Of a stretch of DNA of 64,000 bases, positions 1 to 64,000 are shown one piece after another. Made by a program: the position numbers and the translations under genes. Numbering within the stretch: position 1 is the first letter of the stretch; each line of letters opens with the position of its first letter. Origin of the DNA: Sporomusa termitida (GTDB lineage: Bacteria > Bacillota > Negativicutes > Sporomusales > Sporomusaceae). The notes below the pieces were generated by a model. It was not told the origin of the DNA and searched no databases. It saw nothing but the letters and a program-made list of their open reading frames with translations. The stretch covers positions 1 through 64,000 of the forward strand of contig NZ_CP036260.1 in the NCBI RefSeq assembly GCF_007641255.1. The letters run 5' to 3'.

Positions 1-388
1 GACCGGGATCAATATAATTAATCAGGGGCTGTTGTTACTGACCTGACACAATCCTGGCTTTGAAAAATGCTTGACAGATGAAAAATTTTCCTGTATTATT
101 CATTTAAGGATAATAAGATATGTATATTTAAGCAAGGCTGATCAAAAAAAATTTGAAGGCCAAGGCAGCTGTAATAGCGCGCCTTGGTTTTTTTGTTATT
201 CTACTATAGACTATTGCAATGGCCAAACTTGGCTTAAGGTGCCCGTTTAATCCGACGCGCAGCCCGGCAGCCCAGAATTTTCGCTGGCTGCGGACTCTTT
301 CGGTTTTCCGTTATACAGTAGCCTGGTTAATTTTCAGAAAATATTATATAGAGGAATTATTAAATTTATTATAAAAAATGAAAGGGGA
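1..388. other. Intergenic region with upstream gene's terminator
   Basis: No coding sequence is supportable here. A hairpin terminator lies at 160-194 (listed separately). The last part before the ABC-importer gene is AT-rich and presumably holds its promoter, but I could not assign clear -35/-10 boxes. Confidence 0.5.
160..194 (+). terminator. Intrinsic terminator
   Basis: Stem CCAAGGC (160-166) pairs with GCCTTGG (181-187) and is followed at once by a run of T. It probably ends a transcript that starts outside the window. Confidence 0.7.
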
Positions 389-1357
389 ATGAAGGATTTG
401 AAAAAGGTACTTACCACCATGTCGGCGCTGGCTTTGATAGCAGTCTTTACACTGTTATTGGTAGGTTGGGGAGGCGCCAGCGTGTCCGCCGCACCCGCTC
501 CGCTCACCCGGATTGTGGTGGCGGATACGCCCTCAACGCATCATCTGAACCTGTATGTCGCCAAAGAGAAAGGACTGTTTGACAAATACGGCCTGGATGT
601 CGTTATCCGTGAAGTGCAGGATGCGTCGGCGGCGCGTGATGCCGTTATCAGCAGAGCGGCTGATATCTACTGGGCATGCCCCACAGCCGTAATGACTGCA
701 GTGGCAAGGGGGGCGCCGATCGAATTTATTGCGCAGGTCAAAAAGCCCTGCACCTCGGTTTTGGCGGTGTCCCCAAATTCCGGCATAAGGACAGTGGCGG
801 ATCTTAACGGCAAAACCATCGGCGGACTTTCACCCTCTTGTTGCGCAGTGATTTTCATCCAGAAGCTGGCCAAGGACGCCGGCGTTTCCTTTAAGCTGGT
901 CAACCTTGCGGGCGGCGCGGCAATCGCTGCTTTGAAAGCCAATCAGGTGGACGGCATCATTGTGGAAGAGCCGCATGCCAGCATCGCAGAGCTTGCGGGC
1001 TACACCACTCTCTTCCGAGATAAACTGCAGGACAGCACCTGCCGCACGATTAACGCGAACAAGTATTTCATCGACCAAAATACCGATGCTGCCAAAAAAT
1101 TCATCAAGGCGATCGACGAGGCCAATGCATTGATCCGCCAAAATCCTGTAGCGGAGGACATCGTGCAGATCGCTGTCAAGTATACCCGCGCTCCGGCGGA
1201 AGCGATCAGAAGAGGCAACCACCGTCTTGGCTTCACAACTCAACTGACGACCGACCTCCACAAGGCGCTGGGAGATTTCCTGGTAGAGCAGAAAATCATT
1301 AACAAAAATCCAATTCCGGGAGCATTTGCTGAGGAATTCAAAGGCATTACCTGGTAA
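389..1357 (+). CDS. ABC transporter substrate-binding protein, NitT/TauT (NMT1-like) type
   Basis: Periplasmic binding protein that would deliver a small solute to the permease and ATPase encoded just downstream. The protein (about 320 residues) opens with a Sec signal peptide (basic start, hydrophobic core, cleavage probably after VSA near residue 34) and has the two-lobe NMT1/SsuA-like layout, including TPSTHHLNLYVAKEKGLF near the N-terminus and a VDGIIVEEP motif in the second lobe. A TTG at 398 has a better placed ribosome site (AAGGGG/GAAGG) than the ATG at 389, so the signal peptide may start MKKVLTT. With a permease, an ATPase and cysteine synthase following, a sulfonate or other organosulfur ligand is the natural guess, but the binding-site residues cannot be read for specificity and nitrate-like or aromatic ligands remain possible. 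Confidence 0.85.
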   Translation: MKDLKKVLTTMSALALIAVFTLLLVGWGGASVSAAPAPLTRIVVADTPSTHHLNLYVAKEKGLFDKYGLDVVIREVQDASAARDAVISRAADIYWACPTAVMTAVARGAPIEFIAQVKKPCTSVLAVSPNSGIRTVADLNGKTIGGLSPSCCAVIFIQKLAKDAGVSFKLVNLAGGAAIAALKANQVDGIIVEEPHASIAELAGYTTLFRDKLQDSTCRTINANKYFIDQNTDAAKKFIKAIDEANALIRQNPVAEDIVQIAVKYTRAPAEAIRRGNHRLGFTTQLTTDLHKALGDFLVEQKIINKNPIPGAFAEEFKGITW

Positions 1358-1387
1358 CAGACAAAGGTCATTTAGCATGTTTTTCAC

Positions 1388-1420
1388 AAAGGGGCAGGGA
1401 TCATTCCTCGCCCCTTTTTT
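1388..1420 (+). terminator. Intrinsic terminator after the binding-protein gene
   Basis: AAAGGGGC...GCCCCTTTTTT hairpin with inner pairing AGGGA/TCCT and a T-run. It lies between the binding-protein gene and the permease gene, so the abundant binding protein is probably transcribed in excess of the membrane components. Confidence 0.8.
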
Positions 1421-1489
1421 ACCCCATCAGAATTATAAAAATCCGGGGCCATGATCTAAGGGATAAGAAAAATCTTTACCCTGAAGGGC

Positions 1490-1541
1490 ACAGGCGGCTT
1501 CTGCCGGCGTCCTAAAGGACTTGGCATAAGCCAAGTTTTCT
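1490..1541 (+). repeat. Hairpin element resembling 18195-18246
   Basis: CTTGGC (1520-1525) pairs with GCCAAG (1530-1535), followed by TTTTCT. The surrounding text (AGGGCA..., CGGCTTC..., a small GC hairpin, then GTTTTCT) matches the layout at 18195-18246. It may be a dispersed repeat of this genome or a weak attenuator ahead of the permease gene at 1650. Confidence 0.4.
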
Positions 1542-1649
1542 AACCGGAAAATGCGAATTTGTACCGCCGGTTGGATCGTCAGTCTCGGGGGAGTTGTGGT
1601 CTTGGCAGGTTAACGGGGTGTTTTTGGTACATATTTTTGGAGGGGACTC

Positions 1650-2489
1650 ATGAGAAAACCGACATTAATCGAAATTAAAAATGATCTGTTGCTATTTTTG
1701 AAAAATTCTTTTGGCAGCTTTGTTACGCCAGCCTTTGCAACGGTATTTATTCCGATTCTTTTGGCCTGGGAGCTGCTGCCGCTTTTCGAGGTGATTCCGG
1801 ACGGCCTGTTGCCACGCCTGTCAACGGTTGCCGTTTCCTTCTATGATGCGTTGGTCGATGCCGATATGCATGGCAACCGTTTGCTTGATCATCTGGCCAT
1901 CAGCGTACTGCGGTTTTTCATCGGCTTTTTTATTGCGCTGCTTTTGGCGGTGCCTCTGGGAATGCTTATGGGCTGGAGTGTATTCATCAGGAAGCATCTG
2001 CTGCCGCTTTTCCAGTTGTTTGCGCCGATACCGCCGCCTGCCTGGGTGCCGATAACCATCATCTTTTTGGGTGTGGACTTGAGAATGCAAAGCTTTTTGG
2101 TGTTTTTGGGCGTGTTTTATCCGGTGCTGTTCAACTCCTACACCGGCACGAAAGACACTAACAGTAGGCTGATCAACACCGCGCGCCTGTTCGGGGCAAG
2201 TGAATTTACGATTTTATGTCAGGTTGTTTTTCCGTCGGCGCTCTCCTCCATTTTAATGGGAATGAAGATCGGGACGGCGATGGGGATCGTCTGCCTGGTT
2301 TTGGCAGAGATGTTTGGCGCCAGCAGCGGCCTGGGCTGGATGCTTATGGAATCCAAGCATTATTTTCAGATCGACCGGATGATGGTGACAATGGTAATGC
2401 TGGGCGGCTTTGGCTGGTTTATGATTGAGATACTGAAATTTATCGAGCTCAAGCTGTCGCTTTGGAAGATCGGAGAGGTTACGGGATAG
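1650..2489 (+). CDS. ABC transporter permease, TauC/SsuC type
   Basis: Inner-membrane permease of the importer, 279 residues with about six hydrophobic segments. The binding-protein-dependent transport signature is visible around residues 180-215 (INTARLFGASEFTILCQVV followed by FPSALSSILMGMKIG), the EAA-type loop that contacts the ATPase. The start ATG at 1650 has a GGAGGGG site 5-10 bases upstream. The ATPase gene starts 12 bases after the stop, so the two are co-transcribed. Length and topology are normal for the NitT/TauT permease family; substrate is not determined by this subunit. Confidence 0.9.
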   Translation: MRKPTLIEIKNDLLLFLKNSFGSFVTPAFATVFIPILLAWELLPLFEVIPDGLLPRLSTVAVSFYDALVDADMHGNRLLDHLAISVLRFFIGFFIALLLAVPLGMLMGWSVFIRKHLLPLFQLFAPIPPPAWVPITIIFLGVDLRMQSFLVFLGVFYPVLFNSYTGTKDTNSRLINTARLFGASEFTILCQVVFPSALSSILMGMKIGTAMGIVCLVLAEMFGASSGLGWMLMESKHYFQIDRMMVTMVMLGGFGWFMIEILKFIELKLSLWKIGEVTG

Positions 2490-2501
2490 GGGGAATGGGC
2501 A

Positions 2502-3383
2502 ATGGCTTTTGTGAAACTGAACAGTGTGACCAAATTTTTCTCTGTTAGCACTAATAACGGAGAAGCGGAGGGCATGACGGCGATCCTGGATATCTCCCTT
2601 AGCATCCGCCGGGGGGAGTTTATCAGCATTGTCGGGCCGAGCGGCTGCGGCAAAAGCACCATACTCAATATGATTGCGGGCTTGCAGTTGCCCACGGAGG
2701 GGACAGTGACCATTGATGGCAAGGTGGTGCTGGAGCCGCCCCCTGTTAATAAGGATGAACTGCGCGACTACGAGAAAAAATATCGCTTCCTCTCCCCCGT
2801 GTACAACAGCCTGTTTAAAAACAAGCACCGTTTTGATATCAGCATGGTTTTTCAGGATCACTCCATTTATCCGTGGAAGACAGCGCTGAATAACATCACC
2901 TTCGCTTTGCGGCTGCGCGGTATTGCGAAGGAAGAATGCATAGTGACCGCCAAAAATGCGCTGGCGGCAGTGGGGCTTGCGGGTTTTGAAAACAATTATC
3001 CTTACCAGTTGTCCGGCGGCATGAGGCAGCGGGTGGCGCTGGCCAGAGCGTTGGCGGTGAAATCAAAAATATTGCTGATGGATGAGCCCTTCGGTTTGCT
3101 GGACGGCTTCAATCGTGAGCGTCTGCAGGAGGATCTGTCGGCGGTCTGGTCCAAAACATCGCTGACGGTGGTATACATCACGCATGATATTGAGGAGGCC
3201 GTGTACTTATCGGACCGCGTTGTACTGATGGCTCCCTCGCCCGGCGTCATACGCAATATCATTCCCGTAGAGCTGCCGCGGCCAAGAAGACGTACCAATC
3301 CGGAATTTAAAGAAATTTGTACAAATATCCAAAAAATTTTTCACAGTGAGCTGACGGGAGAATATGAATATGGCGTTATTTGA
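2502..3383 (+). CDS. ABC transporter ATP-binding protein, TauB/SsuB type, with inserted segment
   Basis: Cytoplasmic ATPase partner of the permease. Walker A GPSGCGKST, Q-loop VFQDHSIYPW, signature LSGGMRQR, Walker B ILLMDEPFG and the switch histidine in YITHDIEEA are all intact, so it should hydrolyse ATP. At 293 residues it is longer than usual: about 35-40 mostly charged and aromatic residues (EPPPVNKDELRDYEKKYRF and following) are inserted between the ATP-binding core strand and the Q-loop, where typical TauB proteins run almost directly into MVFQ. The insert sits near the permease-facing surface and its role is unknown. The gene is tightly spaced behind the permease gene. Confidence 0.9.
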   Translation: MAFVKLNSVTKFFSVSTNNGEAEGMTAILDISLSIRRGEFISIVGPSGCGKSTILNMIAGLQLPTEGTVTIDGKVVLEPPPVNKDELRDYEKKYRFLSPVYNSLFKNKHRFDISMVFQDHSIYPWKTALNNITFALRLRGIAKEECIVTAKNALAAVGLAGFENNYPYQLSGGMRQRVALARALAVKSKILLMDEPFGLLDGFNRERLQEDLSAVWSKTSLTVVYITHDIEEAVYLSDRVVLMAPSPGVIRNIIPVELPRPRRRTNPEFKEICTNIQKIFHSELTGEYEYGVI

Positions 3384-3498
3384 TGATTTGTGACAAAAGC
3401 GCTGTGCACAGTATTTTGTTTGGCGACGGGCTTTTAACATTTGCAGAGGTATCCGGAAAACAGACGGAGGCCCTATAGCAACCTGGAGGTGCGAATTT

Positions 3499-4476
3499 TT
3501 GAAGATATATGAGGACATTACAAAAACGGTGGGCGGCACGCCTTTAATCAGGCTGCGGCGCATTGCCAAGGACATCCCGGCTACTGTGCTGGTCAAGCTG
3601 GAGTCGTTTAATCCGCTGTCCAGTGTCAAGGACCGCATAGGAGTTGCTATGCTGGAGGAGGCCGAGAGAGCCGGTAAAATCAAAGCTGGCACTGTAATCA
3701 TTGAACCGACCTCCGGCAATACTGGTATAGGTCTTGCCTTTGTATGCGCCGCCAAGGGATATCCGCTAATTTTGACTATGCCGGAAACCATGAGTCTGGA
3801 ACGGCGCAAGCTGATTAAGGCCTTCGGTGCGAAAATCGTACTGACTCTGGGGAGCAGAGGAATGGACGGCGCCATCGAAAAAGCGGTGGAATTGTCCGGA
3901 AAAATCCCCAATTCCTTTATTCCTCAGCAATTCAACAACCCGGCAAATCCCGACATTCATACCCGTACGACCGCGGAGGAAATATGGGAGGACACAGAGG
4001 GGCAGGTGGATATATTTGTAGCAGGTGTGGGTACGGGCGGTACGATCACCGGCGTGGCAAAAGTGCTGAAGGAGCGAAAAGCCGGTGTCAGGATTATCGC
4101 GGTGGAACCGGCGGATTCGCCTGTTCTGTCCGCGGGCAGGACGGGCCCGCACCGGATTCAGGGCATCGGCGCGGGCTTTGTTCCCAAAATTCTGCGTCGG
4201 GATCTGCTGGACGAGATCGTAACCGTTCATGACCGGGATGCCGGCATTATGGCGCGCCGTTTGGCCTGCGAGGAAGGCATTTTAGTCGGTATCTCCTCCG
4301 GGGCGGCGGCCCATGCGGCGATCCAGGTGGCAGCCCGTCCTGAAAACAACGGCAAGGTCGTGATTGTTATCTTGCCGGACACGGGAGAACGCTATTTATC
4401 CACATGGTTATTTAATGACCAGTTTACACAAGATGAATTGACAGCCGGAAACGAGTTCGACTTAAATGATCTGTAG
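3499..4476 (+). CDS. cysK: Cysteine synthase (O-acetylserine sulfhydrylase), PLP-dependent
   Basis: Makes L-cysteine from O-acetylserine and sulfide. 325 residues; the PLP lysine lies in the N-terminal motif [11 protein letters not shown] (about residue 44), the phosphate/substrate loop is [19 protein letters not shown], and the glycine-rich phosphate cup is [15 protein letters not shown]. The C-terminal GERYLST motif is typical of CysK. The start is TTG at 3499 with GGAGGTG at 3485-3491. It follows the ABC importer genes by about 115 bases on the same strand, which suggests sulfur released from the imported compound is captured here. A CBS-like variant is less likely because the length and motifs match CysK. 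Confidence 0.92.
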
Positions 4477-4506
4477 TGATCCGTGACACTGAAAAAAGGG
4501 GGCAAT

Positions 4507-4854
4507 ATGATGGGTTATGAAACAAAACAGGAAAATAGCCGGACAGCGCATGCCAAATCCGCAGGCAAAAACGTCGGCCGCAGAGTGATTTTGTTATGTT
4601 CCATATTGATGGTGCTGTCGCTAACGGCGGGCGTAACCGTACAGGCCAACGACCGCTACGGAAATGTTTTACCGGAGAAAACCGCCGTTTCCACTGCGGC
4701 GGACAATCCGGAAACAACAGGGTCTGAGGCCTCGCAGGATAGTGTCAGCGACATGCTGGAGTATTTTGAATCTCAGGGCGCTACCTGTGAGCTGCCGAAG
4801 TGTGAGACCGATGAATCGCCTTCATCAGACGAAGCGTCACCAGCGGATCAATAG
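4507..4854 (+). CDS. Small secreted or membrane-anchored protein of unknown function
   Basis: 115 residues from ATG 4507, which has an AAAGGGGG ribosome site; an upstream GTG at 4483 is less well placed. One hydrophobic segment (VILLCSILMVLSLTAGV) is followed by VQAND, a plausible signal-peptidase site, then an acidic, Ser/Thr/Glu-rich tail of about 70 residues with two close cysteines (TCELPKC). I recognise no domain. It follows cysK by 30 bases, ahead of a strong terminator, so it is probably the last gene of the sulfur operon. The two cysteines could bind a metal or form a disulfide, but this is only a guess. Confidence 0.6.
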   Translation: MMGYETKQENSRTAHAKSAGKNVGRRVILLCSILMVLSLTAGVTVQANDRYGNVLPEKTAVSTAADNPETTGSEASQDSVSDMLEYFESQGATCELPKCETDESPSSDEASPADQ

Positions 4855-4933
4855 AGGCTGTTGCCGGCAAAGGAAGTAATTTATTGAAGTTGAAAAGACT
4901 GAGAAGATTGTTCCTTGAAAATAGAATTTAACT

Positions 4934-4968
4934 GTAAGCTACCTTTGAAATAGTGGGTAGCTTTTTTA
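4934..4968 (+). terminator. Intrinsic terminator of the cysK operon
   Basis: AAGCTACC (4936-4943) pairs with GGTAGCTT (4956-4963), followed by a T-run. Confidence 0.8.
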
Positions 4969-5110
4969 CTTTAAAAAATACTTCCATTTATCGCCTATCA
5001 CTGCTAAAGTTAGATTATACATTTATTATGGCCGCTGCATAAGGTATAAGCAATGTCTTGCACAAACCGGCAATCGTTAGCCGCCTGCAGCCGGCAAGGA
5101 GGAATCAGTC

Positions 5111-5767
5111 GTGCCTTTTTCCCCGAGAGAAATTTATTCATTTATCGGGGTTGTCGCCCTGCTGGTGTGTTTACCGGGTCCCAATACAATTCTGGTCATG
5201 CAGTCGGCCGGCGTCAATGGCCGCCGCGCCGGTATATACATTGTATGCGGCATTGCCACGGCCGTTTACTGCAACGCCCTGTTGTCAGGCCTGGGCTTAT
5301 CGCTAATCATCATGCAGTCCGTAGAACTCTATACTTTATTAAAATTATGCGGCGCCGCCTATATTGCCGGTATGGGAATCATGAGTTTGGCCGATGCTTA
5401 CCGGCTGCACCGGCAGCCACTGGCCAATGTCCGGTCTGCCGACTGTCAGTCTGTTGTAAATTCCGGTAAAAGCAGATTGGCCTGCTATTCCCAAGGCCTC
5501 CTGACCGGTATTTTGAACCCTAAAGCAGTGCTGTTCTTTATTATGTTTTTTCCACAGTTTATTCATCCGGAGAACAATGTCGCCCTCCAGTACCTAATTC
5601 TGGCCGTCCTTTATTCGCTGGTTGCCGTTGCCTGGTACGGCCTGTTGGTATTAGGCATGGAAAAACTCCGTCCCCTTATTGCCGCATCAGCAGTTCAAAA
5701 ATGGTTAAAGACACTTACCGGAGCATTGCTCCTCGGTATGGGTTTGAAAATTGCCCAGCAAAAATAA
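5111..5767 (+). CDS. LysE/RhtB-family amino acid or metabolite exporter
   Basis: Inner-membrane efflux permease, 218 residues, about six hydrophobic segments. The N-terminal family signature is clear (LVCLPGPNTILVMQSAGVNG, with the conserved PGPN), and the GILNPKAVLFFIMFFPQF stretch in the middle is the second conserved block. The start is GTG at 5111 behind a perfect AAGGAGGA. It stands alone between terminators. Exported substrates of this family include lysine, threonine, homoserine lactone and cysteine pathway intermediates; the position after a cysteine biosynthesis operon would fit a cysteine or O-acetylserine exporter, but the sequence does not decide this. Confidence 0.88.
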   Translation: MPFSPREIYSFIGVVALLVCLPGPNTILVMQSAGVNGRRAGIYIVCGIATAVYCNALLSGLGLSLIIMQSVELYTLLKLCGAAYIAGMGIMSLADAYRLHRQPLANVRSADCQSVVNSGKSRLACYSQGLLTGILNPKAVLFFIMFFPQFIHPENNVALQYLILAVLYSLVAVAWYGLLVLGMEKLRPLIAASAVQKWLKTLTGALLLGMGLKIAQQK

Positions 5768-5792
5768 TCAGACCCCCGCAGGCCCAGTCCGG

Positions 5793-5910
5793 TATTTTGG
5801 TGGTGTTGGTATTGTTGATATATTGGAAACCGGTGTATACGGCCCGCAGCGAAAGTGATAAATCCTGATTCTACGGCGTGCTGCCGTTATTGGCGGCGGT
5901 ATTGGAGCGG
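5793..5910 (-). pseudogene. Vestige of a TonB-dependent receptor gene (copy of part of 14653-14821)
   Basis: This stretch aligns without gaps to 14653-14740 and then, after skipping 51 bases, to 14792-14821 of the siderophore receptor gene on the same strand; by eye identity is roughly 80 percent. The skipped segment lies between two copies of ACGGCGTG in the intact gene (14733-14740 and 14784-14791), and only one copy is left here, the expected footprint of a deletion between short direct repeats. No reading frame of useful length remains. It is a relic of a duplicated receptor gene whose other parts have been lost. Confidence 0.75.
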
Positions 5911-6014
5911 CAGGGGATTGACGAATGGGGTGGCAGGTGCTAGAATGAAACCGGCGCTGGCTGACAGCCGGGGCCGTATGTGTATCTGTAGAATTAGCTG
6001 ATCAGACATCTGAA

Positions 6015-6054
6015 GGCTAGGTGCCGGCACCTGAAACCGGCACCTGGCCTTTTT
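6015..6054 (+). terminator. Intrinsic terminator
   Basis: GGCTAGGTGCCGG (6015-6027) pairs with CCGGCACCTGGCC (6037-6049), followed by TTTTT. It separates the exporter and relic region from the sugar-acid operon. Confidence 0.75.
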
Positions 6055-6146
6055 GCGTCAGCGACCCACGGGCTGAACAGTGCCATTGGCTTCTTACAGG
6101 GATAGCGTCAACTATTCTACAATTTTAGACAAAAAAATATAAACTA

Positions 6147-6203
6147 TTGCGATACAATGAGAAACAATATATGATAATAATAAAAATAATATATTATTTT
6201 TAT
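6147..6203 (+). promoter_or_regulatory. Promoter with perfect palindromic operator, sugar-acid operon
   Basis: A -35 TTGCGA (6147-6152), a 17-base spacer and a -10 TATGAT (6170-6175) precede a perfect 24-base palindrome at 6180-6203 (arms ATAAAAATAATA and TATTATTTTTAT). The palindrome would cover the transcription start, a typical repressor position. It shares the 11-mer AAATAATATAT with the promoter of the GntR-family gene at 14320-14330, so that regulator is the likely ligand. Confidence 0.6.
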
Positions 6204-6310
6204 TAAATTAAGGGAGGCATGTGCACAAACTTTGGCATATGGTGACAAACAGTCATTGGGATTTTGCCCGACCCGGAGTGGTATGAGAATGAGTGGGGGA
6301 GAGTAGTGCG

Positions 6311-7501
6311 ATGAAAATTACCAGTGTGGACATTATTGATGTTGCGAATGATTTCAGCTCGGCGACGAGCAAATGGCGACCGGTTGTTGTACGGGTCAAC
6401 ACAGACGAAGGAATCTCAGGCTTTGGCGAAGTCGGCCTGGCCTATGGCGTGGGTGCTTCCGCAGGCTTCGGCATGGCCAAGGACCTGGCGCAGCTTATTC
6501 TTGGCCTGGATCCGATGAAAAATGAGGCCATCTGGGATATGATGCAGAAAAAAACCTTTTGGGGTCAGGGAGGAGGAACGGTATTTTCCGCCGGTATGAG
6601 CGGCATAGATATTGCTTTGTGGGATATTAAAGGAAAAGCGCTCAACACGCCGGTGTACCAATTGCTGGGCGGAAAAACCCGGGATAAGATCAGAACCTAT
6701 GCCAGCCAGCTTCAGTTGGGCTGGGGCAAAGGCAAGGACAAGTCGCTGCTGGTGACACCCGGACAGTATGCGGAAGTTGCCTGTGCTGTGGTAGACGAAG
6801 GTTTTGATGCGATAAAAGTCGATGTAACCGTCCTGGATGACAAAGGCAATTACAACCAGAGCGGCCTTACCGGCGTTCTTCCCGACCGTACCCTGCGTGT
6901 GGGCTACAACCGGCTGAAAGCTATGCGGGAAGCAATCGGGCCGGATGTCGATATCATTGTGGAGATGCATGCATTTACCGACACCACTGCGGCCATTCAG
7001 TTTGGGCGGATGATTGAGGAACTGGGAATTTATTATTATGAAGAACCGGTTATGCCCCTGAACCCCAAACAAATGAAAAAAGTAGCCGACAAAGTGAATA
7101 TTCCGATTGCCGCCGGTGAAAGAATTTATACCCGCTGGGGCTACCGGCCGTTTTTCGAGGATGGGTCCATTGCCGTCATTCAGCCGGATATATGCACTTG
7201 CGGCGGGTTGACGGAAGCCAAGAAAATCTGCGATATGGCTCATATTTATGATGTGACCGTGCAGGTGCATGTTTGCGGCGGGCCGATTTCCACAGCGGCG
7301 GCGTTGCACATTGAGTCGGTTATCCCCAATTTTATTATTCACGAGTTGCACCGGTACGCTTTGCTGGAGGCCAATACCAAATCGTGCAAATACGATTATC
7401 TGCCGAAGCAGGGCGTGTACGAGGTGCCTGAGCTTCCCGGTCTGGGACAGGAGTTAACGGAGGAAACGATAAAAGCCTCCCAGGTAGTGACAGTGAAGTA
7501 A
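6311..7501 (+). CDS. Mandelate racemase/muconate lactonizing (enolase superfamily) protein, probable sugar-acid dehydratase
   Basis: Member of the enolase superfamily, 396 residues with the capping domain followed by the TIM barrel. Predicted metal ligands are E218 (IIVEMHAF), E244 (YYYEEP) and E270 (IAAGERIY). H220, two residues after the first ligand, and H320 (VQVHVCGGP), with D293 as partner, are the pattern seen in galactonate and related acid-sugar dehydratases; the KxK of true mandelate racemases is K169-x-D171. It therefore most likely abstracts the proton alpha to a carboxylate and eliminates water from an acid sugar. ATG 6311 is preferred over GTG 6293 because GGGGGAGAG lies 8 bases before it. 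It is the first gene of a run leading into a tricarboxylate-type transporter, a LarA-like protein and a split altronate-dehydratase-like enzyme. Confidence 0.85.
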   Translation: MKITSVDIIDVANDFSSATSKWRPVVVRVNTDEGISGFGEVGLAYGVGASAGFGMAKDLAQLILGLDPMKNEAIWDMMQKKTFWGQGGGTVFSAGMSGIDIALWDIKGKALNTPVYQLLGGKTRDKIRTYASQLQLGWGKGKDKSLLVTPGQYAEVACAVVDEGFDAIKVDVTVLDDKGNYNQSGLTGVLPDRTLRVGYNRLKAMREAIGPDVDIIVEMHAFTDTTAAIQFGRMIEELGIYYYEEPVMPLNPKQMKKVADKVNIPIAAGERIYTRWGYRPFFEDGSIAVIQPDICTCGGLTEAKKICDMAHIYDVTVQVHVCGGPISTAAALHIESVIPNFIIHELHRYALLEANTKSCKYDYLPKQGVYEVPELPGLGQELTEETIKASQVVTVK

Positions 7502-7542
7502 CAAGCATACATAAGGAAAAATCAGTGGAGGGGAAATAGTTA

Positions 7543-8544
7543 ATGAAATTTATGCATGGGAACAAAGGGGTCAGCTTGCTTGTCAGCCTGGCGGCCCTCG
7601 TATTGACACTGGCGGTTTTTTTGACAGGCTGCTCGCAGCAAGCCGCTCCGGCTAAGGAAGAATACCCGACAAAACCGATACAAAACATTGTACCCTGGGC
7701 GGCAGGCGGCGCTGTCGATATGTCGCAGCGCTTAACCGCCAACTTTATGCCAAAGTATTTCGGACAAAGCATGGTTGTGGTCAACAAGACCGGCGGGGCT
7801 GCAGTTCCGGGTACAGCCGAAGTGGCTAAAGCCAAACCGGACGGTTATACCATCGGCATGAATACCTACGGCAGTTTTGTGCTGCGACCTCACCTAGTCG
7901 ATGTTCCCTATAAAATTGACGATTACACGTATATTATGGGGATGGTCCGCCAGCGCCTGGTGCTGGCCGTTAAGGCCGATTCCCAGTTCAGCACCCTGCA
8001 GGACCTGGTGGATTATGCCAAAAAGAATCCCAATCAGCTGAAATTTTCCGGTTGCCCCACTGCCAGTCTGCAGCATCTGGTAGGCATGGACTTCAATCAG
8101 AAAGCCGGTACCCAGAGCCAGTTTGTGCCTTATGACGGCGGGCGCCCGTCGGCGGTGGCCCTTATTGGCGGCCATCTCGACTACATTGTCGTACAGCCCC
8201 TGGAAATCATCAATGAAGTCAGATCCGGCCAGATCCGTATTCTTGCCGCCCTGGAGAAAACAAGAATTCCCAACTTGCCCGATGTTCCCACCGCCTCCGA
8301 ACTCGGTATTCCGGTTGCCCATCCCCACATGATGATTATTATCGGACCGGCTGGCATGCCGGAGGACAAAGTAAAGAAGATCCATGACGCCTACCGGGCA
8401 ATTATGGAGGACCCGGAATTTCAGAAAATGGCCAAGGACGCCGGCCTGGAAATTGAATACAAACCCGGGGAAGAAGTGAAAAAGGAAATTGTGGAAATGA
8501 ACCGGATGTATAAGGAACTCGTGCCCAAGGTACTCAATAAATAA
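7543..8544 (+). CDS. tctC: TctC-type solute-binding lipoprotein of a tripartite tricarboxylate transporter (TTT)
   Basis: 333 residues with a lipoprotein signal peptide ending in FLTGCSQQ, so the mature protein is anchored through the cysteine. The Bug/TctC family pattern is clear: YPTKPIQNIVPWAAGGAVD near the N-terminus (ligand carboxylate loop), AKAKPDGYTIGMNTYGS, and a C-terminal domain with FVPYDGGRPSAVALIGGHLD. It captures a carboxylate in the periplasm for TctA/TctB, encoded next. The ligand is unknown; members bind citrate, glutarate, nicotinate, aromatic acids and sugar acids. The gene context with sugar-acid enzymes suggests the operon's own substrate. ATG 7543 follows GGAGGGG. Confidence 0.92.
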   Translation: MKFMHGNKGVSLLVSLAALVLTLAVFLTGCSQQAAPAKEEYPTKPIQNIVPWAAGGAVDMSQRLTANFMPKYFGQSMVVVNKTGGAAVPGTAEVAKAKPDGYTIGMNTYGSFVLRPHLVDVPYKIDDYTYIMGMVRQRLVLAVKADSQFSTLQDLVDYAKKNPNQLKFSGCPTASLQHLVGMDFNQKAGTQSQFVPYDGGRPSAVALIGGHLDYIVVQPLEIINEVRSGQIRILAALEKTRIPNLPDVPTASELGIPVAHPHMMIIIGPAGMPEDKVKKIHDAYRAIMEDPEFQKMAKDAGLEIEYKPGEEVKKEIVEMNRMYKELVPKVLNK

Positions 8545-8638
8545 CTGTACAACCGACAGTAACGAGTAGAAAAGGGATGTTTAGGTGGCTAAATATCCTT
8601 TTTCCTATTCGCAATGCGGAATAAATGAGGTGTGGGAT

Positions 8639-9097
8639 ATGTACAAAAATGCATCTTTATGGGCCGGGGGATTTTTTCTCTTATTTTCCCTGCTGTTTTT
8701 CTCCGCATCCTTTGGCTATAGTTATCAAAGCCGGCTGGGAAACGGTATCGGACCGGGTTTTCTGCCGTTTTGGCTTAGCCTGTTTATGCTTATCTTCTCT
8801 GTACTATACCTGGGTTATGCGATTACGAAGGAACGAATAGATTTTAGCACGGTGCTGCCGGATAAAGAAGGTTTGAAGAACACTGGTCTGATTTTCCTGT
8901 ACATGATCATATTTACCGCTATTGTGGAGTATGCCGGTTTTGTAATTGCCACTTCCCTGATGTTGTTTTTAATGTTTAGCGGCTATCTCCGATGGTACTA
9001 CAATGTAATTGTTTCACTGGGAACATCGGTATTGCTGTACTGGATTTTCGCCATACTTTTGTCGGTTCCGCTTCCCGTCAGTATGTTCGGCTGGTAG
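8639..9097 (+). CDS. tctB: TctB-type small membrane subunit of TTT transporter
   Basis: About 152 residues from ATG 8639 (GAGGTG ribosome site); a GTG at 8585 would add 18 residues without membrane character. Four hydrophobic segments are visible, and the early motif GNGIGPGFLPFWLSLFM is characteristic of the poorly conserved TctB family. It forms the membrane complex with TctA, whose gene starts 15 bases downstream. Confidence 0.88.
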   Translation: MYKNASLWAGGFFLLFSLLFFSASFGYSYQSRLGNGIGPGFLPFWLSLFMLIFSVLYLGYAITKERIDFSTVLPDKEGLKNTGLIFLYMIIFTAIVEYAGFVIATSLMLFLMFSGYLRWYYNVIVSLGTSVLLYWIFAILLSVPLPVSMFGW

Positions 9098-9112
9098 AAG
9101 GAGGATTCATTA

Positions 9113-10615
9113 ATGGAAGCAGTCGGTAATTTATTGTTAGGCTTTGCGGTGGCAACCACAGGCTGGAATCTATTGTACTGTCTGATCGGTGTAACCATGG
9201 GGATGTTCGTCGGCATTATGCCCGGACTGGGGCCGGTGGCCGGAACCGCCATACTGGTGCCAGTGACCTTCGGCATGGACCCCACGTCGGCAATTATTAT
9301 GCTGGCCGGCATTTATTATGGCTCGCAGTATGGCGGAACCATCACTTCTGTTTTGATCAACACCCCGGGTGAGTCGGCTTCCGTGATCACCTGCATTGAC
9401 GGCTATGCAATGGCCAAGCAGGGGCGGGCCGGCACGGCGCTGGGAGTATCGGCGATCGGTTCTTTTATCGGCGGCACGGCGGCCATAATCGGCCTGACTT
9501 TTATTGCCCCGATTTTGTCAAAAGCCGCTTTGCGTTTCGGACCGCCTGAATTTTTCAGCGTAATGCTGCTCGGCCTGACGATGCTGGTCGGTCTGATGGG
9601 CAAATCGTTACTTAAAGGTATTATCGCCGCCCTGTTTGGATTTCTGCTGGCAATGGTCGGTGATGATCCTGTTTCGGGCAGCATCCGTTATTCTTTTGGT
9701 GTGCTGGAGCTCAACAGCGGCCTGGAACTGGTGGCTATCGCCATGGGCTTGTTCGGCGTGTCGGAAATCATGCTGGGTGTGTCGGAAAAAACGTCCCGGA
9801 ACCGGCCGCATGCAGTAAAAAAGCTGCTGCCGGAAAAACATGAATGGAAGCCGACAATGGGAGCCATTGGCCGGGGCACCGTTATTGGTTTTCTGGTAGG
9901 CCTGCTGCCGGGGGCCAATTCCGTTATCGCTTCGTTAATGTCCTACTCCGTAGAAAAAAAAGTGGCGCAAGACCCCAACCGTTTTGGCAACGGGGCTATC
10001 GAGGGGGTAGCCGGCCCGGAAACGGCCAATAACGCCTGCGCCGGCGCAGCCAATATACCTCTGTTCACGCTGGGGATACCCAGTTCGCCGACCATCGCCA
10101 TCCTGCTGGGGGCGTTCATGATGCATGGTCTGGCTCCCGGTCCCCAATTATTTCTGGAGAAACCTGAATTTGTCTGGGGAGTTATTGCCAGCTTGTACAT
10201 CGGCAATGTCATGCTGTTAATCATGAATTTGCCGATGGCAAGGATCTGGGGCAAAGTAGCCATGGTTCCATTCCCGGTGCTTTTCCCGTTGGTACTGGCG
10301 TTCTGTGTCCTGGGAGCTTACAGCATCAATAACCGCATATTTGATGTGTGGGTCATGCTGCTTTTTGGCGTCATCGGCTATTTCATGAAAAAACTTGAAT
10401 TTCCGATGGCGGCAACCATACTGCCCTTTGTTCTGGGCAAACCGATAGAATCGTCTTTTGTACAATCGCTCTTGATGTCGGGCGGGAGCTTGAGCATTTT
10501 TTTTATGCGGCCGATTTCGCTGGGGTGTATGATTGCCATTGCGGCCATATTGGCGGTTAGCAGCTACGGTTCCTGGAAAAAGAAACGGGATACACTGGCC
10601 GCCGAGCTGGAATAA
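9113..10615 (+). CDS. tctA: TctA-type large membrane subunit of TTT transporter
   Basis: 500-residue integral membrane protein and the transport core of the TTT system. Family motifs are intact: GMFVGIMPGLGPVAGTAIL in the first helix pair, YGGTITSVLINTPGESASV, and the repeated inverted half with GFLVGLLPGANSVIASL, showing the internal duplication typical of TctA. The run IPLFTLGIPSSPTIAILLGA is the second ligand-path signature. The start ATG 9113 follows AAGGAGGA. With tctC and tctB directly upstream it makes a complete carboxylate importer driven by the ion gradient. Confidence 0.95.
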   Translation: MEAVGNLLLGFAVATTGWNLLYCLIGVTMGMFVGIMPGLGPVAGTAILVPVTFGMDPTSAIIMLAGIYYGSQYGGTITSVLINTPGESASVITCIDGYAMAKQGRAGTALGVSAIGSFIGGTAAIIGLTFIAPILSKAALRFGPPEFFSVMLLGLTMLVGLMGKSLLKGIIAALFGFLLAMVGDDPVSGSIRYSFGVLELNSGLELVAIAMGLFGVSEIMLGVSEKTSRNRPHAVKKLLPEKHEWKPTMGAIGRGTVIGFLVGLLPGANSVIASLMSYSVEKKVAQDPNRFGNGAIEGVAGPETANNACAGAANIPLFTLGIPSSPTIAILLGAFMMHGLAPGPQLFLEKPEFVWGVIASLYIGNVMLLIMNLPMARIWGKVAMVPFPVLFPLVLAFCVLGAYSINNRIFDVWVMLLFGVIGYFMKKLEFPMAATILPFVLGKPIESSFVQSLLMSGGSLSIFFMRPISLGCMIAIAAILAVSSYGSWKKKRDTLAAELE

Positions 10616-10662
10616 AGCGGGTGAAGCTGATTTTAGGCAGTGCAATGAATGGAGGTGGTTAG

Positions 10663-11946
10663 GTGGCGGTTATTAATGATTTGTTGCAAAGTGTGAGACT
10701 GCCGCCCATGATCCGGGTCAAACAATGCTTTCCCGCCGCGGCCATTGATAATGTGCCGGCAGCGCTGCGGGCACAATTGCGGCAGCCGGACATTGCCGGT
10801 CGCGTGAAGCAGGACATGCGGGTGGCGATTGCTGTCGGCAGCCGGGGTATGGCTGAAATACCCCGGATTGTAAAGGTTGTGGTTGAGGAACTCCAGCGCC
10901 GGGGGGCCAGGCCCTTTATTGTCCCGGCCATGGGCAGCCACGGCGGTGCCACCGCGGCCGGCCAGAAACAGCTGCTGGCGAGTTTGGGCGTCACCGAGTC
11001 AAGTGCCGGCTGTCCGATTGTTGCTTCCATGGAAGTGGTTGCTTTAGGAGAACTGAATAACGGCCTGCCGGTATTAATGGATCAAGCGGCGGCGACGGCG
11101 GATGGCATCGTGGTCATTAACCGGGTCAAAGCCCACAGTGCTTTCAGTGGGACCAATGAAAGCGGCCTGGTAAAGATGCTGGCCATCGGCCTGGGCAAGC
11201 AGAAAGGCGCCGCTGCCTGCCATGCTCTGGGCTTTGAGCACATGGCCCGGTTTATCGTGCAAATAGCCCGGGTCGGGCTGCAGCGGTCCCCGGTTTTGTT
11301 TGGCATTGCCACGGTTGAGAATGCCTATGACCGGCTGGCGAAGCTTGTGGCCATCCCTGCGGAATCAATTATCGAAACCGAGCAGGAACTACTGGCGGAA
11401 GCCAAGGCAAATATGCCGAAACTGTTTTTGCAGCCTGTCGATGTGCTGATTGTTGATCAAATGGGAAAAGAATTTTCAGGCAGCGGCATGGATCCGCATA
11501 TTACCGGCCGGGCGTCAACCTCCTGCTTACATGTCGGCCCCGGCCCCAACAAATTAATTGTGCTGGATGTCAGTTCCGCCAGCCACGGTAATGCCGTCGG
11601 GATGGGAATGGCGGATATCACCACCCGCCGCCTGTTTAGCAAAATTGACTTTGACGCTACGTATACCAATGTTCTGACTTCGACAACCCTGCAGGCAGCG
11701 CGGATACCAGTGATTATGGAATCGGACCGTATGGCTATTCTGGCCGGCGTCAAGACCTGCAACAAGCTTGACCCGGCAGCTGTCCGCATGGTACGTATTG
11801 GCAATACACTGCGGCTGGAAGATATTTTTATTTCGCAGTCCATGCTGGCTGAGGCGTTGGCGCATCCTTGCCTAGCCATAGCCGGGCGGCCGGAAACCAT
11901 GGTCTTTGATGATGCGGGAAACCTGACAGATATCGGCTGCTGGTAA
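10663..11946 (+). CDS. LarA-family nickel-pincer-dependent 2-hydroxyacid racemase/epimerase homologue
   Basis: 427 residues with the DUF2088 (LarA N-terminal) domain: VAIAVGSRGMAEIP, VPAMGSHGGATAAGQ and the block INRVKAHSAF, GLVKMLAIGLGKQKG, AACHALG. H93, H158, K171 and H187 occupy the places of the LarA histidines and the lysine that holds the nickel pincer nucleotide; the 16-residue K-to-H spacing matches Lactobacillus LarA (K184, H200), so an active cofactor-bearing enzyme is plausible. Known relatives act on lactate, malate, phenyllactate, hydroxyglutarate and D-gluconate. Here the sugar-acid context suggests epimerisation at C2 of an aldonate or similar acid. The cofactor genes larB, larC and larE are not in the window. 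GTG 10663 follows GGAGG. Confidence 0.8.
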   Translation: MAVINDLLQSVRLPPMIRVKQCFPAAAIDNVPAALRAQLRQPDIAGRVKQDMRVAIAVGSRGMAEIPRIVKVVVEELQRRGARPFIVPAMGSHGGATAAGQKQLLASLGVTESSAGCPIVASMEVVALGELNNGLPVLMDQAAATADGIVVINRVKAHSAFSGTNESGLVKMLAIGLGKQKGAAACHALGFEHMARFIVQIARVGLQRSPVLFGIATVENAYDRLAKLVAIPAESIIETEQELLAEAKANMPKLFLQPVDVLIVDQMGKEFSGSGMDPHITGRASTSCLHVGPGPNKLIVLDVSSASHGNAVGMGMADITTRRLFSKIDFDATYTNVLTSTTLQAARIPVIMESDRMAILAGVKTCNKLDPAAVRMVRIGNTLRLEDIFISQSMLAEALAHPCLAIAGRPETMVFDDAGNLTDIGCW

Positions 11947-12022
11947 AGACCGGGATAAATCACAGTGATTCCTGCCGGTGTGGCCGTAATTTGCCAATGA
12001 TTCCGGCAGAGGAGGAGAAAAT

Positions 12023-12322
12023 ATGGCTATCGACGCAATCGTATTGAGTGATACCGATAATGTGGCGACCGCAGTGCAAGACTTAAAAGCGGGCCAGGAG
12101 GCGTCAGTCCGGCTGGGGCTGACGCTAACGCAGGTAGTTTTGCGGCAGGATATTGCTTATGGGCATAAATTTGCTGTTCGCCCTATTCGTCTGGGAGATG
12201 ATATTTTAAAATATGGCGAGGTAATCGGCCGGGCAACAGCCGATATTCCGAGCGGCTGTCATGCGCATGTGCAAAATATAGAGAGTCTGCGTGGCCGCGG
12301 CGACTTACAAAAGGAGGATTAA
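12023..12322 (+). CDS. UxaA/GarD-type dehydratase, N-terminal SAF domain as a separate subunit
   Basis: 99 residues corresponding to the N-terminal SAF domain of altronate and galactarate dehydratases. Hallmarks are HKFAVRPIRLGDDILKYGEVIG and a C-terminal GCHAHVQNIES, matching the G-x-H-V-H-N segment of UxaA. In Escherichia coli UxaA this domain is fused to the catalytic domain; here it is a separate polypeptide whose gene ends 6 bases before the start of the large subunit at 12329. The two are expected to form one enzyme. ATG 12023 has a strong GGAGGAG site. Confidence 0.85.
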   Translation: MAIDAIVLSDTDNVATAVQDLKAGQEASVRLGLTLTQVVLRQDIAYGHKFAVRPIRLGDDILKYGEVIGRATADIPSGCHAHVQNIESLRGRGDLQKED

Positions 12323-12328
12323 ACAAAT

Positions 12329-13489
12329 ATGCGGTTCATGGGATATCGCCGTGCTGACGGCACAGTGGGGACGCGAAACCTGGTTGGCGTGTTATCCGCT
12401 GTCGTATGTGTCAATGAAGTAGTGGAAGCCATTGTCCGCCAGGTTCAGGGAACAGCCCGTTTTACGCATCATCAGGGCTGCTGCCAGACGCCGCTTGATA
12501 TCGGCCTTGTAAATAAAGCGTTGATTGGCCTGGGGCGCAATCCCAATTTGCATTCGGTCATTTTGATCAGTCTTGGCTGTGAAAGTACTGATTTAGCAGC
12601 GGTAATTGAGGGGATCAGGGACAGCGGTAAACGGGTGGAACATCTCATTGTCCAGGAAACAGGCGGTGCCGCCCGGACAACGGCGGCAGGAATTCTGCTG
12701 GCCCAGGAGATGGTGCGGGAAGCGTCGAATGCCACACGCGAGCCCTTTCCGATCAGTAATCTGGTATTGGGCATGAAATGCGGCAGTTCAGATACCACTT
12801 CGGGACTGGTGCCAAACCCGGCTATCGGCGTGGCCTCCGATTTGCTGGTGGAAGCCGGCGGCGTGTCCATTCTGGGTGAAGTGACGGAATTCATCGGCGC
12901 CGAGCATATTCTGGCCCGGCACGCCGCCAATGAGACCGTCGCCCGGGATATTTTCCGGCTGGTGGAGCGCATGGAAAAGCGGGCCATGGCGGTTGGCGAG
13001 GATATTCGCGGCGGACAGCCGACAGGAGGCAACATTAAGGGCGGCTTGACAACCATTGAGGAAAAATCGCTTGGCGCCATTGCCAAGGCCGGATCGGCGC
13101 CCATTCAGGCGGTTTATGAATATGGCGAGCGCCCGGCCGTCAAAGGGCTGGTGGTGATGGACTCTCCGGGGCGGGAGCCGGAAATTCTTACCGGGCTGGC
13201 GGCTGCCGGCTGCAATGTTATTGTATTTGCCACCGGCAGGGGAGCGCCCCAGGGCTTCCCGTTTGTACCGGTGCTCAAAATCACCGGCAGCCGCACTGCC
13301 GCTGAAAAGATGAGCGATCATATCGATATGAACCTGAGCGCCGTAATTGACGGGGATGACACGATTCCCGACGCCGGGAGGCGCGTGCTGCACGAGCTGG
13401 TGAACGTCGCCTCCGGCGTTATGACTAAGGCGGAAATATCAGGCTATGTTAACTCCATGGACATCTATATGCGGGGTCCGGTTATTTAG
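12329..13489 (+). CDS. UxaA/GarD-type dehydratase, large catalytic subunit
   Basis: 386 residues of the D-galactarate/altronate dehydratase C-terminal family. Conserved blocks are FMGYRRADGTVGTRNLVGVLS, HHQGCCQTPLDIGLV, LISLGCESTDLAAVIEGI, VLGMKCGSSDTTSGLVPNPAIG and GGNIKGGLTTIEEKSLGAIAK. The cysteines in HHQGCCQ, LGCES and MKCGSSD are where this iron-dependent family positions its metal or catalytic residues. It would dehydrate a hexonate or related hydroxyacid to a 2-keto-3-deoxy product, making it a second dehydratase beside the enolase-superfamily enzyme. The exact substrate cannot be read from sequence. It is the last gene of the operon, followed by a terminator. Confidence 0.88.
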   Translation: MRFMGYRRADGTVGTRNLVGVLSAVVCVNEVVEAIVRQVQGTARFTHHQGCCQTPLDIGLVNKALIGLGRNPNLHSVILISLGCESTDLAAVIEGIRDSGKRVEHLIVQETGGAARTTAAGILLAQEMVREASNATREPFPISNLVLGMKCGSSDTTSGLVPNPAIGVASDLLVEAGGVSILGEVTEFIGAEHILARHAANETVARDIFRLVERMEKRAMAVGEDIRGGQPTGGNIKGGLTTIEEKSLGAIAKAGSAPIQAVYEYGERPAVKGLVVMDSPGREPEILTGLAAAGCNVIVFATGRGAPQGFPFVPVLKITGSRTAAEKMSDHIDMNLSAVIDGDDTIPDAGRRVLHELVNVASGVMTKAEISGYVNSMDIYMRGPVI

Positions 13490-13509
13490 CGATAAGATAA
13501 TAAAAAAAC

Positions 13510-13560
13510 GGGACTGCGGAGACGCTTAACACGTTCTCCGGCAGTCCCTGCTTTCTTTTT
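13510..13560. terminator. Bidirectional intrinsic terminator
   Basis: GGGACTGCGGAGA (13510-13522) pairs with TCTCCGGCAGTCCC (13535-13548). A-run on the left and T-rich tract on the right let it serve both the sugar-acid operon and the convergent regulator gene. Confidence 0.8.
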
Positions 13561-13618
13561 CCGTTAGAAAGCTGGCTTATGTCAAGTACTTCAGCAGCCA
13601 TCGGCAAAAGCCTTGCAT

Positions 13619-14302
13619 TTAAGATTGAGGCAGTTGCTTGCGGTGCATCACCGCGTGGAGCATCCTCAGCTTATGCTGGCGGGCAAACTCCTCAATTTTT
13701 TCCGGCGGCGCCGATGCTTGCAGCAGCCTGATCATTTCTTCATGCTCGGCAATCGATTCTTTGGCCCGCCGGGGAACAAATGAAAAAACAGCTTTGCGCA
13801 TTTGGGCCAACCGCTGCCAGGTCAGCCGGAGGCGGCCGATAAGGTAAGCATTATCGCAGCGTTGATAGATTGTTTCATGGAACTGTTTATTTAACTCGCC
13901 AAACTCTTCAAACTCAAAATTAGCCAATGCTTCCTTCATCGCGTCATTTAAGTTTTGCAGCGTCTCGATATCCGCTGGTGTGAGATGTCCGGTCGCCAGG
14001 AAAGCCGCTCCCCCGTCCAGGATCGACAGCACCCACTGCGTTTCCTCATAATCGGTATCATTCATTAGCTGGACAATGGCTCCGCTGTAGGGGATTACCT
14101 GGATAAACCCGTCTGCCTCCAGTTGCCGGATGGCTTCCCTGACAGGAATGATGCTCAAATTTAAATCAGCCGCGACATGGTCAATGACAATGCGGTCACC
14201 CGGTCTATAGGTTCTCTGAAGAATCCGGGAAAGGATAAAATCGTAAGCCTGTTGAGTTTTCATCCGTGGCTTTTCCGCGTCAGCAATATTATTCGTATTC
14301 AT
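13619..14302 (-). CDS. GntR-family (FadR/FCD subgroup) transcriptional regulator
   Basis: About 227 residues. An N-terminal winged helix (AYDFILSRILQRTYRPGDRI, then NLSIIPVREAIRQLEADGFI) is followed by an all-helical FCD ligand domain with the metal-binding pattern around HLTPADIETLQNLNDAM, NKQFHETIY and EHEEMIRLLQ. A TTG at 14338 would extend the frame, but that stretch is the promoter itself (TTGAAA, TATAAT), so ATG 14302 or ATG 14263 is more likely; 14302 would give an almost leaderless message. It is convergent with the sugar-acid operon and probably represses it in the absence of an acid inducer. Confidence 0.88.
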   Translation of the reverse strand: MNTNNIADAEKPRMKTQQAYDFILSRILQRTYRPGDRIVIDHVAADLNLSIIPVREAIRQLEADGFIQVIPYSGAIVQLMNDTDYEETQWVLSILDGGAAFLATGHLTPADIETLQNLNDAMKEALANFEFEEFGELNKQFHETIYQRCDNAYLIGRLRLTWQRLAQMRKAVFSFVPRRAKESIAEHEEMIRLLQASAPPEKIEEFARQHKLRMLHAVMHRKQLPQS

Positions 14303-14308
14303 ATGTTC

Positions 14309-14338
14309 ATTATATACCGAAATAATATATGATTTCAA
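14309..14338 (-). promoter_or_regulatory. Promoter of the GntR-family gene with shared operator motif
   Basis: On the minus strand TTGAAA (14333-14338), an 18-base spacer and TATAAT (14309-14314). The spacer holds the 11-mer AAATAATATAT (14320-14330) also present in the palindrome at 6180-6203, consistent with autoregulation. Confidence 0.6.
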
Positions 14339-14466
14339 GGATGAAATGGTTTTCCGGGGCCGGTGCGCATATCCCCAAATTTGACATGATAGACCTTTAC
14401 CGGCTCAAAGCTCTTTTCGCCGGCGGACCGCAGCAAGCATAGCAACATTCATAGTGATAACCCTGT

Positions 14467-16707
14467 TTAAAACTGCATGGCTGCCGACAGCTTAACGGTG
14501 CGGGGGCTGCCTAACGTGGCAAGACTCTTGTCGGAGTAACCTGACCAATAGTGTTTGTCAAACAGGTTTTCCACGCTGAGCCGGTAGGTGACCGGGATTT
14601 TATTCATCACGGTCTTGTACCGTGCGCCGATGTCATAGCGCACCCAGCTCGGTACTCTGAAGCTGTTGGAATTGTCGGCGTATTGGGAACTGGTATATAC
14701 GGTCCGCAGCGAAAGTGATAAATCCTGATTCCACGGCGTGTCCCACTCGACGCCGGCATTCATCGTCCATTTGGGTACGCCCAACGGCGTGTTGCCGTTA
14801 TTGGCGACGGTATTGGAGCGGACCAGTTCGCCGTCGGTATAGGCAATGCCGCCCAACAGGCGGAGGTTCTTCGCTATGTTGCCGAAGGCATTCCATTCAA
14901 TGCCGCGGTTTTTCTGTTTGCCGTCATAGGAATAGATCTTGTTAGTAGTCGTATAACTGGGCATTTCGATTTGGAAAAAGGCCAGCGTATTGGCGAAAGC
15001 TCCCTTGTCCCACTTGGCGCCGACTTCGCGCTGTTTGGTTTTGTACGGCGCCAGTACTTGACCTATGTTGTCGAAGCCTGCTCCCACCACGGTTCCGGGG
15101 GAAAGCGCTTCAATATAATTGGCGTAGAGAGACACCGCTTCTCCCCACGGTTTGACGACGAGGCCGACCATCGGCGTGTTGGCGTCGGAGTCGTAGGTGG
15201 ATATTGATGCCGGTGAACCGGTAGCAAGGCTACTGGCATACTTGTAGGTTGTCTGTTTCACATCTTGCCGCCGTACCCCCAGCGTCAACTGGACCTTATC
15301 CTCGTCAAAGGAAAGCGTGTCAGCCAGGAGGAAACTGGAAAGCTCGGTGACGGCAGTCTTGTTGCCCTTGCCCACCTTCAGGCTGTTGTAAAGGTCGGCA
15401 ACCGCAGCCGGGTTGTAGATATTCGTTGCCATATTTAGTGCTGTACTGGTATAAGCATTGGAAAAATCGGTATCCTGGAAGTTTGCCCCCAAAACGACCT
15501 GATGCTTTACCGCGCCGGTCTGGTAAGTGCCGCGCAGCCCTATTTCGGAGGCCGTGGTGTCGGTCCAGAAGTATTGCTTAAAGATACCCTTGAGAGTGGC
15601 CGAGCCGTCTGCCTGCAGGTCCTGTACGTGATTGCCGTTGATGAAGCCGTGGGCTTTGGCGGATAGTTTGCCAATACCGGCATAGGCGGTTACATTGTCC
15701 TGGATGTCATATTCGCCTTTAAACAAAATCCCGTTATTCCGGGTGGTGCCCGACACCCCTTTGAATACGTTGATCGAGCCGTCCGGAGCTTTCACGTAAG
15801 AGCTTAAGTCATACATGGAGATAAGACCGCCGTCGTACTTTTCCTCGGTGCTATAGGCATCCAGAGACAGGCGCCATTTGTCCTTGCGGTAATCCAGGCC
15901 CAGGGCGCCCAGCAGCCGCTTACGGGATTGGTCGTCGGTTGTGGTATCGCCGTCCGAGTATAGACCGTTGAAGCGGATGCCCCACTCCTTGTTGTCGCCG
16001 AAGCGGCGTCCGATGTCGATATGGCCGCCGAACTGGGAAGAGGAGGCATAGCTGGTGGTAAAGTTGGTGATATCCTCCTCGCCGGCCCGTTTGGGCACCA
16101 GGTTGACGGCACCGCCCACCGAGGTGCTCACGCCGCCGTAGAGAAAGGAACTGGGCCCTTTGAGCACTTCCACCCGTTCCAGAAATTCCACGGGAACACG
16201 ATAGTGCGGCGCCAAACCCGCGATGCCGTTAAAATAGAGATACTGATAATTTACCTCCAGGCCGCGGACTCGGAAGTTTTCGCTGACCTGTCCGCCGGGG
16301 GTGGCAAAGCGGACGGAGGGATCGTTGGTAAACACGTCAAACAGGGTCTCGGCCTGCTGGTCTTCGATGGTTTGGGCGGTGTAACTGGTGACGTTGAAGG
16401 GCGTGTCCATGAAATCCTTGTTGCCCAGTACGCCGAGCCCGGCGCCGCGGGCCACCTGGCCGCCGGCATAGGCCGGCGGCAGATCGCGGCTGCGCCTGGC
16501 GGTCACTTCAATCCCTTCCAGGGTGAATACAGACCGTCTGGCAGTTGCTTTGCTGGGAGCAACTTGTTCTTCGGCAGTTTGTTCGGCCACCGCGGCGGTT
16601 TCCGGCGCTTCTTCTGCGTAGGCAACTACTGGCGCGTGCCAGAACAGACTGCTGCCGATCAGGGCATACAGGACTTTTTTTCTGATGCGGGACATTTTTT
16701 TCTTCAT
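14467..16707 (-). CDS. TonB-dependent ferric-siderophore receptor
   Basis: 746-residue outer-membrane receptor from ATG 16707 (AAGGAG site). It has a signal peptide ending VVAYAEEA, a TonB-box-like FTLEGIEVTARR, a plug domain (QQAETLFDVFTNDPSVRF, FRVRGLEVNYQYLYFNGI, ERVEVLKGPSSFLYG, SVGGAVNLVPKRA) and a 22-strand barrel ending in a C-terminal phenylalanine (KLSAAMQF). The siderophore-receptor type (FhuA/FpvA-like) fits the YLYFNGIAGLAPHYRVP plug loop. A Fur-box match and a tandem repeat for the neighbouring AraC regulator lie just upstream. It should import the substrate handled by the FepB/FecCD/FepC transporter and the nitrogenase-like enzyme encoded divergently. A decayed copy of part of this gene lies at 5793-5910. 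Confidence 0.9.
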   Translation of the reverse strand: MKKKMSRIRKKVLYALIGSSLFWHAPVVAYAEEAPETAAVAEQTAEEQVAPSKATARRSVFTLEGIEVTARRSRDLPPAYAGGQVARGAGLGVLGNKDFMDTPFNVTSYTAQTIEDQQAETLFDVFTNDPSVRFATPGGQVSENFRVRGLEVNYQYLYFNGIAGLAPHYRVPVEFLERVEVLKGPSSFLYGGVSTSVGGAVNLVPKRAGEEDITNFTTSYASSSQFGGHIDIGRRFGDNKEWGIRFNGLYSDGDTTTDDQSRKRLLGALGLDYRKDKWRLSLDAYSTEEKYDGGLISMYDLSSYVKAPDGSINVFKGVSGTTRNNGILFKGEYDIQDNVTAYAGIGKLSAKAHGFINGNHVQDLQADGSATLKGIFKQYFWTDTTASEIGLRGTYQTGAVKHQVVLGANFQDTDFSNAYTSTALNMATNIYNPAAVADLYNSLKVGKGNKTAVTELSSFLLADTLSFDEDKVQLTLGVRRQDVKQTTYKYASSLATGSPASISTYDSDANTPMVGLVVKPWGEAVSLYANYIEALSPGTVVGAGFDNIGQVLAPYKTKQREVGAKWDKGAFANTLAFFQIEMPSYTTTNKIYSYDGKQKNRGIEWNAFGNIAKNLRLLGGIAYTDGELVRSNTVANNGNTPLGVPKWTMNAGVEWDTPWNQDLSLSLRTVYTSSQYADNSNSFRVPSWVRYDIGARYKTVMNKIPVTYRLSVENLFDKHYWSGYSDKSLATLGSPRTVKLSAAMQF

Positions 16708-16783
16708 ACCGTTCGACTCCTTTGCACATAACTTAACTGTAGACAAACAGCGCTATGCCAGCTTCATTATAACTGTCAAAACC

Positions 16784-16802
16784 GGGAATGAGGATCATTC
16801 TC
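16784..16802. promoter_or_regulatory. Fur-box match upstream of the siderophore receptor
   Basis: GGGAATGAGGATCATTCTC agrees at 14 of 19 positions with the Fur consensus GATAATGATAATCATTATC and lies about 80 bases before the receptor start. Confidence 0.65.
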
Positions 16803-16842
16803 AATTTATGTATTGAGTATAACAACAGCCAACATGGGAGTA

Positions 16843-16880
16843 AATTGATATTTTTCTAAACAATTGATATATTTCTAAAC
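16843..16880. promoter_or_regulatory. Tandem 19-base direct repeat, probable AraC-regulator binding site
   Basis: AATTGATATTTTTCTAAAC (16843-16861) is followed directly by AATTGATATATTTCTAAAC (16862-16880), differing at one base. A period of about two helical turns, next to an araC-type gene and upstream of the receptor promoter, is the layout of AraC/YbtA-family activator sites. Confidence 0.55.
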
Positions 16881-17009
16881 AGACCTGGATTTTTTTCCAA
16901 AACAAAAAAATACATCATTCGGCTTAAGCTGTCGGCGGCAACGGGTAGCGATCGTATTGACAAAGAGCATTCAAAATCTATAATAGATCCCGGCTTTGGC
17001 AGTAAAAAA

Positions 17010-17050
17010 GCAAAAAAGCAGCCGCAACCCCTTATGAGCAAAGGGGTTGC
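17010..17050 (-). terminator. Intrinsic terminator of the AraC-family gene
   Basis: GCAACCCCTT (17024-17033) pairs with AAGGGGTTGC (17041-17050). On the minus strand it is followed by GCTTTTTTGCTTTTTT, ending the regulator transcript. Confidence 0.75.
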
Positions 17051-17097
17051 GACTGCCTTGCAGCCAGCTTTAGAATGCCATGCTGTACAGTAATTTT

Positions 17098-17934
17098 TTA
17101 ATTGGTAATCAACTTTTTATTTTTCCTGAATACCTGCAACGTACTGGGAGACAAACCCGTTCGCTTCTTGAATAACAGGCTGAAGTAATAAGGATCGGAA
17201 TAACCCACGTACTCCGCAATTTCCGCGACCGAGCAGGCTGTGGTGCAGAGCAGTTCTTTCGCCCGCCGCATTCGGTACTCAATCAGAAATTTATTCGGAC
17301 TCATGCCCGTATGCTTTTGAAACAAATAGGCAAACTGTTTGCTGCTCAGACCATATTGCCTGGCTAATTCCGGTACGGTGAGCGGTTCCATATAGTGATT
17401 CTTCATGTATTCAGCGGCTTCTGCCACCAGTTCGCGGCTGCCGTTATGTAACCGGCAATCGGCGCAAGTTAGAAGTTCATCCAAAATGATGAAAAACAGG
17501 GATTTGATTTTCAGCGCCGACAGATTACCCGGTGTTGCGTAGATATGGTACATCTGATGCAGCGTGTCGTTTATCCCGGAATTATAGCCCGGGCTGAGTT
17601 CATAATGCGACAATGCATAGGGAAACGTCCCCTGGGTATTGCCGTGCACCTGGTAATGTATGACCATAAAATCCCATTTTGACTGTCCCAGAACCTCTTT
17701 ATCCAATGGCATATTCGGCCCGCCGTGGAATACTTTCCCTGGCTCCATGTCATAGGGCACGCCGTCCAAAAACATTCTTGACCGGCCGCGCAGCGGAAAA
17801 ATCATACCTGAAAATGGCGAAGTAACTGTACCGAAACGTTTTCTTCCAGGTTCGATAACCGCTCGTCTTATATCAACTACGCTAAAGTTTATTTTGGCAA
17901 AATAGCCGGATAGATCGTTGATATCCACCTTCAT
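17098..17934 (-). CDS. AraC-family transcriptional regulator
   Basis: 278 residues from ATG 17934, chosen because AGGAGGA sits 8 bases upstream. The N-terminal half has a cupin-like sensor pattern (GMIFPLRGRSRMFLDGV, EPGKVFHGGPNMPLDK). The C-terminal two helix-turn-helix units are classic: AAEYMKNHYMEPLTVPELA with GLSSKQFAYLFQKHTGMSP, then CSVAEIAEYVGYSDPYYFSL with FKKRTGLSPSTLQ. It lies between the receptor gene and the divergent uptake/reductase operon, like siderophore-sensing regulators (YbtA, AlcR). It probably activates both sides in response to the imported ferric complex; the ligand is inferred only from position. Confidence 0.9.
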   Translation of the reverse strand: MKVDINDLSGYFAKINFSVVDIRRAVIEPGRKRFGTVTSPFSGMIFPLRGRSRMFLDGVPYDMEPGKVFHGGPNMPLDKEVLGQSKWDFMVIHYQVHGNTQGTFPYALSHYELSPGYNSGINDTLHQMYHIYATPGNLSALKIKSLFFIILDELLTCADCRLHNGSRELVAEAAEYMKNHYMEPLTVPELARQYGLSSKQFAYLFQKHTGMSPNKFLIEYRMRRAKELLCTTACSVAEIAEYVGYSDPYYFSLLFKKRTGLSPSTLQVFRKNKKLITN

Positions 17935-18068
17935 TTTTTGTATCCTCCTAAGCGGCAACAAGTCTGTAAAGACTGCTCTTGTTTATAAATGTTCCCCTGC
18001 CAAGCCGTTCTGGAACTTCCTGCTTGCATCAGCGGGAAATAAGAGCGCTAAATCTCTGACTAAGGCCG

Positions 18069-18119
18069 ACTCACCTTCTGCCGGGGTAAAAACTCCGCCT
18101 GAAGGTGAGTTTCTTTTTC
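18069..18119 (+). terminator. Orphan intrinsic terminator in the divergent control region
   Basis: ACTCACCTTC (18069-18078) pairs perfectly with GAAGGTGAGT (18101-18110), followed by TTCTTTTT. No annotated gene reads into it on the plus strand, so it may end a short leader or small RNA starting near 17940-18050. Confidence 0.6.
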
Positions 18120-18129
18120 AAAATTAAAT

Positions 18130-18148
18130 GACAATAATAGTCATTATC
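18130..18148. promoter_or_regulatory. Fur-box match, AraC/uptake intergenic region
   Basis: GACAATAATAGTCATTATC matches the Fur 19-mer consensus at 16 of 19 positions. Confidence 0.7.
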
Positions 18149-18167
18149 ATTGATATTTTATCCTGAT

Positions 18168-18262
18168 AGAAAGTATAACTTTCCCTGGCTAAGGGCAACA
18201 TCGGCTTCCCCTTTCGCTAAGGCTCGGCGCAAGCCGAGTTTTCTTTATAAGATCAGAAAGTA
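18168..18262 (+). repeat. Hairpin element flanked by AGAAAGTATAA repeats
   Basis: AGAAAGTATAA occurs at about 18169 and again at about 18254, bracketing a segment that ends in the hairpin CTCGGC (18223-18228), GCAA, GCCGAG (18233-18238) and TTTTCTTT. The inner segment resembles 1490-1541. It may be a dispersed intergenic repeat; function unknown. The stretch from 18263 to 18530 holds no supportable gene. Confidence 0.4.
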
Positions 18263-18538
18263 TAAGTTTTGCGAGGCTGCAAGTCCTGATAAAACAAGGA
18301 ACCAAGGTTAATGCCCGGCTTTTCAGCTTTTGGAGGCTTCGGGCCCAGACCTTTTGTTACTCTTGGGGTAATGCCAAAAGTAAACCCATGCCCTTATATT
18401 CCCGGATTACTGCTATGCGCAAAGCCAAAGGGCCGCGTTAGCGGTTTTCTTATCAATATTTGATTAAGTTTTAATTTTATTTATAGCTATATTTCGGGCA
18501 AAATTTGAAAAAAATCAAGGCTTTGGGAAAATATCTAT

Positions 18539-18602
18539 TTGCCTGTGCTTTGCAGTTTGTTATACTGGTACAAACAGATCAGTGATAATGATAGTCATTA
18601 AC
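18539..18602 (+). promoter_or_regulatory. Promoter with Fur box for the uptake/reductase operon
   Basis: TTGCCT (18539-18544), a 16-base spacer and TATACT (18561-18566) form a promoter. The Fur match GATAATGATAGTCATTAAC (18584-18602; 17 of 19 positions) lies just beyond the expected start point. A leader of about 180 bases then precedes the binding-protein gene. Confidence 0.7.
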
Positions 18603-18784
18603 AGAAGCAGAAGCTCTAAAAACTATCTGGCAACAGTGGCAGTGGCCGCGGTTCATTTCGTGGCTATAGGTCGACAGGAGCGGTAATTGCCTATGGTTGA
18701 GCGCCATAGATATATCTTTATGCTATAAGCAATCTGGTAATATGTCAAGCCTATAAAAAATAACGGAGGAAGTTGCAAATTACA

Positions 18785-19786
18785 ATGAAAAAGCATATAG
18801 GGCTGATTGTCTCTCTCGTCCTATTGACGGGCGTACTTGCCGGCTGCGCGGGGACACCCGCGGGCAGTGGCGCAGCAACATCGCCGGCAGCTGGCGTTGA
18901 AACCGGTGCAGCAGCAGCGGCGTGGCCGCGAACCATTAAAGATGCTTTAGGCAAACAGATAACCCTGAAGAAAAAACCTGACCGGGTGGCGATTCTTGAT
19001 TTTGGTTTTATGGAAAGTATGTTGGCCTTGGAGATTCCGCCCCTTGCGTCTACTTATGCCGAACGGTCGTTAAACGGGTTTGGAACCCTGCAGCCTTACG
19101 CTGCGAAAACACAAATTGAGGAACTGGGGGAAGGCAAGGCGCCAAATCTTGAAAAGCTGGCGGAACTGGCGCCTGACCTTATTCTCCAGACCGCTGAGGC
19201 AGAGCATCTGGATATGAAGTTATATGAGAGAGCCTCTCAGATCGCTCCCGTGGCGATGTTCAACAGCCCTGACTGGAAGGAACAGTTGCGGGATTTTGCC
19301 GAGTACCTCGGTGAAGAAGAAAAGGCGGCGGCCTACATTGCGGATATCGAAGCGCTGATTGCTGAATCGAGGAGCAAGCTTTCCGGGAATAGCGATAAAA
19401 CTGTGGCGTTACTATTTGAGAGCAGCGGCAACAAAGGCAGCTTTGTCATAACAGGCTCAGGGGAAAATCCTGTGTGGTTTGACAAAGAGAACGGTCTGGG
19501 GCTTAAGTCTCCGGACGGTTATCCCGGGAAGGTGGCAGCGGTTTCTTTGGAGGGTATAGCGGCGATGAACCCGGATTATATCTTCCTGTTCGGCGCGTTA
19601 GGGTCGGAGGCGAACGGATACAGGCAACGCTATCTGTCGGGAGAAACAGAGGCTTCCTCCGTATGGCAGTCGTTAACCGCCGTAAAAAACGGGCATGTTT
19701 ACCACCTGGACGGGGCGGTACGGACAGCCGGCCCCCTGGGTATTAAGCTTGGAATTGAAACCATCGTCAAGAGCATGACCAAGTAA
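18785..19786 (+). CDS. Iron-siderophore-type ABC transporter substrate-binding lipoprotein (FepB/FecB class)
   Basis: 333 residues from ATG 18785; the signal peptide ends in a lipobox (TGVLAGCAG), so the protein is membrane-tethered in the periplasm. It has the FecB/BtuF fold pattern: IKDALGKQITLKKKPDRVAIL at the start of lobe one, ELGEGKAPNLEKLAELAPDLIL, a long backbone helix, and LTAVKNGHVYHLDGAVRTAGP near the C-terminus. The exact start is uncertain because GGAGGA (18765-18770) is 14 bases from the ATG and only 2 from a TTG at 18773. It is the first gene of an operon continuing, after a terminator that may set expression ratios, through two FecCD permeases, an ATPase, the nitrogenase-like genes and an esterase. 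Ligand class: ferric siderophore, heme or corrinoid; the Fur boxes favour iron. Confidence 0.88.
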   Translation: MKKHIGLIVSLVLLTGVLAGCAGTPAGSGAATSPAAGVETGAAAAAWPRTIKDALGKQITLKKKPDRVAILDFGFMESMLALEIPPLASTYAERSLNGFGTLQPYAAKTQIEELGEGKAPNLEKLAELAPDLILQTAEAEHLDMKLYERASQIAPVAMFNSPDWKEQLRDFAEYLGEEEKAAAYIADIEALIAESRSKLSGNSDKTVALLFESSGNKGSFVITGSGENPVWFDKENGLGLKSPDGYPGKVAAVSLEGIAAMNPDYIFLFGALGSEANGYRQRYLSGETEASSVWQSLTAVKNGHVYHLDGAVRTAGPLGIKLGIETIVKSMTK

Positions 19787-19803
19787 GATTCTCCTTATAT
19801 AAG

Positions 19804-19852
19804 CAAAAAGCCGGGCGCAGCTTTCAGCCAAAGCCTGCGCCCGGCTTTTTGC
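19804..19852. terminator. Internal operon terminator after the binding-protein gene
   Basis: AAAAAGCCGGGCGCAG (19805-19820) pairs with CTGCGCCCGGCTTTTT (19835-19850). The strong hairpin with T-run probably lets only part of transcription pass into the permease and reductase genes. Confidence 0.8.
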
Positions 19853-19909
19853 TGTTCCAGCAATAATAGGCCAACGGTTCAGCGCGTGACATGGAGGAGA
19901 ACATAAGCA

Positions 19910-20962
19910 ATGGATCGATCAAATGCCCCGGCAAAGCCGGTTCAAATAAAGCAAATAAAAAAGCAAAGCCGCCCCTGGGCGGCAGGGCTGATCATCGCCG
20001 GCGGCACAGGGCTGCTGGCGGTGATCATGGCCTTTTCCATTACCAGAGGAGCGGCCCAAATCCCGCTGTCCTCGGTATGGAACGCCTTGTTTCACTTTAA
20101 CGCGGCCGATACGCAGCACCTGATCGTGGTGGATCTGCGCCTGCCCCGGGTGCTGGCCAGCGCCCTGGTGGGCGCGGCCTTGGCGGTGGCAGGAGCCGTT
20201 ATGCAGGGGGTGACCCGCAATCCTATGGCCGATTCCGGTTTGATGGGTCTAAACGCCGGGGCCGGTTTTTCCCTTGCCCTCTGCTTTGCGTTTTTCCCCG
20301 GACTGGCCTACCTGCAGGTCATCCTGTTTTCCTTTATCGGCGCGGCAATCGGCGCGGGGCTTACGTATGGCATCGCGTCCCTGCGGCGCGGCGGGGCGAC
20401 CCCCATGCGGCTGGTGCTCGCGGGCGCTGCGGTCAGCGCGCTGCTGGCTGCGCTCAGCCAGGGCGTCGCCTTGTATTTCGACGTGGCGCAGAACATCATG
20501 TTCTGGACGGCGGGCGGCGTGGCCGGCTCCAACTGGGAGCAAATCAGGATTATGACCCCGTTGATTGCGGGCGCGCTCCTGGGCTCAATCGCCCTTTCCC
20601 GTTCCATTTCCATCATGAGCCTGGGCGAAGATGTGGCAACGGGATTGGGACTGAATACCATGCTCGTCAAGCTTCTCTGCGCCGCCGTCGTGCTGATGCT
20701 GGCCGGTGCTGCCGTGGCGGTGGTCGGCGCGGTGGGGTTTGTGGGACTGATCGTACCGCACCTGGCCCGGTTCCTGGTTGGTGTGGATTACAGGCTCATT
20801 ATCCCGTCCTCGGCAGTGACGGGAGGCCTGTTGGTGGTATTGGCGGATTTGGGGGCAAGGACGCTCAACCCGCCCTTTGAAACGCCGATCGGCGCGCTTA
20901 TCGCCCTGATCGGCGTTCCCTTCTTTCTGTACCTGGCCCGCAAGGAAAGGAGGGCGCTGTGA
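19910..20962 (+). CDS. FecCD-family ABC permease (first subunit)
   Basis: 350 residues, about ten hydrophobic segments, FecCD family. Signatures are LRLPRVLASALVGAALAVAGAVMQ (positions about 70-95), RNPMADSGLMGLNAGAGF, and the C-terminal VGFVGLIVPHLARFLVG plus PFETPIGALIALIGVPFFLYL. Start ATG 19910 follows GGAGGAG with somewhat long spacing. The next permease gene begins within its stop codon. The two permeases form the channel half of an importer for a siderophore, heme or corrinoid. Confidence 0.92.
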   Translation: MDRSNAPAKPVQIKQIKKQSRPWAAGLIIAGGTGLLAVIMAFSITRGAAQIPLSSVWNALFHFNAADTQHLIVVDLRLPRVLASALVGAALAVAGAVMQGVTRNPMADSGLMGLNAGAGFSLALCFAFFPGLAYLQVILFSFIGAAIGAGLTYGIASLRRGGATPMRLVLAGAAVSALLAALSQGVALYFDVAQNIMFWTAGGVAGSNWEQIRIMTPLIAGALLGSIALSRSISIMSLGEDVATGLGLNTMLVKLLCAAVVLMLAGAAVAVVGAVGFVGLIVPHLARFLVGVDYRLIIPSSAVTGGLLVVLADLGARTLNPPFETPIGALIALIGVPFFLYLARKERRAL

Positions 20963-22002
20963 TGAACGCGCAGCAGGAGAAAAACCAAGCCTATAAACGA
21001 AAAATTGCTATCAGGCATACCGGTATTGTTCTCGCTTTTTCGGTACTGCTCCTATTGTCGTTCCTCGTCAGCATGAACACCGGCTACGCGAAGCTCTCGC
21101 CCCTGGATACGCTGCGCACGCTGTTCGGCGGCGGCAGCGACATGGAGAACCTGATCCTGTTCGGCTTCCGGCTGCCCCGCATTGTAATTGCCATGCTGGT
21201 GGGCGCGGGGCTGGCGCTGTCCGGCTGCATTATCCAGGGCGTGTCCCGCAACGCGCTGGCGGACCCGGGCCTTTTAGGCATCAACGCCGGCGCGGGGCTG
21301 ACGGTCATTTTATTCGTGCTGTTTTTTCGGTCCCAGTCCATCCTGTCGGTTTTTACCCTGCCGTTCCTGGCACTCATCGGCGCCGGGATCACGGCGATTC
21401 TGATTTATGCTCTGGCTTACAAGCGGCAGACCGGCATTGCGCCGATTCGACTGATTTTAACCGGTGTGGCGGTGCAGGCCGGCATTTCCGCCCTGACCAC
21501 GGTGCTGGTGGTCAAGCTGGACGATACGCAGTTTGATTTTGTGGCAGCCTGGCAGGCAGGCAGCATCTGGGGCTCCAACTGGAAGTTTGTCCTGGCGCTG
21601 CTGCCCTGGCTGTTGCTGCTGATTCCCTATGTGCTGTCCAAGGCCCGCGTGCTGGACGTGCTGAGTCTGGGGGATGATATCGCCTGCGGCTTAGGGGCGG
21701 CGGTGGAAAAGGAGCGCCGGCGCCTGCTGGCCGCCGCGGTGGCGCTGGCAGCCTCCTGTGTGGCGGTCAGCGGCAGCATCAGCTTTGTGGGGCTGATTGC
21801 GCCCCATCTGGCGCGGCGGCTGGTGGGGCCGGGCCACAGGGTTTTGTTTCCCGCCTGCGCCTTGGCCGGAGCGGTGCTGGTGTCGGTTGCGGATACGATC
21901 GCGCGGGTGATCGTCCAGCCCTTTGAAATTCCCACCGGCATTATGGTTGCGATCGTGGGCGCACCGTACTTTTTGTACCTGCTCACCAGGAGCAGACAGT
22001 AA
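20962..22002 (+). CDS. FecCD-family ABC permease (second subunit)
   Basis: 346 residues; the start ATG overlaps the stop of the preceding gene (TGATG), showing translational coupling. Family motifs are FRLPRIVIAMLVGAGLALSG, SRNALADPGLLGINAGAGL, ISFVGLIAPHLARRLVGPGHR and PFEIPTGIMVAIVGAPYFLYL. It pairs with the first permease as a heterodimer. An in-frame GTG three bases upstream is also possible. Confidence 0.92.
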   Translation: MNAQQEKNQAYKRKIAIRHTGIVLAFSVLLLLSFLVSMNTGYAKLSPLDTLRTLFGGGSDMENLILFGFRLPRIVIAMLVGAGLALSGCIIQGVSRNALADPGLLGINAGAGLTVILFVLFFRSQSILSVFTLPFLALIGAGITAILIYALAYKRQTGIAPIRLILTGVAVQAGISALTTVLVVKLDDTQFDFVAAWQAGSIWGSNWKFVLALLPWLLLLIPYVLSKARVLDVLSLGDDIACGLGAAVEKERRRLLAAAVALAASCVAVSGSISFVGLIAPHLARRLVGPGHRVLFPACALAGAVLVSVADTIARVIVQPFEIPTGIMVAIVGAPYFLYLLTRSRQ

Positions 22003-22021
22003 ACAAAGGCAGGGATAGAAT

Positions 22022-22822
22022 ATGAACAGCATTGCAACTGAAAATCTGGCCGTCGCCTATGACGGCAACCTCGTCGTCGATGAGCTGGAGCTCCAGATTC
22101 CGCGGGGAAAGATCACCGCCATCATCGGACCGAACGGCTGTGGGAAATCCACGGTGCTCAAAGCAGTGGGGCGTATTTTGAAGCCGAAAAACGGCATGGT
22201 GTACTTAAATGGCGAGGATATCCGCAGCCTTTCCACCCGGGAAATAGCGCAGAAGATGGCGATCCTGCCCCAGTCGCCGCAGGCGCCGGCGGGGTTGACC
22301 GTGAGCGAGCTGGTGGCCTATGGCCGCTTCCCCCACCAGCGGGGTTTCGGCAAGCTCAGACCGGAGGATAAAAGAATCATCGCCTGGGCGCTGGCGGTCA
22401 CGAAGCTTACGGAGCTGGAAACCACGGCGGTGGATAATCTCTCGGGCGGACAAAAACAGCGGGTATGGATTGCCATGGCGCTGGCGCAGCAAACCGACCT
22501 CATTCTGCTGGATGAACCGACGACCTATCTGGACCTATCCTATCAACTGGAGGTCCTGGAGCTTTTATTCCGGCTCAACCGGGAGCAGAACTGCACGATT
22601 GTCATGGTGCTGCACGACCTGAACCTGGCGGCGCGTTTCGCAGATTATATGGTCGCCATCCGCAGCGGGGATATCATCCGCCACGGCCCGCCGGCTGAGG
22701 TCATGACGGCCGCGGTGCTCCGTGAGACTTTCCATATCGACGCTAACGTCGTCGCAGACCCCCGAACCGGACGTCCCGCCTGCATTTCCTACGATCTGAT
22801 CAAGGGGCAGGAAAACAAATGA
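22022..22822 (+). CDS. Siderophore-type ABC transporter ATPase (FepC/FhuC class)
   Basis: 266 residues; Walker A GPNGCGKST, Q-loop ILPQSPQAPAGLTV, signature LSGGQKQRVWIAMALAQ, Walker B LILLDEPTTYLD and switch histidine VLHDLNLAARF are all present and canonical for FepC/FhuC/BtuD ATPases. It follows the second permease by 19 bases and overlaps the frame of the nitrogenase-like iron protein region at its 3' end (ATGA), tying the importer to the reductase genes in one transcript. Confidence 0.93.
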   Translation: MNSIATENLAVAYDGNLVVDELELQIPRGKITAIIGPNGCGKSTVLKAVGRILKPKNGMVYLNGEDIRSLSTREIAQKMAILPQSPQAPAGLTVSELVAYGRFPHQRGFGKLRPEDKRIIAWALAVTKLTELETTAVDNLSGGQKQRVWIAMALAQQTDLILLDEPTTYLDLSYQLEVLELLFRLNREQNCTIVMVLHDLNLAARFADYMVAIRSGDIIRHGPPAEVMTAAVLRETFHIDANVVADPRTGRPACISYDLIKGQENK

Positions 22823-22836
22823 AAGCAGGTGCTGGC

Positions 22837-23610
22837 ATGAAAAAAATAGCCATTTACGGCAAGGGCGGTATTGGAAAATCCACCACAGTGTCCAACGTAG
22901 CGGCGGCGCTCGCCGCCATGGGTCTGACTGTTATGCAAATCGGCTGTGATCCCAAAGCCGATTCCACCCGCAACCTGACGGGGGGCGTCCCCATTCCCAC
23001 GGTGCTTGACACCCTGCGGGAAAAAGGGGACGCGGAGCTTTCCGACCTTGTGCTGAAGGGAGCCTGCGGCGTTTTATGCGTGGAAGCGGGAGGCCCGGTG
23101 CCAGGGATGGGCTGCGCGGGGCGGGGCATCATCACTGCCTTCGAAAAGCTGGCGGAACTTAACGCCTATAAAATATTCAAGCCTGATGTGGTGCTTTACG
23201 ACGTGTTGGGGGACGTGGTCTGTGGCGGCTTTGCCATGCCCATCCGGGGCGGCTATGCGGACGAGGTGTGCATCGTAACCTCCGGCGAAATGATGTCGCT
23301 CTATGCCGCCGCCAATATTGCCCAGGCAGTTAAAAGCTTCGGGCAACGCGGCTACGCGACGCTGCGGGGATTGATCCTCAACGCCAAGAATTTTGATAAC
23401 GAGCAGGAATTGGTAGCCAAAGCCGCCGGGGAAATAGGCGTGCCGGTGCTGTACCGCCTGCCCCGGGACCCGCTTATCCAGCAGGCCGAGGCGTTGGGGA
23501 AAACCGTGGTGGAGGCTTTTCCCGCCAGTCCGCTGGCTGCGCATTACCGGCAATTGGCGCGGCTTTGGGCGGAGGACCCGGACGGAGGTGAATGCTCTTG
23601 CCCGCTGTAA
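22837..23610 (+). CDS. NifH-like iron protein (nitrogenase/DPOR-type ATP-dependent reductase)
   Basis: 257-residue homologue of NifH/BchL, from ATG 22837 giving the canonical start KKIAIYGKGGIGKST (P-loop). Switch I is CDPKADSTRNL. C93 (PGMGCAGRGI) and C129 (YDVLGDVVCGGFAMPIR) match the two cysteines per monomer that bridge the [4Fe-4S] cluster at the dimer interface, and the arginine after the first is the docking residue of NifH. It should pass single electrons, driven by ATP, to a component-1 partner, encoded next with a 19-base overlap. It lacks the C-terminal extension of true NifH, and no nifE/N/B or molybdenum genes are nearby, so nitrogen fixation is very unlikely. The upstream ATG 22819 overlaps the ATPase stop but would add six residues before the conserved start. 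Confidence 0.9.
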   Translation: MKKIAIYGKGGIGKSTTVSNVAAALAAMGLTVMQIGCDPKADSTRNLTGGVPIPTVLDTLREKGDAELSDLVLKGACGVLCVEAGGPVPGMGCAGRGIITAFEKLAELNAYKIFKPDVVLYDVLGDVVCGGFAMPIRGGYADEVCIVTSGEMMSLYAAANIAQAVKSFGQRGYATLRGLILNAKNFDNEQELVAKAAGEIGVPVLYRLPRDPLIQQAEALGKTVVEAFPASPLAAHYRQLARLWAEDPDGGECSCPL

Positions 23611-24893
23611 GCCATTTAAAGCGACTTTCCGCCGTTAAATCCAATGGGGGGGTAAAATTCCTGACGCCCGCCGCCTTTCCGGGCAGCCATTGCCCCCTGC
23701 ATCCGGCCTTGGCGCTGGCGGGGAATATCAAAGGCTTGTCGTCGTTGGTGGTCGGAACGCCGGAATGCGCCACTTATAGCCGTATTGTCCTGGCCAATAC
23801 TCAGGTCAAACCGGGAGAACAACACTGGACGTATGTGCTCGACGCCAGCGAGGTGGTGTTTGGCTGCCGCCAGGGGCTGATGGAGGCGCTGCAAAAGCTG
23901 GATCAGGCCGGGGCCAAAGCCGTTCTGCTGCTGGCCACCTGTGTGCCTGAGCTGACTGGCGAGGATATTGAGGGCCTTGTCCGGGAGGCGCAGCCTAAGC
24001 TGTCGGCCCGCTTAACCTGTGTAATGCTGGGGCATTTCAAGTGCAACAGCTTCCCCGCCGGCTCATGGAAAACGCTGCAGGCAATCGGCACCCTGATGGA
24101 GCCAAGGACGGTGCGGCCGCAGGTCATCAATGTGCTGGGCCGTTCACCGGGTGAAAAACATATCCCCCTGCCGCCTATTCTGCGCGCGCTAAAACAGCAG
24201 GGTTTTTCCCTGCGCTGCCTGTCGCCGGGGTCTGCGCTGGACGATTTTCTAGCGGCCCCCGATGCGGCGCTGAATCTGGTGCTGTCGCCGTTTGCGGACC
24301 CCTTGGCGGCAGCCATGGAGCAGTCCTTCGGCATTCCCGCTTTTCGCCTGCACACTGTTTATGCTGCGGCAGAGATTGATGCACTCTATGCGGCGATTGC
24401 TGAGAAGCTGGGACTGCAATGGGGAAATGAATTTAACCGTGAACGGTTGGAAGCCCTGTCCCTGCAGGAGCAGGCGAGAAAACGCCTGCATGGCTGCCGT
24501 TATATTTGCGCTCATATTGGCCCTGTCAGGGCGCTGCCGCTGGCTGCCTTTCTGGCAGCTATGGGCATGGAGCCGGTGCTGCTGCACCTGGAGGAATTCT
24601 GGCCGGACGATAAACAGTGGGCCGAAGTTTTACAGGCGCTTGGGTATGACCCTCTGGTCTGCCATATGGTCAACAGCGGTGCGGACGCGCCGCTGCTGGC
24701 AAGCCTTGCTCCTGATTTATGCCTGGGGGATGTGACCGGCGCAAAAGTCCGGTTTCCCTGCGTGCCATACCTGTCCGACCTGTACGGCCTGTCCGGCTAT
24801 GAAAGGACAAGCAGCCTGCTCCGGAAGTTATTGCACGCGCTGGAGCAGCCTTCGGTGGTAAAGGAAGGAGGTGCGCGGCATGGGCTTGCATAG
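23592..24893 (+). CDS. Nitrogenase component-1-like protein, three-cysteine (NifD/BchN/BchY-like) subunit
   Basis: 433 residues of the nitrogenase component-1 oxidoreductase family. C34 (GSHCPLHPA), C59 (GTPECATYSR) and C117 (LLATCVPELTGEDI) are spaced 25 and 58 residues apart, matching the cluster ligands of BchN (C26, C51, C112) and the NifD P-cluster cysteines. I see no equivalents of the FeMo-cofactor ligands. With one further cysteine from the partner subunit this would hold a single [4Fe-4S] cluster as in chlorophyllide reductases. A TTG at 23598 is better spaced from GGAGGTG than ATG 23592, and the gene overlaps both neighbours, indicating stoichiometric expression. The substrate is unknown; the operon suggests an imported metal chelate or macrocycle. 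Confidence 0.87.
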   Translation: MLLPAVSHLKRLSAVKSNGGVKFLTPAAFPGSHCPLHPALALAGNIKGLSSLVVGTPECATYSRIVLANTQVKPGEQHWTYVLDASEVVFGCRQGLMEALQKLDQAGAKAVLLLATCVPELTGEDIEGLVREAQPKLSARLTCVMLGHFKCNSFPAGSWKTLQAIGTLMEPRTVRPQVINVLGRSPGEKHIPLPPILRALKQQGFSLRCLSPGSALDDFLAAPDAALNLVLSPFADPLAAAMEQSFGIPAFRLHTVYAAAEIDALYAAIAEKLGLQWGNEFNRERLEALSLQEQARKRLHGCRYICAHIGPVRALPLAAFLAAMGMEPVLLHLEEFWPDDKQWAEVLQALGYDPLVCHMVNSGADAPLLASLAPDLCLGDVTGAKVRFPCVPYLSDLYGLSGYERTSSLLRKLLHALEQPSVVKEGGARHGLA

Positions 24894-26109
24894 ATTCAAG
24901 CCGATTCCCTCCGGCCGTATGGGAATGTTGTGGACGCTGGCTTCCATCCGCGATGCCGCTTTATTGGAATTCGGTTGCATGGGGCATATGCTCTACGGCC
25001 GGGTATTTTTGAACCGGGCCGGCGTTATGGACGCCTGCAAACTTTATGCCACCCATCTTGACGAAACTGATGTTGCCCTTGGCGGCACCGGGCGACTGAG
25101 CCGCGCTGTTGCGGATATTGCCTGTAGAGACAAACCGCGTGTCCTGTTTCTCCTGCCCTCCGCTGTGCCGGAGATCATTGGCACGGATATTCCCGCGCTT
25201 TGTCGGGAGCTGCAGCCGGATTACCCGGATATGCGCCTGCTTCCCTTTAGTAATGTCGGTTTTGATAGCGGCCAGCACCGTGGGATACAGGCAACGCTGT
25301 TGCAGCTTGTCAAAATACTACCCCAAGATGTGCCCAAGACGCCGTTGCCGACTTTTAATCTGATCGGTTCCTGCGCCGATTTGTTCCGCTTTCAGGCGGA
25401 CGCCGGCGAGATCGCCCGTATCCTGGCGGGGACTTTCCGGCTAAGGCCGTTGTGCGTCCTGACTTCGGATACGTCGGTGAAGCAAATCGAGCAGCTAGGC
25501 GGGGCGCATGTCAACCTGGTGCTCCGGCGGGAGGGAGTGCCGGCAGCGGAGCAACTGCAACAGCGGTTCGGCACGCCGTATTTGCTGGCCCGGCCTTACG
25601 GCATACAGGGAACGTGCGAATGTCTTGAGCAACTGGCCCAAATCACCGGTATAACGCCCGACCGCAGCTACGTGAACGGGCAGCGGAACGAAGCCCTGCG
25701 GCTGATTTCGCCGGCGCTGCCCTTATTCAGGCAGGTTAGGGAGCACCCGGAGAACAGGCGCTTATCCGTCGGCGGCCATGCCGACGTGGTAAAAGGCATC
25801 CTGTCCTTTGCCTGCGGCGAACTTTCCCTGCCCCAGGGCAGGTGCTGGTGCGACAGCCCAGCTATGGCGTCTGAGGACGTCCCCTATTTTACCGAGGAAC
25901 AGTGGACGCAAGCGGTTCAAAGTCAGGGCAATGGATTGCTCATGGCCAGCGGCGAGGTTCTGGCTTGGGCCGGGCGCAATGCGGAGCTGCAAATTGCGAA
26001 TCCGGATATAAAGTGGCGTTTGAATCCCTACGAACCGCCTTTTGTAGGTTTTCGCGGTGCAGTCCACCTGGTATCACTGTGGATCAATGAGGCGCTGCGG
26101 CAGCAGTAG
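24880..26109 (+). CDS. Nitrogenase component-1-like protein, one-cysteine (NifK/BchB/BchZ-like) subunit
   Basis: 409 residues from ATG 24880 (GGAGG, 8-base spacing), overlapping the previous gene by 14 bases. The N-terminal region aligns with NifK around PSGRMGMLWTLASIRDAALLEFGCMGHM. Only C33 (LEFGCMGHM) of the three P-cluster cysteines is kept: the CQP site reads SGR and the third site reads LLPSAVPEIIGTDI, with serine in place of cysteine. This 3+1 ligand sharing resembles COR (BchY/BchZ), while DPOR uses three cysteines plus an aspartate. C-terminal cysteines (GRCWCDSP) might add another metal site. It is the probable heteromeric partner of the 23592-24893 product and part of the substrate cavity; the substrate is unknown. 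Confidence 0.85.
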   Translation: MGLHRFKPIPSGRMGMLWTLASIRDAALLEFGCMGHMLYGRVFLNRAGVMDACKLYATHLDETDVALGGTGRLSRAVADIACRDKPRVLFLLPSAVPEIIGTDIPALCRELQPDYPDMRLLPFSNVGFDSGQHRGIQATLLQLVKILPQDVPKTPLPTFNLIGSCADLFRFQADAGEIARILAGTFRLRPLCVLTSDTSVKQIEQLGGAHVNLVLRREGVPAAEQLQQRFGTPYLLARPYGIQGTCECLEQLAQITGITPDRSYVNGQRNEALRLISPALPLFRQVREHPENRRLSVGGHADVVKGILSFACGELSLPQGRCWCDSPAMASEDVPYFTEEQWTQAVQSQGNGLLMASGEVLAWAGRNAELQIANPDIKWRLNPYEPPFVGFRGAVHLVSLWINEALRQQ

Positions 26110-26181
26110 GAGCGGGATAAAAACTGCTGTTGTCAGAAATTCCCCCATTAAGTATATGGAAAAAAAGGATGGGATGTTTAT

Positions 26182-26916
26182 TTGAAAATTATAATCCACA
26201 AAAACAAATTCGAGGATCGGGATTATCTTGTCTGCCTGCCTGCGTCCTACCTCCACGACGATAAGCGTTATCCCGTCGTCTATGTGCAGGACGGCGACCG
26301 GCTTCTCCCTGTTTTGGAAGCTATGGTTGACAGTGCAAACGGCACAATAGAGGAACACGGCCGCGAACATATTATAGTAGGCGTCATTCCCCGGAATCGC
26401 TTGGATGACTATACGCCCTGGCCGGCGCCGGCGTTGACGGCCGGTGTACCTGCGTTCGGCGGGTTGGGGGAGCAATATCTTGATTTTCTGGCCAATGATT
26501 TCAAGCCTTATATCGATGACGTTTACCGAACCTTACCCGATCCTGTAAATACATGTATCCTGGGGGTGTCGCTCGGCGGGCTGATCTCATTGTATGCGAT
26601 ATACAAACAGGCCTGCTTCGGACGTGCGGTCAGCATATCCGGCTCCCTGTGGTATCCGAGTCTCATTGACTTCATGCAGAACCATGCGCCGTGCAGCACC
26701 GCCAGCCGCGTTCTTTTACTTTCAGGACGCAGGGAAGGATCCTGTGAGCCTCCCCCTTTGCGTCATTCCGTTCAATGCGTGCAGCGGGCTCAGCTTGTAT
26801 TGGAGCAGCAATTATTTGAACGTGACATACCGCTTATCTGGGACGACGGCGACCACATGGACAACCTCCACTTGCGCTTAAAAAAGGCGCTGCAATGGAT
26901 CGGCGAAGTTAATTGA
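26182..26916 (+). CDS. Esterase-D/Fes-like alpha/beta hydrolase
   Basis: 244 residues, TTG start at 26182 behind GGATGGGATG. The putative-esterase fold is recognisable: DYLVCLPASYLHDDKRYPVVY, VQDGDRLL, the nucleophile elbow GVSLGGLISLYA (Ser near residue 135), and a late histidine in DDGDHMDNLHLR. Relatives include enterochelin esterase Fes, IroE and BesA trilactone hydrolases, which open imported siderophores so iron can be released. It follows the nitrogenase-like genes by 72 bases on the same strand, so hydrolysis and reduction may act on the same imported compound. No domain for a secreted form is seen, so it is cytoplasmic. Confidence 0.8.
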   Translation: MKIIIHKNKFEDRDYLVCLPASYLHDDKRYPVVYVQDGDRLLPVLEAMVDSANGTIEEHGREHIIVGVIPRNRLDDYTPWPAPALTAGVPAFGGLGEQYLDFLANDFKPYIDDVYRTLPDPVNTCILGVSLGGLISLYAIYKQACFGRAVSISGSLWYPSLIDFMQNHAPCSTASRVLLLSGRREGSCEPPPLRHSVQCVQRAQLVLEQQLFERDIPLIWDDGDHMDNLHLRLKKALQWIGEVN

Positions 26917-27378
26917 ATCGGGTTGCTGCTGTTTTCCGGAGCTGCGCCGAAGCAGGTGAGTAAATAAAGAAAGCGTCGCAGATAACGAATTTCCCGATAG
27001 GAATAGTCAATCACATAGATAAAAGAACCGGTAGTCAATCGTTATCACCTCCATCAGCGCATCGACGTTCATGGTTTAAGGCTAGTTTTATCAGGTTAAT
27101 CTTTAATTGTTTTCGCAGAGTCTGACGTCCCCGAGTGTCCCCTTATGAAATTATAAGAAAAACTGGATGAAGCGGAAGAGCTAAGTCGCGCCGGTAAAAT
27201 ATTGCCTTTGCGCGAGCTGATGGTAAAACTGAGGAGTACAGGTTGAACTGTTTTTATAGAAGTCGGAGAATAAGATTATCGTCCGCGAAGGCGGACGCCG
27301 GGGTCAATAGAATAATATCCTTCTTTGTTGGAAAACTATTTTTAAAGAGATCGCTTTAAACTAAACGGTGATTGGAGG
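26917..27378. other. Intergenic region with decayed small ORF
   Basis: About 460 bases without a sound gene. A short open stretch on the minus strand (27038 downwards, TTG start behind GGAGGTGAT) overlaps the esterase gene and matches nothing I know. On the plus strand 27145-27246 reads like a decayed antitoxin tail (listed separately). Confidence 0.4.
27145..27246 (+). pseudogene. Possible remnant of a small antitoxin-like gene
   Basis: From ATG 27145 the frame reads MKL, stop, then EKLDEAEELSRAGKILPLRE and LMVKLRSTG before a second stop. The amphipathic, charged tail looks like the C-terminus of a small antitoxin of the Phd/RelB kind, but it is too short to assign. Confidence 0.3.
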
Positions 27379-27684
27379 TTGATATTTATATCTGATAGAA
27401 AAAATGATTTGTCAGAGCTGCCGATGATGGCATTACAGGATATACCGCAACCGAATGTGGATGCCGAACAAATCGTCGCCCTGGTAAAGGAAGGCGGGCG
27501 CGTTGCCGGTTATCGGTTGTCGGATGGTCGTGTCTTGAGCAAAGAAGACGGTGTTCAGCTTGCTAAGCAGGGCGGCATTCAAGGAGTCGGCGTTGCTATA
27601 AGAAACGGGACTGAGTATTTAAAATCTCTGCCGGATGAAAACGAAGAGAATAATTTAGACAATTTGCCGTCCGTCACACAATAA
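27379..27684 (+). CDS. DUF3892-type small protein
   Basis: Up to 101 residues. The core (VALVKEGGRVAGYRLSDGRV, LSKEDGVQLAKQGGIQGVGV, NGTEYLKSLPDE) is the DUF3892 family, small Firmicute proteins of unknown function with two predicted beta-hairpins. The start is unclear: TTG 27379 touches the GGAGG site, so a later start such as TTG 27409 or ATG 27424 is possible. It is followed by its own terminator. Confidence 0.65.
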   Translation: MIFISDRKNDLSELPMMALQDIPQPNVDAEQIVALVKEGGRVAGYRLSDGRVLSKEDGVQLAKQGGIQGVGVAIRNGTEYLKSLPDENEENNLDNLPSVTQ

Positions 27685-27706
27685 CACAGATATTGAACGA
27701 GGGTGG

Positions 27707-27745
27707 GATTCGCAGGCTGTCGGAGCTGCGAATCTTGCTTTTTTG
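27707..27745 (+). terminator. Intrinsic terminator of the DUF3892 gene
   Basis: GATTCGCAG (27707-27715) pairs with CTGCGAATC (27726-27734), followed by TTGCTTTTTTGC. Confidence 0.75.
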
Positions 27746-27756
27746 CTTTTTATTTT

Positions 27757-28736
27757 GGGGTCAGGCCTCACTATTTACACTAATGGTAAAATATGATAGT
27801 ATGGTCTCGGAAGAGAAAGGCAGGATGGTGGTATCAGATGGCAAGACAATCGAGAATTCATTATGCGGGAGCGCTGTATCATATTATAGCTCGCGGCAAC
27901 AACCGAGAAGTTGTGTTTCATGATGGAGTTGATAAGTCAAAGTACCTTGCCCTCGTTGAGAGGTATAAACAGAAGTACCAGTTTCATCTGTACGCCTATG
28001 CGATCATGGATAACCATGTCCACCTGCTGGGTGGAGTTGCAGATGAACCACTTTCTAAAATCATGCAAGGGATACAACAGAGCTATACCCAATACTATAA
28101 CCGAAAATATGACAGAGTGGGCCACGTCTTCGAACAGCGATATAAGGCAAAGCTGTGTAATAGTGATCAGTATCTTGTAAGCCTGTTGCGGTATATTCAT
28201 CAGAATCCCATAAAGGCCGGGACCTCTCAACCCTGGTGGACTAGTCATCTTGCATATCAGACTGGAAACAGCAGTATCGTGGATACGGAATTTATATTAT
28301 CCATGCTTTCTAATAACAAAACGAAAGCGATTGAGAAGTATATGGAATATATGGAAGTAGAACAGTCGGAGATTCAGCAAGCCGAAACTTTTGAGCATAT
28401 ATATTCGAAGCCGGAGACAATAGAAACATCCGAGGCGCCAGAAGCCTCATCCGTTACTTTTAATGAAATATTAGCAACAGTAGCATCAGTCAGCGAGATC
28501 AATAAAGAACAGATCATGCAAGAAAGACATGACCGTCGCGTGGTAGCGGCGAGAAATATTCTCATCTACGTAGCAGTTCGGATGGGAGTAATGACAAAAA
28601 CAGAGTTGACCAAGGTGCTACCCCTAAGCATGAGCGGGATTATTAGAGGGTACAATAAAGTCGCTGACAGAGATGAACTGAAGTGCCTGGCAGAAAAGAT
28701 TAGCAACAATTTGTGCGAAGTGTAAGGCCTGACCCC
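27757..28736 (+). mobile_element. REP-type Y1-transposase element, full copy
   Basis: Bounded by GGGGTCAGGCCTCAC on the left (27757-27771) and its near-perfect inverse ending GGCCTGACCCC on the right (28736). It encodes one Y1 (HuH) tyrosine transposase. A second element with the same ends but a large internal deletion lies at 38098-38490, which fixes the boundaries. Its right end abuts an IS1182-type transposase fragment. Confidence 0.75.
27838..28725 (+). CDS. REP-associated tyrosine transposase (Y1/HuH) with DnaA-like C-terminal region
   Basis: 295 residues from ATG 27838. Y1 transposase hallmarks: RIHYAGALYHIIARGNNRE, the histidine-hydrophobic-histidine motif MDNHVHLL, the catalytic tyrosine region around QQSYTQYYNRKY, and LRYIHQNPIKAG. 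The C-terminal segment (HDRRVVAARNILIYVAVR and the following helices) looks like a DnaA C-terminal helix-turn-helix, common in Firmicute relatives. It would cut single strands at palindromic repeat ends. All motifs are intact, so the copy may be active and could mobilise the deletion derivative at 38098-38490. Confidence 0.88.
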   Translation: MARQSRIHYAGALYHIIARGNNREVVFHDGVDKSKYLALVERYKQKYQFHLYAYAIMDNHVHLLGGVADEPLSKIMQGIQQSYTQYYNRKYDRVGHVFEQRYKAKLCNSDQYLVSLLRYIHQNPIKAGTSQPWWTSHLAYQTGNSSIVDTEFILSMLSNNKTKAIEKYMEYMEVEQSEIQQAETFEHIYSKPETIETSEAPEASSVTFNEILATVASVSEINKEQIMQERHDRRVVAARNILIYVAVRMGVMTKTELTKVLPLSMSGIIRGYNKVADRDELKCLAEKISNNLCEV

Positions 28737-28748
28737 GAAGATGCCTGT

Positions 28749-29102
28749 CAGTCGCTCGCTGCGAAATCGGGCAATTGTGGCATGATCGGGCGCTTTTGCC
28801 CGGCCTAAGAGGTATAGAAAGTTGATGTCTCTACGGCAGGCCTGTTCGAGTTTGCGGCTGGAATAGATGCCATTCATATAGCCGTAGACGAGGATTTTGA
28901 ACAGACGCTTCGGTGACCTCTCGATTCTCCCCATGCGGGAGTACGCGGCGTATAGTTTGCTGTAATCCATCCTTTCGAGTATCGCGCTGAGTAACCGTAC
29001 CGAATCGTCTGCCGGGATGAGTTCGCCGATATCCATCGGCAAGACCAGTTGATATATGTTCCCGTCTGTTGTATAATTTGGTTGTAATTTCTGGATTTTC
29101 AC
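28749..29102 (-). pseudogene. N-terminal fragment of an IS1182-family transposase
   Basis: About 118 residues of a DDE transposase N-terminus (MDIGELIPADDSVRLLSAI, RSPKRLFKILVYGYMNGIYS, RDINFLYLLGRAKAPDHATI, ARFRSERL). The frame loses homology exactly at the edge of the REP-type element at 28736, and no C-terminal half is found on the other side of that element, so this is a truncated relic. It is not the same sequence as the IS1182 remnant at 53640-55181. Confidence 0.8.
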
Positions 29103-29207
29103 AAATTTGATTTTACAACAAAAGACGGCTTCCGGCTATGATATGCTCCCCTTAAAGTAGACAGTGGAAATAAAAAAACACTGTATATGGAAAGGGGAGC
29201 ATATTTT

Positions 29208-29897
29208 ATGCCCCATAAAGGGAAATTGCCATCGGAAAAGAAAGTGGAATTGGTCAGAGCCTATCTATCTGGGGAAATAGGTCCGAGTGAGATAGCGCAA
29301 AAATATGGGATTAAGAAATACCGATTGAGAGAATGGACACGATTGTATGAAACACGGGGAGTTGACGGTTTAATTCCGTCTGAGCGATGGCGCAAATACG
29401 CACCAGAAATTAAGAAAGAAGCGGTAATGGCGTATCAATCTGGGCAGGGTTCCCTGAGGGATATTTGTAGACGATACGATATTAGCTGCGATGCTATTTT
29501 ACAGAAGTGGATCAAGCGGTATAATGACCATGAAGACTTCAAGCAGCCAAATAGTGGGGGTTCGATCTACATGGTAAAAAGCCGCAAGACGACAATAGAG
29601 GAACGCATTGAGATTGTCAGCTATTGCATAGCCAACAATAAGGACTACGGGAAGGCCATTGAACGCTACAGTGTGTCCTATCAGCAAATTTATGGATGGG
29701 TCAGGAAATACGAAAACGATGGTCCTGAGGGCCTCGTTGATCGCCGTGGCAAATGCAAAGAGGAAGCTTCTATGAGCGAGGTTGAAAAACTGCGTGCGCA
29801 GTTAAAGCTCAAAGAAGCTGAAAATCTGAGGCTTCAGATGGAGAACGACTTGTTAAAAAAAATGGAGGCACTCGAAAGGGGGCGAGGTGTGGACTAA
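29208..29897 (+). CDS. IS3-family transposase OrfA
   Basis: 229 residues from ATG 29208. Two helix-turn-helix units (LSGEIGPSEIAQKYGIKKYR and SGQGSLRDICRRYDISCDA) plus a third near YGKAIERYSVSYQQIYGW are followed by a leucine-zipper-like coil (MSEVEKLRAQLKLKEAENL). This long, multi-HTH form is typical of the IS150-like branch. It is intact and overlaps the region where OrfB would begin by frameshift. Confidence 0.85.
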   Translation: MPHKGKLPSEKKVELVRAYLSGEIGPSEIAQKYGIKKYRLREWTRLYETRGVDGLIPSERWRKYAPEIKKEAVMAYQSGQGSLRDICRRYDISCDAILQKWIKRYNDHEDFKQPNSGGSIYMVKSRKTTIEERIEIVSYCIANNKDYGKAIERYSVSYQQIYGWVRKYENDGPEGLVDRRGKCKEEASMSEVEKLRAQLKLKEAENLRLQMENDLLKKMEALERGRGVD

Positions 29898-29902
29898 GCC
29901 TA

Positions 29903-30783
29903 GTGCGGCTTGAGAATCAGTATTTGGCGGTAAGCAATGTACATGAAGAGAAGCGGTATCCTATCCGTGCGCTTTGCGCCATTCTCAAACTGAACCGTTC
30001 CTCTTATTATAAATGGCTTCACCGAGACGGCAGCAGCGAACAAGCAGCCAAGGATACTGAGTTGATTGACTATATGTGCGTACTCTACCAAGAGTCCAAT
30101 GGGATATTCGGATACCGTCGGATGCAGCTCAACTTAGAGCGTCGGTTTCACCTGCACTGCAACAAAAAGCGCGTTTATAGAGTCATGAAAGCACTGGGGT
30201 GAAATCGGTTATTCGCCGGAAGAAACCCAACTATGTCAAATCCACACCGGAGATCACGGCGGAGAATATCCTCAACCGTCAGTTCACTGCTGAAAAGCTC
30301 AACGAAAAGTGGCTTACGGATGTTACAGAGTTTAAATATGGGGACAGTGAAAAGATGTACCTCAGCGCGATTCTCGACTTGAAAGATAAAAGTATTGTTT
30401 CCTATGCTATTGGCCACAGCAATAACAACAAGTTAGTGTTTGACACGTTCGATGAAGCCGCCATAAAATACCAAACGCAAAACCTCTGTTTCATAGTGAC
30501 CGGGGATTCCAGTATACGAACAGAGTATTCAAGGCAAAACTTGACGCTCAGGGTATGATACAGAGCATGTCCCGCGTTGGGCGCTGCATTGACAACGGCC
30601 CAAAGGAGGCGTTTTGGGGCACTTTGAAAGCCGAAATGTATTACCTTCACAGATTCCTTGACTATGACACCCTCAAAAACGCGATTGACGACTACATCCG
30701 TTTTTACAACAACAGACGCTTCCAAGAAAAGCCGGGCGGCCTCGCGCCGCTGGAATTACGTGCTTTACTCTTGGCTGCAGCAT
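29903..30783 (+). pseudogene. IS3-family transposase OrfB, two frameshifts
   Basis: The DDE integrase core is recoverable only by joining three frames. The first part (RYPIRALCAILKLNRSSYYK) runs to 30202; the second starts about 30199 (LTDVTEFKYGDSEKMYLSA) and is shifted again near 30481-30490; the third carries the HSDRGFQYT-equivalent and CIDNGPKEAFWGTLKAEMYY to 30783. The catalytic acids (D in LTDVTEF, D in HSDRG, E in PKEAFWG) are still recognisable. One-base losses at each break make it inactive. Confidence 0.85.
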
Positions 30784-30874
30784 AGTGCCGTAAAAATGAA
30801 AACGGACGCCTTGGGGCATCCATTTTCAATACCATGCTTTTCTTTTTTTTGCTCGGTCTACTTGACAGGGGGCA

Positions 30875-31106
30875 CTTCAACTTAATGAAGTGCCGGTTTG
30901 CCGTCTTTTGTTTTTTGGGGCGCTCTCTTAGCGCGACAGCCCCTTATAATGGAAGTATGAAATACAGGGGATGGGGGATGAGTGGCTGTCCCACTATAAA
31001 GTTGATGTAAAAAACCAATACGGTGTGGTGATGAATCGTTAGAAAATTCTGCGCATCATGATGCGCATGTTAATGAAGAATAAGGGATTATTGCCTGCCT
31101 AGATGC
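30875..31106. other. Intergenic, small hairpins, no gene
   Basis: Holds a hairpin GGCACTTCA/TGAAGTGCC at 30871-30893 and a GGGGC.../...GCCCC inverted pair around 30917-30944 (TCTTAGCGCGACAGCCCC). These look like remains of insertion-sequence ends. No coding sequence is supportable. Confidence 0.4.
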
Positions 31107-33254
31107 TTAGAAGGTGACGTTGACCGACATCCAGTAGTTGCGGCCCGAGACCACGTACCCGGTGGTCGTCTGTCCGCTGGTGAAATAGTCGCCGGCGGTG
31201 GTGGTGCTGCTGCCGCTGCCATAGCTGATCACATGCGTGGCGGTAAAATCCTTGTCCGTCAGGTTGTTAATCCCTAAATTGAGCGTCACATCCTTCGATA
31301 CTTTATAAGAACCGCCCAGGTTAAGTAAGGTATAGGATTTGAAGTAACCGCCCAAGGCGTCATGGACCGCTTTATTGGCAGCGGAAAGATTATCGTATTT
31401 TTGGGTGAAGCGTGCGGTCTTGTCGCGGTATTCCGCTTTCAGCCAGGTGGCGGTCCGGTCGTTGAGCCGGTAGTTCAGCCGTGCGTTGGCCATGTGCACC
31501 GGTACATTGGTCAGGCGGGCGCCGTCATCGTTTCCCCCCAGTTGCTCATTGTGGGTGTATGTATAGTTCATATTCAGCGACCAGTCTTCATTCCACAAAG
31601 GAAGGACGGTGCTCAGTTCAAGCCCTTGCGTTTTGGCCTTGCCGACGTTTGTGTAACTTGATGTATTAGCATCAATGCTATAGCCTGAAATTTTATTGGT
31701 ATAGCGGTTGTGAAACATTGTGGCGCTGGAACTGAAGCCGCTATTGTTTTGATAGTGAACGCCCAGTTCGGTATTGGTGCTTTCTTCCGGTTTAAGGTTA
31801 GGATTCCCTATAAGCAGGACGGTTCCCTGACCGGAAACTCCGCTGAGTCCGTCATGCAGCTGCGACAGTTTCGGCGTCTTATAGCCGGTGCTGACGCCGC
31901 CTTTTACCGTCCAGCCTTCCTTGGCCTGCCAGACCAGATAGGTCCGGGGGCTGAAGTGGCCGCTGAACGAATCGGTATGTTCATAGCGTCCGCCGTAGGT
32001 CAGCGATAATGAATCCTTTAGCCGCCATTCATCTTCGGCGAAGAAAGACGTGCTTTCCTGCTTGAATTTGCCGCCGCCGGGGCTCACCATCACCAGTCCG
32101 TCTTCCATCGTCGCATCCCAGTACTGCCCGCCAACGATCAGTTTATGGTTTTCGCCCATGGGAGCGACCAGTTTGGTGTCCAGAATCCAGTTGGAATTTT
32201 TTAATTCGCGCGGAATGCCTATATAGGGCGAACCGGAGGGAACAGCCGATGCCGGGATCAGCCGTCCCTTGGTTTCGGTCTGATTATAGGACAGGCTGGT
32301 AGTCCAGGTGCCGAAGGATACCTTATTTTCACTGCCCAGCGTCACTTTCTGACGCTCATAGCGAAGTTCATCGGCATAACCGCCTGAACTGCCCAGCGTC
32401 CCCAATTGGCCTGCGCTGTTGTCGTATTTCTGTTTGGCCGTCTCGGCGTCCAGCCAGAAGCTGTTATTGTTATCCTGCCGCCAGGTGAAGCGGCCGCCCA
32501 GATTGTAGACATCCCGTTTGACCGGATTGGGTCCCCGTTTCGACAGGTCGATGCCGGTCGAGGAAGATTCAACCAGGGAGGCTTCCCGCCGGAGGATGCT
32601 GCCGCGCAGGGCCAGACCCGTTTTATCTTTGGTCAGCGGCCCACTGGTATAGAACGAGAAACGGGATATATCGCCGAAATCGGTATTTTCCTGGAAGGTA
32701 TGGTCGAGCGTAACGGAGCCGCTCCAATCGTCGGCCACCTTTTTGGTGATAATGTTCACCACGCCTCCCATTGCATCAGACCCGTATAGGGTCGACATCG
32801 GGCCGCGGATGATTTCGATGCGCTCAATGGCCGCCAGCGGCGGCATGAAGCTGGTGTTCATTGCGCCAAAGCCGTTAGGGGTCACGTCGGTGGTCCCGTT
32901 CTGGCGGATGCCGTCCACCATGATCAGAGTATATTCGCTGTCCATGCCGCGGATTCTGATATCCAGGCCGCCGGTTTTTCCAGTGCCGCTAAGCACGTCC
33001 ACCCCTTCCACGTCGCCGATTGCCTCGGCCAGGTCGGAGTAGCCGCGCCGGTTCAGTTCCTCCTTGGTAATTATCGTGATGCTGGCCGGCGCATCGATAA
33101 TATTCTGTTCGAAGCCAGAGGCAGTTACCACCACTTCGTCCAACTGATAGATGATTTCCTCCTCGGCGGCATATGCCGGCAGGCTCAATGCGGCCATAAG
33201 GACGAAACTCAGTAATGTGAGTTTGATTTTTCGCCACTTCTTCCCCGTTTTCAT
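31107..33254 (-). CDS. TonB-dependent outer-membrane receptor, FepA/CirA-like
   Basis: 715 residues from ATG 33254 (AAAGGAG site; longer frames upstream lack a site). Signal peptide MKTGKKWRKIK...SLPAYAAEEE, then a TonB-box-like DEVVVTASGF, a plug (SDLAEAIGDVEGVDVLSGTG, GLDIRIRGMDSEYTLIMVDG, ERIEIIRGPMSTLYGSDAMG, GVVNIITKK) and a barrel containing the FepA/CirA/IrgA signatures GYKTPKLSQLHDGLSGVSGQ and IGNPNLKPEESTNTELGVHY, ending in a terminal phenylalanine (VNVTF). It probably takes up a ferric catecholate or related siderophore. A strong Fur-type palindrome lies about 370 bases upstream. No dedicated periplasmic transporter is next to it. Confidence 0.9.
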   Translation of the reverse strand: MKTGKKWRKIKLTLLSFVLMAALSLPAYAAEEEIIYQLDEVVVTASGFEQNIIDAPASITIITKEELNRRGYSDLAEAIGDVEGVDVLSGTGKTGGLDIRIRGMDSEYTLIMVDGIRQNGTTDVTPNGFGAMNTSFMPPLAAIERIEIIRGPMSTLYGSDAMGGVVNIITKKVADDWSGSVTLDHTFQENTDFGDISRFSFYTSGPLTKDKTGLALRGSILRREASLVESSSTGIDLSKRGPNPVKRDVYNLGGRFTWRQDNNNSFWLDAETAKQKYDNSAGQLGTLGSSGGYADELRYERQKVTLGSENKVSFGTWTTSLSYNQTETKGRLIPASAVPSGSPYIGIPRELKNSNWILDTKLVAPMGENHKLIVGGQYWDATMEDGLVMVSPGGGKFKQESTSFFAEDEWRLKDSLSLTYGGRYEHTDSFSGHFSPRTYLVWQAKEGWTVKGGVSTGYKTPKLSQLHDGLSGVSGQGTVLLIGNPNLKPEESTNTELGVHYQNNSGFSSSATMFHNRYTNKISGYSIDANTSSYTNVGKAKTQGLELSTVLPLWNEDWSLNMNYTYTHNEQLGGNDDGARLTNVPVHMANARLNYRLNDRTATWLKAEYRDKTARFTQKYDNLSAANKAVHDALGGYFKSYTLLNLGGSYKVSKDVTLNLGINNLTDKDFTATHVISYGSGSSTTTAGDYFTSGQTTTGYVVSGRNYWMSVNVTF

Positions 33255-33617
33255 AAGATAACTCCTTTCGTTTCTGCAAGCATCTCCCAGCACGCCAATA
33301 TCCGGCTTTAACCGGACCTGCCGAACCCACTCCTTTTTTCTCTCTCTCAGCGTTGAGTCTGCCTTAAACAAAACAGGGGATTGTTTGCTTTTCTCCATTT
33401 GGCTGATTCCACACTCCTTGAACATGATCTATGCACTGTTTGTCTCACATTCCGGCCGGACCGGGAAGAATAACAGGTTCCCAGCGCTGTGACGGCACTA
33501 AGCAAACAGGAGGCACGCTGAATGTAACACGGTTCGTTGTGTTATATTAATGGTAGTAGAACTGGATAATCCGGCGGCAAAAGCGGGCGGTAAGTTTTAG
33601 AATCACGGCATATAAAA

Positions 33618-33660
33618 ATAATTGTAAATGATAATGATTATATTTATCATTTACAATTAT
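33618..33660. promoter_or_regulatory. 43-base palindrome containing a Fur-box match
   Basis: A 17-base arm (33618-33634) is perfectly inverted at 33644-33660 around a 9-base centre. Inside it GATAATGATTATATTTATC (33630-33648) matches the Fur consensus at 16 of 19 positions. The length suggests overlapping repressor sites controlling the receptor gene at 31107-33254. Confidence 0.7.
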
Positions 33661-33875
33661 AGTGGCAAAATGAGGAAAACGCAACTTTTCATTTTGTTAG
33701 GTAACACAACCAACGGATACCGCTCTATGGCTGGCTGTCCGCTCCTTATCAGTTGATAGAGGCGATAGGGTAGTGCTGAAATACGGAGCGAAAACTAGGT
33801 TGACTGGACGAATATTTTAGACAATGCTATACTAAGTTTGCTGGGATTTATAGAAATTTTTGGGATGAGTTTAGA

Positions 33876-34679
33876 GTGAAAAGAGTATTTTTGGCTTTAT
33901 TTGCTGTGGCTCTTTTTTTTCTTAGTGCTACAGCCAGTGTGAATGCGGCTAATTTTGTGGAGCGCCGCGACTTTGAGAAGTATGCTCCAGGAATTACTGG
34001 TACGTTTATTATGTATGATGAAGCGCAAGACCAATACACCGTGTTTAACGAACCGCAAAGCACAATCCGCTTGTCACCGTGTTCCACATTCAAAATCTAC
34101 AATTCGCTGATTGGCCTGGAAACGGGTGTTTTAGATATTGAAGACGTGTATACATTGTTTCCGTGGAATGGAAAAAAGTATTCGTTCCCGGCATGGAACC
34201 GTGATCAAACACTCGCAGCCGCCACTCGGGATTCAGTAGTCTGGTACTTCCAGGAACTCGCCTCTCGCATTGGCGACAAGAGAATGCAGGACTATCTCGA
34301 TACGATTGAATACGGCAACCGGGATATTTCCGGTGGACTTACTACCTTCTGGCTGCGTTCCTCGCTCCAGATTTCAGCGCGCGAGCAAGTGGAGCTTTTG
34401 CGCAGATTATATGCCGGTACATTGCCGTTTTCGCCAGATAATATAGAAGTAGTCAAGCGGAATATCACGGTGTCGGAAAACAATGGGATACGCTTGCTGG
34501 GCAAGACCGGTTCCGGTTTGGAAGATGGAGAACAAAAGCTCGGCTGGTTTGTCGGCTGTGTAGAAAAACCAGGAAACCGGTATTTCTTTGCCGTTAATAT
34601 TCAGGCGCCGGATGGAGCTACTGGCGGTAAGGCCAGGGAAATATCAAAGGCCATTTTAAAAGACCTTGGGATTTTATAA
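33876..34679 (+). CDS. Class D (OXA-type) beta-lactamase
   Basis: 267 residues, GTG start at 33876, with a signal peptide ending ASVNAANF. All class D motifs are present: S70-T-F-K73 (active-site serine and the lysine that is carboxylated), S120-V-V122, Y146-G-N148 and K210-T-G. It should hydrolyse penicillin-type beta-lactams in the periplasm. It has no blaR-type sensor beside it and is not inside the nearby insertion sequences, so it looks like a resident chromosomal gene. Spectrum cannot be read from sequence. Confidence 0.9.
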   Translation: MKRVFLALFAVALFFLSATASVNAANFVERRDFEKYAPGITGTFIMYDEAQDQYTVFNEPQSTIRLSPCSTFKIYNSLIGLETGVLDIEDVYTLFPWNGKKYSFPAWNRDQTLAAATRDSVVWYFQELASRIGDKRMQDYLDTIEYGNRDISGGLTTFWLRSSLQISAREQVELLRRLYAGTLPFSPDNIEVVKRNITVSENNGIRLLGKTGSGLEDGEQKLGWFVGCVEKPGNRYFFAVNIQAPDGATGGKAREISKAILKDLGIL

Positions 34680-34709
34680 TACCCACAGCAGAGTAACTAT
34701 GACCAAACA

Positions 34710-34916
34710 TTGAAAGGGAATTTCCCCATAAAACTGGCTTGCGACTTTTTAATCGCACATCCGGAGACTGCCTCGGAATACGGGCTAAAAATGCTCCTGC
34801 TAAAAATCTATGAGCATGAGCGAGACGGCTATACGGAAGCGAAAAAATCGTTTATCTTAAAATACACAATGCAAGCAAAAGCAGAATATGCGATAGATAT
34901 AACCCCAAGAAAATAA
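34710..34916 (+). pseudogene. C-terminal remnant of a GrpB (UPF0157)-like gene
   Basis: The frame gives CDFLIAHPETASEYGLKMLL and ERDGYTEAKKSFI, the conserved C-terminal part of GrpB-family nucleotidyltransferase-like proteins (normally about 170 residues). The N-terminal two thirds is absent and the only start is a TTG in the non-homologous lead, so this is a truncated relic. Confidence 0.6.
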
Positions 34917-34942
34917 GTGAACAGGATGAAGGGAGAAAAACC

Positions 34943-35251
34943 ATGAAGGTAAGTAAATCCTTTGAAGCCTTCTCAAAAGAGGCTCCAAAAGTACAGGGCG
35001 CTTGGATGGAGTTTGTGCAGACACTCGATAAAGCAAGTGCCCTTGACAAAAAGACTGAAGAACTCGTTTATATTGCGGTGCTGGCTGCAGTTCGCCTTGA
35101 GGGCGGCCTGCCTTTCCATGTAAAAATGGCAAAGTCTCTGGGCGCGACCCGGGAGGAAATCATCAGCGCCGTTTTGGTGGGGCTGCCTGCAACCGGGAAT
35201 ATCGTGATACAGGCGTTGCCTATTGCGGTGGCAGCGTTTGACGAGGGGTAA
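34943..35251 (+). CDS. Carboxymuconolactone decarboxylase (CMD/AhpD)-family protein without CxxC
   Basis: 102 residues, the all-helical CMD fold: TEELVYIAVLAAVRLEGGLPFHVKMA, LGATREEIISAVLVGLPATG. Redox-active AhpD relatives carry CxxC just before the conserved FHV/H segment; here that position is EGGLPFH, with no cysteine at all in the protein, so a thiol-peroxidase role is excluded. The histidine is kept. ATG 34943 follows AGGATGAAGGGAG. It is followed after 2 bases by the TfoX-like gene, probably co-transcribed. Confidence 0.85.
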   Translation: MKVSKSFEAFSKEAPKVQGAWMEFVQTLDKASALDKKTEELVYIAVLAAVRLEGGLPFHVKMAKSLGATREEIISAVLVGLPATGNIVIQALPIAVAAFDEG

Positions 35252-35253
35252 GA

Positions 35254-35574
35254 ATGGCCAGTACTATCGATTTTATTGAATATGTCTGCGACCAGATCGC
35301 CGGTGCGGGAGAAATCCGTTACAGAAAGATGTTCGGGGAGTATATGGTCTATGTAAACGATAAACCGATTTTACTTGTCTGCGATAATACTGTGTTTGTA
35401 AAAATTCTTCCGTGCTTGGACGAAACGATGCAGGAAGCCGATAAAGGGTACCCTTATGACGGGGCAAAGGAGCACTATGTGCTGGACATCGACAATGCAA
35501 AACTCAGCAAGCAAGCGATTGCAATTCTTGAGCCGGTTACGCCATTGCCAAAACTTAGAAAGAAAGTTAATTAA
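35254..35574 (+). CDS. TfoX/Sxy N-terminal domain protein
   Basis: 106 residues comprising only the TfoX N-terminal domain: DFIEYVCDQIAGAGEIRYRK, MFGEYMVYVNDKPILLVCDN, YPYDGAKEHYVLDID. In proteobacteria TfoX regulates competence, but stand-alone N-terminal-domain proteins are widespread and of unknown function. Start ATG 35254 follows the previous stop by 2 bases with GAGGGG as ribosome site. Confidence 0.85.
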   Translation: MASTIDFIEYVCDQIAGAGEIRYRKMFGEYMVYVNDKPILLVCDNTVFVKILPCLDETMQEADKGYPYDGAKEHYVLDIDNAKLSKQAIAILEPVTPLPKLRKKVN

Positions 35575-36083
35575 CACTCCTGGTGTCTTGGCATGTTATA
35601 ATTTAGTTTTAGGGCGAAATGGTAAAGGGAAGGAAGCACCGACGATGCTACTGGCAGGGGTCTGCTAGTAGGGGCTGACGCCGCCATTTGCCATTTTGGC
35701 CGTCAGCAAACTAAAAAGATAATGTGGTCAAGACACTAGCTACCGGCGGGTTACCTGTTATTGCTTTTATTAGTATTCTTAACTTGTCGGCGTCCTATAA
35801 AAAAGTGGTTCCCACCGCAAAGCTTCGCTCGGTCAATCCGGCAGTAAGCCTTGGGGCGGGAACCGCTTTTTCGTTATCCAGCACGTAAGGAGGCTTTTTC
35901 AGTAAGGCCTGGGGCGGCGTTTATAAAAATTAAAACCGACTATACCGGTCGGCTGGCTAACTATTGTCAGTATTCTTTATAAAAGGATTAAATAATTCAG
36001 GTGGATTAAAGAATGCTGCAATATGGACATCCAGACCATCGGCAATCACGAGAAGTATATCAAGTGAAAAGCTGATGGGTGTA
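35575..36083. other. Intergenic region with terminator
   Basis: About 510 bases without a sound gene. A terminator is at 35802-35873. The 36000-36065 stretch reads WIKECCNMDIQTIGNHEKYI before a stop and may be a host-gene tail cut off by the neighbouring IS3 element; it is too short to assign. Confidence 0.4.
35802..35873 (+). terminator. Intrinsic terminator
   Basis: AAGTGGTTCCC (about 35803-35813) pairs with GGGAACCGCTT (35858-35868), followed by TTTTCG; a long loop contains smaller hairpins. Confidence 0.65.
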
Positions 36084-36150
36084 TGCCCCGTCCCCCCTTT
36101 GATGGACAGTAGAAACGCGTAGTATACTGGAATCAGAGAGGGGAATGAAA

Positions 36151-36438
36151 ATGGTGAAACAGTTTAGCGCCGAGTTTAAACTGCAAGCGGTGAAAAGAGT
36201 AGAAGCGACCGGTAGGCCGGTATCCAAAGTGGCAGCCGAGTTAGGGATCAATGAGAATACGCTTCATGGGTGGTTGAAAAAGTATCGGGAAAAACCTAAT
36301 GCCCCTTTTCCCGGCAGCGGCAAGCTCAGTCCAGACGATGAGCGGCTAAGAAAGCTAGAACGAGAAAATCGTGACCTGCGGGAGGAAAACGAGATTTTAA
36401 AAAAGGCGGCAGCGTACTTCGCGAAGAACCAGAAATAA
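36151..36438 (+). CDS. IS3-family transposase OrfA
   Basis: 95 residues from ATG 36151 (AGAGGGGA, 7-base spacing; ATG 36145 is too close). Helix-turn-helix FKLQAVKRVEATGRPVSKVA followed by ELGINENTLHGWLKKYRE and a coiled coil ERLRKLERENRDLREENEIL typical of IS3 OrfA. Intact. Confidence 0.88.
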   Translation: MVKQFSAEFKLQAVKRVEATGRPVSKVAAELGINENTLHGWLKKYREKPNAPFPGSGKLSPDDERLRKLERENRDLREENEILKKAAAYFAKNQK

Positions 36439-36479
36439 AACGGTTCAAATTTATCAAAGCTAACCGCCAAACCTATCGG

Positions 36480-37295
36480 GTGGAGAAGCTGTGCAAAGTG
36501 CTGGGGGTATCCCGCAGTGGCTACTATGCATGGGAAAATCGCCCGAAAAGCCAAAGGGACTTAGAAAACGAGGCCATCTTGGCGCAGATTGAGCAACTTC
36601 ATCAAACGAAACGCCATGTTTATGGTTGCCGTAAAATCTATCAAGAGTTGCGCCGTAAGGGTCTGAGAGTAAATCATAAGCGGATAGAACGCCTGATGAA
36701 GCAGGCGGGCATTCACTCTAAAACAGCCAAAATATTCAAGGCCACTACGAATTCGAAACATGCCCTTGCCGTTGCCGAAAACCTGTTAAACCGTGAGTTT
36801 ACAGCCTCCAGGCCCAATCAAAAAATGGTCAGTGACATCACCTATCTATGGACGGAGGAAGGCTGGCTGTACGTGGCTGCCATCATTGACCTATGCGGGC
36901 AAAGAGTGGTCGGATTATCCATGAGTGAGCGGATGACCAAAGAACTGGTCATGCAGGCGTTAGACAGTGTCTGCAAGCGAGCTCGGCCGCCCCACGGCGT
37001 ACTCATTCACTCCGATCGTGGCAGCCAGTATTGCTCTAAGGATTATCAGGATGTACTCAAAGAGCGCGGATTTATTTGCAGCATGTCCAGGAAGGGCAAC
37101 TGTTGGGACAACGCACCAATGGAGGCATTTTGGGGCAAGATGAAATATGAATGGCTGATCGGGCAACGGTACCCGCGAACAGGCCAGGGCCGCCGTATTT
37201 GAATATGTGGAAATCTTTTATAACCGGCAACGAATTCATGCCACCAATGGATACCGAACTCCCGAAGAGTACTATTTGTTGGCTATGGCTGCTTA
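36480..37295 (+). pseudogene. IS3-family transposase OrfB with 3' frameshift
   Basis: The integrase core is intact for 230 residues (VLGVSRSGYYAWENRPKSQR, MVSDITYLWTEEGWLYVAAI, LIHSDRGSQYCSKDYQDVLK, NCWDNAPMEAFWGKMKYEWL), so all three catalytic acids are present. After QRYP near 37173 the frame shifts; the true C-terminus ([20 protein letters not shown] and [19 protein letters not shown]) continues in another frame to 37295. The break removes the end of the protein and probably inactivates it. Confidence 0.85.
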
Positions 37296-37376
37296 AATCA
37301 GCGAAATAGTAAGCTATCCTGTGAAAAACTATGTTATCCTTGTGCTTTTTCTGTCTATTGAACGGGGGACGCCGCA

Positions 37377-37534
37377 GTATTCGGTGCTTCAATTTTACTT
37401 AAATGACTTGTGCTAATATCAACCTTTGCCGCGAGTTCCTCTTGACTTAATCCGCGCAGATGGCGGTAATATGAAACTCTTCTGCCGATTTCCGCGTAGA
37501 CGGCGAAATACTTGTCTTTATCTTTTTTCCTCAA
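37377..37534 (-). pseudogene. XRE-family regulator truncated by IS3
   Basis: From TTG 37534 (AGGAG site at about 37545) the minus strand reads a short basic lead, then AEIGRRVSYYRHLRGLSQEE, LAAKVDISTSHLSKIEAP, the start of a Cro/C1-type helix-turn-helix. The frame enters the end of the IS3 element at 37376, where homology stops. The rest of the gene is not found beyond the element. Confidence 0.7.
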
Positions 37535-37605
37535 CGGGTTACACTCTCCTATATCCCGTTTGTTTGAGTACTGTAGATTTATTGTAATACAGCACTAAGA
37601 TGAAT

Positions 37606-38097
37606 CTATTTTAAAACCAAAACCTGACCTGTACATCTATCGTCTTCAAGAATGTTTAATGCAGTTCTTGCTACATTTCCTACTGTATTAGCGTCCCCTA
37701 AAGGCAGGCTGGCCATAACTTTTTCCAATTTCTCAGTTCCGCCAGGATGATCAAAAGCTTTTAAAGAAAGTGAAGTGGGAACAAAGCCGGGAATATACCG
37801 TTTGCAGTTATGTGATCTTTTGCATGTTCTGCAGTAATTGATTCTAACAGACTTTTGCAAGCAGCCTTTGAAGCTCCGTATGCTGATAGTCCGGGTAGTC
37901 CACCTGTTGTTGAAAGGAAACAAAGCAATCGACCATGGTTTTGTTTTACCATGGATGGTAGCACCGCATGGAAGCAATTAAAAACTGATTCGAAGTTGAG
38001 TTTAAACTCCTTTTTCCAAAAATCAGGTGTAGACTCAAGGATAGACTTGTACTCACCACCACCTACCGTAGAAACCATAATGTCAATCCAGACTTTC
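37606..38097 (-). pseudogene. Short-chain dehydrogenase gene, frameshifted and cut by a REP-type element
   Basis: The minus strand holds the middle and end of an SDR: IDIMVSTVGGGEY, FNCFHAVLPSMVKQNHGRLL, LSTTGGLPGLSAYGASKAAC (with the catalytic YxxxK), then ITANGIFPGFVPTSLSLKAF after correction of a one-base loss at about 37787-37791. The 5' end with the nucleotide-binding glycine motif is missing because the deletion derivative of the REP-type element begins at 38098, inside the gene. Confidence 0.8.
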
Positions 38098-38490
38098 GGG
38101 GTCAGGCCTCACTATTCACACTAATGGTAATATGATAGTATGGTCTGAGCATATATATTCGAAGCCGGAGACAACCGAAACATCCGAGGCGCCAGAAGCC
38201 CCGTCCGTTACTTTTGATGAAATATTAGCAACAGTAGCATCAGTCAGCGAGATCAATAAAGAACAGATCATGCATGAAAGACATGATCGTCGCGTGGTAG
38301 CGGCGATAAATATCCTCATCTACGTAGCCGTTCGGATGGGAGTAATGACAAAAACAGAGTTGACTAAGATGCTATCCCTAAGCATGAGCGAGATTATTAG
38401 AGGGTACAACAAAGTCGTTGACAGAGATGAACTGAAGCGCCTGGCAGAAAAGATTAGCAACAATTTGTGTGAAGTGTGAGGCCTGACCCC
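38098..38490 (+). mobile_element. Internally deleted derivative of the REP-type Y1 element
   Basis: It has the same ends as 27757-28736 (GGGGTCAGGCCTCAC... and ...GTGAGGCCTGACCCC). About 590 bases, matching roughly 27806-28391, are missing, which removes the whole catalytic domain. The remaining left 45 bases and right 345 bases are nearly identical to the full copy. It has inserted in an SDR gene and is probably moved in trans. Confidence 0.8.
38132..38479 (+). pseudogene. Y1 transposase remnant: C-terminal DnaA-like part only
   Basis: An open frame of 115 codons survives in the deletion derivative. It joins the leader MIVWS directly to EHIYSKPETTETSEAPEAPS and the C-terminal helical region (HDRRVVAAINILIYVAVRMG, KMLSLSMSEIIRGYNKVVD). 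The histidine motif and catalytic tyrosine are lost. Whether it is translated into a DNA-binding fragment is unknown. Confidence 0.65.
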
Positions 38491-38524
38491 AAAGCCACTA
38501 TCGTTGTATACATACCGTTATCCA

Positions 38525-38553
38525 TTGACAAAAAAATCCACCAATGCTATTAT
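38525..38553 (+). promoter_or_regulatory. Sigma-A-type promoter before the first cobalamin riboswitch
   Basis: TTGACA (38525-38530), 17-base spacer, TATTAT (38548-38553). Confidence 0.8.
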
Positions 38554-38608
38554 CGAATTAACGAAAGATTAAGGAAATTCTTATAAAAAAGTAGAATATG
38601 AATCAAAT

Positions 38609-38798
38609 TTGGTACAGGTGCCCGCAAGGGCCTAACAGAAAAGCCGGTTAAAGACCGGCGCGGTCCCGCCACTGTAATGGGGAGCAAAGCCATGAATGCC
38701 ACTGGGAACAAAGGTTTCTGGGAAGGGTTGGTGGAGCGATGATCCAGAGCCAGGAGAACTGCCTGTATGACAATCACCGTTTGACCTGCGAGCGATAG
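38609..38798 (+). ncRNA. Cobalamin (B12) riboswitch 1
   Basis: The cobalamin aptamer layout is clear: GGTACAGGTGCCCGCAAGGG, GCGCGGTCCCGCCACTGTAA, GAATGCCACTGGGA, the B12 box AGCCAGGAGAACTGCCTG (38748-38765) and the partner loop GACCTGCGA. A 13-codon ORF and a terminator follow instead of a gene. Confidence 0.92.
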
Positions 38799-38811
38799 GG
38801 AGGGGATTCCG

Positions 38812-38853
38812 ATGCCAGTTATTGCATTTTATCCGGCAGATTCGCCGGGGTAA
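38812..38853 (+). CDS. 13-codon ORF behind riboswitch 1
   Basis: Reads MPVIAFYPADSPG from ATG 38812, with GGGAGGGG as ribosome site (38798-38805), and stops just before a terminator. It may be a leader peptide or the cut start of a lost gene. I recognise no homologue. Confidence 0.35.
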   Translation: MPVIAFYPADSPG

Positions 38854-38900
38854 AAGAAGCCGCTCTGATGCTATCATCGCAGAGGGGCTTCTTTGTATTT
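38854..38900 (+). terminator. Intrinsic terminator after riboswitch 1
   Basis: AAGAAGCCGCTCTG (38854-38867) pairs with CAGAGGGGCTTCTT (38880-38893), followed by TGTATTTT. It may be the riboswitch's own expression platform or the end of a short transcript. Confidence 0.75.
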
Positions 38901-39077
38901 TGACAAAGCTGGACAACCAGACCAATAATTTATATATACATAGATTAAAACAGACAGCAGCAATAGCCGAAAGCGGATTTTCGTGATTTTTTACGAGGTA
39001 CAAGCTTCAGTAGCTGTTATAGCATAGACGCGATGGGAACGGACCCACAAACATAGAACGAACAATCAGAATCCATG

Positions 39078-39278
39078 CGGGTACAGGTGCCTTTTTAGAA
39101 GGCTTAATAGGGAAGTTTGGTGCAAAACCAACACGGTCCCGCCACTGTAACGGGAAGTCAGTCTAACGAATGCCACTGGAATGCGATAAACATTCTGGGA
39201 AGGCGGACTGATGATGATCTGAAGTCAGGAGAACTGCCTGTGCCGACATCTTCGCTTGACCTGCGATGAACAGGGAGA
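39078..39278 (+). ncRNA. Cobalamin (B12) riboswitch 2
   Basis: GGGTACAGGTGCCTTTTTAG, ACACGGTCCCGCCACTGTAA, GAATGCCACTGGAATG, the B12 box AGTCAGGAGAACTGCCTG (39223-39240) and the loop partner GACCTGCGA are all present. Confidence 0.92.
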
Positions 39279-39283
39279 AGATC

Positions 39284-39318
39284 TTGTCTTGTGTGAGCTT
39301 TATCTTTACACAAGACAA
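39284..39318 (+). promoter_or_regulatory. Hairpin behind riboswitch 2, no T-run
   Basis: TTGTCTTGTGT (39284-39294) pairs perfectly with ACACAAGACAA (39308-39318). No uridine tract follows, but AAAGGAGGG lies 13 bases beyond, so it could take part in translational control. Confidence 0.5.
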
Positions 39319-39365
39319 ATCGTTACCGAAAAAGGAGGGAAGAAGATTACTATCTGGAGTTTGGT

Positions 39366-39398
39366 ATGAAGACTAAGAGGAAAGGAGCATGCCTGTAA
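39366..39398 (+). CDS. 10-codon ORF behind riboswitch 2
   Basis: Reads MKTKRKGACL from ATG 39366 with GGAG 8 bases upstream. It resembles the basic start of a signal peptide. A second ATG (39389) in another frame gives MPVISNMTD, whose MPVI start matches the ORF behind riboswitch 1. These look like remnants of receptor or other B12-regulated genes. Confidence 0.3.
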   Translation: MKTKRKGACL

Positions 39399-39539
39399 TA
39401 AGTAATATGACGGATTGAGCCGGACACGCAGATGTTTTCGCCAGAGGAACGGGAAAAAGCCAGTAGTAAAATGGACAAAAGAGTCATATTATCCTGAAGG
39501 AAACATATGATTACACAGGGGACGACAACAGCATAACGT

Positions 39540-39735
39540 AGGGATAGGTGTCCGCAAGGACTTAATAGGGAAGACCGGTGAAAAGCCGGCGCGGTCCCGC
39601 CACTGTAACGGAGAGCAAGCTTGCGAAATTGCCACTGGGACGTACGTCCTGGGAAGGTGCAAGAGAGCTATGAACCGGAGTCAGGAGAACTGCCTTATCC
39701 AGCAATCGCCATTATACCTGCGAGTGACAGGGAGG
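39540..39735 (+). ncRNA. Cobalamin (B12) riboswitch 3
   Basis: AGGGATAGGTGTCCGCAAGG, GGCGCGGTCCCGCCACTGTA, AATTGCCACTGGGACG, the B12 box AGTCAGGAGAACTGCC (39679-39694) and the loop partner ACCTGCGAG are present. It is the copy nearest the OmpH-like and fusion-receptor genes and presumably controls them. Confidence 0.93.
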
Positions 39736-39742
39736 AGATTAT

Positions 39743-39790
39743 GTGAAAACCAAGACCAATTCGGTCGGTTCGCGTAAGCACTCCCAATAA
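39743..39790 (+). CDS. 15-codon ORF behind riboswitch 3
   Basis: Reads MKTKTNSVGSRKHSQ from GTG 39743 behind GGGAGGAG. It begins MKTK like the ORF behind riboswitch 2. Its last codons lie inside the following terminator stem, so translating it could affect termination. Confidence 0.35.
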   Translation: MKTKTNSVGSRKHSQ

Positions 39791-39803
39791 GGGAGTTTTT
39801 TTA
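39779..39803 (+). terminator. Terminator behind riboswitch 3
   Basis: ACTCCC (39780-39785), loop AATAA, GGGAGT (39791-39796), then TTTTTT. This short stem is a good candidate for the expression platform of riboswitch 3. Confidence 0.7.
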
Positions 39804-39910
39804 TTCGGTATTATTCGCCGGGATTTCGGTTATATGTCAAGTTTTACCGGCGTACAAGCATTGCTTGTACCTGTATGCAAACATTTCAAAGATATTAAGT
39901 TGAGGAAAAA

Positions 39911-40354
39911 ATGAACAGATTATTAGGAATCATTGTTACCGCATTGTTCGTATTCGGACTACTGATGCCCGCGTCGGCGCTGGCCGCTAAGGCTAAAAAC
40001 GAGCAACCCGTCGGCTATGTCGACAGACAGCAGGTCTTTGCCGGTTACCCCGGCATCCAGGACCTCCTGAACCGCATCCAGGCCATGCGGGCCGAGGCCC
40101 AGATAGACTACGACGCCAATGCCAAAGACCTGCCGCCGGCGAAAAAACAGGCGTACAGCGATAAGCTGTCCCGGCAACAGGCTCAGCGGGAAGACGAACT
40201 GATGAAACCCGTGGGCGACAAAATCGAAGCGTCCATTAAGGCCGTCGCTGAGGAAAAGGGCCTGACAGCAGTTCTGGATGCCGCCACTATAGTTTACGGC
40301 GGTACGGACATCACGGCCGACGCTATAGCCAAAGTGAAACAAGCAACACAATAG
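39911..40354 (+). CDS. OmpH/Skp-like periplasmic chaperone
   Basis: 147 residues with a signal peptide (LLGIIVTALFVFGLLMPASALA) and a Skp/OmpH pattern: PVGYVDRQQVFAGYPGIQDL, then a long alpha-helical arm rich in Gln/Ala/Glu, and KGLTAVLDAATIVYGGTDIT at the end, the conserved strand pair of OmpH. Skp holds unfolded outer-membrane proteins in the periplasm. Its position between riboswitch 3 and a gene for an exceptionally large double-barrel outer-membrane protein suggests it is a dedicated chaperone for that product. The start ATG 39911 has a weak GAGG site. Confidence 0.85.
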   Translation: MNRLLGIIVTALFVFGLLMPASALAAKAKNEQPVGYVDRQQVFAGYPGIQDLLNRIQAMRAEAQIDYDANAKDLPPAKKQAYSDKLSRQQAQREDELMKPVGDKIEASIKAVAEEKGLTAVLDAATIVYGGTDITADAIAKVKQATQ

Positions 40355-40431
40355 ATAAAGTAAGAAACATCCCTTCTTGTGGACAGGCAGCTTGCCGGCC
40401 GGGTGTACACCGGGTGTCCAGGATGACCGGG

Positions 40432-43400
40432 ATGGAAAGAAAAGGAATGATTAAAATTTTAAATCATATCTATAAAGTCGTTTGGAACCGGACCCGCGCC
40501 TGTTGGCAGGTGGTATCCGAACTGGCGAAAAATAACGGCCGGGCGAAGTCGGTCCGCCGGCGCTGTGGCGCGAAAAGCCTGGCGGCGCGTGTCGCCTGCG
40601 TACTGGCGCTAGGGGTAATGGCCTTGCCGGCGGTCGCTTGGGCGGACAATGCTACGGCTGATTACCAATATATAGATCTGGGAGGCTGGAGCAGGGATGC
40701 TTTTCGGAGTGGCAGTTATCAGCCGGCTAATGAAGCTACTCGCTATTATCCTCTGCAGATTAACAGTTCACAATTGAATTATACCTATAATGGCAGCACT
40801 TATAATGTTTTTGGAGCTGCAGGGATAAGAAATTTGCTGAGGGAAATAACTCCCCTAGCGGCTGCCGGCAGTAATCCGGAAAATATGCAGTATAATGCAT
40901 TGGCGGTTAAAATAAACGGCAAGTTGTATTGTACGACGGTTGTCACGGGGGCAACTTCATCTAACTGGAGCACAAAAAGTTTAATAAGTTATAATATTAC
41001 TAATATAATTAATTCCATTGACAAGAATTTGTTAGATGTTGCTACCCAGAATCGTTTGGCGGATATTATGGCTCTTCCGGACGGCAGTGACAAAGAGCAG
41101 CAATTGACGGACTTCGTCAAAGAGTATGCGCCTCCATATGAGTACTGCTTAGTTAAGCTTACCGGCGCCGAATTGGCCAAAATGCAAGGGCTGACAAATC
41201 CACCGGCGACAGATGAGGGGGTTGCGAAGCTGCCTGATTACGAGATAGTAGGAGACAGTTCGTTGCAACTGGAAGACACCTCCAGCTTGTTTCAATTTAC
41301 GCAAACTGTTGCCAATCTAACGCCGGGACAGAAAACTTACGCCTATAATGAAGTAAAAGTCGGCGAGTCCAGCGACAATAGCTGGCGGCCGCTGGACCGG
41401 GTGCTCTATATGGCAAGCGGCTCGGTTCTGGACACGGATTATGCTGTTAATAAGAACTGGGTTATGGACAGTGACGGCAATCTTATTCCTGACAGCAGCG
41501 GCGGCACGATAGACTGGCAGAATGATCAAAGCGTACAACCGCTACCAGCCGATGTAAGAACGGCGATTACAGTAAAAGATTTACGCACCGTTGACAATTC
41601 TGTTATTGATTTGACTTATGCGAATACCTCCGGCGACGATCCGTTGATTAATCATGTTATTACTTATTCTAAGCCTGGTGCAATCAGTAACGGCGAGATC
41701 GGCCATATTGATGGTTATTTTACATATGACCATGTAGAAGGCAAAGTAGTTGATAGAGATCAAAGCACCAGTGAACCCAACCGATATTCTTCCCACAAGA
41801 TTGCCCGCAGCTTGTTTATTGAAAATGCGACGTTAGCGGCAGGCACCACCTTTCGTTTAGGCAATTACAGCATGGATGCCGCGCTGCAGCATGCGCCGGC
41901 TAGCGGAACTGGTAAAATTAGTGATACAGGGTTTGTGACCCCGAACGATTTCAACTCGGCAATGTATTTTAGCACCGGCAATACCGACAGCGTTTATATT
42001 ACTAATGCAACGCAGGCAAACACAGCGGAGGGCAAAACCAATCTGAACCTGCAGTTGGGCTGGGTGCCGGGCTTGGGGTATCTGCCGGCCGGAGAAGCTG
42101 TGCTATACAATAGTCAAAGTCAGGTTAATTTGCCGGTATTATTAGGTATCTTAAACGGCGCCGAAAACTTTAATGTGCAAGCGCAGAAATCTGTTGCCGA
42201 CGGCGTCCTCAGCACCTATGAGATCACGCCGGTTATTGAGCAGACCGATAACTATTTCACCGATCCTGAGGATGCGGCTGCGAAAAAAGGAACCGCCTGG
42301 TGGCTGAAGAGCTATAGCTTTGTTGATACCGGCGAAATGTCGACGACCGGTAAAGCCGTCAGCGACAATTCGATTATCAATAATAATTTGTGGCGCAGCA
42401 GTTACCTGAATATGTTCCGCCGTACCGCTGATTTGCATGCCCGCTATGGCGGCAGCGCCGACCTGCACAGTGCGGCAGGGGCTGACGGCGACGGCCGGGA
42501 AAACGTCTGGGCCCAGGCTTATCACGGTAAAGTCGACGGCAAGAGCCGTTATGGCGGCAGCTTTGACCAAAGCTATAACGGGGTTCAAGTCGGTTACGAC
42601 AAGCTTTTAAATAAAGCATTTTACAACGGCAGAGTTTATACCGGTTTTTATCTGAATAAAATTGACGGCAAGTCGACTACGCAAAGCGGCAGCGGGGAGC
42701 AAGACAGCCTCGGCGGCGGATTGTACGGCGCCTGGGTTGGCGATAAAGGGCACTATCTGGATGCAGGCGTAACCGCGAGCAAACTGAAAAATGAATTCAG
42801 CATGGTTGCCAATCTGGGCGACGGTACGGGCAACAGCGGCATAGTTGACGGTACGTCCCGCACCTGGGGCTACGGAATGGGCCTGCAATACGGTAAGCTC
42901 AATGCTTTGGCGGACAACTGGTGGTGGGAACCGGCCGCCTCCTTCTTCCTGGGGCATGTTGACGCAACCACGTATCAACTCAGCAATCATTTGCGGATTA
43001 ATCAAAGAGGGTATGACAATGCCACCGGCAGGCTGCATCTGCGCTTGGGCAAAGAAATCAACGACAAAGGCACCATCTATGCCGGCGTCAATCTGGCTCA
43101 TGAATTTGCCGGCGAACAGGATATTCATGCCGTGTATGGCTATCAAAACCGATCTATCGCCGCTGCCGGCGGCAAGGATACCTGGTGGGAATTTAATGTC
43201 GGCGGCACGATGAAGATTTCACCGGACGGCAATTTAAATCTTGATTTTGTAAAAACGACCGGCAGCGATATCGGCAGTGACTGGCGCATTGACGGCAAGC
43301 TGGACTTTGCCTGGGGCGGCTTTGGCGGCGGCAAAGGCGTGACCGGCAGCGGGGCCGCAGTGCCTGGCGCTGACAAGGCCCAGACAACGACCGTAGTGAT

Positions 43401-45762
43401 GGGACAGGTGCCGCCGGTTGAGCCGCGACTGCCGGAGCGGCAGGTGACGGCACCAACAGAAGTACCGCCAAGTGTAGCAGAACCCAATCGTCCTGAAACA
43501 GCAGGTAATGCGGAAAATCAAGACAATACGACTGTAAGCTATTCGGCCAGTGAGGCTGCACCGGCAGTGAAAGCAGACACAACTGTGGTCACGCTGCCAA
43601 CCGGCACCGCCAATGAATTTGCCTTTACCCCCGTCACCGTCCAGGCGGCCCGTCCTGACTGGGAAAAGAAGCTGAGCCCCGGCCAGGTATCAGTCATTTA
43701 TCCCGATACCTATAAGGGGGAACAAAAGGATCTGCCGGCGATGCTGGAAGCGGTGCCGGGACTCTATGTGCAGCGCATTACCGGCGCCGGTCACTATACG
43801 GTTGCCCGGGTGCGCGGCGCAACCGGCGCGCAGGTTAAGGTCTTTGTCGACGGGGTGTTGATGAACCTCAACAGCGAAAGCGCGGTCAATCTCTCGGCCA
43901 TCCCGGTCGATAACGTCGAGCGCATCGAAGTCTACCGCGGCTATGTGCCGGCCCGTTTCGGCGGCGCCCCGCTGGGCGGCGTGATCAACATTGTCACCAA
44001 AAAACCGGATCAATTGGGCGGCATGGTGTCGCAAGGCGTGAAATCCTACGGCGGCTATACCGGTAATTATCAGTTTACGGCCCCGGTCGGCAGCGGCAGC
44101 TTGCTGGCAACCTTCCAGCGCGATATCTGGGGCGGCGATTTTGATTTTCATGCCAGTAATCCGGTTCCTGATTCAAACAGATATGCAGAGGCGGATGTTA
44201 AACGGACGAGCAATGGCTACCAAAACAGTAACGGCATGGTGAAGTGGCAGAATGACAACTGGACGGTTAAAGCCGCCTGGAAAAAACTCCATGAGGAGCT
44301 ACCGTTCAGCGTCGGCCAGCCTTTTTCAGCGCTCCCCTTCGATCCGACTAACCCGCAATCGTTAATTTATTTTAACAAGGAAAATCTCGAAAAGGGCTTA
44401 TGGGACAAAACGCAGGATATTGACCAGAAGGAATTCCTGCTGGGCCGCCGGGCTACGGCGGGCAAGCTGGACTGGGGCTGGCAGGTCAGTTATCTGGACA
44501 ACAAAAAGGATTATTATAATACCGGCTATTATAAACGCAAAGCCATTTTAGATGCCATAGGTGTTAGCCCCGGATATATTGCCGGTATGGAAGATCCGCA
44601 ATATCCGGGGACACTGTGGGCCCATTACCATTCAAAAAAATGGGGCTTTAACCTGAATACGGCCTACAAAATGGGCGACAGTCACTTATTGGAATTCAGC
44701 GGCGACGTCAGTCGTGAAACCATGAAGGCCAATGTCAGCGAACAGGATACCCTGAATTTGAATCTTGGTTTAGGCAATAGAAAATACATTGATCAATATA
44801 AAATCCGGGAGTACCACTTCAGTGTGCAGGATACCATTACCCTGAATGAGGCCGGTGATTTCAAGCTGACGCCGGTCGTGCGGGCGGAAAAGGTTGACAT
44901 GGAGACGATGAATGAAGCCGATAAAAAGTGGCGCTGGTCGGCCGGCACCGCCTTGCAAAAGCAGCTCAACGACCATTGGAGCGTTAAGACCAGTTGGGGC
45001 ACCTATAACCGCCATCCGAATTTTTATGAATTGTTTGGCGACGGCGCGACCATTATTCCTAATCCCGGCGCCAACAAAGCGTTTGACGCCGGTTCGCCCG
45101 GCACCTGGGAAAGCGGCACCCAGTTTGACTTTAGTATTAACTGGCAAGGCGAACTGGCCACAGCCGATACCGATACCGTCCTGACCTGGTTCCAGCGCCG
45201 GGCCAAAAATCAGTTCGCGCTGTGGATGCCACAGATGCCGAATGCGCCCAGCACCTATTTCCCCATGGACGAAGCCAAGGTCCACGGCCTCGAACTGACC
45301 CACAATATGAAATGGCAGCGCCTGAGCCTGAACCTGGCCGGCACCTGGCAAAAACCGTGGTATCCGGGCGCCAAGGCCGTGCTGGATATCCAGAGCTCCG
45401 GTCCCAAGACCTCGATTTCCTATACGCCGGAATGGGTGGTAAACGCGCGCCTGGATTACCGGTGGCCGGGTGATAAATTGAATACTTTTATTGAATATAA
45501 TTATATGGACGAGCAGTTTATCGGTCAGACCGAGGATGACGGAGACCCGGATGCCAAAAAAAGTTGGTGGATGGATGGTCTTAGCACCTTTAATGTCGGC
45601 GCTAAATATAAATTCGACAAGAATTGGAAACTGGCCGCCGGCATCAACGATATCTTTGATAAAGGGCCGGAGGTTACCAAAAGATACGGCGCGGCCATCT
45701 ATACTAATAATTATCCCTTAGCCGGCCGCATGTATTACGGAACCTTGGAATATAGTTTCTAA
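40432..45762 (+). CDS. Giant fusion: autotransporter (passenger + barrel) joined to a TonB-dependent receptor
   Basis: 1776 residues in one uninterrupted frame. Residues about 6-45 are an extended signal peptide region (NHIYKVVWNRTRACWQVVSE), followed by a signal peptide ending PAVAWADN. About 71-685 is a passenger without recognisable domain. About 690-961 is an autotransporter barrel (ENVWAQAYHGKVDGKSRYGG, GVQVGYDKLL) that ends with a canonical terminal strand, KLDFAW. A Gly- then Pro-rich linker follows. From about 1075 a complete TonB receptor begins: plug (DLPAMLEAVPGLYVQRI, VRGATGAQVKVFVDGVLMNL, ERIEVYRGYVPARFGGAPLG, GVINIVTKK) and a 22-strand barrel to a terminal phenylalanine (YGTLEYSF). 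The VDGVLMNLNSES and VERIEVYRGYVPARF details resemble BtuB-like or generic receptors. Upstream B12 riboswitches suggest corrinoid uptake. ATG 40432 (AGGA site) is preferred; 40447 and 40414 are alternatives. Confidence 0.85.
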   Translation: MERKGMIKILNHIYKVVWNRTRACWQVVSELAKNNGRAKSVRRRCGAKSLAARVACVLALGVMALPAVAWADNATADYQYIDLGGWSRDAFRSGSYQPANEATRYYPLQINSSQLNYTYNGSTYNVFGAAGIRNLLREITPLAAAGSNPENMQYNALAVKINGKLYCTTVVTGATSSNWSTKSLISYNITNIINSIDKNLLDVATQNRLADIMALPDGSDKEQQLTDFVKEYAPPYEYCLVKLTGAELAKMQGLTNPPATDEGVAKLPDYEIVGDSSLQLEDTSSLFQFTQTVANLTPGQKTYAYNEVKVGESSDNSWRPLDRVLYMASGSVLDTDYAVNKNWVMDSDGNLIPDSSGGTIDWQNDQSVQPLPADVRTAITVKDLRTVDNSVIDLTYANTSGDDPLINHVITYSKPGAISNGEIGHIDGYFTYDHVEGKVVDRDQSTSEPNRYSSHKIARSLFIENATLAAGTTFRLGNYSMDAALQHAPASGTGKISDTGFVTPNDFNSAMYFSTGNTDSVYITNATQANTAEGKTNLNLQLGWVPGLGYLPAGEAVLYNSQSQVNLPVLLGILNGAENFNVQAQKSVADGVLSTYEITPVIEQTDNYFTDPEDAAAKKGTAWWLKSYSFVDTGEMSTTGKAVSDNSIINNNLWRSSYLNMFRRTADLHARYGGSADLHSAAGADGDGRENVWAQAYHGKVDGKSRYGGSFDQSYNGVQVGYDKLLNKAFYNGRVYTGFYLNKIDGKSTTQSGSGEQDSLGGGLYGAWVGDKGHYLDAGVTASKLKNEFSMVANLGDGTGNSGIVDGTSRTWGYGMGLQYGKLNALADNWWWEPAASFFLGHVDATTYQLSNHLRINQRGYDNATGRLHLRLGKEINDKGTIYAGVNLAHEFAGEQDIHAVYGYQNRSIAAAGGKDTWWEFNVGGTMKISPDGNLNLDFVKTTGSDIGSDWRIDGKLDFAWGGFGGGKGVTGSGAAVPGADKAQTTTVVMGQVPPVEPRLPERQVTAPTEVPPSVAEPNRPETAGNAENQDNTTVSYSASEAAPAVKADTTVVTLPTGTANEFAFTPVTVQAARPDWEKKLSPGQVSVIYPDTYKGEQKDLPAMLEAVPGLYVQRITGAGHYTVARVRGATGAQVKVFVDGVLMNLNSESAVNLSAIPVDNVERIEVYRGYVPARFGGAPLGGVINIVTKKPDQLGGMVSQGVKSYGGYTGNYQFTAPVGSGSLLATFQRDIWGGDFDFHASNPVPDSNRYAEADVKRTSNGYQNSNGMVKWQNDNWTVKAAWKKLHEELPFSVGQPFSALPFDPTNPQSLIYFNKENLEKGLWDKTQDIDQKEFLLGRRATAGKLDWGWQVSYLDNKKDYYNTGYYKRKAILDAIGVSPGYIAGMEDPQYPGTLWAHYHSKKWGFNLNTAYKMGDSHLLEFSGDVSRETMKANVSEQDTLNLNLGLGNRKYIDQYKIREYHFSVQDTITLNEAGDFKLTPVVRAEKVDMETMNEADKKWRWSAGTALQKQLNDHWSVKTSWGTYNRHPNFYELFGDGATIIPNPGANKAFDAGSPGTWESGTQFDFSINWQGELATADTDTVLTWFQRRAKNQFALWMPQMPNAPSTYFPMDEAKVHGLELTHNMKWQRLSLNLAGTWQKPWYPGAKAVLDIQSSGPKTSISYTPEWVVNARLDYRWPGDKLNTFIEYNYMDEQFIGQTEDDGDPDAKKSWWMDGLSTFNVGAKYKFDKNWKLAAGINDIFDKGPEVTKRYGAAIYTNNYPLAGRMYYGTLEYSF

Positions 45763-45896
45763 TGGGGTTTGTTGGTGCTTGTTTCATAAGCAGGCACTGC
45801 AAAATAGATACGGCCAGCAATATGTTCTGCAGCAGCGCTGCCGCGCCTGTTGCTGAATGTGTCAAAAAAATAAAAAGTGGAAAGGTGGTTTGTCAA

Positions 45897-47231
45897 ATGT
45901 CAGAGCAAAGAGCTTTACTGCAAGAATCGGTATTGGCGGCAGGTGTAATGAACAATTACACATCGGGAAAGCTTTACGGCTGCATCAGTCAGGTCGATAG
46001 TGCCGGAACCGTACATGCGGGCGTGGTAAAAACGTTACCGGGAGGCAACTATTTTGAGGGGCATGATGCGCGCGTTCTCAATTTTCTGAAGGGTTCGGAA
46101 TACAAAGCGTTGGTAGTAGATTATACTTATGGTACCAGTTCTTTATACGGTATTTTTGATCCGGCTGCTAATGGAGTATGGGGAACGCCGGTAGTTAGGA
46201 CAAATACCAATTGGGACATTAATAATCCCTATAGCATTGTCACGAACGGTAACGATATGTTCCTCATGGGCTATGACGGCGTAGACATTATTAAGGTTGA
46301 TCTGACAACGTTCAATGCGGCCAGCGGCAATCCGTTTTTCACGTATACACCACTAGCGGGTAAACAAGGCCATGGCGTGGATATGGATGCTGTTGAAATT
46401 GATGGAACACTTTATTTGGCCGCATTGTTTATCAATGCTGAAGGTTATTCTAATTATGGCAATTCACAGCTTGTACTTGTCGATGCAGCTACCGGTGATT
46501 TGTTTGAAACTATTGATCTGAATGCCAACGCTAATTCAATAGCTATTGCCGCGGATAAATTTGCCTATGTGACCAGCTTCGGGGGAGTACAACAGCCTGG
46601 CGGCAATGCTACTTCCCAATTAGAGGTAGTAGATCTTTCTATTCCAGAGGTAACACAAACAATTGGCATGGTTACTCCTGTTACTGACGGTGATTATGTC
46701 GATATTGCCTTAGTTGGTGCCAATGCCTATGTATTGACGGCCAATTTTGATGCTAACTACCAGTTCTATACTTATCGCTTGGTGAAAACTACGCAAGCGT
46801 TTTTAAAAGGTGGTAGTTTTGGTACAGTACCAGATGTCGACTATAGCACCTACACACAAAACCTAATACCCTCCGGTGCCACTTGGCTGTTGGCTTACGA
46901 CGGAATCGTACTGTGGTTTGTGCGGGCGACAGAGATTTATACGATTGATACTTCCGTTAATGTGTCCAGCGCCGCGTTGACTAAACGCGCGGATGCTACA
47001 CTCTATAATGCTACTACTAATCCCCAAGGTTTAGGTATTGACGATCCGCATGAGGTTTATGGACAGCTGAATACCGCCGCCGTGGTTATTCCGGCTGCTA
47101 GCGCAGCTCCGCGTGCCTTCGCCAGAGGCGCTTCCCATACTAAACATGCCAAAGTGATGTTACCGCCTGAAGAGCTTGAGAAATTCAAAGCAGCAGCAGT
47201 GCAAGCGGCAGCAGCGCAAGAAAAAAAATAG
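45897..47231 (+). CDS. Propeller-like protein of unknown function
   Basis: 444 residues from ATG 45897 (AAAGGTGG site). I recognise no named domain. The protein is built of repeating beta-rich segments with the rhythm of a beta-propeller (YKALVVDYTYGTSSLYGIFD, NDMFLMGYDGVDIIKVDLTT, QLVLVDAATGDLFETIDLNA, FAYVTSFGGVQQPGGNATSQ, NAYVLTANFDANYQFYTYRL) and ends in an alanine- and glutamate-rich helical tail (MLPPEELEKFKAAAVQAAAA). No signal peptide is present, so it would be cytoplasmic unless exported by another route. It follows the fusion-receptor gene by 134 bases and opens a row of unfamiliar same-strand genes. Confidence 0.6.
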   Translation: MSEQRALLQESVLAAGVMNNYTSGKLYGCISQVDSAGTVHAGVVKTLPGGNYFEGHDARVLNFLKGSEYKALVVDYTYGTSSLYGIFDPAANGVWGTPVVRTNTNWDINNPYSIVTNGNDMFLMGYDGVDIIKVDLTTFNAASGNPFFTYTPLAGKQGHGVDMDAVEIDGTLYLAALFINAEGYSNYGNSQLVLVDAATGDLFETIDLNANANSIAIAADKFAYVTSFGGVQQPGGNATSQLEVVDLSIPEVTQTIGMVTPVTDGDYVDIALVGANAYVLTANFDANYQFYTYRLVKTTQAFLKGGSFGTVPDVDYSTYTQNLIPSGATWLLAYDGIVLWFVRATEIYTIDTSVNVSSAALTKRADATLYNATTNPQGLGIDDPHEVYGQLNTAAVVIPAASAAPRAFARGASHTKHAKVMLPPEELEKFKAAAVQAAAAQEKK

Positions 47232-47379
47232 TTTGCTAATGTAAGATTGTAGCTGAATCCGCATCGTTTATACTCAGGCACTTACGGAACGGTGCGGATT
47301 CCTTTATTATGATTTTGCCGGAGAATTGGCGAGGATTTGCGGCAAGAACATAATAAAAGCACAATAAGAGGTGGAGGCT

Positions 47380-47997
47380 ATGAACCAAGTACAAGCTGCG
47401 ACCATAACCAAGGAGGATCTGGTTATGCTGGTGCCGCTGTTTTCTCCTAATCCCAGACTGCAGGAGGTGAAAAAAACTCTTGCATTGACGCAGTCGGTGC
47501 AACAATGCCGGCCCTTTAACCTGATTAAGGAACCAGTGGCCGATCTGGCTGCGCTCCAGGCGGCCGTAGCCAAACACCGGCCCCAGATCGTACATATCGC
47601 CGCTGAATTTATGGAGAAAGGCCGGGTGTATTTTGGTACGGTCCGCAGCCGCAACAGATCCTGGCCGATGTCCGAGGTTTTAAGCAGCATCGCCGAGGCC
47701 GGCGCCAATACGGAACTGATATATTTCAACGGCCCCCTGAATAAAGATTTTATGCTTACTGAAGATGATAACATAAATTTTGTTATCGGTGCGGATAAAA
47801 AACTATGTACTGCCGCGGTGCGGCAAAAATTCACGGCCTTGTTTTATTTGTTCGTCGGGTTAGGCAATTCGGTCGGCATAGCGTATAGGCAAGCTTGGCA
47901 GCAACTGCCTGTAGAACTGCAGGATATTCGCCCCTTGGCGATAGCTTTACGCTATCGGCTATCCCTTAATCCGGCCGAAGTAGGAATCCATAAGTGA
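47380..47997 (+). CDS. CHAT-like (caspase-fold) protein with degenerate active site
   Basis: 205 residues from ATG 47380 (GAGGTGGAGG). The sequence follows the outline of small CHAT domains: an N-terminal strand and helix (LVPLFSPNPRLQEVKKTLAL), the segment DLAALQAAVAKHRPQIVHIA where active enzymes have VHxxGHG but here it is IVHIAAEF, a SEVLSSIAEAGANTELIYF block, and AVRQKFTALFYLFVGLGNSV with GIAYRQAW, like the C-terminal FxxxFY...G.sv..A motif. The catalytic His is not at its expected place and no obvious catalytic Cys follows, so it is probably a non-enzymatic adaptor. The call rests on pattern alone and should be treated as tentative. Confidence 0.45.
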   Translation: MNQVQAATITKEDLVMLVPLFSPNPRLQEVKKTLALTQSVQQCRPFNLIKEPVADLAALQAAVAKHRPQIVHIAAEFMEKGRVYFGTVRSRNRSWPMSEVLSSIAEAGANTELIYFNGPLNKDFMLTEDDNINFVIGADKKLCTAAVRQKFTALFYLFVGLGNSVGIAYRQAWQQLPVELQDIRPLAIALRYRLSLNPAEVGIHK

Positions 47998-48071
47998 GGT
48001 TCCTTTTTCGTAAATTGACTTCCTAGTTGTTTGCTTATAGTACACATATTCATAAAGAGAGTGTGCCGACA

Positions 48072-49691
48072 ATGAAAGAAGAAAATAGTGGAAAAATTGA
48101 AATTGATCTGATCCCCTTTATAGCCAAGAGCATCGCCCAGAATCCGGCAGCCCGGCGCGAACTGGACAGCATTTACTCCGATGAAACAATCCCCATTGAG
48201 CGGGCGCTTTCGCCCAAGCTGGCGGGTTACAACCGCTATTACCGGGAATGCGATGTCTTGACGGAAACCTACTGTCACAAAGCCACGGCCTTTATTCTGA
48301 CCGCTTTGAACGAGCAAGAGTCCGGCAAACCGGCGCTGGCGGCCCTGAGCCAATTGCTGCAAAAATGCTGGCGGCAGTTTTACGCCTATGTAGCGGCCAG
48401 CGGTCCCGCCGTCCCCTTTGCCCCGTTCTGGAGCAAGCTGGCGAAAAAGGGTAGAAAGCTGACGGAATGTGAGATAGGCAATTTGTCCGGTCTGCCGCCG
48501 GGAATTTCCCCGAGGGATGTAACTACCAGCGATACATTAAACACGGATTTTCCAATATTCTGGTTTCTGGTCAATCTGTTCGGTAAAACCATTAGCGTTA
48601 GCGAGCAGGATGAAAACTTTCATAAGCACATAGTATTTTACCAGGAAGCCCAGGAACGGATGCACAGAAGCCCGGCCCGGACGCCAGCTCTGACAGAGCC
48701 GCAAAAAAAGCTGGCAGCGGCGCTTTGGGGATATATTAAAGAACAAGTAAAGGGCATTCCAATTAACTTGGACGAATATTTCTGTACGCAAGAATACAAA
48801 CAAAAGACTCCCGTACTACCCTTCAAACAGGAAATTTTCGGCGACCTGCCGATCCAGGCTATTAAGCATGTCAATATTAGCCGCCAAGAACTGAGAACGA
48901 CCATTGATCTCTTGGCAGCCTCGCTGCCGGCAGAGACAACCCTGACTGCCGAACTGCAACAAACCGCTCTAGATTATTTTAGGCAAGTACTGCTCATACG
49001 CGCCTGCGCTCACTACTATGAAACGCTGCGCAGCTTTGCCCTGGAACAGGGCCGGCTGGCTGACAAAGCCTCATCCCGGCCGCTGCAGGTAGCCAAGCTG
49101 AAAGAGCAACTGGCACAGGCGCGGCAAAAAATCTGGGAACTGGAAGCCCTGCCGGTAAAAGCGAATCAAAATTCGTCTTTAGAGCCATTGTTGGCGCAAA
49201 AGCAACAGGCTTTGAATGAATTACAGCTCAGGCTGGAAAAAAGTGAAAGCACGTCCCAAAAAGAGATAGCCCGGCTGCAGGCCAGGCTGGATGAGGAACA
49301 GGAAACCAATCAGGTGCTGACCCGGCTGCTGGCAGCGGCAGAAGAACAGCCGTCAAACGAAGAAGACCTTAGCCCGGACTTATTGGCCAAAATAATGCTG
49401 CTCCGAGTAGTCATCCTTGGCGGACGAACAGACTGGCAGCAACGGCTAAAAGCCAAATATCCGAACTTTAGATTGATTTCACCCGAAACTGTAAAATTTG
49501 ATCTGGCTATACTCGGCGCCGCCGATGTGATCGTGATCAACCGGCGGTTTTTAGGCCACAGCTTATTTTACCGAGCAGTGCATTATGCCGGCAAATACAA
49601 TAAAGAAGTGGTTTATCTTAATAACAATAATGAGAAACATCTGCTACAGGCACTGTGCCGAAAATGTGGTGCGGGTACAGGGTCAGGCTGA
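48072..49691 (+). CDS. Large coiled-coil protein with C-terminal DUF2325-like domain
   Basis: 539 residues from ATG 48072. The N-terminal 330 residues are mainly helical with no recognised domain; residues about 340-440 form a coiled coil (VAKLKEQLAQARQKIWELEA, LLAQKQQALNELQLRLEKSE, EIARLQARLDEEQETNQVL). The last 90 residues (RVVILGGRTDWQQRLKAKYP, LAILGAADVIVINRRFLGHS, YAGKYNKEVVYLNNNNEKHL) match DUF2325, a small Rossmann-like domain of unknown function common in Firmicutes. The stop lies inside a REP-like hairpin at 49680-49727. It is probably co-expressed with the CHAT-like gene 75 bases upstream. Confidence 0.6.
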   Translation: MKEENSGKIEIDLIPFIAKSIAQNPAARRELDSIYSDETIPIERALSPKLAGYNRYYRECDVLTETYCHKATAFILTALNEQESGKPALAALSQLLQKCWRQFYAYVAASGPAVPFAPFWSKLAKKGRKLTECEIGNLSGLPPGISPRDVTTSDTLNTDFPIFWFLVNLFGKTISVSEQDENFHKHIVFYQEAQERMHRSPARTPALTEPQKKLAAALWGYIKEQVKGIPINLDEYFCTQEYKQKTPVLPFKQEIFGDLPIQAIKHVNISRQELRTTIDLLAASLPAETTLTAELQQTALDYFRQVLLIRACAHYYETLRSFALEQGRLADKASSRPLQVAKLKEQLAQARQKIWELEALPVKANQNSSLEPLLAQKQQALNELQLRLEKSESTSQKEIARLQARLDEEQETNQVLTRLLAAAEEQPSNEEDLSPDLLAKIMLLRVVILGGRTDWQQRLKAKYPNFRLISPETVKFDLAILGAADVIVINRRFLGHSLFYRAVHYAGKYNKEVVYLNNNNEKHLLQALCRKCGAGTGSG

Positions 49692-49727
49692 CTTATTGAC
49701 TTTTTTAAAATAAGTCAAGCCTGACTC
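49680..49727. repeat. REP/MITE-like palindrome
   Basis: GGGTCAGGCTGACTTATT is inverted, with one base difference, as AATAAGTCAAGCCTGACTC around a TTGACTTTTTTAAA-type centre. Its outer GGGTCAGGC.../...GCCTGAC matches the ends of the REP-type Y1 elements at 27757 and 38098. It overlaps the stop codon of the preceding gene. Confidence 0.5.
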
Positions 49728-49742
49728 TGTTGCGTTCGGCCG

Positions 49743-49904
49743 CAAGGGGACAGCAAGCCGTTCAACCGGTTGCTGCAAGCGGAAATGGCCGACGAGATCA
49801 AAACCTTTCTGGCGCTGTATAAACAGCACCGGACAAGGTATGCAAACAGGGCAATAAAACGGGATAACAATTTTTTAGAGGGAGAGGGTACCTATGACTT
49901 ATAA
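49743..49904 (+). pseudogene. 3' remnant of an unidentified gene
   Basis: An open frame of about 50 codons without a usable start reads GDSKPFNRLLQAEMADEIKT and FLALYKQHRTRYANRAIK before its stop at 49904, which overlaps the start of the next gene. Its codon use looks like that of the neighbours. It is probably the tail of a gene whose 5' part was lost. Confidence 0.35.
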
Positions 49905-50176
49905 TGAGCTAAAACACATCTTTCTGCAAAAAAAAGGCCGAGCTGGCGCGACTGAGAAGTGATGAGGCGCAAGCATTACTGGAACTATTTGAACAGAACG
50001 AGATCTTGAAGGCAGATCTGGCTGCCGGCGGGAAGCCGGCGAACCCCATAAACCAGACGGCTGTCCAAAATGCCGAGCAACGCGTCAAGCAAAGTGCGGA
50101 AAAGGTGTTGTACGACTTGGACCCGCGAATCAAGCAACTGGAAGAGGAAATCGCTGACCTGGATCAGCAACTGTAA
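49894..50176 (+). pseudogene. Small coiled-coil gene interrupted at an A8 run
   Basis: ATG 49894 (GGGAGAGGG site) starts MTYNELKHIFLQKK, then the frame hits a stop at 49960. One base less in the run of eight A at 49928-49935 would continue AELARLRSDEAQALLELFEQ, through QTAVQNAEQRVKQSAEKVLY, to a natural end DLDQQL at 50176. The corrected protein is about 93 residues of charged coiled coil. The break may be a real mutation, a sequencing error at the homopolymer, or a site of transcriptional slippage. The next gene begins about 18 bases later. Confidence 0.6.
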
Positions 50177-50194
50177 GGGAGAATGAGGATTGTC

Positions 50195-51094
50195 ATGAAT
50201 ACACATGTCATTTTGCCTGACCGCAGGGAAGTGGGGACGGGTTGGCTGCCGCCCCTGCCCGACTTACGCGACTATACCGAACACCATCCCTACCTGCAGG
50301 AAACCATCAAACGCCTGAGAGTCGACGATACCAAGCCGCTGCCGGATAAAACCGATTTGCGCGAATGGTGCAGCACACCCGTGCCGGAACAGGGCAAGCT
50401 GGGGGCCTGCACCGCCCATGCGGCGGCGGCCATTATCGAGTACTTTCAGAACCGGGCCTTTGGCAAACATTTTACTGCCTCGCGGCTATTCATATACAAA
50501 AATGCCCGCAACCTCCAGGGCGTGACCGAGGATCAGGGGGCCTTCATCCGGGATACGATGGGGGCTTTGGCGTTGTGCGGCGTACCGCCGGAAAAATATT
50601 GGCCTTATACCGACAAGGACCCTGACTTTAATAAAGAGCCAACTTCGTTCGTCTACGCAGTGGCGGACAATTACGAGGCGCTGCAGTATTTCTGCCACGA
50701 TCCCGCCGGCAACAATACAGCTCCGGCCGATGTCTTGCGCAGCGTAAAAAAGTATCTGGCGGCCGGTGTGCCTTCCATGTTCGGCTTTTACGGCTTCGCT
50801 TCGTTTACCGATACCGATGTTCCCGGCAACATTCCCGGTCCTGGACCGGATGAAAAGGCTAGTTGGAGCCACGCGGTAGCGACCTTTGGTTATGACGATA
50901 CGTTGAAAATTAAAAACACCCGCTATGACCGGGAAACCACCGGGGCGCTCCTAATCCGCAACTCCTGGGGCCCCACCTGGGGTCAGGCGGGGTACGGCTG
51001 GCTGCCTTATGAATATGTTTTAAATAAACTGGCCACCGATTTCTGGTCACTGCTGAATATGGAATGGATAGAAACCAATCATTTCGGCTTATAA
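50195..51094 (+). CDS. Papain-like C1A cysteine peptidase
   Basis: 299 residues from ATG 50195 (GGGAGAATGAGG upstream). The C1A catalytic set is complete: Q66 of the oxyanion hole and C72 in PVPEQGKLGACTAHAAAAII, H226 in SWSHAVATFGYDD, and N256 in IRNSWGPTWGQAGYGWLPYE. There is no signal peptide and only a short N-terminal lead (LPDRREVGTGWLPPLPDLRD), so it is a cytoplasmic peptidase without a classical propeptide. It is the only clear catalytic member of this gene row. A 207-base partial copy lies at 55331-55537. Its partners (CHAT-like, DUF2325 and unknown proteins) suggest a proteolytic stress or defence role, which is inference. Confidence 0.9.
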   Translation: MNTHVILPDRREVGTGWLPPLPDLRDYTEHHPYLQETIKRLRVDDTKPLPDKTDLREWCSTPVPEQGKLGACTAHAAAAIIEYFQNRAFGKHFTASRLFIYKNARNLQGVTEDQGAFIRDTMGALALCGVPPEKYWPYTDKDPDFNKEPTSFVYAVADNYEALQYFCHDPAGNNTAPADVLRSVKKYLAAGVPSMFGFYGFASFTDTDVPGNIPGPGPDEKASWSHAVATFGYDDTLKIKNTRYDRETTGALLIRNSWGPTWGQAGYGWLPYEYVLNKLATDFWSLLNMEWIETNHFGL

Positions 51095-51279
51095 AAGGAG
51101 CCGATACCGGCCCGGCGGCCACCGGGCGATTTGATATTCGAGCTTTGTATGCTGATCATGCAGTTGGCTCGCGATAATAACTACGGGAGTGATAACGCCT
51201 TTTTCAAACTTGATGAGAAAAAATAAAAATGCCGGCGGCAGAAGATACGGATTGCCGTCAGGCAGCGGGATGGATAAAC

Positions 51280-52395
51280 ATGGGCTTGATTGACTGGTTT
51301 GCTAATTTGTTTGTAAAAGAATCCAAGCATTACGTTTATGCGCCGGTAACGTCCGACGTAGAGAAGATCGAATTCAAAGAGGGGCAGCATTATTTTCGCC
51401 TGCGCCTGGCGGAGATGTTCCTGAAAAACGACCGGAAACTCTTCCGCAAATACGTGCCGGTGGTCTCCTCGGTCGTCAGTGTGCAATTCGGCGCCAATGC
51501 CGCCCAGGAGCTGCCCAGCGTGGCCGGCCCGCTGGCCTTGAATCTGAATGAAAGCTCCCTGGGCAAGGGGGTGCAATTGAATTATTCCCTGACCAACCTG
51601 GTGCCCTATCGCGGCGGCAATGTGTCAATCAGCGCCGCCTTATTGGCCTATGTCAATAAAGACTACTTTCCGTCCTTTCTTACCCTGGCCAACAGCATTT
51701 CCAGCCTGCTGACCATTGGCCAGTTGTCTGCCACGCTCAAAGTGGTCGACAGTGCGGTCAGCGCTTTATCGGAACTCTTAGCCGGCGGCGATAAAGACAT
51801 CCATCTGGTCTATCACAATGAACACGCCGGCACCGATAATTTGGGCGGAAGTTCTCTGCACAACGGCTATTTTGCCGTCATTGGCGCTGACGGCGGCAAA
51901 TTCGACATGAACAAACTGATTGTGAAAAACTCGCAGCTTTATTTCGGCGATGATCTCCAAGCGGCCAAGCCGCTGACCGGCTACGATTATATGCTGTTCA
52001 GCGTGGAAGCGGCGCTATACCGGGATGATTTCCGCTATTTTGCTGAATACAACAGTTTGCTGTACGCGGCGCTTGAAAAAGGCATGACGAACAGAGGCGA
52101 GGGTGATGCCGTGATCCGGGCCGGGATGCTGGCCATATTCAAATCAGATGATTTGACCTATGTCGATAAAACACGAGTGGCGGCCGCACTCAAAGCGGAG
52201 TATGAGGAACGGCTTTCCCTGCTGGATAAGCTAAAAAGTCCGCTGATTAAAGATGAGCATTGGTTACATGACAGGGTACTGGCGATCAACCCGGAAGCAA
52301 CCGGCAAGAAGATTGCCCCCGTGCTGGCCAATGATCAATTGGATGATGCCGCCATCGCCGATACCATCGTAACCATGGTTGTAAAGGGTGGATAG
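51280..52395 (+). CDS. Uncharacterised protein downstream of the C1A peptidase
   Basis: 371 residues from ATG 51280 (GGGATGG site). I do not recognise the family. It starts MGLIDWFANLFVKESKHYVY, contains a beta-rich central part (VVSSVVSVQFGANAAQELPS, LNLNESSLGKGVQLNYSLTN), a hydrophobic helical stretch (SFLTLANSISSLLTIGQLSA), then a mixed domain (GSSLHNGYFAVIGADGGKFD, YDYMLFSVEAALYRDDFRYF) and a helical C-terminus. There is no signal peptide. It follows the peptidase gene by 185 bases on the same strand and is the last gene of the row, so it may be a partner or substrate of the peptidase. Confidence 0.6.
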   Translation: MGLIDWFANLFVKESKHYVYAPVTSDVEKIEFKEGQHYFRLRLAEMFLKNDRKLFRKYVPVVSSVVSVQFGANAAQELPSVAGPLALNLNESSLGKGVQLNYSLTNLVPYRGGNVSISAALLAYVNKDYFPSFLTLANSISSLLTIGQLSATLKVVDSAVSALSELLAGGDKDIHLVYHNEHAGTDNLGGSSLHNGYFAVIGADGGKFDMNKLIVKNSQLYFGDDLQAAKPLTGYDYMLFSVEAALYRDDFRYFAEYNSLLYAALEKGMTNRGEGDAVIRAGMLAIFKSDDLTYVDKTRVAAALKAEYEERLSLLDKLKSPLIKDEHWLHDRVLAINPEATGKKIAPVLANDQLDDAAIADTIVTMVVKGG

Positions 52396-52601
52396 ACTAA
52401 AGCCACTCAATCTGATCATTTTCCTTGATAGTAGCTGCGCTGTTCGTATTCGGGCTACAGCGATGCCAAAAACCGATAGCAGGTACAAGCGGGGCATCGC
52501 TCTTCACATACTTTATGTATCAGCGGCGCGATTTGCATAATTGCTGGGAGGTAATAAGGAATAGGTGAGATCAACATCGACAGTTTAGGGAGGAGGACCT
52601 T
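52396..52601. other. Intergenic; hairpin and a trace of an OmpH-like signal sequence
   Basis: AGCGATGCC (52459-52467) pairs with GGCATCGCT (52493-52501). The stretch 52433-52467, including TGTTCGTATTCGG, resembles the signal-peptide coding part of the OmpH-like gene at 39911 (GCATTGTTCGTATTCGGACT) and may be a vestige. No gene is supportable. Confidence 0.35.
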
Positions 52602-53063
52602 ATGGAAAATAATATACGATATGTGCATACCAATATAATCGCGCAAAACTGGAAAAAATTAGCCCAATTTTATATTGATGTATTTCATTGTAAGCCGATA
52701 TATCCTGAAAGAAATTTATCAGGCAACTGGATCGATAGAATTACAAAAATCAATAATGTCGCGATCCGGGGAATTGATCTTACTCTTCCTGGTTATGACA
52801 ATAATGGGCCAACTCTAGAAATCTTTGAATATAGCCCTGATAATATTACTGACGGCAAACCAGTGATTAACCGCCAAGGATTAGGCCATTTGGCTTTTTC
52901 TGTAGATTTGGTTGAAATTACATTAAAAAGGATCATAGAGCATGGCGGCGAACAGCTTGGCGAGTTAGTCAGCCGCGACTATGGCGAGCTTGGGACTTTG
53001 ACGGTAGTGTATGCATGCGACCCAGAGGGCAATATTATAGAGATACAAAATTGGCAAAGATAA
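52602..53063 (+). CDS. VOC (glyoxalase/bleomycin-resistance) superfamily protein
   Basis: 153 residues, one VOC domain of two beta-alpha-beta-beta-beta modules. H9 (RYVHTNIIAQNWKKLAQFY), E near residue 77 (GPTLEIFEYSP), H in GLGHLAFSVDL and E in CDPEGNIIEIQNW are at the usual metal-ligand places, so a divalent metal is plausible. Function could be an isomerase, dioxygenase or resistance protein; sequence does not decide. ATG 52602 follows AGGGAGGAGG. It stands alone with a terminator downstream. Confidence 0.85.
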   Translation: MENNIRYVHTNIIAQNWKKLAQFYIDVFHCKPIYPERNLSGNWIDRITKINNVAIRGIDLTLPGYDNNGPTLEIFEYSPDNITDGKPVINRQGLGHLAFSVDLVEITLKRIIEHGGEQLGELVSRDYGELGTLTVVYACDPEGNIIEIQNWQR

Positions 53064-53212
53064 GTTGGATACTATCCTTCATATCCGGATGATGGTTTGC
53101 GTGATTCCCTCTGCGTTGCCAGTTTTTCGGCCATCGCGAGAATTTTTTAAGATAATCTTTGACAGAAACTACAAATATATAATAAAATTAGGTGCAATTG
53201 ACTAGTAATATT

Positions 53213-53257
53213 GCTAGAGGCTGTATCCCTGAGGGGGATACAGCCTCTAGTTTTTGT
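53213..53257 (+). terminator. Strong intrinsic terminator
   Basis: CTAGAGGCTGTATCCC (53214-53229) pairs with GGGATACAGCCTCTAG (53235-53250), followed by TTTTTG. Confidence 0.85.
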
Positions 53258-53498
53258 TTCGGACCTTCTGTTTTACCTTCTGCCCTGCCTTCCGCTTTAG
53301 CACCATAGATAAGCGTTTGCTCTTCCATGATGGCTTTCTCGCGCAGTTCGTAGCGGCGCAGCTCGACGTCGGTGAGTTCATGACCGGGTGGGATTTGAGC
53401 ACAGCGTTTAAAAAGTTGATGAGTATATCTTTGTTCCCTTCTGAACCCAATATGCGTTTGAAGACATAGTCATTCATCCGGTTGACAGAACGCATCAT
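53258..53498 (-). pseudogene. Rpn-family recombination-promoting nuclease (PD-(D/E)XK) remnant
   Basis: From ATG 53498 (GGAGAG site) the minus strand reads RMNDYVFKRILGSEGNKDIL and INFLNAVLKSHP, the start of Rpn proteins (normally near 300 residues). The nuclease middle is missing, and the usual C-terminal part (LTDVELRRYELREKAIMEEQ, TLIYGAKAEGRAEGKTEG) follows in a different frame. It is an internal deletion plus frameshift. Confidence 0.75.
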
Positions 53499-53639
53499 GA
53501 CTGTTGCTCTCCTTTGGATAAAGCTGTTACTTATACTATAAACGATCAAAAAAGCTTTGACAAGAGTGGTCTAGGTTCCAGATTCAAGGGGGCAGTTTGG
53601 ACGGTTCGAAACCACTGATATAAGCCTGTTTTTTTTAAC

Positions 53640-55181
53640 TAACCTTGGGTAAAAATCGGAGTCAATCGGCAATAGGCTGCAAAATTGACAATTTGTTGCA
53701 TAAACGCATGGCCGCAAAAGGATATCAGGGCTGCTATCCTTTTCAAATTTACGGCTAAGGCCGTCAGTTTGGCTTGCAGGGACATGCTTTTTAGACCATA
53801 CCCCCGTGCACGGTCTAATCCATGGAAACGTTTCATTTCTCCGTTCTTCCACTCATGGCTGGCTCGCTTTTTGTACTTTAGCTTGAACTGATCGCTCTTG
53901 GCAAGCTGACTATGTTCATTATTGCGCGCAGTGTTCACTGACGCGCAGTACTTTTTCTTCAGTATTCTTGCCAGCGGTCAGATTTACGGACACTGCACAG
54001 TGCGATTTCACAAAATGATAGCGGTACACGTCATTTTGTTCTGTATTTTTGGCGCACTTTCTTCTCGGTATGATTGCCCATTTCGCAAACCACTGGTCGC
54101 TGTCTTTGTTGTAACTAAACCCGCTTTCGTCTAGCTTGTAGACACAGGCGTTTACAGAATGATGGCCTACCGCCTCGGTTTGTAAGGTATCTAAGATCGG
54201 TTTGCGAAAATAGGCCTTATCCCATACACCTCTTGATGGGTAAGCCGCAGGCTTTACTTCGCTGATACAATTCCTCAAATTGGCTGCCGTCACATAGGCG
54301 CTGCTTTCCACTGTTACCGCTGTAATGATCCTTGTTTCCGGGAGCATGGCAATTCTACCTTATAGCCGTAAAAGCTGTCTGTTTTTGATTTGTAGCCTAC
54401 GCGCGCCTCTCTTTGTCTACCAGTGATCGGACCCTTTGACCATAAATTCCTGATCTTCCAGGATTTCTTTGGTTTCGTTAACCGCTTGTTGGCTGTTGGG
54501 CAGGATAGATAAATCGACATGGCTATTTCTGGTTTTCCTGATCAGTTCTTCCACATAGGACTTCATTTTCTGCTTCGCTTCGTTGTGGTCTTCTATGAGC
54601 TTATAGTCGGGAACTTCGCTAATGAGCTCGGCGGGGATTACCCCGTTTTCTTTCTCAATGGCCCTTATGATTCTTCTTCCCAGATGCTTCATGATTCTTT
54701 CCGGCACTTTTTTTTTAGTATTGGCCTGGGTATGCGTGGCGTCAATGCTTAGTCCGGTTCCTTTAATTATGCCTTTTTCCACACACTGGCGAACCACTTC
54801 CTGAATCATATCATCCACACTGGTTTCTTTTAGTCTATGTTTCCTAAACTTGGCCAGCAGGCTGGCGTCCGGCAGATCCTCTTCGGGATTGAGTCCCAAA
54901 AACCACATATAGGCTAAGTTTAATCGGGCTTCTTCTATGACTTTGACATCGGATAAGTTATATAGATATTGCAAAATGAGGATCTTGGCCAGCATTTCCG
55001 GTTCTTTGGCCGGCCGCCCCAGATGCTGGCAGTACGAATCCTTCAGCAACTCGTTAATGAAGCTAAAATCCACATTACCAGCGATAATCTTCAGAATATG
55101 ATTACTGGGAATTTTATCATAGAGCACGCTATATATACTTAATTGGTGCGGCACATTTTTTAGCAAGGCAAGCCCCTCCAT
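53640..55181 (-). pseudogene. IS1182-family transposase, multiply frameshifted
   Basis: The first 254 residues are intact from ATG 55181 (SIYSVLYDKIPSNHILKIIA, GRPAKEPEMLAKILILQYLY, GLSIDATHTQANTKKKVPER) and stop at 54417. The rest, recognisable as ARVGYKSKTDSFYGYKVE, then DESGFSYNKDSDQWFAKWAI and RASHEWKNGEMKRFHGLDRA, RGYGLKSMSLQAKLTALAVN, lies in at least two other frames down to about 53640. This is a dead full-length IS1182-type element. It separates the gene row around the C1A peptidase from a partial duplicate of that peptidase gene. Confidence 0.85.
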
Positions 55182-55330
55182 TACGCAAATATCTACCGTT
55201 ATATTTTACCATAATTCAGGGGCGCTTGCTTTATCGACTTTTTCAGTGCTTTCGGACGGTTCTCTTGCGTCATTTTTCTGGATTACGCATTGCCCCGGTA
55301 GCCGCAGGGATGTATCATAGGACAGTTCCT

Positions 55331-55537
55331 GGATTGCGCCAGTGGTGCAGCACACCTGTCCCCGAACAGGGGAAGCTGGGGGCCTGTACCGCCCACGCGG
55401 CGGCGGCCATTATCGAATACTTTCAGAACCGGGCCTTTGGCAAGCATTTTACCGCCTCGCGGCAGTTTATCTATAAAAACGCCCGTAACCTCCAGGGGGT
55501 ACCCGGGGACCAAGGCTCCCATATCCGGGATACCAGG
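55331..55537 (+). pseudogene. Partial duplicate of the C1A peptidase gene
   Basis: Aligns without large gaps to about 50354-50560 of the intact peptidase gene and encodes the same active-site block (WCSTPVPEQGKLGACTAHAA, FQNRAFGKHFTASRQFIYKN, ARNLQGVPGDQGSHIRDT), with catalytic Gln and Cys kept. The fragment begins and ends abruptly, lacks the His and Asn parts, and stops just before the promoter of the MarR gene. Confidence 0.85.
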
Positions 55538-55549
55538 GTAATTTTTTTA

Positions 55550-55598
55550 TTGACATTTGCTGGGTAAAAAGTATAATAAAATTATATTAGGTTCCTAA
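55550..55598 (+). promoter_or_regulatory. Promoter and probable MarR operator
   Basis: TTGACA (55550-55555), a 16-base spacer and TATAAT (55572-55577). The palindromic TTAGGTTCCTAA (55587-55598) lies at the expected transcription start and resembles MarR-family half-site pairs (TTAG...CTAA), fitting autorepression by the regulator encoded next. Confidence 0.7.
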
Positions 55599-55629
55599 CT
55601 AATTAGCGGATAAGAATAAAGGAGGAAGC

Positions 55630-56145
55630 ATGCCAATGGCTGATATCCGTTCAAATGAGCTTTATAATGCATTGAAGCGTCTGAACCGGCAGATGTATCG
55701 CTATGCGCATCAGGCAATGCCGCCGAAAGCAGGCCTTCACCGCGGACAAATTCACCTGTTGTTTCTCATTTCCCGCAATGACGGGGTTATTCAGCGGGAT
55801 TTAGCAGAAATCATGGATATCCGGCCCTCTTCCTTGACCGAGATGCTCGTTAAGCTGGAACAGGAGGCCTTCGTCGTTCGCAAGCAGGATGAAAAGGATC
55901 AAAGGATCATGCATATTCATCTGACTGAGAAGGGAAAAGCTGCGGTTGACGGGTTTACGGAGGCCAATGCGAAACTGACGTCCGCCATTTTCAATTGCCT
56001 GCCGAAAGCGGAAATCGAAAAAATGCTGGCATTGGTCCAAAAAATAAGTGATAATCTGGAAAAACTGGATGACCCCGCTAGCGGTACAGGTCATGCAAGC
56101 GGTAGGCAGCCCCATGGACATCATTGCCACCACCGTTGGGATTAA
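55630..56145 (+). CDS. MarR-family transcriptional regulator
   Basis: 171 residues with a winged helix-turn-helix: QIHLLFLISRNDGVIQRDLA, IMDIRPSSLTEMLVKLEQEA and the wing VVRKQDEKDQRIMHIHLTEK. The C-terminus is histidine-rich (SGRQPHGHHCHHRWD), unusual for the family and a possible metal site. ATG 55630 follows AAAGGAGGAAG. It precedes the ABC exporter genes by 73 bases and probably controls itself and the exporter in response to a drug-like ligand. Confidence 0.9.
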   Translation: MPMADIRSNELYNALKRLNRQMYRYAHQAMPPKAGLHRGQIHLLFLISRNDGVIQRDLAEIMDIRPSSLTEMLVKLEQEAFVVRKQDEKDQRIMHIHLTEKGKAAVDGFTEANAKLTSAIFNCLPKAEIEKMLALVQKISDNLEKLDDPASGTGHASGRQPHGHHCHHRWD

Positions 56146-56218
56146 CGCTGCCGCTCATTACAACTGAAATAGGCAAATAGCGAATGGGTTATGAAATTTA
56201 AGAAAAGAAGGAGCCTTA

Positions 56219-57946
56219 ATGGTTAAGCTGTTGAAATTTTTGCGGGGCGCCACGGTTTATGCTGTTTTAGCGCCCTTGATGATGATTTTGGAAGTATCCA
56301 TGGACTTGATGCAGCCTAAACTCATGGCGGATATCATCGATATCGGCATTATGAATCAGGATGCTGACTACGTTTTTTCTACAGGGGTGAAAATGATCCT
56401 GGCAGCACTTCTCGGCTTAATAGGCGGCGCGGGCTGTTCCATATTTACCGCCATCGCGGCGATGAATATGGGAGAGAAATTGCGGCAGGCTCTGTTCGAT
56501 AAAATACAAACCCTGGCCTTCCTGGAGATCGATAAATTTAAGACTTCGTCGCTGATTACGCGGCTGACCAATGACGTGTCGCAAGTTCAGAATATGGTAG
56601 GTCTGGTGCTGAGAAGTGCTTTTAGGGCACCTCTTTTATGTTTGGGCGGCATGATTATGGTTATCAGTTTAAGCCCCAAGCTGTCCATTGTATTTTTAGT
56701 GGCAGTGCCGGTGATTCTGATCGCCGCTGTCATCATTCTTAAAAAGTCGTTTCCGCTGTTTACGGCCGTACAGGCAAAGATAGACCGGATTAATACGGTT
56801 ATGCGGGAAGGGATATTAGGGATCCAGGTCATTAAGGCCTTTACCATCGAGGCAAGGCAAGCGGCCAGATTTGAGGAAGCAAATGAGCATTTAATGCAGG
56901 AAGGCATCAAAGCGCAGAACATGAATATGATCCTTTGGCCGGTGGTCATGCTGGTTATGAATATAAGCATCATCGCCGTGTTGTGGTTTGGGGGCAATAT
57001 GGTCAACCAGAGTACCCTGCCAATCGGGAAAATCGTGGCCTTTGTGAATTATCTCGTGCAAATCATGAACGCTTTGATCATGGTGGTGATGCTCGTTTTA
57101 AATTTTTCGCGGGCCAAAGCTTCTGCAGACAGAATCAATGATGTATTGGAGGCGGCGCCGTCCATTCAGGATCAGGCTTGTTCGCTTGGAATGAACGGCT
57201 TTGACATTGAATTCAAAAATGTTTTTTTTAAATACAATGAACACAGTGAATATGTATTGAACGATATATCATTGAAGATAAAAGCGGGTGAGAAGATTGG
57301 GATTATTGGCGCTACGGGTTCCGGAAAAAGCTCCCTTGTCCATTTGATTCCAAGGCTTTATGATGCCACAGCCGGACAAGTGCTGATCGGCGGCCTGGAT
57401 GTTAAAAAGATAAAAATAAAAGAGCTGAGGGAAAATATCGGCGTGATCTTGCAGGACAGTATTTTGTTTTCGGGAACAATTGAAGAAAATCTAACGTTTG
57501 GCAGTTATCCGGCGGACGGGAAAGCAGTCGAGGCAGCAGCCCGTGCTGCCCAAGCCCATGATTTTATTATCGAAAAGGAAAACGCTTATCAAAGCCTTGT
57601 GGAGCAAAGAGGAAAGAATTTCTCCGGCGGGCAAAAGCAGCGTATTTCGATTGCCCGAACTCTACTAAGGAATCCCAGAATTCTGATCATGGATGATGCT
57701 GCCAGCGCTCTTGATATGGCAACTGAGGCAAAATTGCAAACCACGCTGAAGCAGAGAATGGCCAAGAGCACGGTACTCATGATCGCCCAGAGAATTTCCG
57801 GCGTTATGGATGCCGATAAGATTATCGTATTGGAAAACGGTAAAATAGCCGCTATGGGCACCCACCAGGAATTATTGGCAAAAAGTGAGATCTACCGCAG
57901 CATCGCAGTTTCACAACTGGGCGAGGAGATGCTTGCAAATGGTTAA
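56219..57946 (+). CDS. ABC exporter half-transporter with degenerate Walker B (BmrC/TM287-like)
   Basis: 575 residues: six-helix transmembrane domain, then the ATPase. Walker A GATGSGKSS, signature FSGGQKQRISIARTLL and Q-loop VILQDSILFSG are intact, but the Walker B reads ILIMDDAASALD with aspartate at the place of the catalytic glutamate. This is the hallmark of the degenerate half of heterodimeric exporters such as TM287/288 and BmrCD. ATG 56219 follows AGAAGGAG. The next gene overlaps its end and carries a canonical site. Substrates are probably lipophilic drugs or lipids. Confidence 0.92.
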   Translation: MVKLLKFLRGATVYAVLAPLMMILEVSMDLMQPKLMADIIDIGIMNQDADYVFSTGVKMILAALLGLIGGAGCSIFTAIAAMNMGEKLRQALFDKIQTLAFLEIDKFKTSSLITRLTNDVSQVQNMVGLVLRSAFRAPLLCLGGMIMVISLSPKLSIVFLVAVPVILIAAVIILKKSFPLFTAVQAKIDRINTVMREGILGIQVIKAFTIEARQAARFEEANEHLMQEGIKAQNMNMILWPVVMLVMNISIIAVLWFGGNMVNQSTLPIGKIVAFVNYLVQIMNALIMVVMLVLNFSRAKASADRINDVLEAAPSIQDQACSLGMNGFDIEFKNVFFKYNEHSEYVLNDISLKIKAGEKIGIIGATGSGKSSLVHLIPRLYDATAGQVLIGGLDVKKIKIKELRENIGVILQDSILFSGTIEENLTFGSYPADGKAVEAAARAAQAHDFIIEKENAYQSLVEQRGKNFSGGQKQRISIARTLLRNPRILIMDDAASALDMATEAKLQTTLKQRMAKSTVLMIAQRISGVMDADKIIVLENGKIAAMGTHQELLAKSEIYRSIAVSQLGEEMLANG

Positions 57947-59804
57947 TGAAAGAGTGGCGCCGGTGGTGAGACCGGGGGATACGCGGGGCAATCCGCTGGG
58001 CAATCCGCTGGGCCGGTTCAATAAGCGGCCTGAAAAGCTTAAAAATGCCAGGGGCACGATTCTGCGGCTATTAGCGTATTTGGGCGGTAAAAAGAAGATA
58101 ATCATCCTGACATTTCTGCTGTGTTTCCTCACAACGATCATCAGCATCATCGGCACACGCCTGAATGGATACGCCGTCGATCATTTTATCGAAAAAGGAG
58201 ACATGCCCGGGCTGCTTAAGATTTGCATCATTTTAGCGGCCATCTATTGCGTGAGCGTTGTTTCAACCTATTTGCAGAACCGGTTTATGGTGGACATCGC
58301 CCAGCAGACTGCCGCGAAGATAAGAAGAGATTTATATCGCACTATCCAAATGCTGCCTTTGCCGTATTTTGATACCCATTCCAGCGGGGATTTGATGAGC
58401 AGGCTTACCAATGATGTCGACAATATTAATATGACGTTATCGCAAAGCATCACCCAGCTTTTTTCCGGCGCTGTAAACATTGTTGGCATGCTTGCGGCCA
58501 TGCTGCTTTTAAGTCCGCTGCTCACCCTCGTAGGGTTAACAACCGTACCGCTGACGTTTTTGCTGACAAAGCTGATTATTAATAAAACCCAACCGTTTTT
58601 TATCAAGCAGCAACAGGAACTGGGCAATTTAAACGGATATATCGAAGAAGGAATATCGGGGCAAAAGCTGATTATCCTCTGCGGCCGGGAAGAACAGGCG
58701 AAGGCGGAGTTTGCCAAAATTAACAAAAGACTGACGAAAAGCGCTATTTTCGCCCAGGCTTTTTCCGGAATTATGGGTCCGGTTAATAACGCCGTTAATA
58801 ACCTTACGTATTTCATAATTACTGTCAGTGGGGCTTATCTGATGTTTTCCGGCAGCAATATCACTGTCGGCGTGATCTTTACTTTTATCCTGTATATGAG
58901 AAACTTTACCCGCCCGCTCAATGAGACGCTGAATATCTTCAACACCATCCAATCGGCCCTGGCAGGGGCGGAAAGGGTATTTGAAGTGATGGATCAGCCG
59001 AAGGAGAACGATGCTGAGCAAGCAAAAGAGGTTTCCCGTTTACACGGCGAAATCATGCTGCAGCAGGTCAATTTTTCCTATACCAAGGAGAAGAGAATCC
59101 TGAAAAATGTGAGCTTAAAAGCTCGTAAAGGCCAGACCATTGCCATTGTAGGACCCACAGGTTCCGGGAAAACAACCCTGATCCATTTGCTGACCAGGTT
59201 CTATGATATTGACAGCGGCGAGATCCTCATTGATGGCGAGAATATCGACAATATGAAAAGAAGCAGCTTAAGAAGATCCATTGCCATGGTTTTGCAGGAT
59301 ACTTATCTTTTTTCGGAGAGCGTCCGGGAGAATATTCGGTATGGACGCTTAACCGCTACCGATGCAGAAGTTGAACAGGCTGCCAGGATAGCCTGTGCCC
59401 ATCGCTTCATCAAACAGTTGCCGGAGGGCTATGATACGGTCCTGGCCGACAACGGCGGCAACCTGTCGCAGGGGCAGCGGCAGTTGTTGGCCCTTGCGCG
59501 GGCCGTATTGGCGCAAGCGTCTATTCTTATTCTGGATGAGGCGACTTCATCCGTAGATACCCGGACGGAAGCAGCGATCCAAAAGGCCATGCTGAACCTG
59601 ATGCAAGGGAAAACAGCGTTTGTTATCGCCCATAGATTAAGCACCATAAGAAATGCCGATGAAATACTGGCCGTAAAAGACGGACAAATCATTGAGCGGG
59701 GAACCCATCAGGAATTGATGGCCCAGGGGAATTTTTATGCCGGACTTTATAACAGCCAGTTTAGGGGTGCGGATATGGATGTATTTAGAAGTTCCACTTG
59801 CTGA
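57939..59804 (+). CDS. ABC exporter half-transporter with canonical ATPase site (BmrD/TM288-like)
   Basis: 621 residues from ATG 57939, overlapping the previous stop by 8 bases (GAGGAG site), so the two halves are translationally coupled. It has an N-terminal extension of about 40 residues rich in Gly/Pro/Asn with a GNPLGNPLG repeat, then a six-helix domain and an ATPase with Walker A GPTGSGKTT, Q-loop VLQDTYLFSE, signature LSQGQRQLLALARAVL and Walker B ILILDEATSSVD, keeping the catalytic glutamate. It forms a heterodimeric exporter with the upstream product. Confidence 0.93.
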   Translation: MVNERVAPVVRPGDTRGNPLGNPLGRFNKRPEKLKNARGTILRLLAYLGGKKKIIILTFLLCFLTTIISIIGTRLNGYAVDHFIEKGDMPGLLKICIILAAIYCVSVVSTYLQNRFMVDIAQQTAAKIRRDLYRTIQMLPLPYFDTHSSGDLMSRLTNDVDNINMTLSQSITQLFSGAVNIVGMLAAMLLLSPLLTLVGLTTVPLTFLLTKLIINKTQPFFIKQQQELGNLNGYIEEGISGQKLIILCGREEQAKAEFAKINKRLTKSAIFAQAFSGIMGPVNNAVNNLTYFIITVSGAYLMFSGSNITVGVIFTFILYMRNFTRPLNETLNIFNTIQSALAGAERVFEVMDQPKENDAEQAKEVSRLHGEIMLQQVNFSYTKEKRILKNVSLKARKGQTIAIVGPTGSGKTTLIHLLTRFYDIDSGEILIDGENIDNMKRSSLRRSIAMVLQDTYLFSESVRENIRYGRLTATDAEVEQAARIACAHRFIKQLPEGYDTVLADNGGNLSQGQRQLLALARAVLAQASILILDEATSSVDTRTEAAIQKAMLNLMQGKTAFVIAHRLSTIRNADEILAVKDGQIIERGTHQELMAQGNFYAGLYNSQFRGADMDVFRSSTC

Positions 59805-59892
59805 AGACACCTTAATTATAGCCGGTGGTGAGGCATTTTTTGAGCTTGTTAGGGAAAGGTAAAAGCGGATTACTGTAGTGGGTTGGTAAGTA

Positions 59893-59935
59893 AAAACCGT
59901 CACTGCTTGACTGTTGTCAGGGTGACGGTTTTTTG
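59893..59935 (+). terminator. Intrinsic terminator of the exporter operon
   Basis: AAAACCGTCAC (59893-59903) pairs with GTGACGGTTTT (59922-59932), followed by TTT. Confidence 0.8.
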
Positions 59936-60167
59936 ACGCTGGCAGGCACCGATTTCCTGATTGGTCAGCTCCAATATTTTCCAGCGCATTGCTGATTGTC
60001 AGTCATGACCGCGACTCTTCGGAGAGGTAACTTACTGAAAGCAGAAAACTTTACCGCTTTTCTTCCGCACCTGGCGTGTTCCTCTGTAGCGATTTATTAG
60101 CACCACCGCAAACATTATGGACAATGTAGTCTTGCTTTATAATAAATTCATATTTATAATTATTAAA

Positions 60168-60196
60168 TTGTTATGAATATTTAACTATAGTATAGT
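60168..60196 (+). promoter_or_regulatory. Promoter of the acyl-CoA dehydrogenase gene
   Basis: TTGTTA (60168-60173), 17-base spacer ending TTAACTATAG, TATAGT (60191-60196). The same spacer end occurs in the promoter before the MFS gene (63390-63418). Confidence 0.65.
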
Positions 60197-60233
60197 GAAT
60201 TTGTGATGTAATAATAGCAAAGGGGGAAAGAAA

Positions 60234-61418
60234 GTGGGAAAATTGAGTGAACAAGAATTCCAAGCTTATCTAAAACAGATCAGAGAATTAACAGAAGGCA
60301 CATTCGATAAGATGCAAAAAGACATTGAGGTTACGAATGTGTTTCCCGAGGAATTTTATCAACTGGGCATTAAAAATAACCTGTATCGTTGCTCACTGCC
60401 AACGGAATACGGCGGTTGGGGCCTCTCTGAACTGGAAATTCTGAAGGTTCAAGAGGAATTTAGCCGCGGTCCCGGCGGCATGCGTATGCATCTGCACTAT
60501 GCCATGGATCTGAACTGGCGTCCTTTGTACGACTTCGGCAGCAAAGAGCTTAAGGCCGAGTTAATGCCCGGTTTCCAGGACAGATCGGTCTTTACCTGCT
60601 GGGCCGTCACCGAGGAAACCGGCGGCACGGGCGCCGATATTAAAACAACGGCTGTAAAAGACGGTGACGATTATATCATTAACGGGGAAAAATTCTTAAT
60701 CTCACACACTGACTGCTGCAATTATGCATATATTACTGTTCTTACTGATCCTAATGCCGATAAGGACCACCGTCTCTCCACCTTCATGGTGCCTTGCGCC
60801 ACCCCGGGCTACGAAGTTACGCCTATGCCCCACATGATGGGGTGCCGCGGTTCAGGCCATACCGGCTTAAAGTTTACCAACATGAGAGTTAACAAGAAAT
60901 ATTTGCTCGGCAAAGAAGGCGATGGCCTTCATATCTCCATTCACTCGCTGTCTGTCTCCCGTGTCCACATCGCGGCCAGCAATTTGGGCATGGCTCAGCG
61001 TATGCTGGATATTTCCCTCAAGCGGGCCCATGATCGTATTACCTTTGGCAAGCCCATCATTGAACGCCAGGCTATCCGAATGAAGATTGCCGACATGGCT
61101 ACCCATATCCATGCCCTGCGTACTATGGTGTATGATTTTGCTAAGGATTATGAACTGGATCCCCACGGGGAATACATTGAGGAAAAAGCGGCTATGTGCA
61201 AGCTGTTCAGCATCTGGGTTACCAAGGTGTGCGGCGATGAAATGCTGGAGATTTTCGGCGGCATTGGTTATTTCGAGGATTGCGAATATGGTCCTACTGA
61301 GCGCCTGTACCGCGACTCACGTGCCATGTGGCTGGAGGAAGGCACCCCCACCGTACAGCGCATTACCATTTCCCGCCAGACTATTAAACACGGCGGTCAT
61401 TTAGAGTATCTGGATTAA
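60234..61418 (+). CDS. Acyl-CoA dehydrogenase family flavoprotein
   Basis: 394 residues with the three-part acyl-CoA dehydrogenase layout: helical N-terminus (FPEEFYQLGIKNNLYRCSLP), central beta domain with the FAD motif TCWAVTEETGGTGADIKTTA and FLISHTDCCNYAYITV, and the helical C-terminus (RITFGKPIIERQAIRMKIAD, FGGIGYFEDCEYGPTERLYR, MWLEEGTPTVQRITISRQ). The glutamate in the LEEGTPTVQ segment is at the place of the catalytic base of many members. GTG 60234 follows AAAGGGGG. No electron-transfer flavoprotein or CoA-ligase genes are in the window. The CaiA-like crotonobetainyl or other short-chain acid reductases are possible relatives. Confidence 0.88.
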   Translation: MGKLSEQEFQAYLKQIRELTEGTFDKMQKDIEVTNVFPEEFYQLGIKNNLYRCSLPTEYGGWGLSELEILKVQEEFSRGPGGMRMHLHYAMDLNWRPLYDFGSKELKAELMPGFQDRSVFTCWAVTEETGGTGADIKTTAVKDGDDYIINGEKFLISHTDCCNYAYITVLTDPNADKDHRLSTFMVPCATPGYEVTPMPHMMGCRGSGHTGLKFTNMRVNKKYLLGKEGDGLHISIHSLSVSRVHIAASNLGMAQRMLDISLKRAHDRITFGKPIIERQAIRMKIADMATHIHALRTMVYDFAKDYELDPHGEYIEEKAAMCKLFSIWVTKVCGDEMLEIFGGIGYFEDCEYGPTERLYRDSRAMWLEEGTPTVQRITISRQTIKHGGHLEYLD

Positions 61419-61443
61419 TCCTAAGCAATCTGCGGACATGCCG

Positions 61444-61480
61444 GAGGGCCATCAGTATCAAGCTGATGACCCTCTTAATA
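61444..61480 (+). terminator. Hairpin after the acyl-CoA dehydrogenase gene
   Basis: GAGGGCCATCAG pairs with CTGATGACCCTC, followed by TTAAT; the weak T-tract makes it a partial terminator at best. Confidence 0.45.
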
Positions 61481-61599
61481 CAATACGGAAAAAATTTAGC
61501 ATCAAAGCCGGTTCTAACCCAATCCGGAATGTAGCCGGCCAGCTTCCCGCTGCTTAAGTGGCGGATTAAAATAGATTAAATGTATGGGGGGACCGGAGT

Positions 61600-62130
61600 T
61601 TGGCAAAGCAGGAATTCGGACCGCTAAGAAGCAGGGCAGCAAGAAAACCCTGGCCGGAATGTCCCGAGATTGTAATCTACCGCTGTAGTCATTGCGGCGG
61701 ACTGTACCAGGGACTGAGCTATGACACGCCGGCTCAGGCGCCGGCCTGCTGTGACGCATCCATGGAGCGGCTAAAGCCGCTCCAGCTAATGGACCTGTCA
61801 CCCGAAATTAATGTGGACTATAAAATTGTTGGCGGGTTCAATCAGAGCGCGGTGCAGGTATTCTGGGAAATGGAGCAACCAGAGGATAAACCAGAGTGGG
61901 TTTTGCTTAAAACTTTTACCGGCGGTTATCTCAAATATGTTACTGCCAGGAAGCGGCCGCCCCTGGTATTCCCCTTAGCCGACGAGGACGCCTATGTGTA
62001 TTGCGGCAGGAGCATGTGCCAAGAATGTGTTTTTCGCTGCAAGCGAGGTTTTATTATTTATCTATATATCGAGCATAAGGGACTGCTGGCGGTGCCTGTG
62101 GAAAAGTTGGCGGGCTATTTTAAACTTTAG
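61600..62130 (+). CDS. Cysteine-rich (zinc-ribbon-like) small protein
   Basis: 176 residues, TTG start at 61600 with GGGGGACC upstream. Metal-type cysteines occur as CSHCGG (near residue 30), ACCDASMERL (near 50) and, in the C-terminal part, YCGRSMCQECVFRCKRG. The first pair with CCDASMERL resembles the short N-terminal segments of desulfoferrodoxin or rubredoxin-like proteins (CC-x-x-x-M-x-x-L), but the histidine ligands of superoxide reductase are absent. It may bind zinc or iron and serve as an electron carrier for the acyl-CoA dehydrogenase encoded upstream on the same strand. I cannot name a family. Confidence 0.55.
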   Translation: MAKQEFGPLRSRAARKPWPECPEIVIYRCSHCGGLYQGLSYDTPAQAPACCDASMERLKPLQLMDLSPEINVDYKIVGGFNQSAVQVFWEMEQPEDKPEWVLLKTFTGGYLKYVTARKRPPLVFPLADEDAYVYCGRSMCQECVFRCKRGFIIYLYIEHKGLLAVPVEKLAGYFKL

Positions 62131-62159
62131 CCGGCTGTTGCCGGCAACGTATTTCTTTA

Positions 62160-63092
62160 TTATGGTAGTGAACTTTCCGGCTGTCCAAGGGGAGGGCGGC
62201 GACAGTCCCGTATCCAGTGGATAAAAAAGTTTTTAAAGTTAGAAAGAACCGGGGACGGTCTTTTTTTTTGAAAAACCACCGAAAGAGTCCTAAGCGCTTT
62301 AGGCGTAAAGCGGACAATCGCAATGTTTTTTCGGGGCGCAGCCATAATTGTTCGCGCGGAAAGCATTGCAATGCCCATTCCTTCAGCCACAAGCCCCAGG
62401 CAGGTATCGGTATATTGCGTGTTATAGCCGAATTTCGGTTCAAATCCAGCCCGTTTACAAGCCTCAAGCGTATCCAGAAACAAGCCGGAGGCCCTGGAAA
62501 AGCAAATGAACATTTCTTGGGCAGCCTCGCGCAAATCAATGGCCCCCCTGGCCGCAAACGGGTGAGATGTGCTGGTGATCAGCACTATTTCATCATTGAC
62601 CAGAGGATATGATTCTAAGGGAATCTTCCCGGGCTTGTATTTGTTGAAAGCGGTAAGAAATGCTACATCGATTTTACCGCTATACAGTAAGGGGTATAAA
62701 TCAAAGCATTCCGCCTCATGAAAATCGAGGGATATTTTCGGATAGGTTTTCTGGAACTCGGCAATAAGCGAAGTGATACTATAAGCACCAAGCGCCGGCG
62801 TATTGCCAATGAATATTTGTCCACTTTCTCCGATTACATATTTTTGCATCGCAGTATTAATACCATCAATATTCTGCATGATTTTCTTAGCATTTTCAAC
62901 AAATTCAATACCTGCCGGCGTCAAGTGAACTGAGCGTGTGGTTCTTCCGAATAAGATGATACCTAATTCATCCTCCAGTTTTTTTATTTGTTGTGATAAA
63001 GACGAGGGCGTTACACAAACTTCAGCGGCTGCACGGGAAAAGTTTTGGTGCTTGGCTACCGTCAAGACGTATTTAAGCTGATATATTTCCAT
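62160..63092 (-). CDS. LysR-family transcriptional regulator
   Basis: 310 residues from ATG 63092. The winged helix is typical: MEIYQLKYVLTVAKHQNFSR, AAAEVCVTPSSLSQQIKKLE, DELGIILFGRTTRSVHLTPA. The effector domain carries QIFIGNTPALGAYSITSLIA and DVAFLTAFNKYKPG. The C-terminal tail after FQKKRPSPVL is longer than usual for the family. It is divergent from the MFS transporter gene and probably controls it and the acyl-CoA dehydrogenase gene; both have similar promoters. Confidence 0.9.
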   Translation of the reverse strand: MEIYQLKYVLTVAKHQNFSRAAAEVCVTPSSLSQQIKKLEDELGIILFGRTTRSVHLTPAGIEFVENAKKIMQNIDGINTAMQKYVIGESGQIFIGNTPALGAYSITSLIAEFQKTYPKISLDFHEAECFDLYPLLYSGKIDVAFLTAFNKYKPGKIPLESYPLVNDEIVLITSTSHPFAARGAIDLREAAQEMFICFSRASGLFLDTLEACKRAGFEPKFGYNTQYTDTCLGLVAEGMGIAMLSARTIMAAPRKNIAIVRFTPKALRTLSVVFQKKRPSPVLSNFKNFFIHWIRDCRRPPLGQPESSLP

Positions 63093-63389
63093 AGCAGACT
63101 TCCTTTCTGTTGTCATAACTTAAAATGAATATTCTGTTAAAATTACCAATGTCCTGCTCGAAAAAATGATAGAGTGACTATTCTAAAAATGGTAAATATT
63201 TATCATAAATATTTATTCTTGCTGTTTTATAATCTATAATTATTAAGTTTGTCTAATGAATCTAAAAAAACTCCGATATTGCGCCGGATATGAACCTGCG
63301 TTTTTTGTTGCGTTTTTAAGTGCTGCTAATGTATAGGAATGACTATGTGATATAACTTCGCAATATTTTTAATATTTAAACTTAATTAA

Positions 63390-63418
63390 TTGTTGCAAAT
63401 TGTTAACTATAGTACATT
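63390..63418 (+). promoter_or_regulatory. Promoter of the MFS transporter gene
   Basis: TTGTTG (63390-63395), 17-base spacer ending TTAACTATAG, TACATT (63413-63418). The 445-base region between the divergent LysR and MFS genes also contains AT-rich inverted repeats (for example AATATTTA.CATAAATATT near 63190-63220) that may be LysR sites. Confidence 0.6.
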
Positions 63419-63537
63419 AAACCTAGACACTAACCAGCGGGACAAATTAGTAACGAAAGAGAGTGAGAAAAGCTTTTAAATCCACATTTAGAAAATTGGA
63501 CAAAAACTAGGTATTATTTAGTTAAAGGAGGAAAATT

Positions 63538-64000
63538 ATGCATTCACAGACGGGGAATAAACGCTGGATGATTGTAGCTCTGATGTTGTTGAGCTATGCT
63601 GTTATGTATATCTGCCGCACCAGTATGTCTATTGCCGGGCCGGTAATGATGAAGGATTTTAATTGGAGCGCCACTCAGTTTGGTTTGGTCTCGACCGCAT
63701 TTTTCATAGGTTATGCTCTCACCATGATGCCTGCCGGTTATTTGGCCGACCGGTTTGGCAGCGGAAAAATCATGGTATTTGGTATTTTACTGTACTCTTT
63801 ATTTACTTTCCTTACCCCTTTTGGCGCCACAATCAGCATGCTGATCCTGCTGCGCGCCGTAGTGGGCATAGGACAGGGGGTAATTTTGCCTTGCAATGGC
63901 TCCTTGTTGGCGCAGTGGGTTCCCAAAAAAGAATCGGCAACGGCGCAGGGAATCGTTATGATTGGTACGCCTCTGGGAATAACGCTTACTATGCCGCTGG
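63538..64000 (+). CDS. MFS transporter (anion:cation symporter-like), 3' end outside the window
   Basis: The first 154 codons of a major facilitator permease, from ATG 63538 behind AAAGGAGGA. The N-terminus reads NKRWMIVALMLLSYAVMYIC, RTSMSIAGPVMMKDFNWSAT, QFGLVSTAFFIGYALTMMPA and then the loop-2 motif GYLADRFGSGKIMVFG, followed by RAVVGIGQGVILPCNG. This fits the ACS subfamily that carries hexuronates, phthalate and other organic anions. It lies divergent to a LysR regulator. The gene runs off the end of the window. Confidence 0.9.
   Translation, partial: MHSQTGNKRWMIVALMLLSYAVMYICRTSMSIAGPVMMKDFNWSATQFGLVSTAFFIGYALTMMPAGYLADRFGSGKIMVFGILLYSLFTFLTPFGATISMLILLRAVVGIGQGVILPCNGSLLAQWVPKKESATAQGIVMIGTPLGITLTMPL

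Follow-up and report, generated by a model that had tools for sequence, protein, structure and literature searches.

Type Va autotransporters (ATs) such as EspP and BrkA combine an extended signal peptide region (ESPR), a passenger, an alpha-helix, and a 12-strand barrel that ends the protein in an aromatic terminal strand. A 2021 survey of multi-barrel proteins by Solan et al. reportedly stressed fusions with 8-stranded barrels. In Escherichia coli, BtuB is a TonB-dependent receptor (TBDT) with a TonB box and a plug. In Bacteroides, a BtuB-like TBDT forms a complex with a BtuG-type seven-bladed propeller (PMC10404256; PMC6143338). Outer membrane proteins with more than one beta-barrel per chain are a known kind (PMC8592465).

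The 64,000-nucleotide stretch of Sporomusa termitida DNA analyzed here (the window) contains a gene at positions 40432 to 45762 that joins an AT to a TBDT in a single stop-free frame of 1,776 amino acids (coordinates are on the plus strand unless marked otherwise). The predicted product shares with EspP and BrkA the ESPR, passenger, alpha-helix, 12-strand barrel, and aromatic terminal strand, but its AT barrel is internal, with a linker and another complete receptor behind it. With E. coli BtuB it shares the predicted fold, a plug, and, putatively, a TonB box (a TonB-box-like motif is present); unlike BtuB, it is joined to an autotransporter, and its TBDT scores below the NCBIfam BtuB equivalog cutoff (98.8 versus 599.7 bits). 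As in the Bacteroides BtuB-BtuG complex, the BtuB-like TBDT is accompanied by a BtuG-type propeller, and the fused loci are in addition under predicted cobalamin riboswitches. They differ from the Bacteroides system in the N-terminal AT, in a propeller that mostly lacks a signal peptide, and in low sequence identity. The AT-TBDT fusion belongs to the known multi-barrel kind; no description of it was found in open-access papers.

Domain organization and predicted structure

Pfam searches of the 1,776-residue protein returned four domains in order, all exceeding the curated cutoffs: ESPR (PF13018, residues 11 to 58, positions 40462 to 40605; E value, 4.7e-14), Autotransporter barrel (PF03797, residues 692 to 938; 1.6e-30), Plug (PF07715, residues 1081 to 1184; 1.6e-15), and TonB receptor barrel (PF00593, residues 1323 to 1739; 1.8e-28). 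Together with the open frame, these domains confirm the proposal of an initial annotation that one polypeptide carries two outer membrane barrels. The true translation start may lie downstream of 40432, at the ATG of 40447 or at a TTG directly behind that ATG, since the ESPR motif starts only at about residue 10. In phmmer searches against the PDB, the middle of the protein matched BrkA and EspP and the C-terminal part matched CirA and PfeA. The N-terminal signal, passenger, and PF03797 barrel of a type Va AT were all present, but the barrel does not end the protein, with about 815 residues following it. The plug and large C-terminal barrel with a terminal aromatic residue that define a TBDT were also present, and at least two barrels per chain, as in multi-barrel outer membrane proteins, were found both by Pfam and in the predicted model.

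The predicted passenger (residues 75 to 635, positions 40654 to 42336) contains a conserved WRPMD motif that was kept in 12 relatives of the long size class. Profile searches matched the passenger to no Pfam family and no PDB entry, and a fused BtuG was rejected as its identity after a negative profile comparison with the BtuG-like neighbor. The AT alpha-helix and 12-strand barrel (residues 636 to 962, positions 42337 to 43317), assigned from PF03797, the BrkA and EspP matches, and the model, end in DGKLDFAW. The sequence KLDFAW had been described as a canonical aromatic terminal strand; it is indeed the last AT strand but is not canonical, as Lys replaces the usual Gly of the beta-signal. Relatives mostly carried a canonical AT terminal strand (e.g., NGGFNWTW and NAGMSWRF). 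The terminal residue was aromatic in 28 of 28 pattern-matched internal AT barrels, with a 29th fitting by eye, and the canonical Gly was kept in 22 of the 28.

A disordered, Pro-rich linker (residues 963 to 1064, positions 43318 to 43623) leads to PVTVQA (residues 1067 to 1072, positions 43630 to 43647), the window form of a TonB-box-like family motif, P-[VLI]-[TV]-V-E-A, that was conserved ahead of the plug in alignments and is a putative TonB box. The plug (residues 1081 to 1199, positions 43672 to 44028) and a barrel ending in GTLEYSF (positions 44029 to 45759) complete the TBDT. No hydrophobic signal-like segment was present in the window linker (maximum hydropathy of 0.79 versus 2.78 for the signal peptide), so the TBDT half would be exportable only within the fused chain. 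AT barrels end, and TBDTs begin, on the periplasmic side of the outer membrane, so the topology of the linker is consistent.

Structure prediction, proposed with the initial annotation as a check, returned two barrels and a disordered linker. The AlphaFold2 model, covering residues 600 to 1776 and built from 14 sequences (mean pLDDT, 73), contained the AT helix, 12 AT strands (residues 689 to 962), the plug, and a large barrel with some 22 strands, with disorder from residue 963 to about residue 1081 (pLDDT, 25 to 37). The domains and the model support the further claim that an internal AT barrel would have to be inserted as well as the C-terminal one. In Foldseek comparisons of the TBDT part, BtuB was among the best matches (target-normalized TM-score, 0.80 to 0.84; Bacteroides BtuB1, 0.81), and the model gives the TBDT half a BtuB-like fold. 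At the sequence level, siderophore receptors scored equally well against this half.

Distribution, origin, and selection

Intact fusions were found in at least 19 genomes, that of the window included, among about 250 Negativicutes genomes searched, and broken or contig-edge fusions were found in 3 further Negativicutes genomes. Scoring was limited to the top two matches in each genome, which makes these counts lower bounds; the fused loci were retrieved and their reading frames checked. The initial annotation would have been undone by the absence of the fusion from all other genomes or by a stop or frameshift between the barrels; the same architecture recurred across Negativicutes, and chance, misassembly, and an interruption of this kind are all excluded by open fused frames that occur independently in many genomes. 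Fused genes were spread over about 11 families, with carriers including Sporomusa acidovorans, Pelosinus propionicus, and a Phascolarctobacterium MAG, and identity to the window protein dropped to about 30% among fused relatives. The fusions fell into two size classes (about 1,415 to 1,560 and 1,680 to 1,850 amino acids) that differ in passenger length. The window genome carries three fused genes; the other two lie on the main contig, with identities of 89% and about 50%. No AT-TBDT fusion was found outside Negativicutes in a set of 299 genomes from the phylum, and a search for close plasmid relatives gave weak, unrelated matches only. A candidate fusion in Veillonella ratti was rejected as two neighboring genes; this locus (L091:6246-11993, plus strand) holds an AT gene, a cobalamin riboswitch, and a TBDT in a row, unfused. 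At another locus (L071:3-10109, minus strand), a TBDT adjoins a giant autotransporter, also unfused.

In the AT-barrel tree, fused barrels grouped together, apart from ordinary ATs, and the two apparently AT-only rows inside the fused group came from one frameshifted and one contig-edge fusion. In the tree of TBDT halves, 26 of 27 fused sequences formed one clade, the exception (L068) falling among single TBDTs. The simplest reading of these sequence relationships is that the fusion had one origin and later losses. ESPR signals are normally a feature of type V secretion, and the ESPR-type signal peptide of one single-barrel TBDT (L074:7631-10501, minus strand) fits the loss of an AT part.

The most constrained parts of the fused protein were the AT barrel (dN/dS, 0.03 to 0.17) and the plug (0.02 to 0.18); values were higher in the TBDT barrel (0.11 to 0.27), the linker (0.27 to 0.56), and the passenger (about 0.4). 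Both barrels are under purifying selection. The passenger and the TBDT barrel diverge faster, which would be expected of parts exposed at the surface. In a comparison of the window gene with a chromosomal copy (L038:8543-13837, minus strand), DNA identity was 98.6% in the AT barrel and 87% in the passenger and TBDT barrel, and fourfold sites showed the same mosaic pattern, which suggests gene conversion.

Cobalamin riboswitches and neighboring genes

The most telling features flank the fused gene, upstream at 38599 to 40354 and downstream from 45897 onward. Three predicted cobalamin riboswitches (RF00174) lie at 38599 to 38780, 39068 to 39255, and 39529 to 39711 (cmscan, 100.8, 104.9, and 106.3 bits, respectively; gathering score, 31.5). 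Behind the third, a pattern scan located an intrinsic terminator-like hairpin with a T run at 39780 to 39803 (ACTCCC-AATA-AGGGAGT; TTTTTTATT). A review of tandem riboswitches gives 26 AdoCbl doublets and, in its available text, makes no mention of an AdoCbl triplet (PMC9481103). A predicted cobalamin riboswitch was present on the same strand within 5 kb upstream of every fused gene examined (27/27), with at least two at 20 and at least three at 13 of these genes. The whole 5.3-Mb genome contained 37 cobalamin riboswitches above the cutoff, so that the expectation for any 5 kb of one strand is about 0.02. Between the riboswitches and the fused gene, positions 39911 to 40354 are predicted to encode an OmpH/Skp-like periplasmic chaperone with a signal peptide (PF03938; 1e-14), relatives of which were found upstream of 11 of the 26 other fused genes.

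Downstream, a gene at 45897 to 47231 (ATG at 45897, after ggaaaggtgg) was annotated from profile and model matches as a BtuG-like beta-propeller. A gene of this type lay within 170 bp of the fused gene in 24 of 27 cases, including the window. Significant matches of the propeller profile in the PDB were to BtuG-type "YncE family" chains only (8ptd/8ptf/8blw_B). In comparisons with the propeller model, BtuG1 and BtuG2 with cyanocobalamin ranked first, and 9 of the best 11 Z-scores belonged to BtuG entries, plus the related 3dsm; other propellers scored closely behind, so the fold alone is no proof of BtuG identity. Taken with the riboswitches at all 27 fused genes and the BtuB-like fold of the modeled TBDT, this neighbor makes the putative corrinoid link of the fused receptor well supported, in agreement with the ligand first suggested for it.

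By inspection, the window propeller, which starts MSEQRALL, has neither a signal peptide nor a surface lipoprotein signal, and signal peptides were likewise absent from the propellers at most fused loci. Because the propeller is mostly signal-less, there is no obvious case for a BtuBG-style surface complex. Propellers with a signal peptide were seen in Synergistaceae and at two Negativicutes loci (L042 and the fused L068), and signal-less propellers also occurred at single-barrel loci (L043, L066, L072, L073, and L074). The signal-less propeller was accordingly rejected as a strict companion of double barrels, with exceptions in both directions. Signal-less BtuG-like propellers had a conserved basic C-terminal tail, and those of Synergistaceae had a signal peptide and a CTERM-like anchor.

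Further downstream are genes for a CHAT-like, cytoplasmic-looking conserved protein (cluster c7; 47371 to 47997), 97% identical at the chromosomal paralogous locus; a DUF2325-like protein (cluster c18; 48027 to 49691; sub-threshold Pfam match), conserved at three other loci; a papain-like C1 peptidase without a signal peptide (50183 to 51094; PF00112, 6.8e-10), with 77 to 93% identity at other fused loci; and a conserved protein of cluster c8 (51229 to 52395), with 75 to 84% identity at other loci. The CHAT domain was detected on c19, a cluster related to c7. By inspection, the operons hold strongly conserved signal-less papain-like peptidase, c8, CHAT-like, and subtilase proteins. Elsewhere in the window, positions 18773 to 26109 contain FecBCDE/BtuFCD-type ABC transporter genes and, after them, genes for a nitrogenase-like (CfbC/NifH-like) iron protein and two NifE/BchB-like proteins; this cluster is flanked by TBDTs at 14467 to 16746 and 31107 to 33425, both on the minus strand.

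Candidate functions of the fused receptor

The fused gene probably encodes a single-chain corrinoid receptor in which the passenger is displayed beside a BtuB-type importer. Sec would export the chain, and two separate barrels would enter the outer membrane. The N-terminal AT barrel would place the passenger on the surface, and the C-terminal BtuB-type TonB-dependent transporter would import corrinoids; an uncleaved, flexible periplasmic linker of about 80 to 140 residues would run from the last AT strand to the putative TonB box. When corrinoid is low, transcription would pass the stacked riboswitches, and the receptor, the Skp-like chaperone, and the BtuG-like propeller would be made. Fusion would set a 1:1 ratio and hold the passenger at the mouth of the importer. 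The passenger may itself capture the ligand, as the initial annotation suggested.

Alternatively, but with rather low probability, the chain may be a delivery device whose linker is cleaved in the periplasm, leaving the AT and the B12 receptor to act separately and the fusion to fix only co-export and stoichiometry. Disorder, variable length, and weak constraint would make the linker protease accessible, and broken or split fusion copies exist (L060 and L055). Against such cleavage, the aligned linkers showed no conserved cleavage motif, and related B12 receptors work as separate genes (L042, L073, and L088), so that fusion is unneeded for export.

Also rather improbable is a passenger that acts as an ordinary adhesin or surface shield, the product of an ancient accidental fusion kept by drift and without a role in corrinoid uptake. 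Such a passenger would be consistent with the lack of a match to a known ligand-binding family in Pfam or the PDB and with its standing as the fastest-evolving part of the fused protein. An accident is harder to reconcile with the age of the fusion and its retention in about 11 families, with an AT barrel among the most constrained parts, and with predicted corrinoid regulation at every fused locus.

A role of the internal AT barrel in serving the operon, by helping to display or export the signal-less BtuG-like propeller, is very improbable. Propellers are usually signal-less beside two-barrel receptors (also at L081 and L086), and the single-barrel receptors of Synergistaceae have propellers bearing signal peptides; however, the single-barrel Negativicutes loci named above also have signal-less propellers, the propeller of the fused L068 has a signal peptide, and AT barrels cannot move proteins across the inner membrane. 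A misassembly or missed stop joining two genes drew no supporting evidence and can practically be dismissed, given independent intact fused frames in at least 19 genomes.

A single-chain corrinoid receptor with a displayed passenger would bring a secretion device and an energized importer together in a single molecule. It points to a strategy of B12 acquisition in diderm Firmicutes of which open-access papers yielded no description. It would also provide a widespread natural test case for BAM, in which an internal barrel with its own beta-signal folds alongside a larger second barrel.

Pairs of a TBDT and a propeller with cobalamin riboswitches were also found in Synergistaceae, a deltaproteobacterial MAG, and Sphingomonas, and the TBDTs of the latter two carried an extra small terminal barrel domain (PF13505; weak to moderate matches). 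A tentative and rather unlikely generalization is that two-barrel architectures have arisen repeatedly among corrinoid receptors (as AT-TBDT in Negativicutes and as a TBDT with a small OMP_b-brl barrel in the deltaproteobacterial MAG and Sphingomonas), with the second pore serving a B12 capture step or the surface route of the signal-less propeller. Another apparent two-barrel fusion was noted in paralogous proteins of 1,596 and 1,620 amino acids from one genome (L041:591-5381 and 9851-14713, both minus strand; G000:C1, about 4356590 to 4370712), in which an N-terminal TBDT is followed by about 750 residues with a weak Porin_5 match; no cobalamin riboswitch was present near this pair. At L081:5598-8753 and L086:7740-11327 (both plus strand), TBDTs of the B12-linked family carry an additional OMP_b-brl-like barrel at the C terminus and adjoin signal-less BtuG-like propellers.
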